From Nitrospirae bacterium MYbinv3 (GTDB taxonomy: Bacteria; Nitrospirota; Thermodesulfovibrionia; Thermodesulfovibrionales; Magnetobacteriaceae): a stretch of 34,465 bases of DNA. Below the pieces are notes generated by a model, which worked only from the letters and a program-made list of their open reading frames with translations, was not told the DNA's origin and searched no databases. A program made the position numbers and the translations under genes. The stretch is taken from positions 1-34,465 of the forward strand of contig PEAB01000036.1 of NCBI GenBank assembly GCA_002753395.1, in the 5' to 3' direction. Each line of letters begins with the position of its first letter. Within the stretch, counting starts at the first letter, position 1. Positions 1-34,465 of the stretch are shown here, in pieces.

Positions 1-2
1 GA

Positions 3-1061
3 AAGATAAAGGGTTTAGCAGATTATGAGCTACCGATGAGGTTATTCTATTGTGATAAGTGCAAAGGTTATGAAAAGCCCTTAGAGGAGGTAATCGGCTG
101 TAGGGGAAGAAACACATTAGTTGTGAATGAGGCGATGCTGTTGTTGGGTTAGAGGCTACCTTTTGAGGAATCGAGTGATTATATGGAAAAGCTATTAGGG
201 GTGAAGGTAAGTCATGAGAGCATACAGGAATTAGTGGAGCGAGTTGGCGGCGAGATATGGAAAGAGGAAATTAACTTAGTAAGGAGTAGGATAGATATAG
301 ATGGTTATGTAAAAGATTGGCAATGTGGAGAGCGAATAAATGATGTTTCGTATATGGAGTTAGATGGTAGTATGGTACACACAAGGGAAGCAGATTGGAA
401 GGAGGTAAAGATAGGTGTATTATTTGCTCAAGGCGATAGGGTTGAAGTAGATAAGAACCACAATGAGGTACTTCAGAAGAAGTATTTTTCGGTATTTAAT
501 GATAATGAGAAATCCCTGAAGGATTTTAAGAATAGGGTTACTTTAGAGGCATACAACTTTGGATTTCATAACTATGCGAAGCAGGTTGTTGTAGGGGACG
601 GAGCACCGTGGATATGGGATTATGTCTCTACATATCACCCAGATGCAATACAGGTATTAGATTACTATCATGCAAATGAGCATTTAGGTAATGCGCTAAA
701 GGTTGTTAAGTCTAAAGATGAGCAGAAAGAGAAGCCGTTAGCAGATTGGCTATGGGAAGGTAATATTAAGGATATAATCAAAACTTTAGAGAAAATGCCA
801 CAATGTAAGGAAATAGGTGATTGTATACGTTATTATCGGAATAACAGTTCAAGAATGAACTACGGTGTGTATAGACGAGAAGGTATTGATATAGGTAGTG
901 GAGTTATAGAAAGTTCACACCGTATTATTGTGTAAAATAGAATGAAACAATCTGGTATGCACTGGAATAAGAAAAACGTGCAACCTATTGTATCACTAAG
1001 AGCATTATATCTGTCTGGTCAATGGAACAATATTGTCGACCGTCTAAAAAAGGCTGCATAA
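3..1061 (+). pseudogene. ISLre2/UPF0236-type transposase remnant with two in-frame stops, 5' end outside the window
   Basis: The frame is open from the left edge with a Cys-x2-Cys motif (YCDKCKGYEK), hits TAG at 150-152, stays open through 183-932, hits TAA at 933-935, and continues in the same frame to TAA at 1059-1061. The piece at 183-935 carries the ISLre2-like signatures VVVGDGAPWIW, LDYYHANEHL and GSGVIESSH. The tail after the second stop (RMKQSGMHWNKKNVQ) is the expected family C-terminus. No frameshift is needed, so inactivation is by nonsense mutation only. The sequence context suggests that both stops replaced Gln codons (CAG, CAA). Family assignment is from recalled motifs. The N-terminal part is cut by the window edge. 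Confidence 0.75.
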
Positions 1062-1104
1062 TTCCCCATGAATTTCTTATGCACCCTCATCTTATGAATG
1101 CAAC

Positions 1105-1132
1105 TTGGTATAACCCTATATTATGTTATAAT
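1105..1132 (+). promoter_or_regulatory. Sigma70-type promoter abutting the start codon of the 1138 gene
   Basis: TTGGTA (1105-1110), a 16-bp spacer and a perfect TATAAT (1127-1132). Only five bases separate the -10 box from the ATG at 1138, so transcription would start at or within a base or two of the start codon. There is no Shine-Dalgarno sequence. Confidence 0.55.
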
Positions 1133-1137
1133 CAAAC

Positions 1138-1569
1138 ATGAGACAAACAATAATAGTTATCTTAGCATCGATAGGGATAATAATAGTTACCGTTCTGCCA
1201 GCACAGACAAGAGATGTCCCCTATACGCAGGAAGACAAGGAAAGGATTATAAGGCTCGAAGAAGGGCAAAAGGCTATAAATCAGCGAATAGATGGTCTAG
1301 AGACCTCGCTTAATAAGCGATTTGACGACATGAATAGAAGATTCGACCAGATGTTTACACTGACTCTCTGGGGTTTTGGAGTACTCTTTGGTGGCATGGG
1401 GCTGTTAATGGGGTTTGTGTTGTGGGATAGACGCACTGCCCTTGCCCCTGCCATACGAAAGACCAGAGAAGTCGAAGAACACTCTGAATTACTTGAAAAA
1501 GCCCTTAAGGAAGTGGCTGCCAAAAACCCTGACGTCAAAGAGGCGCTTAAGCACGTCGGGCTGATGTAG
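1138..1569 (+). CDS. Small membrane protein with signal/anchor, coiled coil and one transmembrane segment (paralogue of the 5329 gene)
   Basis: 143 aa with no function I recognise. Residues 1-24 form a hydrophobic signal or anchor, followed by the conserved segment RDVPYTQEDKERIIRLEEG. Residues about 35-72 are a charged coiled-coil heptad region. Residues about 76-100 (LWGFGVLFGGMGLLMGFVLW) are a transmembrane helix. A basic then helical tail ends in AAKNPDVKEALKHVGLM. The protein at 5329-5793 has nearly the same beginning and end but a longer coiled coil. No SD is visible, and the promoter -10 box sits five bases before ATG. It converges on the minus-strand gene ending at 1605, with a hairpin between them. 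Possibly a membrane-tethered scaffold, which is inference only. Confidence 0.75.
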   Translation: MRQTIIVILASIGIIIVTVLPAQTRDVPYTQEDKERIIRLEEGQKAINQRIDGLETSLNKRFDDMNRRFDQMFTLTLWGFGVLFGGMGLLMGFVLWDRRTALAPAIRKTREVEEHSELLEKALKEVAAKNPDVKEALKHVGLM

Positions 1570-1580
1570 TAATGGGTACA

Positions 1581-1601
1581 AGGGGGCTGAGAGAGCCCCC
1601 T
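1581..1601. terminator. Perfect hairpin between convergent genes
   Basis: AGGGGGCT (1581-1588), a five-base loop, then AGCCCCCT (1594-1601). This GC-rich 8-bp perfect stem fills most of the 35 bases between the stop codons of the 1138 gene and the minus-strand gene ending at 1605. There is no clear T run, but the position suits a bidirectional terminator. Confidence 0.5.
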
Positions 1602-1604
1602 ATC

Positions 1605-1952
1605 CTACCACTGTCCTCTTTGGATGTACCTGTATATTTGGGACTTGGACTTTTGCAGCAAGGCAGCGATCTCTGTTACCGGCAGCCTGGCATAGAGCAT
1701 GACCGCAATAGCACGGAGCCTGGCATCCTTGATCTGCCTGATCTTGCCAATGTTGATCTTGTTACGCTTAAGCAAGGCCTCCTTTATCTCTGCCAGGACA
1801 TCTTTATAGTCCTTTGTCAACCGGGAGTCTTCATATTCAAGGGCTGCCTCAAAGGCTGGCTCCTCACGCTTAAGTATCTCCTCCACGTAAACACATGCCT
1901 CTTTGCACTTGAGATAATTTCTGCACTTATAACACGAGAGGCCATCCTTCAC
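1605..1952 (-). CDS. Small Cys-rich/HTH protein, putative regulator of the replication cassette
   Basis: 115 aa. The N-terminus carries a Cys cluster (C-Y-K-C-R-N-Y-L-K-C-K-E-A-C) able to bind zinc or an Fe-S cluster. The middle is a charged helix. The C-terminal ~40 residues (RAIAVMLYARLPVTEIAALL then KSKSQIYRYIQRG) read as a helix-turn-helix like those in sigma region 4 or phage regulators. Its ATG overlaps the stop of the DnaC-like gene by four bases (ATGA), so the two are translationally coupled and it is the last gene of a three-gene minus-strand cassette. A DNA-binding role is inference. Confidence 0.65.
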   Translation of the reverse strand: MKDGLSCYKCRNYLKCKEACVYVEEILKREEPAFEAALEYEDSRLTKDYKDVLAEIKEALLKRNKINIGKIRQIKDARLRAIAVMLYARLPVTEIAALLQKSKSQIYRYIQRGQW

Positions 1953-2869
1953 TGTCTGCCTCCTTTACTGCGCCAAAGGGCGCTACCCCCATCAAACCTA
2001 ATAACCTTACCCATGTCGCTTATGCGCGAGACAATACTCGTTCCAGCGGGTTCGCTTACTGCATTGAAGTGTTTTTCCACCTCTCCGAGACCGTAATTGC
2101 TGGTTATGATAAGGGGCATGTTGTTGATGTAACGTCTATTTATAATGGAATAGATAGTTTTTACTGACCACTCTGAGGTCTTTTCGGCCATAAAGTCATC
2201 AAGGACTAAGAGGGGACAGTTGCAGTATTTAGCATGTACGTCCCCTTGGGATAGCTCAGAGGTCTTAAACGTCTGCCGGATCTCTAAGAGCATATCCGCT
2301 ACGATAGCAAACAGAGGGTAAGGCGGCTCGATGGGTGCCACGGAGTAACAGTCCCGAAACTGAGGGCGGAGTGTAAGGATGTAGGCCTTTAATATGGCCG
2401 CTGCCAAATAGGTTTTACCTGAGCCGGGACCGCCAAATACGTAAAGCCCCCCGCCCTGTAAAACACCCTGTACTATATCGATGATCTCCTGCCTAACCAT
2501 CGAGGTGTCCGCCTTCAGATACCTCTGTGGCACTCCACAACCCTGCAGCACGATGTCTATGCGCGCACTTAACCCATGCCTCCACCTGTTTACGATAGCC
2601 TCCTGTTTGATCTTTGTGAGCGCCAGATGGCAGTCATAACAAATATCCGTTGTCCCAATCCATCGTAAGGTGAAAGGATTAAACCATCCAGATTCATTTT
2701 GTCCACATCGCCTGCACGTAAACACACTACCCTTTAAGTGCTCAAACATATGCACTATATCATTCCAGAAAACCGCCCTCCTGTACTTAAAGGCTTCATG
2801 ACGTGCCTCTTCAGGGTTATCAGCTAACAACTTTGATATATAGGTGAGAGTATGGGTCTGATCCTTCAT
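1949..2869 (-). CDS. DnaC/IstB-like helicase-loader ATPase with N-terminal zinc finger
   Basis: 306 aa from ATG at 2869. Cys52/Cys55 and Cys77/Cys80 form a zinc finger. Walker A is GGPGSGKT (146-153), Walker B LLVLDD (220-225), sensor I is in IITSN (about 254-258), and an arginine finger follows in SRISD. This is the AAA+ core of phage/plasmid DnaC-type loaders that place replicative helicase on DNA. The start at 2869 has GAGG six bases upstream. ATG at 2887 has AGGAGG but 12 bases away, so it is a weaker alternative. The frame is open to 3010, but that region is coding for the upstream gene. It overlaps the winged-helix gene by about 50 bases and the HTH gene by four. Next to a winged-helix initiator this suggests a phage- or plasmid-derived replication module, not host dnaC. 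Confidence 0.8.
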   Translation of the reverse strand: MKDQTHTLTYISKLLADNPEEARHEAFKYRRAVFWNDIVHMFEHLKGSVFTCRRCGQNESGWFNPFTLRWIGTTDICYDCHLALTKIKQEAIVNRWRHGLSARIDIVLQGCGVPQRYLKADTSMVRQEIIDIVQGVLQGGGLYVFGGPGSGKTYLAAAILKAYILTLRPQFRDCYSVAPIEPPYPLFAIVADMLLEIRQTFKTSELSQGDVHAKYCNCPLLVLDDFMAEKTSEWSVKTIYSIINRRYINNMPLIITSNYGLGEVEKHFNAVSEPAGTSIVSRISDMGKVIRFDGGSALWRSKGGRQ

Positions 2870-3314
2870 TTCCTGCCTCAACTGCATATTTCTTCTTGTC
2901 CTCCTGTGATGGCTTTTTCTTTGACACATGTGTATTATTTTTACTTGTGTACTCTCTAACATTTTGATACTTATCCCAGTTCCTAATAAATATAACCGAA
3001 CCCATAGCATTACTTTTAACTGTTATAATACTATTATGCTCAAGCCACTTAAGCACGCTTCCAATCGTCTTTTTTGAGGGAACACGCTCTATTCCACGTT
3101 CATAGTAGGCAACTCCTCTCGCTATATGATCGTAGCTAGTTACCACCATTCCTGGTGTTACCCACATCCCCAATCCCCTGTTGGTGGGCACACACTCCGT
3201 CTTCCATCTAGCCCTTTGGCGCAGGTAGTAAAACACACGATGATACAATGGCGGCATCTGCCACACTATACTGTCTAACTCCCGTCTCCATGCCAATGTA
3301 AATCCACGTTCCAT
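2820..3314 (-). CDS. Winged-helix replication-protein-like, phage replisome organizer type
   Basis: 164 aa from ATG at 3314. The N-terminus (WRRELDSIVWQMPPLYHRVFYYL-like pattern) followed by a turn, a conserved LRQRARW stretch and KTIGSVLKWLEHNSIITVKS at residues about 80-100 resembles winged-helix domains of phage replication initiators (O/DnaD-like or replisome organizer proteins). The C-terminal ~50 residues are Lys/Ser-rich and probably disordered. Its 3' end overlaps the start of the DnaC-like gene by about 50 bases. Upstream lies a very AT-rich region that could hold an origin. No strong SD is visible. Family assignment is from pattern recognition only. Confidence 0.6.
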   Translation of the reverse strand: MERGFTLAWRRELDSIVWQMPPLYHRVFYYLRQRARWKTECVPTNRGLGMWVTPGMVVTSYDHIARGVAYYERGIERVPSKKTIGSVLKWLEHNSIITVKSNAMGSVIFIRNWDKYQNVREYTSKNNTHVSKKKPSQEDKKKYAVEAGNEGSDPYSHLYIKVVS

Positions 3315-4131
3315 ATTATTTTACACTAACACACTAATAATCATATGTCAATAGATAAAATAATACAGTAATAAAATATTTATGTACTATAAATATTAGT
3401 GTATTATATATAGTATAACTACCTATTATATAAAGAGTAACTACTATTATTAAACTTATAATATATGTCTTGCTATAATGCAACTGTCAAGATAACTTTC
3501 ATCTAAAAGCTGTATTATCGTCGTACATCACTTTTAACATAAACCTATCCATTGACTATACAATAATATTCCTACTTGTATAACGATAATATATTATGTC
3601 AATAATTAAATATGTATATTTATTAGAGTGATATAATGCGACTAAGTATAACCCTGATACAACAAAACTTAAACCTATGATTGATTAATTATCCATTTAC
3701 CTAAGGCACTTATAAGATTGAACGATGATGACCAAACACATTTTCTAAAAACCCACGAAATTCGGTAGTCCTGCAGAGGTAGTGATATTCAATCTCCCTC
3801 CCTTGGTGGAAGGAGTTAGGGGAGGGTGTTAAGTTTACTGTCACCACTACTTGTGCAGGGCTACCCAGAATCCTGTTGGCATTAAGGTGTGGACTCAGTG
3901 GGAGATCATTACTTCGGTAGTTGTATTGTATGAGTTGAAAAAGAAATTATATCAGGGTAAATTTAACGGATGTTCTGTAAGCAATAGTAATAAATGTAAG
4001 TAAAAACAAAAACATAATGGTATTTTACGGCAAAAAAGTAGACACAATAAATATGAAATAAATAAATATAATACTACCCACTATCCCTACAACGTCACTT
4101 CCAGTCTAAACGGTTGATTTCTGCGGTAACT
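3315..4131. other. AT-rich intergenic region between the replication cassette and the RT gene
   Basis: 817 bases with no supportable gene. The part from about 3315 to 3720 is extremely AT-rich. It carries short direct and inverted repeats: TATTAGTGT near 3394 is the reverse complement of ACACTAATA near 3330, and TAACTAC occurs twice near 3416-3445. Such composition next to an initiator/loader pair is compatible with a replication origin or phage control region. A 102-bp MITE-like element sits at 3764-3865. I looked for a DGR-type template repeat and found none. Confidence 0.5.
3764..3865. mobile_element. 102-bp MITE-like palindromic element, copy 1
   Basis: It starts GGTAGTCCTGCAGAGGTAGTG and ends with the inverted counterpart CACTACTTGTGCAGGGCTACC, about 21 bp each with a few mismatches. 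Inside is CCCTCCC...GGGGAGGG, a nested hairpin. A second copy of identical length lies at 30816-30917 and a half copy at 34350-34372. No clear target duplication is visible. Confidence 0.75.
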
Positions 4132-5175
4132 TCAAATAACACCAAAGCATGTAAACCGTTTATTTTGCCATGTTCTATTTCTAAACTGTCGTTGTAGGGC
4201 TATGTAACTATCTGTCTCTTTCACAATGACTACCGACGTTGTTCCGCTTTTTATGAGCTTATCCAGATATACAGACTCATAACTCATCGGAAATCCATAC
4301 TTCGTACCCCTTTTGTTATCCTTCATCCTTTTCAAACTCAAGACGTCTCTTACCTCAGGCCTCAATTCCTCATAAAATTCGTAGAAATAACCTACTTGAA
4401 ACAAGACTACCGAATGTCTGAATATACCCGTGTAATAGAGGTACTGCATCCTTGATGTCTTAAACAGACTGGCAAAGCGATATTCTGGTAATATGCAGTC
4501 ATACTCAAAAGAAAAGAACTCGTAAAGGAAACTATATCTTTCAAGTATGGCATTTCTTAAATCATAAGTATCAGCCCATTTTAGATGCCCAAAGTATGAT
4601 GCAAGCACACAACGCAGACCTTCAAGCACATCGTAAGCGTATATGAACTGCCTCATTGCCTCATCTTCTATGACAAGCCGTCTTTCATACTCATCAAGTC
4701 TAGCCATCAGGTTATTCACAACCCGCCTCCTTACAAGGGTATATCCCTGTCTGATTATGTATCCAAGGAAGTCTATTCCATTGTTTACTGGATGTACGAA
4801 ACCGTATCTTTCGTTTACAACAAGAGACAATCTGGTTTCAACAAAAGGCTTTACCTTCTCTTTTACTTCCTCAAGCCATTGTCTGGAAGTGTGGAGGATC
4901 AGAAAATCATCGCAGTACCGGACATAATATCTGCATTTAGGGACGTGCTTTGCAAACTGGTCAAGTTCATTCAGATACACGTTGGCAAAGAACTGACTCG
5001 TTAAATTACCTACCGGCAGACCTCTGTTTTCAGGGGCATGAAAGAGACTCTTATGGTGAGGCAAATGCCTCAATAGGTTACTGTCACCCTTTATCACACA
5101 GTTTGTAGTAGGATTATGATGTATTATTGTATATGCGAGATAGAGCAGGTCATTGTCCTTTACCTTTTTTTGCAA
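4132..5175 (-). CDS. Reverse transcriptase (DGR-like) truncated at the N-terminus, with MutS domain I-like C-terminal fusion
   Basis: 347 aa from a TTG at 5175. GLPVGNLTSQ (52-61) and RYYVRYCDDFLIL (YCDD at 87-90) are RT motifs, and the GLPxGNLTSQ form is typical of diversity-generating retroelement RTs. FLGY at 136-139 is the next motif. Residues about 256-320 (VVLFQVGYFYEFYEE ... GFPMSYESVYLDKLIKSG) resemble MutS domain I, the mismatch-binding domain (compare its F-x-V-G-D-F-Y-E pattern). The part before the GLP motif is only ~50 aa: the finger motifs and motif A with its first catalytic Asp are absent. Homology-like sequence extends about five codons upstream (YSLLQKK) and then meets TGA. 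It is therefore probably a broken gene, inactive as a polymerase unless complemented in trans. No TR, VR or Avd gene is seen. Confidence 0.75.
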   Translation of the reverse strand: MQKKVKDNDLLYLAYTIIHHNPTTNCVIKGDSNLLRHLPHHKSLFHAPENRGLPVGNLTSQFFANVYLNELDQFAKHVPKCRYYVRYCDDFLILHTSRQWLEEVKEKVKPFVETRLSLVVNERYGFVHPVNNGIDFLGYIIRQGYTLVRRRVVNNLMARLDEYERRLVIEDEAMRQFIYAYDVLEGLRCVLASYFGHLKWADTYDLRNAILERYSFLYEFFSFEYDCILPEYRFASLFKTSRMQYLYYTGIFRHSVVLFQVGYFYEFYEELRPEVRDVLSLKRMKDNKRGTKYGFPMSYESVYLDKLIKSGTTSVVIVKETDSYIALQRQFRNRTWQNKRFTCFGVI

Positions 5176-5292
5176 TAGACTATAAGGACATAAATTAAAT
5201 CAAGAGAAATGTATTTTTCATAAAAGGGGGTTTATGAAAATTGTATTTCACATATTGAGATCTGCATATGAGAACTTTTGGTATAAACAGAC

Positions 5293-5322
5293 TTGCTTAG
5301 CATGTCACGGTCGTGTTATTAT
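5293..5322 (+). promoter_or_regulatory. Promoter abutting the start codon of the 5329 gene
   Basis: TTGCTT (5293-5298), an 18-bp spacer and TATTAT (5317-5322). The ATG at 5329 lies six bases after the -10 box, where transcription should begin. No SD precedes the ATG. The layout matches the promoter of its paralogue at 1138. Confidence 0.5.
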
Positions 5323-5328
5323 CTAATC

Positions 5329-5793
5329 ATGAGACAAACAATAGCGCTTTTATTAGCGGCAGTGGTTATTGTTCTGGCATCCGATATGACATCAGAGGCC
5401 AGGGACGTCCCCTTTACGCAGGAAGACAGGGATAGGATTATAAGGCTCGAAGAAGGCATTAAGTCTACAAACCAGCGGATAGACGGCTTGGAATCCTCAC
5501 TAAACAAACGGATAGACGATATGAGAACCGATATGAATAATCTGAGAGCCGACATGAAAAGTATGAGGGCCGATATAACGACGCTAATGCTCTGGGGCTT
5601 TGGAGTACTCTTTGGCGGTATGTGGATTTTAATGGGGTTTGTGTTATGGGACAGACGTACAGCCCTTGCCCCTGCTATACGAAAAACCAAGGAAATAGAT
5701 GAACGTTCCGAATTGATTGTGGAAGCCCTCAAGGAAGTGGCGGCAAAAAACCCTGACGTAAAAGACGCCCTTAAACACACCGGTCTGCTGTAA
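5329..5793 (+). CDS. Small membrane/coiled-coil protein, paralogue of the 1138 gene
   Basis: 154 aa. I chose the ATG at 5329 because MRQTI matches the start of the paralogue; a TTG at 5293 would only add unrelated residues inside the promoter. Signal/anchor at 1-24 (likely cleavage near SEA-RDV), conserved TQEDRDRIIRLEEG, then a coiled coil with an extra repeat tract of R-x-D-M-x-x-L/M heptads (RTDMNNLRADMKSMRADI). Then TM helix LWGFGVLFGGMWILMGFVLW and conserved tail AAKNPDVKDALKHTGLL. The coiled coil is about 11 residues longer than in the paralogue. Function unknown. Confidence 0.75.
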   Translation: MRQTIALLLAAVVIVLASDMTSEARDVPFTQEDRDRIIRLEEGIKSTNQRIDGLESSLNKRIDDMRTDMNNLRADMKSMRADITTLMLWGFGVLFGGMWILMGFVLWDRRTALAPAIRKTKEIDERSELIVEALKEVAAKNPDVKDALKHTGLL

Positions 5794-6271
5794 TTGATTG
5801 TCACTCCCCTTAATTTGTTTAAATGCCTATGAAGTTTACTCCGCTCTTTACTGAACATGTCAGTCATTGCGTGTCATTCCCCTGTTCAAGTCAGGGGCAG
5901 GCTCTGTGAAAGCAGGCATCCAGAAAGAGCCAAAACTATTGATATTCCATATGTTTGCAATGAATATGTCTGAACCAGGATTTAACGGATTAATGGATTA
6001 TCAGGATTATGTTGAAGAAGGTTTTATCCTTTTTCCTGTAAACCCTTTCATCTGTGTAATCCTATTTCAGACAATCTCTGTGTGTATCTTCTCTATATTT
6101 CATGGTAACTATGCTTTTACGCTTTCTGGATTCCTGTTTACCCCTGTTCAAGCCAGGGGCAGGCTGTGGAATGACATATTTGGAAAACGGCCATTACTGT
6201 CATTCCCACGAAAGAGGGAATCCATAGTCTTGAAACCAGGGTGCATAAGAAAGTCGTGGGGAAACATGTCA

Positions 6272-6289
6272 TTCCTGCGAAAGCAGGAA
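6272..6289. repeat. GAAA-tetraloop hairpin repeat
   Basis: TTCCTGC-GAAA-GCAGGAA, a 7-bp perfect stem with a GNRA loop inside the wider repeat TCATTCCTGCGAAAGCAGGA. An identical copy is at 34181-34198 and a diverged one at 6203-6220. Confidence 0.7.
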
Positions 6290-6304
6290 TCTATTAGCTT
6301 GTGG

Positions 6305-6327
6305 ATTGCCGTGTCGAGCACGGCAAT
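6305..6327. terminator. Perfect 9-bp hairpin downstream of leuD
   Basis: ATTGCCGTG (6305-6313), loop TCGAG, CACGGCAAT (6319-6327). It lies about 100 bases beyond the leuD stop. It could stop leuD transcripts, though no T run follows; it may instead be part of a dispersed repeat. Confidence 0.35.
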
Positions 6328-6428
6328 GACAGGACGAACCATAAGTTTCTTTGCACCCTTGAAACCATAAAAATTTTTACCATGCTTTTTAAAGAGGATA
6401 CACATGTGTCAAGCTGGAGAATAGGGTC

Positions 6429-6929
6429 TTACGCAGCAATACCCAGTTTGTTGCGTGTCCATTGTATTAGCCCGCCTGAGTTTATAAGTTCCTCCATAAA
6501 TGGTGGTATAGGTTTTGCGTGATACTGACTGCCGGTAGTGAGGTTTGATATAAGCCCGGTGCTGGTATCGATCTCAACAACGTCTCCCTCTTTTATATGT
6601 TCAACGGCCTCTGGGGATTCAAATATTGGCAGACCGATGTTAAAGGCGTTTCTGTAAAATATCCTTGCAAAGCTGCTTGCTACGATTGCGCCTACTTCAG
6701 CGGCCTTTATAGCAATTGGCGCATGTTCTCTGGAAGAGCCGCAGCCAAAATTAGCCCCTGCCACTATAACATCACCAGTCTGCACCTTAGACGCAAAATC
6801 CTTATCGGCGTCCTCCATAACGTGTTTTGCCAGTTCAACCGGGTCTGCCGTATTTAGATATCTTGCTGGTATTATAGCGTCCGTATCTATGTCTCTACCG
6901 AACTTCCATACCTTACCTTTTAATTGCAT
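6429..6929 (-). CDS. leuD: 3-isopropylmalate dehydratase small subunit
   Basis: 166 aa, the length of the short LeuD/HacB class. It partners LeuC to isomerise 2-isopropylmalate to 3-isopropylmalate in leucine synthesis. FGRDIDTDAIIPARYL at 10-25 is the family N-terminus, and GANFGCGSSREHAP (58-71) is the swivel-domain substrate-binding signature. AAAGGGAGG stands five bases before the ATG. leuC and leuB are not in the window, so the gene is isolated. An extended -10 promoter lies directly upstream, and it is transcribed in the same direction as the ribosomal superoperon. A homoaconitase small subunit cannot be excluded from sequence alone. Confidence 0.9.
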   Translation of the reverse strand: MQLKGKVWKFGRDIDTDAIIPARYLNTADPVELAKHVMEDADKDFASKVQTGDVIVAGANFGCGSSREHAPIAIKAAEVGAIVASSFARIFYRNAFNIGLPIFESPEAVEHIKEGDVVEIDTSTGLISNLTTGSQYHAKPIPPFMEELINSGGLIQWTRNKLGIAA

Positions 6930-6956
6930 AAAAACCTCCCTTTAGTTAATAACTGT

Positions 6957-6965
6957 ATTATACCA
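6957..6965 (-). promoter_or_regulatory. Extended -10 promoter of leuD
   Basis: On the minus strand the sequence reads TGGTATAAT, a TGn extension followed by a perfect -10 hexamer, 28 bases before the leuD ATG. No good -35 is visible, as is usual for extended -10 promoters. A potential AAGGGAGG/CCTCCCTT stem (6993-7000 with 7034-7041) lies upstream and may separate leuD from the ribosomal operon. Confidence 0.5.
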
Positions 6966-7054
6966 CGTTTAGGTTGAAAGTTTATGAGATCAAAGGGAGG
7001 GTGGTGGATACCTTGCGTATAACAGTGTAAAGTCCTCCCTTATGCGAAAAAGAG

Positions 7055-7240
7055 TTACCTTGGTGTTTTCAGATCGTTGTTTATAATCTCTTTGGGACTC
7101 TTGTCATCGGAAGTGCACGCTTCCTTCATGTTTGTCGCTCAGGTTCTAATACCAAAGCGAGGCAAAATAAAGATCTGTAGCACGATCCAGACAAGGAATA
7201 TCAGTATACCGAGAAAAATCTCCCCCATTGACTTTGACAT
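7055..7240 (-). CDS. Tiny membrane protein after rplQ, candidate selenoprotein with in-frame UGA
   Basis: ATG at 7240 (GGAG two bases upstream) opens 11 bases after the rplQ stop. It encodes 33 aa: MSKSM, a single transmembrane helix (GEIFLGILIFLVWIVLQIFI), then LPRFGIRT and UGA at 7139-7141. The frame continues 27 codons beyond UGA (ATNMKEACTSDDKSP...) to TAA at 7055-7057. Fourteen bases after UGA the RNA can form GGAAG-CGUGCA-CUUCC (7124-7109), which fits a bacterial SECIS in distance, stem size and a GU in the loop. If UGA is read as Sec, the protein is 61 aa with Sec34 and Cys42 next to the membrane. Otherwise it is a 33-aa peptide ending at 7139. The membrane ORF itself is well supported; the Sec reading is a hypothesis. 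Confidence 0.5.
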
Positions 7241-7251
7241 AACTCCTTGTC

Positions 7252-7647
7252 TTATTTTGTGTTTTCCTTTTCTTTCTTTTCTGGCGGCTTAACAAAATCT
7301 ACAAATTCGATAACCGCCAACTCGGCTTGATCCTTTAGGCGTCTCCTGGTTTTAACGATTCTCAGGTATCCACCGTTTCTATCGGCAAACCTTGGCGCAA
7401 TCGTACTAAACAGCTTAGCAACTGCTTGCCGGTTTGGCAGATTTGCCAAGGCTATGCGCTTAGAGTGCAAGTCTCCACGTTTTCCTAGGGTAACCATTTT
7501 TTCGGTCATGCCTTTAATGGTTTTAGCCTTTACAAGCGTAGTCTCAATCCTCTCATATATGAGAAGGGCAGACATAAGACTTCTAAACAGCGCTTTTCGC
7601 TGGTTTGCTGTCCTATTAAACTTTCGTGTTGCGATTCGATGGTGCAT
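7252..7647 (-). CDS. rplQ: 50S ribosomal protein L17
   Basis: 131 aa from the ATG at 7647, chosen because MHHRIATRKFNRT aligns with the usual MRHRK...LNR start and GGAGGG lies five bases upstream; an upstream in-frame start at 7671 would sit inside rpoA. The core NQRKALFRSLMSALL and the C-terminal GGYLRI-KTRRRLKD motif are typical bL17. It binds 23S rRNA near the tunnel exit. The gene overlaps the 3' end of rpoA by 32 bases and closes the alpha operon. The C-terminus is Lys/Glu-rich. Confidence 0.93.
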   Translation of the reverse strand: MHHRIATRKFNRTANQRKALFRSLMSALLIYERIETTLVKAKTIKGMTEKMVTLGKRGDLHSKRIALANLPNRQAVAKLFSTIAPRFADRNGGYLRIVKTRRRLKDQAELAVIEFVDFVKPPEKKEKENTK

Positions 7648-8728
7648 TATTACCCTCCGTTTTTGTGGCAAGTTCTCTTTTTACGGCTTCCATATCCACC
7701 TTAAAGTCAAAGTCCAGACCCATTGTCTGTAATACCTCACGTATCTCGTCAAAAGATTTTCTTCCGAAATTCTTCATTTTGAGCATTTCGTCCTCATTTT
7801 TTTGAACAAGTTCGTATATATATCTAATATCAGCGCTTTTCAGGCAGTTTTGTGACCTCACGGAAAGCTCAAGCTCGTCTATAGTCTTTATCAGACTTCT
7901 ATTAAACTCTTTGCTCCCTACTGCGGGGATGGTTACCTGCGATTCTACGAGAACTGCAGGTTCAGGCTCTTGTACAACTATAAGCGCTGGGGTTTCTACT
8001 ATCTCCCTTTCTTCTATTTTTTCCTCAGTGTCAACCAGCAGGAAGAACTTCAAGTGTTTCATCAACAGTTGAGTTGCCTTAGCCACTGCTTCCTTGGGGT
8101 TTATGCTGCCGTCTGTCCAGACTTCCAGGATCAACTTGTCATAGTCAGTTGATTTCCCGACTCTTGTCTTTTCAACATTAAATATGACCTTTCTGATTGG
8201 TGTAAAAATAGCGTCTATAGCGATAGTGCCTAGTGGCATACCTGTGTTTTTTAGTTCCTCGGCTGGGACATAGCCCCTTCCCTTGCTGACATTTAATTCA
8301 GCCTTAAACTCAGCCCCATTATCGAGCGTTGCTATGTGTGCGTCTGGGTTTAAGACACTGATTAAGTGGCTACCTCCGATATCGCCAGCAGTTACGTCGT
8401 TCTTGTCTTTGACGTCTATATAAGCAGTAATCTGTTGGTCTCCATCATATGAGAGTCTGACTTTTTTGAGGTTCAATATGATTTCAACTACATCCTCTTT
8501 TACACCCTTTACAGTTGAAAACTCATGAAAAACACCATCTATCTTTATAGAGGTTATCGACGCACCCTCTATGGAGGACAGCAACACCCTTCTTAAGGCA
8601 TTGCCCAAGGTCACACCATAACCTCGTTCTAATGGTTCGGCAATAAGCTTGCAATACGTGCTTGAAAACGTCTCATCCTCGACGTACACATTTTCAGGCA
8701 ACTGAAAGCTACTTATATCAAGCAACAT
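7616..8728 (-). CDS. rpoA: RNA polymerase alpha subunit
   Basis: 370 aa, longer than the usual ~330. The N-terminal assembly domain (1-~235) contains EPLERGYGVTLGNALRRVLL and the SSIEGASIT motif. The C-terminal domain (~279-345) shows VRSQNCLKSADI and NFGRKSFDEI, the surface that contacts UP elements and activators. The extra length is mostly an extended interdomain linker (~236-276, rich in Glu, Val and Pro) and a ~25-residue tail. It lies between rpsD and rplQ in the standard alpha operon order. Confidence 0.96.
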   Translation of the reverse strand: MLLDISSFQLPENVYVEDETFSSTYCKLIAEPLERGYGVTLGNALRRVLLSSIEGASITSIKIDGVFHEFSTVKGVKEDVVEIILNLKKVRLSYDGDQQITAYIDVKDKNDVTAGDIGGSHLISVLNPDAHIATLDNGAEFKAELNVSKGRGYVPAEELKNTGMPLGTIAIDAIFTPIRKVIFNVEKTRVGKSTDYDKLILEVWTDGSINPKEAVAKATQLLMKHLKFFLLVDTEEKIEEREIVETPALIVVQEPEPAVLVESQVTIPAVGSKEFNRSLIKTIDELELSVRSQNCLKSADIRYIYELVQKNEDEMLKMKNFGRKSFDEIREVLQTMGLDFDFKVDMEAVKRELATKTEGNNAPSNRNTKV

Positions 8729-8745
8729 AAAAAGCCTCCGTTAAA

Positions 8746-9372
8746 TTATCTCGAATAAAACTCAACTATTAACTGCTCCTTCACATCGATCTGGATATCA
8801 TCTCTTGCTGGGGCGTGTAGGACTTTACCCTGCATCTGATTAACATCAATCTCCAACCATCGTGGTACCCCTGCATGACTTACCCTGGAGAGGCTCTCCT
8901 GTATGCAACCAACTGCCTTGCTTGACTCAACAACGCCGATCTTATCTCCGGCTTTTACTCTGAAAGATGGTATGTTTACCTTTACTCCATTAACGAGAAA
9001 GTGTCCATGACCTATAAGCTGCCTAGCTTGGTTCCTGTTGGCAGCTAAACCCATCTTATGAACAACATTATCCAACCTTAGTTCGAGGTACTGTAGCAGC
9101 AACTCGCCTGTAACGCCCCTTCTTCTATTTGCCTCGGCAAAGTACTTCCTGAATTGTCCTTCCATTAACCCGTAGGACCTTCTGACCTTCTGCTTTTCTT
9201 TCAACTGAATGGCGTAGTCAGACAGCTTTGCTCGTCTTTGACCGTGTTGACCGGGACCGTATTTCCTCCTTTCAATGGCACACTTATCGGTCAGACAGCG
9301 CTGCCCTTTTAGAAATAGTTTCTCCCCGTCCCGTCTGCATAACCTGCACAAAGGTTCTCTGTATCGTGCCAT
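8746..9372 (-). CDS. rpsD: 30S ribosomal protein S4, zinc-binding form
   Basis: 208 aa from ATG at 9372 (MARYREPLCRLC); twelve further in-frame codons upstream are not S4-like and overlap the end of rpsK. Cys9, Cys12, Cys26 and Cys31 form the zinc knuckle of C+ S4 proteins. KYGPGQHG and the S4 RNA-binding domain (RLDNVVHKMG..., NRNQARQLIGHGHFLVNG) follow. It is a primary 16S rRNA binder and, in many bacteria, represses the alpha operon. GGAGG lies ten bases before the start. Confidence 0.95.
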   Translation of the reverse strand: MARYREPLCRLCRRDGEKLFLKGQRCLTDKCAIERRKYGPGQHGQRRAKLSDYAIQLKEKQKVRRSYGLMEGQFRKYFAEANRRRGVTGELLLQYLELRLDNVVHKMGLAANRNQARQLIGHGHFLVNGVKVNIPSFRVKAGDKIGVVESSKAVGCIQESLSRVSHAGVPRWLEIDVNQMQGKVLHAPARDDIQIDVKEQLIVEFYSR

Positions 9373-9373
9373 A

Positions 9374-9763
9374 CTATACACGCCTCCTTTTTGGAGGTTT
9401 ACAACCATTGTGTGGTACAGGTGTTACATCCTTTATTATATTTATATCCAGACCTGCCGCCTGAATTGCCCTAATGGCAGATTCCCTTCCTGCCCCAGGT
9501 CCCTTGATGTAGACGTCTATTTGTTTCATTCCCATGTCAATTGCCTTTTTTGCTGTAGCCTCTGCAGCCATCTGTGCTGCATATGGGGTACCTTTTCTGG
9601 ACCCCTTAAAGCCGAGGCTTCCAGCACTAGACCATGCCAGTACATTGCCTGACTGGTCGCTAATGGTCACTAGTGTATTATTAAACGTTGTTTGCACGTG
9701 TGCTATACCGCTTGCTATTCTCTTTTTTTCTTTTTTTGGCCCTTTACGCTTCCTTGGCGGCAT
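9374..9763 (-). CDS. rpsK: 30S ribosomal protein S11
   Basis: 129 aa, uS11. [35 protein letters not shown] and the C-terminal [18 protein letters not shown] are diagnostic. The N-terminus is Lys/Arg-rich ([14 protein letters not shown]) and binds 16S rRNA on the platform near the E site. The start codon overlaps the rpsM stop by one base, so the two are likely coupled. Confidence 0.96.
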
Positions 9764-10158
9764 TATTTACCTCCCTTTTTCTTTACAACGGCCTCTTTTT
9801 TCTTTACAACACCTTTTGCAGGCCCTCTTCTTGTGCGGGCGTTTGTCTTTGTCCGCTGACCACGCACGGGAAGCCCTGTCTTATGCCTTAACCCTCTATA
9901 GCATCCTATATCTGTCAACCTTTTGATACTCATGGAGATCTCTTTGCGCAGATCTCCTTCGACTTTTTGTTCTTTGTCGATTATCCCTCTAATTTTAGCA
10001 ACGTCCTCGTTGCTGAGGTCATTGACGCGTATGTTTGGATTGACCTCGGCCTCAGCCAATATCTTTTTTGAAAGCGATCGTCCTATTCCAAATATACGGG
10101 TTAACCCTATCTCAACCCTCTCTTTTTTAGGTAAATCTACACCAGCTATTCTTGCCAT
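9763..10158 (-). CDS. rpsM: 30S ribosomal protein S13
   Basis: 131 aa, uS13. [20 protein letters not shown], the helix-hairpin-helix [16 protein letters not shown] and [20 protein letters not shown] are family signatures; the protein touches the P-site tRNA and bridges to L5. The C-terminal tail is extended by a Lys-rich segment ([20 protein letters not shown]), about ten residues longer than usual. It lies directly after rpmJ in the canonical order. Confidence 0.96.
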
Positions 10159-10172
10159 ATCACTCCTTTCTC

Positions 10173-10286
10173 TTAGCCCTGCCTCTGCTTGTGTTTAGGG
10201 TTGTCACAAATAACTCTGAGCACACCTTTGCGTTTAATCAACTTACACTTTGTGCAGATTGGTTTAATTGATGCGCGTACCTTCAT
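10173..10286 (-). CDS. rpmJ: 50S ribosomal protein L36
   Basis: 37 aa. The sequence begins [20 protein letters not shown] and ends HKQRQG. Cys11, Cys14, Cys27 and His32 are the zinc ligands of the C+ form of bL36. GGAGG lies five bases before the ATG. It sits between infA and rpsM as in most bacteria. Confidence 0.95.
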
Positions 10287-10352
10287 AATAATCCTCCATC
10301 TATTTTCAATTATCCTGATATTACTTTTCGTCTGTATATGCCGTTTAGCTGC

Positions 10353-10571
10353 TTACTTATATCTGTAGGTGATTCGTCCTTTTGTAAGATCATATGGAGA
10401 TAACTCTACCAACACCTTATCACCAGGTAGAATTTTTATATAGTGTATTCTCATCTTGCCAGATACATAAGCTGTTACAACCTGCATGTTATCTAACTCT
10501 ACCTTGAACATCGCATTGGGCAGGGCCTCTATTATTGTACCCTGTACCTCTATGTTTTCTTCTTTCACCAT
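10353..10571 (-). CDS. infA: Translation initiation factor IF-1
   Basis: 72 aa, exactly the usual size. A single OB fold: [27 protein letters not shown] then [36 protein letters not shown]. It occupies the 30S A site during initiation. It lies 25 bases after map and upstream of rpmJ, the common position in the spc/alpha junction. Confidence 0.96.
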
Positions 10572-10596
10572 CGTTAATCCAGTCTCTTAATTAAGT

Positions 10597-11346
10597 TTAT
10601 AGTCTTGTCAATATTTGTGGTTTATCATCTGTAACAACGATTGTATGCTCAAAGTGAGCCGATAGCATACCGTCGGCCGTTACTGCTGTCCAACCGTCTT
10701 TCATTACAACGACATCGCTTGTGCCTGCGTTGACCATAGGCTCTATTGCTAGCACCATACCTTTCCTTAACCTTGGTCCCGTGTTTGGAACCCCATAATT
10801 TGGTATCTGCGGATCCTCATGAAGAGACCTGCCCACACCGTGTCCCACAAAGGCGCGCACCACAGAATATCCATTCTTCTCCACATAACTCTGTATTGCG
10901 TGAGATATGTCTGACACCCTGTTGCTGGCTGAGGCCTTTTCTATCCCTTGATAAAGAGATGTCTCTGCAACCTCCAGTAATCTCTGTGTCTCCTCACTAA
11001 CCCTTCCTACAGGATAGGTTCTGGCGCCATCTCCTATGAAGCCCTTGTATATAACCCCTATATCTATACCGATTATATCGCCTTCCTTAAGCATCTTCTT
11101 CTTTGAAGGTATACCGTGGACTATTTCGTTATTTACAGACGCACAGAGGCTTGCCGGATACCCCCTATAACCTTTAAAAGCGGGTACCCCGTTTCTTTCC
11201 TTTATGATCTTTTCCACGTATATCTCAACATCCTTTGTTGTAATGCCAGGCGCTATCATTTGCTCAAGGAGCCTCAACGCTTCAGCTACAATCCTGGATG
11301 CCAGGGCTATCTTCTTTATCTCGTCTTCGGACTTTAAAATTATCAC
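10597..11346 (-). CDS. map: Methionine aminopeptidase, type I
   Basis: 249 aa. It removes the N-terminal Met from nascent proteins. The five metal ligands of the pita-bread fold are visible: Asp95 (IGIDIG), Asp106 (GDGART), His169 (VGHGVG), Glu202 (IEPM) and Glu233 (FEHT). Substrate His78 lies in NEIVHGIP. There is no zinc-finger extension. It follows secY directly; the usual adk between them is missing. Confidence 0.96.
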   Translation of the reverse strand: MIILKSEDEIKKIALASRIVAEALRLLEQMIAPGITTKDVEIYVEKIIKERNGVPAFKGYRGYPASLCASVNNEIVHGIPSKKKMLKEGDIIGIDIGVIYKGFIGDGARTYPVGRVSEETQRLLEVAETSLYQGIEKASASNRVSDISHAIQSYVEKNGYSVVRAFVGHGVGRSLHEDPQIPNYGVPNTGPRLRKGMVLAIEPMVNAGTSDVVVMKDGWTAVTADGMLSAHFEHTIVVTDDKPQILTRL

Positions 11347-11368
11347 TATAGCCCTTTTGTCTGAATTA

Positions 11369-12679
11369 TCAGCCTCTCCTCCCTTTAATCCTACCCTTTT
11401 TCAACAACCCGTCATAAGACCTCGTCAACAGATGTGATTCTATCTGTGACACGGTATCCAATGCAACACCTACAACTATCAACAAGGACGTACCTCCAAA
11501 ATAAAACGGTACGTTAAACTTCCTTATGAGGATGCTTGGAAGCACGCACACCACGGAGAGATATATAGCCCCAACAAACGTCAACCGCGACAACACCCTG
11601 AATATATAGTCTGAGGTATTCTTACCAGGTCTAACGCCTGGTATATATCCACCATGTTTTTTTAGATTATCTGCGATATCAACTGGATTAAACACAATAG
11701 CAGTATAAAAGTAGCAAAAAAAGACTATCATACCCACATAAAGCGCGTCGTGTACAAACGACCCAGGAGAAAGCTGCTTGGCAAAGGCTTGTACCCAGGG
11801 TATCGCTATAAACCCGGCAATCGTTGCAGGAAACATTATTATGGACGACGCAAATATCGGTGGTATAACTCCCGATGTATTGACCTTTAAAGGAAGATGC
11901 GAGCTCTGACCGCCATACATCCTTCTACCAACGACCCGTTTTGCATATTGTACTGGGATCTTCCTCTGGCCTCGTTCCATATAGATTATACCAGCTATAA
12001 CAGCTACCATCATGACTACGATTATAAACATCATAATTATGGGAAGCTCGCCTGCCCTAACGAGTCTGATCGTATCGATCGTTGCATTTGGCAGTCTTGC
12101 AACTATACCTGCAAAGATGATTAACGATATACCGTTTCCTATACCACGCTCTGTAATCTGCTCCCCCAGCCACATGATAAATGCAGTCCCTGCCGTAAGT
12201 GTGATCATGGTAATCAACCTAAAACTCCAGCCTGGATGAAGGATAAACTGTCCTTCCGCCATTGTCTCAAGCCCAACAGCTATGCCAAAGGACTGTATGG
12301 CGCTGATTAGCACCGTACCATATCTCGTGTATTGAGTGATCTTTTTCCTTCCCTCTTCTCCTTCTTTGGCGAGTTTGCCGATGGATGGCACCACTACGGT
12401 CAGCAGTTGCAGGATAATTGAGGCACTGATGTAGGGCATTATGCCAAGGGCAAATATTGTTACACGCGAGAGCGCCCCACCTGAAAACATGTCAAAGAAC
12501 CCCATTAGGGCTCCCCCTCTTTCAGTGAGGAATTTACTTAACTGCTCTCCTGCTATGCCAGGTGTGGGTATATGCGCACCAATCCTGTATACAGCCAAAA
12601 GTCCGAATGTAAAAAACATCCGTTTTTTTAGTTCTTCTATTTTAAGTATATTTTGAAAGCCTGCTAAAAATCCCAACAT
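11369..12679 (-). CDS. secY: Preprotein translocase subunit SecY
   Basis: 436 aa, ten transmembrane helices. It is the channel of the Sec translocon in the inner membrane, partnered by SecE and SecG. RIGAHIPTPGIAGEQL near the N-terminus, GIGNGISLIIFAGIVARLP, the PVQYAKRV loop and the C-terminal SHLLTRSYDGLLKKGRIKGRRG are conserved signatures. It begins six bases after rplO. Confidence 0.96.
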   Translation of the reverse strand: MLGFLAGFQNILKIEELKKRMFFTFGLLAVYRIGAHIPTPGIAGEQLSKFLTERGGALMGFFDMFSGGALSRVTIFALGIMPYISASIILQLLTVVVPSIGKLAKEGEEGRKKITQYTRYGTVLISAIQSFGIAVGLETMAEGQFILHPGWSFRLITMITLTAGTAFIMWLGEQITERGIGNGISLIIFAGIVARLPNATIDTIRLVRAGELPIIMMFIIVVMMVAVIAGIIYMERGQRKIPVQYAKRVVGRRMYGGQSSHLPLKVNTSGVIPPIFASSIIMFPATIAGFIAIPWVQAFAKQLSPGSFVHDALYVGMIVFFCYFYTAIVFNPVDIADNLKKHGGYIPGVRPGKNTSDYIFRVLSRLTFVGAIYLSVVCVLPSILIRKFNVPFYFGGTSLLIVVGVALDTVSQIESHLLTRSYDGLLKKGRIKGRRG

Positions 12680-12685
12680 GCACCT

Positions 12686-13132
12686 CTATTCTAAAACCAC
12701 TGCTTTACCCCCTGCTGTAGTTATTTTGTCCAGGGCCGTCTTACTAAACTTGTTTGCTTTTACAGTTAAAGGACCCTGCAGCTCACCATCGCCAAGTACC
12801 TTAACCCCGCATAACAGCTTTTTAATAATGCCCTTTTCAATCAACAGCTCTGGAGTTATTTCAGTTGCTCCTTCAACTCTAGCTATATCATCAAGATTGA
12901 CGATTGCGTATTGCACGCTAAAAGGATAGTTCTTAAAGCCTCTCTTGGGCAGTCTACGTTGTAGAGGCATCTGCCCGCCTTCAAACCCACGTCTTTTACC
13001 GCTACCGGCGCGTGCTTTTTGCCCCTTGTGCCCTTTGCATGCTGTCTTCCCATGCCCAGAGCCGCAGCCTCGTCCAACCCTCTTGACATTCTTGGTACTA
13101 CCATCAGCAGGCTTCAGTTCGTTTAATCTCAT
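12686..13132 (-). CDS. rplO: 50S ribosomal protein L15
   Basis: 148 aa, uL15. [20 protein letters not shown], the Gly/Arg-rich [22 protein letters not shown] and [16 protein letters not shown] are typical. The C-terminus is the globular domain with VKVLGDGEL. It ends in TAG. AGGAGG lies close upstream of the ATG. A 194-base gap separates it from rpmD, unusually long for this operon. Confidence 0.95.
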
Positions 13133-13215
13133 TTATAAACCTCCTAACACTCTTACGCAGGGGGTGTAGGACCCTTCGTTTTCTCTATTGCTGTTATTAC
13201 ACATACCTTTTTACT

Positions 13216-13278
13216 TTAGGCCTTCTTGATTTCCATTTTTACTTTTGCAAAACGTCTTTCACTTTTCGACCATGCCAT
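13216..13278 (-). CDS. Possible 20-aa basic peptide in the rpmD-rplO gap
   Basis: ATG at 13278 to TAA at 13216 encodes MAWSKSERRFAKVKMEIKKA. AGGAG lies 13 bases upstream, too far to be convincing. I know of no homologue. The 194-base space is otherwise empty and could instead hold an internal promoter or leader; I see no clear sigma70 motif in it. Confidence 0.2.
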   Translation of the reverse strand: MAWSKSERRFAKVKMEIKKA

Positions 13279-13326
13279 ATACCACAGATGCTCCTTATGA
13301 CATAACCGTAATCCCGTGAGTAGTCG

Positions 13327-13518
13327 TTATACTGCCGTTGCAGCATCTTCCTCTATGTGGACAAGATGTGATACCTTGTGGAGCATCCCACTTATCGCTT
13401 GATTCTTGGTATGCTCAACCGTCATACCTATCTTACGCAGACCTAGTGCACGGAGGATGTTTCTCATACTTTCCGTCTTCCCTGCATAACTACGCTTTAA
13501 CGTTACTTTAATCTTCAT
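13327..13518 (-). CDS. rpmD: 50S ribosomal protein L30
   Basis: 63 aa, uL30 short bacterial form. [33 protein letters not shown] is the family core (the IG-x-TVEH turn), followed by a helix that includes [11 protein letters not shown]. The start codon overlaps the rpsE stop by four bases. Confidence 0.93.
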
Positions 13519-14030
13519 TTGCTGGCCTCTTTTGAGCTGCCGCCATCATCAGATTTTCCTCTCTGCTTTAGCACCATCTCCGGGTTTTTCAACAGCGTTA
13601 AACCGTTGAGTGTTGCCCTAACCGCGTTGAAGGCATTGGTACTTCCTAATGACTTTGCTACAATATTATGCACACCAGCCACTTCCAACACTGCTCGCAC
13701 CGGACCACCTGCTATCAGACCTGTACCTTCTCTGCCTGGGTTTAAGACGACCATGCCTGAGCCATAGTGACCGATTATCCTGTGAGGAATTGTCCCGCTT
13801 TTTATAGGAAACTGGAAGAGTGATTTTTTTGCCTTCTCAATCGCCTTTTTTATAGCCTCTGGTACCTCGTTTGCCTTACCCTTGCCAATGCCAACGATAC
13901 CGTTGCCATCGCCAACAACCACGAGTGCGCTAAATGAAAAACGCCTGCCTCCCTTAACCACCTTTGCAACACGATTTATAAAAACAACCTTCTCCTGAAG
14001 TGTTAAATCAACATGTTCGATCCTTCCCAA
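13515..14030 (-). CDS. rpsE: 30S ribosomal protein S5
   Basis: 171 aa, uS5. The N-terminal double-stranded-RNA-like domain contains [20 protein letters not shown] and [20 protein letters not shown]. The C-terminal domain has [19 protein letters not shown] and [16 protein letters not shown]. It sits at the mRNA entry and the decoding site, where mutations affect fidelity. Coupled to rpmD by a four-base overlap. Confidence 0.96.
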
Positions 14031-14061
14031 CTTACCTCCTTTATCCGTATACTATTAGGTG

Positions 14062-14424
14062 CTAAAACTCTAATCCTGATTGTCTGGCAGCGTCGGCCAG
14101 CGCCTTAACTCTACCGTGGTATTTAAACCCGCCTTTATCGAAAACAACCTTGGTTATACCTTTTTCCTTGGCCTTGAGCGCTATCAACTCTCCAACTTTT
14201 TTTGCCGCAATGACATTACCTTTATGCCCACTGTCGGACTTGAGTGACTTATCGAGAGTTGAGGCGTAGGCAAGTGTTACTCCCTCAGTGTCATTTATCA
14301 ACTGGGCGTACATGTGATTGAGGCTCTTGTAGACCGATAGCCTCGGTCTTTCCAGCGTGCCTACAACTTTCTTTCTAACTCTATCGTGTCTTCTTTGCCT
14401 TAAGTAGATCTTTTCGTTCTTCAC
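14062..14424 (-). CDS. rplR: 50S ribosomal protein L18
   Basis: 120 aa, uL18, which binds 5S rRNA with L5. [25 protein letters not shown] and the C-terminal [26 protein letters not shown] are diagnostic. The Lys/Arg-rich N-terminus is expected. It ends in TAG. Confidence 0.95.
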
Positions 14425-14471
14425 TCTAAAAAATTCCTCACTTTAATCTGGTACTCACTTTAATCTGGGTT

Positions 14472-15014
14472 TTATTTTGAACCCGTTTTACCTGGTTTTA
14501 GTTTGATCTTCTCTTCTGCATACCTGATACCCTTACCTTTATATGCATCCGGCGGTCTGATAGCCCTTATGTTGGCTGCCACTTGGCCTAAGAGCTGCTT
14601 ATCTATCCCAAAAAGGGACAGCTTAGTTTGCTTCTTATCGACCTCGGCACTGACGCCCTTTGGCAGTGTAAACACCACAGGGTGTGAGTATCCTATGGCA
14701 AACTCTAACTTATCGCCATTAACAAAGGCCCTGTACCCAACGCCTGCCAGTTCTAGATCCCTTTTAAACCCTTCCGATACACCCATACACATGTTATATA
14801 TCAGACTCCTCGTTAATCCGTGCAGCGCCCGTTCTGAGCGCGTATCTCCCTGCCGCTGTACTTTTAATTGTGAGCCCTCAACTTCTACCTTCAAAACAGT
14901 TGGGCAGGACCAACTCAACTCACCCTTGCCTCCTTTTACACGTATCTCGGAGTTATTTAAGTCTACCGTTACGCCTTTAGGAAGCACTATCGGCTTTTTA
15001 CCAATTCTAGACAT
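14472..15014 (-). CDS. rplF: 50S ribosomal protein L6
   Basis: 180 aa, uL6. I chose the ATG at 15014 (MSRIGKKPIVLPKGV), the universal start, with GAGG six bases upstream; an in-frame ATG four codons earlier would overlap that SD. Two repeated alpha/beta domains; IRAIRPPDAYKGKGIRYAEE is the C-terminal signature that contacts the sarcin-ricin loop. Confidence 0.95.
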   Translation of the reverse strand: MSRIGKKPIVLPKGVTVDLNNSEIRVKGGKGELSWSCPTVLKVEVEGSQLKVQRQGDTRSERALHGLTRSLIYNMCMGVSEGFKRDLELAGVGYRAFVNGDKLEFAIGYSHPVVFTLPKGVSAEVDKKQTKLSLFGIDKQLLGQVAANIRAIRPPDAYKGKGIRYAEEKIKLKPGKTGSK

Positions 15015-15137
15015 CGCCAGCCTCACCTCTTTATCGTCTTAAAAATTTTGGTATTAATCTATTATTATGTAATTTATTGTGTGCTTTTGTGCAATGTAAT
15101 TGCAGATGTCTTGACACAACGGCACTTATCAATAATC

Positions 15138-15530
15138 TTACCAGACGTAGGCTAATACCTCACCGCCTATCTTTTCTCTTCTACAGACGTTGTCGGTAGT
15201 AATACCCTTGGGCGTTGTTAACACTACGACGCCTACCCCGCCCATCACGCTTGAAACCTCCTTGTAGCCCGTATAGACCCTACGGCCAGGTTTACTCACT
15301 CTCTTTAGACCTGTTATGATACTCTTGTTTTCAACGTACTTGAGAGAGATCCTTAATACACCCTGCTTTTTATCCTTTAGTATCTTATACGCCCTGATAA
15401 AACCTTCTTCTTTCAGCAGTTTTGCTATCTCTAACTTAATCCTTGAGGCAGGGATATCCACTTTTTCCGCCTTGATTAAGATTGCATTCCTCATCCTGGT
15501 CAACATATCCGCAATCGGATCAGTCATCAT
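15138..15530 (-). CDS. rpsH: 30S ribosomal protein S8
   Basis: 130 aa, uS8. TDPIADMLTRMRNAILIKAEKVDIPASRIK at the start and GVVVLTTPKGITTDNVCRREKIGGEVLAYVW at the end are typical (the family usually has STS..G where this has TTP..G). It binds the central domain of 16S rRNA and, in many bacteria, represses the spc operon. A 123-base gap separates it from rplF. Confidence 0.95.
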   Translation of the reverse strand: MMTDPIADMLTRMRNAILIKAEKVDIPASRIKLEIAKLLKEEGFIRAYKILKDKKQGVLRISLKYVENKSIITGLKRVSKPGRRVYTGYKEVSSVMGGVGVVVLTTPKGITTDNVCRREKIGGEVLAYVW

Positions 15531-15540
15531 AAGTTCACCT

Positions 15541-15726
15541 CTACCAGCTTGACTTGGTTACGCCAGGGACCTTACCCTGCAGCGAAAGTTTTCTGAAACA
15601 TATCCTACAGAGGTCAAATTTCCTCAAATAGCCTCTAGGTCTACCGCAAAGATGACATCTATTATAACCCCTCACCTTGAACTTTGGAGGCCTCTTGGCC
15701 TTTAATATCATGCACGTTTTAGCCAT
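15541..15726 (-). CDS. rpsN: 30S ribosomal protein S14, zinc type Z
   Basis: 61 aa, the short uS14 form. Cys24, Cys27, Cys40 and Cys43 ([22 protein letters not shown] region) bind zinc. The final [16 protein letters not shown] is the family tail. It sits between rplE and rpsH. It ends in TAG. Confidence 0.96.
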
Positions 15727-15754
15727 ATCACCTCTTCAAAAATATTTCTTATCA

Positions 15755-16300
15755 TTATGTCTCCCTGAAGGGCATGCCTAATTCCTTCAAAAGTGCCTTC
15801 CCTTCCTTATCTGTTTCTGCCGTCGTACAGATCACCACGTTTAGCCCGTGTACCATACTAACCTTGTCATAGTCTATCTCAGGGAATATATACTGTTCCC
15901 TCACGCCTACAGAATAATTGCCTCTACCGTCAAAGGACTTCCCGCTTACTCCTTTAAAGTCACGTATCCTCGGCAGCGACACACTTATAAACCTATCGAG
16001 GAACTCATACATCTTGTTGCCCCTTAACGTAACTATACAGCCAATAGGCATCCCCTTGCGCAGCTTAAAGCCTGCTATCGACTTCTTGGCCTTTGTGATT
16101 ATCGCCTTCTGGCCTGCTATCATCTCCAGTTCTTTTTGTGCGGCGTCTAGCAGCTTTATATCCTGCACCGCCTCACCAAGCCCCACATTTAATACTATCT
16201 TTTCAAGTTTGGGTACTTGCATCACGTTCTTATAGGAAAACTCCTTTTTGAGCGCTGATATAATCTCAGTCCGATACTTATCTTTAAGCCGAGGTGCCAT
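15755..16300 (-). CDS. rplE: 50S ribosomal protein L5
   Basis: 181 aa, uL5. It binds 5S rRNA and forms the bridge to S13. The N-terminal [40 protein letters not shown], the [19 protein letters not shown] loop and [13 protein letters not shown] are all diagnostic. It starts five bases after the rplX stop. Confidence 0.96.
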
Positions 16301-16305
16301 AGCTT

Positions 16306-16623
16306 CTAGTCAATTACCTCCTTACATTTCTTACACACACGCATCTTTTTCCCACTCTCAAGAAGCTGATTGCCTATGCGTGTTGGCTTACTGCACCTTG
16401 GGCAAATGAGCATCAACTTGGATATGTGCATTGGGGCTTCTTTTTCTATGATACCGCCTTGCTGATACTGTTTATTCGGTTTCATATGCTTCTTTATCAT
16501 GTTGGTATTTTCCACAATAGCGCTGTCCTTCTTGGGCATCACCTTAATGATCCTGCCCTTCTTACCCTTTTCGCTACCTGTCAGCACAACAACTGTGTCT
16601 TCTTTTTTAATACTTAATCCCAT
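16306..16623 (-). CDS. rplX: 50S ribosomal protein L24, with zinc ribbon
   Basis: 105 aa, uL24. The KOW motif is at about 8-33 ([20 protein letters not shown]). The C-terminal half carries Cys74-x2-Cys77 and Cys97-x2-Cys100, a zinc ribbon found in C+ L24 forms. It initiates 50S assembly and lies near the tunnel exit. Confidence 0.95.
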
Positions 16624-16656
16624 TACTTAGCCTCTTGTCTGAAAGATTACTTTTAC

Positions 16657-17025
16657 TTACAATACCTCAGGCGCCAGCGATATAATCTTCGCAAATTCCT
16701 TCCACCTCAGCTCTCTGGCCACAGGCCCAAAGATCCTTGTACCTATTGGCTCTCTCGCTGCATTGATGATAACCACTGCGTTCTGCTGAAAGCGGATATA
16801 TGTACCGTCAACTCTCCTGGTTTCCTTCACGGTTCTAACGACTACCGCTTTTACCACTGTGCCTTTCTTTACTGTTCCCTCTGGCAGAGCCTCTTTTACG
16901 GCAACCACTATGACATCTCCCAACCTTGCATACCGTCTCTTATAACCACCCAGCACTTTTATACACATCACCTTTTTCGCGCCGGAGTTGTCTGCCACAT
17001 CGAGAATACTTTCAACCTGTATCAC
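16657..17025 (-). CDS. rplN: 50S ribosomal protein L14
   Basis: 122 aa, uL14. [27 protein letters not shown] at the start and the [13 protein letters not shown] signature near the end are diagnostic. It forms an intersubunit bridge and is the docking site of the silencing factor RsfS. It overlaps rpsQ by 14 bases. Confidence 0.96.
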
Positions 17026-17272
17026 CCTCGTGCTCCTTTTTTATAGGATTTACTAAGACCCATCGTTTTGTCTTACTGAGCGGCCTTGACTCTTTTATCT
17101 GTACCACATCTCCAATATTGCAAAGGTTATCCTCATCGTGGACCTTTAGTTTGACAGTCTTTTTGATGGTCTTTTTATACAATGGGTGCTGATAAAGCCT
17201 TGAGACGGCCACTGTCACTGTCTTATCCATCGCGTTATTAATAACCTCTCCTGTGTAAACCTTTTTAGGCAT
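17012..17272 (-). CDS. rpsQ: 30S ribosomal protein S17
   Basis: 86 aa, uS17, an OB-fold protein binding 16S helix 7/11. [20 protein letters not shown] and [25 protein letters not shown] are typical. The last codons overlap rplN by 14 bases. A 95-base gap precedes it. Confidence 0.95.
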
Positions 17273-17367
17273 TGTCCTTCCTCATTTTATCTTTACTTTA
17301 CCTTATTAACTCTACCTTGATTAATTCTTCCTTAATTGTCTCTAAGCATTCTTTATACCGGGGGTTA

Positions 17368-17571
17368 TCATGCCCCTTGTTTCACTTTGCCTTTCTCCGT
17401 TATGATAGTTAAAACCCTGGCTATGTCCTTCTTTACAGTTTTAATCCGTTTGGGGTTTTGTATATCTCCCCTAGCAGCTTGAAAGCGGAGATTGAAGAGC
17501 TCTTTTCTCATGTCGTCTTCCTTTTGCTTCAGCTCCTCCACATTTAACTCGCGTATCTGTGCTGGTTTCAA
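17368..17571 (-). CDS. rpmC: 50S ribosomal protein L29
   Basis: 67 aa, uL29, an antiparallel helical hairpin at the tunnel exit near the SRP and trigger-factor sites. [26 protein letters not shown] and the second-helix [15 protein letters not shown] are diagnostic. Its ATG overlaps the rplP stop by four bases. Confidence 0.94.
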
Positions 17572-17981
17572 ATCACTGCCTCCTCTCTTTTAACAAACTT
17601 GGTGGCCACAGGCAGTTTGTGAGCTGCCAGCCGCAGCGCCTCTTTTGCAATCTCCTCGGTAACCCCTGAGAGTTCATACATAACCTTACCTGGTCTAACT
17701 ACAGCTACCCAGTACTCAGGATTTCCCTTACCTTTTCCCATTCTCGTCTCAGCGGGCTTTTTCGTTATCGGCTTGTCTGGAAACACGCGTATCCACAACT
17801 TACAGCCTCTCTTTGCATATCTTGTTATGGCAACTCTTGCGGACTCTATCTGTCTGCTTGAAATCCAGCCAGGCTCCATTGCCTTCAGACCATAGTCACC
17901 AAAAGAGATCTCTGCTCCCCTGATAGCTTTGCATTTCATGTTACCCTTCATGGCCTTTCTGAATTTCACTTTCTTGGGCAT
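17568..17981 (-). CDS. rplP: 50S ribosomal protein L16
   Basis: 137 aa from ATG at 17981 ([13 protein letters not shown]), the usual start; a start two codons upstream is possible. [22 protein letters not shown], the [15 protein letters not shown] loop and the [11 protein letters not shown] strand are diagnostic. It positions the A-site tRNA. Overlap with rpmC indicates coupling. Confidence 0.95.
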
Positions 17982-18047
17982 CAACATAGCTTTTTACTCC
18001 TTATGCTCGTTTTAAATCCTGCGTGCAGGGGCCGACGTCTGGCAACT

Positions 18048-18692
18048 TTACGCAGCTCCTTTTGACTCTGGTAGTACGTCGCCTTTGTATATCCAGACCT
18101 TCACGCCGATTATCCCGTATGTCGTCCTTGACTCAGCAAAGCCAAAATCTATATCTGCCCTGAAGGTATGAAGAGGTACCCTGCCTTCCTTATACCACTC
18201 TGCCCTAGCAATCTCAGCGCCGGATAAGCGTCCTGAACATGCTATCTTAACACCCTGTGCACCAAACCTTAACGATGACAGTACTGACTTCTTCATTGCC
18301 CTTCTGTATGCCACACGTTTTTCTATCTGCATCGCTATATTCTCGGCTACCAGTTGTGCATCCAACTCAGGTTTTCTTATCTCCTTGATGTCTATGCTCA
18401 CCGGCTTGCCAATTACCAGCTCTATCGCTTTCTTGAGATTTTCTACCTCTGCGCCTTTCTTGCCTATTATGATACCGGGTCTGGCCGTAAAGATTATGAT
18501 CTTTAGCTTTTGCCCTGCCCTCTCGATCTCGACCCTGCTGATCCCTGAATGGTACAGCTTATCTTTGATATATTTCTTTAAATAAAGATCTTCATGCAAT
18601 TGTTTTGCATAACCTACTTTCAAATACCAACGGGAATCCCAAGTCTTGTTAATTCCCAGTCTTAAGCCCGTTGGATGTGTCTTCTGACCCAA
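18048..18692 (-). CDS. rpsC: 30S ribosomal protein S3
   Basis: 214 aa, uS3. [20 protein letters not shown], a type II KH domain with GKKG at its centre ([18 protein letters not shown]), and the C-terminal [18 protein letters not shown] motif. It lines the mRNA entry tunnel and contributes helicase activity. Twelve bases separate it from rplV. Confidence 0.96.
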
Positions 18693-18704
18693 ATATCACC
18701 TCCG

Positions 18705-19034
18705 TTAATCCGACAAGACCAATGTTATATGGCTTGTTCGTTTCCTTATTACGTTTGCCCTACCCATTGCCCTAGGCATTATGCGCTTCATCGTTGGTCC
18801 TTGATTAACGTACGCAAAGGCTATGTTCATCTCATCGGGGTCTGCAACGTTCTTCTTCTCTGCGTTGGCCATTGCTGACCTTAAGAGTTTTGACACCATA
18901 TCTGCTCCCCTGTAGGGCATAAACTGTAGCAGGACAACTGCATCCTTTGCCTTCTTCCCTCTGATTAAGTCAGTCACCCTTCTAGCTTTACGAGGCGTAA
19001 TCCGAGCATATCTCAATATCGCTTTTGCGTCCAT
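18705..19034 (-). CDS. rplV: 50S ribosomal protein L22
   Basis: 109 aa, uL22. AKAILRYARITPRKARRVTDLIRGK begins it. The beta-hairpin that lines the exit tunnel is in YVNQGPTMKRIMPRAMGRANVIRKRTSHI. This loop is the site of macrolide-resistance changes in other bacteria. Confidence 0.96.
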   Translation of the reverse strand: MDAKAILRYARITPRKARRVTDLIRGKKAKDAVVLLQFMPYRGADMVSKLLRSAMANAEKKNVADPDEMNIAFAYVNQGPTMKRIMPRAMGRANVIRKRTSHITLVLSD

Positions 19035-19049
19035 TTTTTTCTTCCCTCT

Positions 19050-19334
19050 TTATTTTCCTTTTCCAGAGGATTTATCGCTACCGGCGTGCCCTCTAAACGT
19101 ACGAGTAGGCGAAAACTCCCCTAGCTTGTGTCCTATCATATTTTCTGTTACATACACAGGAATAAATTTATGCCCGTTGTGAACAGCAAACGTAAATCCT
19201 ATGAAATCAGGAACTATAGTCGATCTCCTCGACCACGTCTTAATAATCTTCTTATCTCCTGCGGCTAGCTGTTTGTCCACTTTCTCTTTGAGACACTCAT
19301 CTACAAACGGGCCTTTCTTTATCGATCTAGGCAT
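19050..19334 (-). CDS. rpsS: 30S ribosomal protein S19
   Basis: 94 aa, uS19. [41 protein letters not shown] and the [17 protein letters not shown] signature are diagnostic. It forms a complex with S13 in the head and contacts the A-site finger. Confidence 0.96.
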
Positions 19335-19346
19335 ATCTTAACTCCC

Positions 19347-20165
19347 TTATTTTCTTTTCTTAACTATATACTTATCGGTTCTTTTGTTGCTTCTGGTCTT
19401 AACGCCTTCTGGCTTACCCCACGGTGAACACGGCGGCCTTCCTCCGGAGCTCCTGCCCTCGCCTCCGCCAAGCGGATGATCTATCGGGTTCATGACGACC
19501 CCTCTGACGTGTGGTTTTTTGCCCTTCCAACGATTTCTCCCTGCCTTACCAATTGATACATTCTCATGTTCAGAGTTACTGACCTGCCCTATTGTGGCCA
19601 TACACACTATCGGTATCAGCCGCACGGCACCGGAGGTCAACTTCACCTGCGCATACTTTGGATCCTTGGCTATTAACTGCGCCTGTGCACCAGCGCTGCG
19701 GACTAGCTTTCCGCCTTGTCCTGGGCGCAGCTCTACGTTATGTATTATAGTACCCAACGGAATCTCTCTCAACGGAAGCGCATTACCAACCTTTATCTCC
19801 GACCCTGAACCGTTTGTCACCTGCTCGTTTACCCTTAGTCCCTCTGGCGCTATTATGTAGCTCCTCTGCCCATCAATGTACCTAATTAGCGCTATCCTGC
19901 AAGACCTGTTTGGGTCATACTCTAAAGACTCGACCTTTGCCGGCACCCCAGCCTTTAATCTCTTAAAGTCGATAATCCTGTAGCTTCTCTTAACTCCTCC
20001 CCCCTTTTGCCAAGAGGTTACCCTACCCTGATTATTCCTTCCCCCACTCTTCCTTAGACCAACAACTAACGGCTTATACGGTTCTTCCGCAGTTATGTTG
20101 GCAAAGTCCGATACGGTCTGAAACCGCCTGCCCGGCGACGTTGGCTTATAGCGTCTTATTCCCAT
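19347..20165 (-). CDS. rplB: 50S ribosomal protein L2
   Basis: 272 aa, uL2. [20 protein letters not shown] near the N-terminus, and the conserved [20 protein letters not shown] loop with the His involved in peptidyl-transferase centre structure. The start codon and the rplW stop share one base. Confidence 0.97.
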
Positions 20166-20455
20166 TATACACCTTCAATAAAGTCTAATTTCTCGCCCTC
20201 TTTAAGGGTTATTATTGCCTTTTTCAGCTTCCTCGTCTTACCGATTGACTTCCCATACTTCTTCCACTTGGAAGGTCTCATCGTAATAGCTACCTTCTCC
20301 ACCTTAACTTTGAACTTTTCTTCAAAGGCCTTCCTGATCTCGATCTTGTTTGACTTAGGATCTACTTCTATGTAAAACTTGTTTTCATGCTCTTTTAAGT
20401 AAGTTGCTTTCTCTGTAAAAAGCGGCCTCTTGATCGCTGTGTGAAGGTTATTCAT
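20165..20455 (-). CDS. rplW: 50S ribosomal protein L23
   Basis: 96 aa, uL23, the main docking site for trigger factor and SRP at the tunnel exit. [49 protein letters not shown] is the family core. It overlaps rplD by eight bases. Confidence 0.95.
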
Positions 20456-21140
20456 TATTAGCTCCCCGTATGAACGACAACGAATCCTTCGTCATAAGGA
20501 CGTAGTCGTGTGCAATAATCTCATATGTATTTATATCCGTAACACTTACAGCTCTAACCCCCACTATATTCCTGACAGACAACACTATCCTTCTATTATT
20601 ATCTGACATTGCAGTGCTGCTGATAACACCCACAGCAACACTCCCTGTACTGTCTTTACGCTCTACAGGTAAAACGATCAAAACGCGCTGTCCATTTAAA
20701 CCCAGCTTATTCAGTATCTCCAAAATGCTTTTCGTCCTCGTCTTATCCAACTCTATTGCATCTATAATGACAAGTTTTTGTTCGGCGACCTTTGCCGAAA
20801 GAGCCGTATTTAGCGCCAGCCTCTTAAACTGCTTATTCAGCTTATAGGAGTAGTCACGCGGCTGTGGTCCAAATATGGTTCCTCCGCCCTTCCACAAAGG
20901 CGATCTAATGCTGCCATGCCTTGCCCTGCCAGTGTGCTTCTGCTTCCAAGGTTTGCGCCCTCCACCCCTAACCAGACCTCTGGTCTTGGTAGCGTGTGTA
21001 CCCTGCCTCTGGTTGGCCAGGTAGTTTACAACAGCGCTCTGCAAGATATCACGTCTCACTTCAAGACCAAATATCTCCTTTGCCAGTTGTACCTTATCAA
21101 CTATATTGTTATTAACATCTCTGATCTCAGCCTCTATCAT
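20448..21140 (-). CDS. rplD: 50S ribosomal protein L4
   Basis: 230 aa, uL4. The tunnel-lining extended loop lies at ~45-100 (RQGTHATKTRGLVRGGGRKPWKQKHTGRARHGSIRSPLWKGGGTIFGPQPR region), followed by the globular Rossmann-like domain. In many bacteria L4 represses the S10 operon. The protein is a little longer than usual (~205). Confidence 0.95.
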   Translation of the reverse strand: MIEAEIRDVNNNIVDKVQLAKEIFGLEVRRDILQSAVVNYLANQRQGTHATKTRGLVRGGGRKPWKQKHTGRARHGSIRSPLWKGGGTIFGPQPRDYSYKLNKQFKRLALNTALSAKVAEQKLVIIDAIELDKTRTKSILEILNKLGLNGQRVLIVLPVERKDSTGSVAVGVISSTAMSDNNRRIVLSVRNIVGVRAVSVTDINTYEIIAHDYVLMTKDSLSFIRGANNE

Positions 21141-21168
21141 AACCTTACCCTATCATAAATTTAAATAC

Positions 21169-21783
21169 CTAATTTTTCTTTGTGATCTCTATAATATTGC
21201 CCGTTGGTCCAGGCACCATTCCCTTGACTATAAGAAGGTTTTGCTCGGGCTTAACATCAAAGATCGTAACATTTAACACCGACACCCTTTCACTACCCAT
21301 GTGACCAGGTAACCCCTTATTTTTCCATACCCTTGATGGAAACGAACTCGCCCCGATAGAGCCAGGCGCCCTGTTAAACATCGATCCATGTGTAGCCGGT
21401 CCACCGGCATAGTTGTGCCGTTTCATAACGCCCTGAAAGCCCTTACCCTTTGAAACCCCTGATATCTTTACTTTCTCACCGGGTGCAAAACTCTCCACCG
21501 TCACAAGATCTCCTACCTTCAATCCTGTCATCTTAAATTCTTTGAGTATCTTATACGGTTTCTGATTCGCCTTATCAAAGACACCTTTCATGGGCTTATT
21601 CACCTTATTGGCCTTACGCTCTTCCATAAACCCTACCTTTATGGCTGCGTACCCGTCCCGCTCAACCGTCTTAACCTGGATAACGCTGCAGGGACCGGCC
21701 TCTATCAGCGTTACAGTGACCATGTCTCCGTTGTCAGCAAACACCTGCGTCATCCCTAACTTCTTACCTATTAATCCTGTCAT
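21169..21783 (-). CDS. rplC: 50S ribosomal protein L3
   Basis: 204 aa, uL3. GLIGKKLGMTQVFADNGD at the start and the GKGFQGVMKRHNYAGGPATHGSMFNRAPGSIG extension that reaches the peptidyl-transferase centre. The Gln methylated by PrmB in E. coli appears to be replaced (GGPATHGS rather than GGQATHGN). Confidence 0.95.
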   Translation of the reverse strand: MTGLIGKKLGMTQVFADNGDMVTVTLIEAGPCSVIQVKTVERDGYAAIKVGFMEERKANKVNKPMKGVFDKANQKPYKILKEFKMTGLKVGDLVTVESFAPGEKVKISGVSKGKGFQGVMKRHNYAGGPATHGSMFNRAPGSIGASSFPSRVWKNKGLPGHMGSERVSVLNVTIFDVKPEQNLLIVKGMVPGPTGNIIEITKKN

Positions 21784-21898
21784 GCCTAGCTCCCATTATA
21801 ACTCATATTGATCTTAGCCTTCTCTCCACTGTCGTGTTTAATCCAAACTTCCACCACAGACTCTCTACATCCCACAGATATATACATTCACAACAGCG

Positions 21899-22204
21899 CT
21901 ATAGCTTAATCTCTACATCCACGCCAGCTGCAAGTTCCAACTGCATCAGGGCGTCAACCGTTTGCTGCGTAGGGTCGTGTATGTCTATTAATCTCTTATG
22001 AGTTCTTATCTCAAACTGCTCTCTTGATTTCTTGTCCACGTGTGGAGATCTCAAAACCGTGAACTTTTGTATATGTGTAGGTAGTGGCACTGGCCCTGCT
22101 ATCCTTGCACCTGTTCGATGAACGGTATCCACTATCTCTTTCACAGACTGGTCAAGAAGTCTGTGGTCGTAGGCCTTTAACTTTATGCGTATTTTTTCGT
22201 TCAA
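21899..22204 (-). CDS. rpsJ: 30S ribosomal protein S10 / transcription antitermination factor NusE
   Basis: 101 aa, uS10. [56 protein letters not shown] and [15 protein letters not shown] are diagnostic. It is also NusE in NusB/NusG antitermination. It begins four bases after the tuf stop, so it is transcribed with tuf. A 115-base gap follows before rplC. Confidence 0.96.
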
Positions 22205-22208
22205 AACA

Positions 22209-23408
22209 CTACTCCAATATTTCCGTAACGACCCCGGCTCCGACAGTCCTACCGCCTTCTCTTATAGCAAACCGCAGCCCGTTCTCCATCGCTATCGGGG
22301 ATATTAACTCTACCGTTACGTTGATGTTATCACCGGGCATTATCATCTCTACCCCTTCTGGCAGCTCCACTACACCGGTCACATCCGTTGTCCTAAAGTA
22401 AAACTGCGGCCTGTATCCCTTAAAAAATGGTGTATGCCTGCCACCCTCTTCCTTGGTCAACACATACGCCTCTGCCTTAAACTTCGTATGTGGCGTTATG
22501 CTGCCGGGTTTGGCCAACACCTGCCCTCTCTCTACCTCTTCCTTGCCTACGCCTCTAAGCAGGGTTCCTATGTTGTCTCCGGCGCGCCCCTCATCAAGCA
22601 GCTTTCTAAACATCTCTACACCGGTGACTACTGACTTCCTCGTAGCGGTTAAACCTACTATCTCTATCTCTTCGCCAACCTTGACTATGCCTCTCTCTAC
22701 CCTGCCCGTAACAACCGTGCCTCTGCCGCTTATCGAAAACACATCCTCGATGGGCATCAAAAACGGCTTATCCAATGCCCTCTGTGGCTCTGGTACGTAG
22801 CCATCCACGGCATCCATTAGCTCATGGATACACTTGTACTCTGGCGCCCCAAAGTCTGTGCTTGCACTCTCTAGCGCCTTAAGCCCGCTGCCCTTTACGA
22901 TGGGTATGTCATCCCCTGGGAACTGGTACTTGCTCAGGAGCTCTCTTACCTCAAGCTCAACCAGATCCAGCAGCTCAGGGTCGTCAACCATGTCGACCTT
23001 GTTCATAAACACAACTATATATGGTACACCGACCTGCCTGGCCAGCAGTATGTGTTCCCGTGTCTGAGGCATCGGTCCATCGGCTGCGCTGACCACCAGG
23101 ATAGCGCCATCCATCTGAGCTGCTCCTGTTATCATGTTCTTGACATAGTCGGCATGACCGGGGCAATCCACGTGGGCATAATGCCGCTTGGGTGTCTCGT
23201 ACTCTACGTGTGCCGTTGCTATCGTGATACCTCTGGCCTTTTCCTCAGGGGCGTTATCTATCTGATCATAGGCCGTAAACTTGGCCTGACCCCTAATTGC
23301 CAATACCTTTGTTATCGCCGCAGTCAACGTTGTCTTGCCGTGATCCACGTGCCCAATCGTTCCAATGTTCACGTGCGGCTTCGTCCTCTCAAACTTGGCC
23401 TTTGCCAT
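22209..23408 (-). CDS. tuf: Elongation factor Tu
   Basis: 399 aa. It delivers aminoacyl-tRNA to the ribosome as a GTPase. G1 GHVDHGKT (19-26), G3 DCPGHADY, G4 NKVD, and the domain II/III signatures [12 protein letters not shown] and [21 protein letters not shown] are visible. Order tRNA-Thr/tuf matches the thrT-tufB arrangement of E. coli. Only one copy is in the window. Confidence 0.97.
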
Positions 23409-23430
23409 CTAATGTCCTCCTTCTATTAAC

Positions 23431-23506
23431 TGGAGCCCATGACCGGGATTGAACCGGTGACCTCATCCTTACCAAGGATGTGCTCTACCGACTGAGCTAC
23501 ATGGGC
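23431..23506 (-). tRNA. tRNA-Thr (anticodon GGT)
   Basis: 76 nt on the minus strand, starting GCCCATGTAGCTCAGTCGG and ending with an encoded CCA. D-arm, a CATCC/GGATG anticodon stem with loop TTGGTAA, and a T-arm with GGTTCAATCC are complete. It lies 22 bases before tuf. Confidence 0.95.
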
Positions 23507-23543
23507 ATTATATCTACGGCAAGATCACTGCCGACTCTTAATA

Positions 23544-23615
23544 AGCGGGAAACGGGATTCGAACCCGCGACCCTCAGCTTGGAAGGCTGACGCTCTACCA
23601 CTGAGCTACTCCCGC
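23544..23615 (-). tRNA. tRNA-Gly (anticodon TCC)
   Basis: 72 nt without encoded CCA (discriminator T followed by TAT). Acceptor GCGGGAG, anticodon stem TCAGC/GCTGA with loop CTTCCAA, T-arm GCGGGTTCGAATCCCGT. All arms pair. Confidence 0.95.
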
Positions 23616-23702
23616 ACCTTTAACCTAACGATCTATAGTTATCTATGGCTTCCTAATGGACGCTCTGATCTATAACACAAATTCCTAACTGTTGCTTTTA
23701 AA

Positions 23703-23784
23703 TGGAGAGGGGAGGATTCGAACCTCCGAAGGCTGAGCCAACGGGTTTACAGCCCGTCCCCTTTGGCCACTCGGGTACCTCTCC
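23703..23784 (-). tRNA. tRNA-Tyr (anticodon GTA)
   Basis: 82 nt class II tRNA with a long variable arm (TTGGCTCAGCCTTC region). Acceptor GGAGAGG pairs with CCTCTCC. Anticodon stem ACGGG/CCCGT with loop CTGTAAA. No CCA is encoded. First product of the tRNA-tuf-ribosomal operon. Confidence 0.95.
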
Positions 23785-23817
23785 ACACTACAACGCTACC
23801 ACATCGTAAGGAAATTA

Positions 23818-23847
23818 ATAATATTACATATCGCATACAATTGTCAA
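23818..23847 (-). promoter_or_regulatory. Strong promoter of the tRNA-tuf-S10-spc-alpha superoperon
   Basis: On the minus strand: consensus TTGACA (23847-23842), an 18-bp spacer and TATTAT (23823-23818), with tRNA-Tyr starting 33 bases downstream of the -10. No other comparably strong promoter is seen for the ~16 kb of genes that follow. Confidence 0.7.
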
Positions 23848-23870
23848 CAATTTTTTCTCAAGGGAAAGAA

Positions 23871-23934
23871 GGGAGGGCTTTGCCCTCCCTCAGACCCACC
23901 CACAAGGGGACCAGACCCCTTGACCCCGTAAATG
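23871..23934 (-). repeat. GGGGTCAAGGGG double-hairpin repeat, copy A
   Basis: Minus-strand orientation. The core reads CATTTACGGGGTCAAGGGG, then the first hairpin, GGGTGGGTCTGAGGGAGGGC, and the terminal hairpin GGGAGGGC-TTT-GCCCTCCC (23871-23889). Lies between the tRNA promoter and gspG. Confidence 0.75.
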
Positions 23935-24055
23935 ACTGGCGTGACTGCTTATAATGTAAATAGGTGCATACATAACATCTCGTTTGGTTTTTATTTCTAA
24001 TGCTTATTTGTTAATATAGTCTATAAATAATGGTTACATGTGGAGGATATGATTA

Positions 24056-24487
24056 ATGATGAAAAGGGTTATAAGAAGGGTGGGGGATGACAGAGGTTTT
24101 ACGTTAATAGAGTTACTGGTGGTAATGGTTATACTTGGTCTTTTGGCGGCATTGGTGGGGCCGAGGGCGTTTTCCAAGGTTGGCAAGGGCAAGCAGGCTG
24201 CTGCAAAGACGCAGATAGAGCTTTTATCACAAGCGATTGAGCAATTTAAAGTCGATACAGGGCGCTTCCCTACAAACGAAGAAGGACTTGAGGCCCTACG
24301 AGTAAACCCAGGCGTTGACGGATGGGATGGCCCCTACTTGAAGAAGAAGGTCCCCCTTGATCCGTGGAAACAGCCTTATCACTACAACTACCCAGGAGCA
24401 CACGGCGACTACGATCTCTTCTCCTATGCCGCCGATAGCAAAGAGGGTGGTGAAGGAGACAACAAAGATATCAACAACTGGGAATAA
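24056..24487 (+). CDS. gspG: Type II secretion system major pseudopilin GspG
   Basis: 143 aa. The prepilin peptidase site is RG|FTLIE (Gly14/Phe15, Glu at +5), followed by the hydrophobic helix LLVVMVILGLLAALVGP. The body has the GspG signatures AKTQIELLSQAIEQFKVDTGRFPTNEEGLEAL, GWDGPYLKK and the Ca-binding end DLFSYAADSKEGGEGDNKDINNW. It builds the periplasmic pseudopilus. A second ATG one codon later is equally possible; GGAGG precedes both. The gene stands alone, flanked by two inverted copies of the GGGGTCAAGGGG repeat. Confidence 0.93.
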   Translation: MMKRVIRRVGDDRGFTLIELLVVMVILGLLAALVGPRAFSKVGKGKQAAAKTQIELLSQAIEQFKVDTGRFPTNEEGLEALRVNPGVDGWDGPYLKKKVPLDPWKQPYHYNYPGAHGDYDLFSYAADSKEGGEGDNKDINNWE

Positions 24488-24543
24488 AATTACAAATAAA
24501 GAGGGATCTGCACCCAGTTACAATTTCAAGCAGCCAAGCATGA

Positions 24544-24607
24544 CATCTACGGGGTCAAGGGGACGAGTCCCCTTGCGAGTGGGTCTGAGGGGGAGCAGCG
24601 CTCCCCC
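24544..24607 (+). repeat. GGGGTCAAGGGG double-hairpin repeat, copy B (likely terminator)
   Basis: First hairpin AAGGGGA-CGAG-TCCCCTT (24557-24574) and terminal hairpin GGGGGAGC-AGC-GCTCCCCC (24589-24607), then TTCTTTTCTCTCTTCTTCTT. It lies between the convergent gspG and metG, so it can serve as terminator for gspG. Confidence 0.75.
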
Positions 24608-24639
24608 TTCTTTTCTCTCTTCTTCTTACCCCTCGTGAC

Positions 24640-26544
24640 TTACTTAATGGTAGCGCCGGGGGTTATTTCTTTATCTGGCGTTAGGAGCGACATTGATGTG
24701 TCGTCTGAGGCTGCCAGGATCATCCCTTGTGATTCTATACCCATGAGTTTGGCCGGCTTGAGATTTGACACAACGACGATGCTCTTACCGACTAGTTCAT
24801 CGGATTTGTAGTGCTTACCGATACCCGCCACTACCTGACGCATCTCGCCGGTGTCTACCTGGAGCTTTAACAGCTTGGATGAGCCTTTGACCTTCTCGGC
24901 GGATATCACCTTACCGACCTTCAGCTTAACCTTGGCAAACTCATCTATGGAGATAAGCTCCCCAATAGTTACTGTGTTTTCGGCCGGCTGTGTGCTCTGT
25001 ACCTGTTGAACTTCAACTGTTTTCTCTATCCGTGGAAACAGCTGCGTCAGTTCAGCCACCGCCCCGCCATGACCAAGTCCGCCCCACTTTGCATCGGTTG
25101 AGAGGTCTACGTCCCTAATGTCCTTCTGTGTCAATGCCCAGTGGAGTTTTTCACATGTCTGGGGCATAAATGGATACAGATATATGCTGATAAGCCTCAA
25201 CCCCTCCAGGCAGTTATAAATAACGCTGCCCAGCCTATCCGTGTTGCCTTCCTTTACCAGCACCCAGGGTTTGTTGGTGTCTATGTGCTTGTTTAAGTAA
25301 CCGATGAGTTCCCAGATTGCCGCTAGCGCCTTCTGAAACGCAAGCTCTTTTAAAGAATTTTCTATGATAGTAAATGTTCCTACTGCCAGGTTTTCAATCT
25401 CATCGCCTAAAACCTTGGGCTGTGGGATAACCCCATTAAAATATCTCTGAAGCATAGAGAATGTTCTATTGACAAGATTGCCAAAGTCGTTTGCCAGGTC
25501 GCTGTTTATGCGTCCGATGAGGGCTGCCTCGGAGAAGTCGCCATCCAGCCCAAAGGTCACCTCCCTGAAGAGGAAGTACCGGAAGGCGTCCGCTCCGTAG
25601 CGGTCAATTATGTCAAAGGGGTCTGCGACGTTGCCGAGGGACTTGGACATCTTCTTCCCCTGCATAGTCCACCAGCCGTGGGCATATATGCCGTGGGGCA
25701 GAGGCATGTCAAGGGCCATGAGCATGGTTGACCAATAGACCGAGTGGGTGGTCAGTATGTCTTTGCCGATGATGTGACAGGTTGCAGGCCACCACTGTAC
25801 GTCCTCTGATTTGGGGGCAAGGTAAAGGGTTGCAGAGTAGTAGTTCAGGAGTGCATCAAACCAGACGTAGGTAACAAAGTCCTCATCAAAGGGCAGGGGT
25901 ATGCCCCAGGAAAGCCTCCTCTTAGGTCGCGATATGCAGAGGTCGCCTAATGTGGCGTTTCTCAGAAAACCAAGCACCTCGTTGCGTCTTGTCTGAGGCT
26001 GTATGAAGCCGGGGGTGTCATTGATGTAGTTTATAAGGCGTTCTTGATATTTTGACATCAAGAAGAAGTAATTTTCCTCCTGGATCTGCTCTATGGGGCG
26101 GTGACATTCTGGACAATTACCATCTAAGACCTCTTTGTCGGTCCAGAACCGCTCATCGTGCGTACAGTAGTAGCCTTGGTACTGACGTTTTTCGATCTCG
26201 CCTTTGTCGTAGAGATTCTGAAGCACGGTCTGTACGGTCTTGATGTGCTGTGCGTCAGTGGTTCTGATAAAGGCGTCGTTGGTGACGTTTAGTTTGCACC
26301 AGAGGTTTTTAAAGTTATCACAGAGGACATCTGCGTGTTCTTTCGGTGTACGTCCTGAAAGATTTGAGGCCTTATCCACCTTCTGTCCGTGCTCATCCGT
26401 GCCGGTGAGGAAAAACACCTTATTACCCATCAGCCGGTTAAACCTGGCCAATATGTCAGCCGCTACAGTGGTATAGGCATGACCTATGTGCGGGACGTCA
26501 TTTACGTAATATATGGGGGTTGTAACGTATAGCTTTTCTTCCAT
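24640..26544 (-). CDS. metG: Methionyl-tRNA synthetase
   Basis: 634 aa class I synthetase that charges tRNA-Met. HIGH at 19-22, KMSKS at 298-302, and a connective-peptide zinc knuckle with Cys127, Cys144 and Cys147. The C-terminal ~100 residues (SIDEFAKVKLKVGKVISAEKV ... LKPAKLMGIESQGMILAA) form the appended OB-fold tRNA-binding/dimerisation domain. Last gene of the minus-strand tmk-holB-ricT-metG operon, 20 bases after ricT. Confidence 0.96.
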   Translation of the reverse strand: MEEKLYVTTPIYYVNDVPHIGHAYTTVAADILARFNRLMGNKVFFLTGTDEHGQKVDKASNLSGRTPKEHADVLCDNFKNLWCKLNVTNDAFIRTTDAQHIKTVQTVLQNLYDKGEIEKRQYQGYYCTHDERFWTDKEVLDGNCPECHRPIEQIQEENYFFLMSKYQERLINYINDTPGFIQPQTRRNEVLGFLRNATLGDLCISRPKRRLSWGIPLPFDEDFVTYVWFDALLNYYSATLYLAPKSEDVQWWPATCHIIGKDILTTHSVYWSTMLMALDMPLPHGIYAHGWWTMQGKKMSKSLGNVADPFDIIDRYGADAFRYFLFREVTFGLDGDFSEAALIGRINSDLANDFGNLVNRTFSMLQRYFNGVIPQPKVLGDEIENLAVGTFTIIENSLKELAFQKALAAIWELIGYLNKHIDTNKPWVLVKEGNTDRLGSVIYNCLEGLRLISIYLYPFMPQTCEKLHWALTQKDIRDVDLSTDAKWGGLGHGGAVAELTQLFPRIEKTVEVQQVQSTQPAENTVTIGELISIDEFAKVKLKVGKVISAEKVKGSSKLLKLQVDTGEMRQVVAGIGKHYKSDELVGKSIVVVSNLKPAKLMGIESQGMILAASDDTSMSLLTPDKEITPGATIK

Positions 26545-26564
26545 TTAGGGTAAATCTCCAGTGA

Positions 26565-27713
26565 TTAAGTCTTCTTTTTTCCTTTGTTTCTTTTTGGTCT
26601 CCATTTCTTCTTGCTCTTGCCTGCTTCTTTTGGTGTATCGGTTGTCTTGCCGTCCTCCCCTTGTTTATCTGAAGGCTGGGTTGTAGAGGCAGCGGGAGGT
26701 ACGATTATGGCAGCATTTTCGCCCTCAGTCTTTTTCTTACCTCCCTGTCCACCTTCTGATAAAGCAGCAGGTTTTTTATGAGACCTCTTCCTGCGATGAG
26801 AAGATCTTTTACCATCGCGTTTTTGCCCGCTGTCTGACTTATCATTTTCTGCTTGTGAGTCGGCCTTGCATAAATCGCACGAACTATACTCCTGACTCGT
26901 CACAGCATCCTCCGTAGAAGTAGTGGATATTATGGCTTTATAATCATATTGTTGTTGTCTTTGCTTTGCCTCTATGGACTCGGCCAGACGCTCAAATGGC
27001 AGGTACTCGTCCTCTGCCTCCAGTTCCTCCAGGATGGGGGAGTCTTCTGTGAGTTCGACCACATCCTCTGCTGGCCCCTCGTCTACCTCAAATCCCAGAC
27101 AACACATAAGGCGGCCACACAGGCCGGAGAGCTTGCCAGGATTCAGCACAAGGTCCTGCCTCTTGGCCATACGTATGGAGATTGGGGCGAAGTTTGACAG
27201 AAAGGTTCTACAACAAACCTCACGCCCGCAGATACCTAAGCCGCCAATGAACTTAGTCTCATCCCTGACGCCTATCTGACGCATCTCTATGCGCGTCTTA
27301 AACCGTGAGGCCAAGTCTTTTACAAGCTCCCTGAAATCTATCCTGCCCTCGGCCGTAAAGTAAAACACTATGCGCTTTCTGTCTAAGGTCACCTCCGTGT
27401 TGACGAGCTTCATGGGCAGCCCCCTGGCCAGTATCCTCTCATGACAGAACCTCTTTGCCTCCTGTTCAAGCTCGTCGTTTTCAACCTTTAGCTTGAAATC
27501 CTCTTCTGTCGTTATGCGCAACACCTTTTTTAGTTCCTTGTCGTACTGGTCGACATTTGTGACGTCTGTTACTACGTTGCCTATTGTAAGCCCAAAGCTC
27601 GATTCCACAACAACTGTGTTGCCTTTTAAGACATTTAAACCATCAGATCCATCTACTTCAAAATGATAAATCTTACCACACCTCTTAAATCTGATCCCAA
27701 CTATATCTGGCAT
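26565..27713 (-). CDS. ricT: RicT/PSP1-domain protein (YaaT family) with Lys-rich tail
   Basis: 382 aa from ATG at 27713 (MPDIVGIRFKRCGKIYHFEVDG), the family start, with AGG about seven bases upstream; the frame is open to ATG at 27755. The PSP1 domain with Cys motifs GICGREVCCRTFL and CGRLMCCLGFE can hold Fe-S, as in B. subtilis RicT of the RicAFT complex acting on RNase Y and phosphorelay. The C-terminal ~100 residues are a low-complexity Lys/Arg/Gly tail that probably binds RNA. Its place after tmk-holB is conserved in many bacteria. Confidence 0.88.
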   Translation of the reverse strand: MPDIVGIRFKRCGKIYHFEVDGSDGLNVLKGNTVVVESSFGLTIGNVVTDVTNVDQYDKELKKVLRITTEEDFKLKVENDELEQEAKRFCHERILARGLPMKLVNTEVTLDRKRIVFYFTAEGRIDFRELVKDLASRFKTRIEMRQIGVRDETKFIGGLGICGREVCCRTFLSNFAPISIRMAKRQDLVLNPGKLSGLCGRLMCCLGFEVDEGPAEDVVELTEDSPILEELEAEDEYLPFERLAESIEAKQRQQQYDYKAIISTTSTEDAVTSQEYSSCDLCKADSQAENDKSDSGQKRDGKRSSHRRKRSHKKPAALSEGGQGGKKKTEGENAAIIVPPAASTTQPSDKQGEDGKTTDTPKEAGKSKKKWRPKRNKGKKKT

Positions 27714-27950
27714 AAAATAACCTTTTTTCTTTCCTTGAAATAAGCTCTTCTTCATTTCAAATAGGGTATCCCATCTTATTTGATGCGGGCACCCTCACCT
27801 ATAATGCTGCTAACTTCAGTAACCACGCCTGACATTTACGGGGTCAAGGGGGCGAGTCCCCTTGTGGGTGGGTCTGAGGGAGGGGGTTGCGAACCCCTGA
27901 GGCAGAGGCAAAGCCCTACCTTTTTACATCTTCACAGCATTACCCCTCAC
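27714..27950. repeat. Intergenic region with GGGGTCAAGGGG repeat, copy C
   Basis: 237 bases between holB and ricT with no gene. The repeat at 27832-27898 is in plus orientation. First hairpin AAGGGGGC-GAGT-CCCCTT, then GGGTGGGTCTGAGGGAG and a short terminal hairpin GGGGTT-GCG-AACCCC (27883-27897). Confidence 0.7.
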
Positions 27951-28988
27951 CTAGCCCCCTCTCTTTTGCCTTACGCTTGAGAGGCTGGTTGAGGTCTTCG
28001 GCCATTGACCGGTTTTTTGGCTCCCTGCGTATGATTGCTTAAAGGCACTTTCCAACATCGTCTGTACGTAATTAATCAAAATTGACTTGTTTATATTAAA
28101 AATAAAATAGTTCATCAACCCACACATATATTCGTAAGTCTCTATAAGGGTTTTAGCGTCGATTGCCTTGCTCAACTCATTCAGTTCCTGTCTCTTGTCG
28201 CAGTTTATCAATAAGCTGTTGTTTGAGTCGACCTTAAGGGTCATAATATCCCTCAAAAAGACGAGGGCTGATTCAAACCACTGCTGTATCTCTCCCTTTT
28301 CCTTCCACTGAGCTAACTTCTGACCAGAGAGGAAGCCCCTAAAGATTGAGAGGTCTCTGTCTCGTCTATGTGTGACCTCATCTGAGAGCATGGGGCCAAT
28401 GCTGCCCATTGACAGCCTTATGTGCGCCTCCCCGATGTCTCTTCCAAGGGTTTTAACGACCGCCTTGCCAGCCTTAAAAGAAAGTGGGGTAAAGTTTACA
28501 ACCACGCACCTTGAGCGAATCGTATCAAGCAGATTTTCCTCATATGCGCTTATCAGGATTATGACGCAGCCAGGGGGAGGCTCCTCAAGGGTCTTTAGGA
28601 AGGCATTTGCCGCTTGCGGATTCATCTTATCGGCATCGTCTACGATCAAGACCTTTGCGTTCCACTCTATAGGCGTAAGTGATAGAAAATCCTCGCACTC
28701 CCTTATCTGCTCAACCTTGATCATGCCATCCTCGGCGGTTATGACCCTCATATCGGGGTGTGTAAGGCCATCCACCTTATGACAGGAGAGACAACGGTCA
28801 CAGGAGTCGCTTCTTGACGCAGCGTTACCCGTGCAGTTTATGACCTTGGCAAAGGAGAGGGCAGCTAGCTTTTTCCCCGTCTGAGCGGGACCGCTAAAGA
28901 GATAGGCCGATGATATCCTCTCCAACCCCACCATCCCGCCTAAGGCCCTCACCACACGGTCATGTCCAAGTATGGCGCTCAGGGACAT
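27951..28988 (-). CDS. holB: DNA polymerase III delta' subunit
   Basis: 345 aa clamp-loader AAA+ protein. Walker A is degenerate, SGPAQTGKK (32-40), as expected for non-hydrolysing delta'. A zinc module follows (Cys63, Cys66, Cys69, plus an earlier Cys). VLIVDDADKMNPQAANAFLKTLEEPPPGCVIILIS and the SRC motif (DTIRSRCVVV) are the gamma/tau/delta' signatures. It overlaps tmk by ten bases. The C-terminus after ~310 is divergent. Confidence 0.93.
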   Translation of the reverse strand: MSLSAILGHDRVVRALGGMVGLERISSAYLFSGPAQTGKKLAALSFAKVINCTGNAASRSDSCDRCLSCHKVDGLTHPDMRVITAEDGMIKVEQIRECEDFLSLTPIEWNAKVLIVDDADKMNPQAANAFLKTLEEPPPGCVIILISAYEENLLDTIRSRCVVVNFTPLSFKAGKAVVKTLGRDIGEAHIRLSMGSIGPMLSDEVTHRRDRDLSIFRGFLSGQKLAQWKEKGEIQQWFESALVFLRDIMTLKVDSNNSLLINCDKRQELNELSKAIDAKTLIETYEYMCGLMNYFIFNINKSILINYVQTMLESAFKQSYAGSQKTGQWPKTSTSLSSVRQKRGG

Positions 28989-29650
28989 CTGTCAAGCCTC
29001 TCTAACAACGTCTCCATTATACGGCCGGTCAACCACTGTGCTGGCCTTGTGCTGTCAAGCGTTATTACCCTCTGCGGTTGTCTCCGGGCAATGTCTAAGA
29101 ATCCCCGTCTGACCCTTTCATAAAACATGCGGTCTTCTAACTCTATCCTGTCTGACTTGTCTTCGCATGTGGGGTCAGACAGCTTTATATCGGCGTTTCT
29201 TCTGAAGCCCTCGGCGGGGTCAACGTCTAACAGGAAGGTTATATCGGGTCGGATGCCGCCGGTTGCCAAACGCTCAAGGCTCTCGATCAGAGACAGGTCG
29301 ATCCCCCTGCCGTAGCCCTGATAGGCAATGGTTGAATCTGTAAATCTATCTACGAGCACTATTTTTTTCTGATCCCCCCCCTCTAGGGCAGGCCTTATAA
29401 TCTCCTCGATGTGCTGAACCCTCTGGGCGTTAAACAGCAAAAACTCCGTCAGAGGCGCCATCCCCTTAAATCGTTCATCCAGGAGCAACTCTCTGATGGC
29501 TGACCCTATCTCTGTAGCTCCTGGTTCAAAGGTGGTCACACACTCATAACCTATTTCTGTTAATCTCTGAGATACACTGCGCACCTGAGTAGATTTGCCC
29601 GCCCCATCGACGCCTTCAAAGGTTATGAGCACACTACGCCCTGGCTGCAA
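28979..29650 (-). CDS. tmk: Thymidylate kinase
   Basis: 223 aa. It phosphorylates dTMP to dTDP. P-loop G-V-D-G-A-G-K-S-T at 13-21 within FEGVDGAGKST, the DR signature VLVDRFTDSTIAYQGYGRG, and the LID region. It overlaps holB by ten bases and starts eight bases after the final stop of the upstream MetE/UROD-like frame. Confidence 0.95.
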   Translation of the reverse strand: MQPGRSVLITFEGVDGAGKSTQVRSVSQRLTEIGYECVTTFEPGATEIGSAIRELLLDERFKGMAPLTEFLLFNAQRVQHIEEIIRPALEGGDQKKIVLVDRFTDSTIAYQGYGRGIDLSLIESLERLATGGIRPDITFLLDVDPAEGFRRNADIKLSDPTCEDKSDRIELEDRMFYERVRRGFLDIARRQPQRVITLDSTRPAQWLTGRIMETLLERLDRCP

Positions 29651-29658
29651 CCCTGTCG

Positions 29659-30678
29659 TCAGCCGCCAAATTGTTCAAGAAGGTACTGTCTCAGCCGCTT
29701 GAGGATATCAAAGACTTTTTCGGCCATCTCCACGTCCAGGCTTCCGGCTCCACAGGAGGGGGTCAACATCGAGTGCGTGGCAAGTGTCTCAGTCCCTACG
29801 TCAGCGGCAAGCCTCTCAAACCTCTCCTAAAACCTTGCCGCAATGCTGTCTGACGACTCGTGTTTTATGTCGTCGGTTGTTGGCACGATACCCCAGGCCA
29901 GGAGACCTCCGCCTGCTATGTGCTGCGCTATCCGCTCGTGATACAGGTTAAGGGTATCGAAGTACGTATAGGCGTCAAAGTTTACTATGTCTATCCCTGT
30001 GTCAAAGACCATCTCCCAGTCCGCCTTGCCGCAGCAGTGGATGGCAGTGATGGCGCCTGCTGCCTTTATATCGCCGATGATCCTCCTAAGAAGGCCAAAT
30101 GCCTCATCTGTGGATATACCCAGATAAGAGCTGCTGCCCAGGGCTGACAGCATCGGTTCGTCTATGAATATAATTACCTGCTGTGCGAACTCTTTCAGTC
30201 TCTGCACCTGCCATCTGGCCTTTGCCGCCAGGAGCATCAGGGCTATCTCGCGCAGTTCCTCGTCGTAGTATATGTCTTTACCGTCGTTGTCCTTGATACC
30301 AAGTGTGAAGGTCAAGGGGCCTGTTACGTGTCCCTTAAAGCAGGGGAACCTCCGGCCGAACACGTGTCTTTCCATCTCTACAAGGCCTGTTGCCCACTGT
30401 GGTGATATTGGTATTGCGGCGTGCTCGGTGTAGGTTTCGTAGAAGCGGCTGATCGATTCACTATCGTTTTTGTCAACCCAGATGCGTTGTTTTTGGGTGT
30501 CGATCCTTATGGCTGGAAACCCCTCCGTATACTGGGCAACCATGCCCTGTTCAAAGGCTAGTCTTGGAAACTGCGGCCAGAACGGGATCGTGCAGCTTTC
30601 CTGTATCAGCTCACATGCCCGCCTCGCATCCTCATGCGGGAGACTACCTATCCCCGTTGTTGCAAACCTTAATAACAT
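29659..30678 (-). pseudogene. Cobalamin-independent methionine synthase/UROD-like protein interrupted by in-frame UAG
   Basis: ATG at 30678 opens a 283-codon frame to TAG at 29829-29827. The same frame continues uninterrupted for 55 more codons to TGA at 29659. The N-terminal TTGIGSLPHEDARRACELI is typical of MetE/UROD-type short proteins of unknown methyl acceptor. IHCCGKADW (His-x-Cys) supplies zinc ligands, and the post-stop segment (RFERLAADVG..., LTPSCGAGSL) carries a further conserved Cys and family end. The stop therefore removes ~55 residues including a probable zinc ligand. Either a recent nonsense mutation, readthrough or a sequence error. First gene of the tmk operon; its promoter lies immediately before the ATG. 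Confidence 0.7.
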
Positions 30679-30683
30679 GTTTA

Positions 30684-30713
30684 ATCATAACTCATTCACA
30701 TGCAAGGTTTCAA
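30684..30713 (-). promoter_or_regulatory. Promoter abutting the start codon of the MetE/UROD-like gene
   Basis: On the minus strand: TTGAAA (30713-30708), an 18-bp spacer, TATGAT (30689-30684), five bases, then ATG at 30678. No SD. The mRNA would be leaderless or nearly so. Confidence 0.5.
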
Positions 30714-30728
30714 GTAGTGGTTATAGAA

Positions 30729-30790
30729 GGGGAGAGTCCGTCTCCCCTCAGACCCCTCTGCAAGGGGACCAGTTCCCCTGACCCTGTAAA
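30729..30790 (-). repeat. GGGGTCAAGGGG double-hairpin repeat, copy D
   Basis: Minus orientation and the most diverged copy (CAGGGGAAC in place of CAAGGGGTC, and GGGTCTGAGGGGAGA). Terminal hairpin GGGGAGA-GTCCG-TCTCCCC (30729-30747). It lies just upstream of the MetE/UROD-like promoter and 25 bases from the second MITE-like element. Confidence 0.65.
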
Positions 30791-30815
30791 TATACTTAAT
30801 TCCCCATGTATTTCT

Positions 30816-30917
30816 GGTAGATCTGCAGAGGTAGTGATATTCAATCCCCCTCCCTTGATGGGAGGGGTTAGGGGAGGGGGTTAAATCTATTGTCACCACT
30901 ACTTGTGCAGGACTACC
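30816..30917. mobile_element. 102-bp MITE-like palindromic element, copy 2
   Basis: Same length and ends as the copy at 3764-3865 (GGTAGATCTGCAGAGGTAGTG ... CACTACTTGTGCAGGACTACC), with interior CCCTCCCTTGATGGGAGGGG. Sits between the divergent MetE/UROD-like gene and greA. Confidence 0.75.
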
Positions 30918-30937
30918 GTTAACTGTATTTATACTGT

Positions 30938-30967
30938 TTGTCTATATTGTATAACATGGTATATAAT
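30938..30967 (+). promoter_or_regulatory. Promoter of the greA-pyrK-pyrD-DUF62 operon
   Basis: TTGTCT (30938-30943), an 18-bp spacer and perfect TATAAT (30962-30967). The leader to greA is about 85 bases. Confidence 0.55.
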
Positions 30968-31059
30968 AAAGCGTCTATAGCTTTTTCTATAAACGGAGAG
31001 GCCATCTAGTATGGCTATACTACTGTATAAGAATTTGAAAGTATACTAAGGAGGTTAGG

Positions 31060-31533
31060 ATGGAGAGGGTTCCGATGACACCAGAGGGGCATAAGCGGCT
31101 CAACGAGGAACTTGACAGGCTGCTAAAGGTGGAAAGACCTCAGAATATCAAGGACATTGCCACGGCAAGGGCGCATGGGGACCTGTCGGAGAATGCCGAG
31201 TATCATGCTGCACGTGAGAAGCAGTCTTTCTTGGAGGGCAGGATACAGGAGCTCCAGGACAAGCTCTCAAGGGCACAGGTGATTGACCCTTCCAAGCTCA
31301 AACAAGACACCGTGGCCTTCGGCGCCAAGGTCACCGTGTTTGATGTCGACACAGAGGAGGAAAAGCAGTTCACGCTCGTTGGACCAGATGAGGCTGACGC
31401 CAAAAACGGCAAGATATCAGTAACCTCACCTGTAGGCAAGGCCCTGCTGGGTAAGCAAATAGGCGATGAGGTGAACGTAAAAGTCCCCGCTAAGACCATC
31501 TGCTACGAGGTATTAAAAATTAGTTTTGAGTAG
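31060..31533 (+). CDS. greA: Transcription elongation factor GreA
   Basis: 157 aa. It rescues backtracked RNA polymerase by stimulating transcript cleavage. The N-terminal coiled coil carries the acidic tip GDLSENAEYHAAREKQSFLEGRI; the C-terminal FKBP-like domain shows SVTSPVGKALLGKQIGDEV. AAGGAGG lies just before the ATG. First gene of a four-gene plus-strand operon. Confidence 0.96.
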   Translation: MERVPMTPEGHKRLNEELDRLLKVERPQNIKDIATARAHGDLSENAEYHAAREKQSFLEGRIQELQDKLSRAQVIDPSKLKQDTVAFGAKVTVFDVDTEEEKQFTLVGPDEADAKNGKISVTSPVGKALLGKQIGDEVNVKVPAKTICYEVLKISFE

Positions 31534-32341
31534 ACAGTTTAAGGCCAAGGTAATTTCAAACACGAGATTAAATGATGGGGTGTTCTTGCTCGTCCTAAGA
31601 CCCCTCTCGGAGACGTTCACTCCGTATCCAGGGCAGTTTTACATGATTGGCCAATCGGGGGCGACTTTAAAAGACCCCCTGCTTAAACGGCCCTTTAGTT
31701 GTATGGACTACAAGGATGGGCTTTTGTACCTCCTGATAAAGGTCAGGGGGAAACTGACAGCGATCCTCAGAGACTATACAGCCGGCAACGTCCTTGAGTT
31801 GATCGGACCGCTGGGAAACGGCTTTCCTGCGGTTGGCTCTAACGAACGGCTCATAGTTGCAGCCGGTGGGATAGGCATCGCCTCAGTCTTGATGCTCATG
31901 AAGGCATATCCCCAAGCTGTGCTGTTCTATGGCGTTAGGAGTGATAGTGACCTCTTTGTTGATATCCTGCCCAAGAGGGCTGAGGTCTATATCACCAGCG
32001 ATGACGGTACGGTGGGGTTAAAAGGCAGCGTGCTTCAGATGTTAAAACAATATCTCTCTAGTGCCACAGACGACGTTAAGCTCTACGCCTGCGGTCCACA
32101 TACCATGACAGAGCAGTTGTGCAGGATGTTCTCAGAGAGGGGGCGCCGATGCCGGGTTTCCTCAGAGACCAGCATGGATGTTCTCCCGAAGATTGATGCC
32201 TACGTATCCATAGAGGAACGCATGGCCTGTGGTGTAGCTACGTGTCTGGGATGTACAGTTGACACCGTGAACGGCTACAGGCTTGTGTGTAAAGATGGCC
32301 CAGTCTTTAACGTAAATGATGTTATACTGCCTCAGACATGA
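31526..32341 (+). CDS. pyrK: Dihydroorotate dehydrogenase electron-transfer subunit
   Basis: 271 aa. It passes electrons from DHOD 1B to NAD. FAD motif RPFSC (55-59), NAD-site GGIGIA (114-119), and the 2Fe-2S ligands Cys235, Cys240, Cys243 and Cys255 (CGVATCLGC ... C). It probably starts at TTG 31526, eight bases inside the end of greA, since no other start precedes the conserved N-terminus; SD is weak, so translation likely depends on coupling to greA. It ends overlapping pyrD by four bases. Confidence 0.93.
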   Translation: MSRQFKAKVISNTRLNDGVFLLVLRPLSETFTPYPGQFYMIGQSGATLKDPLLKRPFSCMDYKDGLLYLLIKVRGKLTAILRDYTAGNVLELIGPLGNGFPAVGSNERLIVAAGGIGIASVLMLMKAYPQAVLFYGVRSDSDLFVDILPKRAEVYITSDDGTVGLKGSVLQMLKQYLSSATDDVKLYACGPHTMTEQLCRMFSERGRRCRVSSETSMDVLPKIDAYVSIEERMACGVATCLGCTVDTVNGYRLVCKDGPVFNVNDVILPQT

Positions 32342-33249
32342 ATCTTGAAGTATCCATAGCCGGTCTACGACTAAAAAATCCAGTAATGACCGCATCTGGA
32401 ACCTTTGGCTATGGGCTGGAGTATGCCGAGTTACTTGATCTAAGCGACCTTGGGGCAATAATCGTTAAGGGGCTTTCCGTAAAACCAGCAAAGGGTAATC
32501 CCCCGCCGCGTATCTGGGAGACCCCCTGCGGGATGCTAAACTCTATAGGGCTACAAAACATAGGCATAACCGCCTTTGTACAGGATAAACTCCCCCTCCT
32601 ACGTCAGTATGACACACTCATAATTGTGAACTTCTTTGGGGATACGATAGATGACTTTGTTCAGGGGGCTGGTATGTTGTCTGATGCCTCCGGTATACAC
32701 GCCCTTGAACTAAACGTCTCCTGCCCAAACAAGCAGGCGGGCTGGAGCGCATTTGGAACCAACCCTGCTATTTTGGCGGAGGTAGTGGGTCAAGTCAGGA
32801 AGGTAACGACTCTACCTCTCATCGTAAAACTCTCACCTAACGTAACGGACATTGTCGAGATGGCAAGGGTGGCTGCGGGTGCTGGTGCCGACGCCCTATC
32901 GCTTATAAACACATTGACAGGTATGGCAATAGATATAGAGACTAAACAACCGAGATTGTCTAACGTTGTAGGCGGGCTGTCTGGGCCAGCCATTAAGCCT
33001 GTTGCCGTGAGGATGCTCTGGCAGGTGCACAGGGCACTGCCATCGATACCATTGATAGGCATGGGAGGTATAATGACGGCCGAGGACGCCATCGAGTTTC
33101 TCCTTGCCGGGGCCTCGGCTGTGGCCATTGGCACGGCCAACTTCGTAGATCCGCAGACAGCGTTGAAGGTCATACATGGGATAGAGCAGTATCTTGTAAG
33201 AAAGCACGTAGATGACGTAAACGGGCTTGTCGGCGGTGTAATCTGCTAA
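32338..33249 (+). CDS. pyrD: Dihydroorotate dehydrogenase, class 1B catalytic subunit
   Basis: 303 aa FMN-dependent TIM barrel that oxidises dihydroorotate to orotate in pyrimidine synthesis. MTASGTFGYG near the start, Lys44 in IVKGLS, and catalytic Cys129 in LELNVSCPN (Cys marks class 1). IGMGGIMTAEDAIEFLLAGASAVAIGTANF is the phosphate-binding end. ATGA overlap with pyrK supports a heterotetramer. Confidence 0.96.
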   Translation: MNLEVSIAGLRLKNPVMTASGTFGYGLEYAELLDLSDLGAIIVKGLSVKPAKGNPPPRIWETPCGMLNSIGLQNIGITAFVQDKLPLLRQYDTLIIVNFFGDTIDDFVQGAGMLSDASGIHALELNVSCPNKQAGWSAFGTNPAILAEVVGQVRKVTTLPLIVKLSPNVTDIVEMARVAAGAGADALSLINTLTGMAIDIETKQPRLSNVVGGLSGPAIKPVAVRMLWQVHRALPSIPLIGMGGIMTAEDAIEFLLAGASAVAIGTANFVDPQTALKVIHGIEQYLVRKHVDDVNGLVGGVIC

Positions 33250-34088
33250 AATGTAAAAATCCGCTCTCTAATGTAGCTTCTAATCGGCCTGTCATAACCC
33301 TTCTAAGCGACTTTGGTCTTGTTGATTCCTTTGTTGCGCAGATGAAAGGGGTGATATTGGCAATCAATCCGTTGGCAACGCTGGTTGACGTTACACATCT
33401 GATAAAACCTTACAGCATCGTTGAGGCTGCTATGACGATAGGATCAAGTTTTAGTGTCTTTCCGGCGGGGACGATTCATCTATCAGTGGTTGACCCAGGG
33501 GTGGGTTCAAGCCGTCGTCCCATTGTTGTGGTCACAGAGGACTATTACTTTGTAGGCCCTGACAACGGTATCTTTTCGTATATATACACACAGAGGGCAG
33601 GCGGGCTTGAGGTCTACCACATAACAGCCTCTGAATACCTGCGCAACCCATCAGGGAGGACATTTCACGGCAGAGACATATTTGCCCCCCTTGCAGCGCA
33701 TCTCAGCACCGATCTAATGCCGCAGAGACTTGGCCCCAGGATTGATGACTTTGTTGTACTAGATATCCCCACACCTGTAATTGATAACATCCTAAAGATT
33801 ATCAAAGGCCAGGTCATCTACATAGACCATTTTGGCAACTGCATAACAAATATAGATGAGAAATCTATAAGTTCGATACTGCACGGTATAGACAATAAAG
33901 ACCTGCATATCGTCTTCCGGGACAGAGAGATACCCTTTAAGTGTTGTTATCAAGAGGCTGAGTCTCAACAGTTGTGTGTCCTACTCAACAGCAGCGGGTC
34001 TTTGGAGTTGTTTGTCAACCAAGGCAGTGCCTCCAAACTGTTTGACATAACGGTTGGGCAGAGGATAGAGATCTTCATCCCTCGTTGA
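33243..34088 (+). CDS. SAM hydroxide adenosyltransferase/DUF62 family protein, start codon uncertain
   Basis: It hydrolyses S-adenosylmethionine to adenosine and methionine in studied members. The first ATG is at 33342, but the conserved N-terminus (PVITLLSDFGLVDSFVAQ before MKGVILAINP) lies upstream in the same open frame, with no ATG, GTG or TTG. The most upstream plausible codon is CTG at 33243; ATA at 33294 is another. VDPGVGSSRRPI, FVGPDNGIFS, FHGRDIFAPLAAH and YIDHFGNCITNI give the Asp-Arg-His centre. Two nearby ATGs (33251, 33271) are in other frames and hit stops at once. Follows pyrD by seven bases of overlap at most. Confidence 0.8.
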   Translation: MLKCKNPLSNVASNRPVITLLSDFGLVDSFVAQMKGVILAINPLATLVDVTHLIKPYSIVEAAMTIGSSFSVFPAGTIHLSVVDPGVGSSRRPIVVVTEDYYFVGPDNGIFSYIYTQRAGGLEVYHITASEYLRNPSGRTFHGRDIFAPLAAHLSTDLMPQRLGPRIDDFVVLDIPTPVIDNILKIIKGQVIYIDHFGNCITNIDEKSISSILHGIDNKDLHIVFRDREIPFKCCYQEAESQQLCVLLNSSGSLELFVNQGSASKLFDITVGQRIEIFIPR

Positions 34089-34180
34089 ACACACTGGGAT
34101 ATTTAACGATACCATGTATACTAAACTAAATGGAGTTTGCAAAAATTTTGACCTTGACATCCAATAACATGAAATTATCA

Positions 34181-34198
34181 TTCCTGCGAAAGCAGGAA
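34181..34198. repeat. GAAA-tetraloop hairpin repeat, second copy
   Basis: TTCCTGC-GAAA-GCAGGAA, identical to 6272-6289, including flanking TCA and TCTAT. Confidence 0.7.
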
Positions 34199-34349
34199 TC
34201 TATGCGTATTGACGGGATTACGGAGTGGATTCCCGCTTACGCGCATATGCGTCAACTTAAGGATAATGCCTCCAGAGTTTCCATATAGTTGGCTCTATTT
34301 TTTCGTTTCTCATAACAACAGTGTTTAATGAATTGTTGTATGATTAAAT

Positions 34350-34372
34350 GGTAGTCCTGTAAAGGTAGTGAT
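34350..34372. mobile_element. Half copy of the MITE-like element
   Basis: GGTAGTCCTGTAAAGGTAGTG followed by AT matches the left end of the 102-bp elements. The inner part and the right end are missing. Confidence 0.55.
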
Positions 34373-34382
34373 GGCGCTATTT

Positions 34383-34410
34383 TTGTTCTTAATGGCTGAT
34401 TTGCTATAAT
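34383..34410 (+). promoter_or_regulatory. Promoter for a gene running off the right edge
   Basis: TTGTTC (34383-34388), a 16-bp spacer and perfect TATAAT (34405-34410), 33 bases before the ATG at 34444. Confidence 0.5.
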
Positions 34411-34443
34411 ACATTGAGAATTTATTTGAAGCAGACTGTATTT

Positions 34444-34465
34444 ATGACTTGCATACAATGTGGTT
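34444..34465 (+). CDS. Start of a gene cut by the window edge
   Basis: ATG at 34444 and six further codons (MTCIQCG), showing a Cys-x2-Cys. Only the promoter upstream and this Cys pair suggest a real gene, possibly a zinc-ribbon protein. No clear SD. Confidence 0.3.

Follow-up and report, generated by a model that had tools for sequence, protein, structure and literature searches.

The 34,465-nt stretch of DNA analyzed (hereafter the window; contig PEAB01000036.1 of Nitrospirae bacterium MYbinv3, GCA_002753395.1) contains what is probably the recently broken reverse transcriptase (RT) of a diversity-generating retroelement (DGR) of the RT-MSL type, and a working mode of the intact system is proposed below. 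The identity of the window gene as a DGR RT carrying a MutS domain I (MSL) tail is close to certain. Binding of the tail to heteroduplex is a tentative proposal, to which we give somewhat less than even weight. DGRs must install heavily mismatched cDNA despite genomic mismatch repair, and a mutagenic RT with an intact-looking mismatch-reading domain offers a direct way into that question.

The RT-MSL gene remnant

The ORF extends on the minus strand from a TTG at 5175 to a stop at 4132, and codes for 347 residues. The features of the region are the following.

4200-5185, minus strand: RT-MSL gene remnant (DGR RT plus C-terminal MutS domain I), of which 984 bp match the sister species' intact gene at 88% DNA identity
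4993-5022, minus strand: GLPVGNLTSQ (SQ motif, as is typical for a DGR RT), from the sequence
4906-4917, minus strand: YCDD catalytic motif, from the sequence; DD invariant in 23 homologues
4756-5097, minus strand: RT palm remnant (RVT_1 profile 95-204, Pfam E 2.4e-7; best solved relative 8ub7)
4537-4728, minus strand: helices of the thumb, lying between the palm and the tail, counterparts of helices 298-361 in the full-length model
4207-4443, minus strand: MutS domain I (MSL) tail, final strands gone (Pfam MutS_I; family profile, Foldseek and VIA matches to MutS/MSH6/MSH3)
4378-4386, minus strand: Phe-Tyr-Glu, corresponding to the Phe-x-Glu mismatch-reading motif of MutS (family alignment to MutS FYE)
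4085-4199, no strand assigned: 115-bp MITE with terminal inverted repeats CCCTACAACG/CGTTGTAGGG and ATAG flanks, splitting the gene end (repeat copies, boundaries)
5183-5793, plus strand: repeated unit with a paralogous coiled-coil membrane gene (ORF 5293-5793); the RT is broken on its 5' side at the edge of this unit

FLGY is found in the ORF besides GLPVGNLTSQ and YCDD, and the window LPVGNLTSQ conforms to (I/V/L)GxxxSQ, the form of the SQ motif given for the DGR RTs (PMC3521204). The closest solved protein by sequence is the Bordetella phage DGR RT 8ub7 (E 2.1e-18), which is also the best fold match of the full-length RT-MSL model. The original prediction of a DGR-type RT, based on the three motifs, is therefore borne out. 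Two Pfam families score over cut-off in the ORF, MutS_I (PF01624) with E 1.9e-6 and RVT_1 with E 2.4e-7, the latter limited to positions 95-204 of a 205-position profile. The alignment with the intact sister-species gene spans window positions 5185-4202 (88% DNA identity), so that RT homology begins some three codons before the TTG. Both the DNA comparison and the span of the RVT_1 match indicate that the window RT lacks the half bearing motif A and the fingers, as had been anticipated.

Over the window fragment the dN/dS relative to the sister species is 0.12, with no stops in 323 codons; for the tail alone the value is 0.21, and the window tail is under purifying constraint. The predicted MutS domain I tail stands on both the MutS_I match and the family profile described below, except for its end: the last 24 residues of the ORF (324-347) are read from a dispersed 115-bp repeat and are not MutS-like. 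The neighborhood of the gene is chromosomal rather than phage, genes for a ribosomal protein, secY, rpoA and elongation factor Tu being found at 7616-23408.

Fold and conserved residues of the tail

A profile made from 22 tails matches, in the PDB, solely MutS, MSH6 and MSH3 (best E 5.8e-12, Thermus MutS). The structural comparison with MutS domain I proposed together with the original prediction gave a concordant result. The AlphaFold model of the tail (pLDDT 92) matches MutS in Foldseek, and aligns to MutS in VIA-align with a Z of 12.1 (103 residues, 2.8 A), the next unrelated fold scoring 3.6. The profile E value, the gap in Z (12 vs. 3.6) and a dN/dS of 0.12 without stops exclude a chance match to MutS.

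In the full-length model (pLDDT 89) the RT is followed by a three-helix thumb, and the thumb by the tail, which is modeled as a MutS domain I placed after an ordinary thumb. A tail taking the place of the thumb is ruled out by the same model. Thumb and tail had been set as alternatives in the original prediction, an ordinary thumb in place of the tail speaking against it; intact homologues keep the thumb, and the MutS domain comes after it. The clamp and ATPase domains of MutS were not found in intact homologues.

MutS inserts Phe-x-Glu at a mispaired base, the role of the motif being the contact with the mismatch. At the corresponding position, kept across phyla, an aromatic residue is found in 22 of 23 homologues and Glu in 20 of 23; V-G and aromatic-x-Glu are among the best-conserved positions of the tail.

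Intact RT-MSL loci

The genome hosting the window is from the same genus as 'Candidatus Magnetobacterium casense' (Nitrospirota), a species carrying two intact RT-MSL copies (89% and 69% identity). The existence of intact homologues, raised as a possibility at the outset, extends to Magnetomicrobium, Pseudomonadota, Thermodesulfobacteriota, Acidobacteriota, Planctomycetota, and a record labeled Deltaproteobacteria. MutS_I matches at E 0.05 or better were obtained for 20/23 homologues, and no families other than RVT_1 and MutS_I recur among those found in the intact ones. The NCBIfam models of group II intron RTs, retrons and DRTs all scored far below their cut-offs (group_II_RT_mat gave 115.5 vs. 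300 bits with an intact homologue).

Intact loci are complete DGRs, ordered as target, Avd, template repeat (TR), RT-MSL, and often feature a second target downstream. Avd is located upstream in 22/23 loci, and MSL as a substitute for Avd is accordingly ruled out. Pairs of TR and variable repeat (VR) were found in 20/23 loci, with one to three VRs per TR; the conserved RT start follows the TR at a distance of about 110-410 bp. The adenine-specific differences that the original prediction recommended looking for are evident in these 20 loci: 497 of 1,116 A sites are changed in VRs relative to TRs, vs. 14 other changes. Targets are Lcl_C/DUF1566 proteins in 15 of 16 cases tested.

Clear RT-MSL tails were detected in 7 of the 296 Nitrospirota genomes sampled. 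One of the seven (G123, locus L157) is a 137-aa MSL located just past the RT end in another reading frame, and may result from a frameshift. Clear stand-alone MSL genes were not found in the 296 genomes, nor were MSL tails found in phages, as searched in IMG/VR contigs and GenBank phages. Tail-less relatives are mostly from viral contigs and Omnitrophota. A tree of RT cores, with weak deep branches and several long rows, requires four tail changes and fits one gain and three losses. Variation was observed in Gallionella (L131, 4407-5576), where a single ORF includes a VR and an Avd-like domain, and the RT tail lacks Phe-x-Glu. Elsewhere (L162, G131 contig 88, 101-629) a fragment of MSL tail adjoins a short array of direct repeats, the repeat reading RRNDDLMKKGLR.

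Decay of the window copy

The window gene is cut at both ends, and is a relic of a DGR RT. At the 5' side, similarity of the repeated unit to C66 (87%) and to its other copies stops at 5183, and RT homology starts at 5185; the unit recurs elsewhere at 90% or less. The predicted cut beside the paralogous membrane gene corresponds to this junction; the cut is not single, as a MITE sits at the other end. MITE copies, mostly 97-100% identical, occupy about 25 sites across the genome, with inverted repeats of 10 bp and target duplications that are mostly 4-bp ATAN. The element splits the gene: SYI is in the window, and GRIKERLPVRRIETKAD plus the stop lie next to the duplicated ATAG in the terminal part of contig C83. 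C83 features a terminal MITE, then GRIKERLPVRRIETKAD and the stop, then a downstream target like that of the sister species. Because C83 carries the rest of the tail beyond the MITE, the last codons of the gene are interrupted by the element. Below the MITE, the window sequence reflects a rearrangement or else a mis-join. The DnaC-like gene lies beyond the MITE join, at which the window departs from the way the gene would naturally continue, and intact loci have a downstream target gene; the suggested link to a replication cassette is hence rejected as unsupported.

No Avd is present in the window, and no close match to Avd in the genome assembly; no TR match was found in window or genome apart from the VRs in Lcl_C genes, and the RT 5' half was found nowhere in the assembly, which is made up of 175 contigs and is 97% complete. 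No VR adjoins the RT fragment. Eleven orphan VRs of the genome fit the TR of the sister species, from which they differ at 204/458 A sites (45%) and at 85/1,035 other sites (8%), the non-A differences including species divergence. Orphan VRs in this genome thus outlast RT, Avd and TR. The low dN/dS of both fragment (0.12) and tail (0.21) suggests that the loss is recent.

Part of the breakage could stem from assembly error, given the 175 contigs and the 97% completeness. That the whole breakage is an artefact, the organism having an intact RT-MSL DGR and the contig being mis-joined at repeats, is an unlikely reading. The roughly 25-fold repetition of the MITE, the end of C83 in a MITE with the missing gene end, the unnatural continuation below 4085, and VRs that appear recently diversified are in line with it. 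Yet the unit abutting the RT at the 5183-5185 break has a closest copy of only 87% identity, a poor lure for mis-joining, and the absence of Avd, TR and RT 5' half throughout a 97%-complete assembly also argues against an artefact. So does a third Magnetobacterium species (G002 contig 29, L184, 2344-4643), which kept Avd, TR and flanking VR targets, has no RT between the TR and the next target, and has many VRs elsewhere in the genome. True breakage is the preferred reading. MITE-associated DGR decay of a like kind is described in Thiohalocapsa (PMC10907252). The genus Magnetobacterium offers a view of DGR decay in progress, many orphan VRs remaining after RT loss in G002.

Proposed role of the tail

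In the intact system, RT and Avd would copy TR RNA, misincorporating opposite adenines, and the cDNA would replace the VR in one or more DUF1566/Lcl_C proteins. The tail would bind a mismatched duplex, which may be the cDNA-TR hybrid as it exits the thumb or the heteroduplex that cDNA and VR form in the target; on the latter, it could hold or mask the duplex until the changes are fixed. Pairing of cDNA with exposed single-stranded target was inferred in PMC12875486, and such pairing would produce a mismatched heteroduplex. As Phe-x-Glu is retained, the tail most likely binds mismatched duplex, and what it reads is most likely the duplex made by the mutagenic RT itself. The fuller picture, of a MutS domain borrowed by the RT to bind mispairs of its own making, possibly warding off host mismatch repair, is put forward with reserve, as less likely than not. 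Glu is missing in three homologues and the aromatic residue in one, so mismatch reading is not universal. A domain I alone, lacking the clamp and the dimer of MutS, may be a poor DNA binder.

The fraction of A sites changed is 48% in tail-less relatives and 45% in loci with the tail. The similarity indicates that the tail is not needed for mutagenesis and probably does not determine the mutation rate; an MSL raising the extent of mutagenesis finds no support in these figures. The spectrum differs: A to G/T/C changes number 207/203/70 with the tail and 162/94/14 without (p 2e-6; L102-L149), a comparison confounded by target, selection and ancestry. This difference, together with the location of the tail directly after the thumb in the full-length model, would suit a tail gripping the mispaired cDNA-TR RNA hybrid and helping the RT to extend past adenine errors. 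We consider such a role in cDNA synthesis quite improbable, since the overall fraction of changed A sites is alike in the two sets, the spectrum may reflect targets, selection and relatedness, and MutS domain I is known to act on DNA duplexes.

The tail might alternatively occupy the cDNA-VR heteroduplex and block repair by the host MutS, preserving the new changes. The host genome does encode its own full-length MutS, and a tail keeping Phe-x-Glu in the absence of clamp and ATPase domains could bind without triggering repair; moreover, mutS was deleted in PMC12875486 to preserve DGR substitutions. In the same study an 18-nt insertion reporter was unaffected by MutS. MSL is absent from most DGRs, VR diversification is similar in tail-less relatives, and a lone domain I may compete too weakly, all of which make this shielding rather unlikely.

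It is also rather doubtful that the tail is a structural module, holding RNA or DNA for assembly with Avd and template RNA, with Phe-x-Glu a reflection of the fold. The domain is kept in members that lost Glu or the aromatic residue, and TR/VR pairs persist in lineages without the tail, as expected for such a module. Against it, the top-conserved positions include aromatic-x-Glu, the mismatch-contact motif of MutS. Binding of mismatched duplex is the preferred reading.

Comparison with known systems

PMC10053308, citing Wu et al. (2018; doi 10.1093/nar/gkx1150), names both HRDC and MSL as established accessories of DGRs, and gives MSL as PF01624. The association of MutS_I with a DGR, found both in the window gene and in the intact homologues, is already on record as MSL and is not new; the undescribed class of RT system originally envisaged is rejected on this account. 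Literature searches for RT-MutS fusions in DGRs, which did not reach Wu et al. (2018), gave nothing beyond the MSL accessory record. The MSL DGRs of Wu et al., as reported in PMC10053308, share with the present loci MutS_I with a DGR RT and the cassette of target, Avd, TR and RT. The window copy differs from them in being broken and in lacking TR, Avd and a neighboring VR. In the intact cases described here MSL is fused to the RT; in PMC10053308 it is named among accessory proteins.

HRDC-type DGRs (Treponema denticola, PMC4891356; also contig C78 of the window genome) similarly combine a DGR RT with a protein having an extra DNA-metabolism domain. HRDC is encoded by a separate gene and is a RecQ-type domain, whereas MSL is joined to the RT. 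The DGR in C78 (L039, 1190-4865) is a second, intact-looking one with its own TR/VR pair, and includes a trypsin plus FGE-sulfatase target with the VR, the HRDC gene, Avd, the RT, and the TR after the RT; TR and VR feature 16 A differences and no others in 80 bp. A third RT in the same genome (contig C53, L002, 1144-2349) matches PADLOC RT_UG19 (DRT) with E 3.8e-123.

The DGR of Bordetella phage BPP-1 (RT 8ub7) resembles RT-MSL loci in RT fold, SQ motif, Avd-TR-RT order, and adenine-specific TR/VR differences. Its 328-residue RT lacks a MutS tail, and its target is a phage tail fibre, while RT-MSL targets are chromosomal DUF1566/Lcl_C proteins. With domain I of MutS, MSH6 and MSH3, the RT-MSL tail shares fold and Phe-x-Glu; it differs from those proteins in lacking connector, lever, clamp and ATPase domains, and in being joined to an RT.
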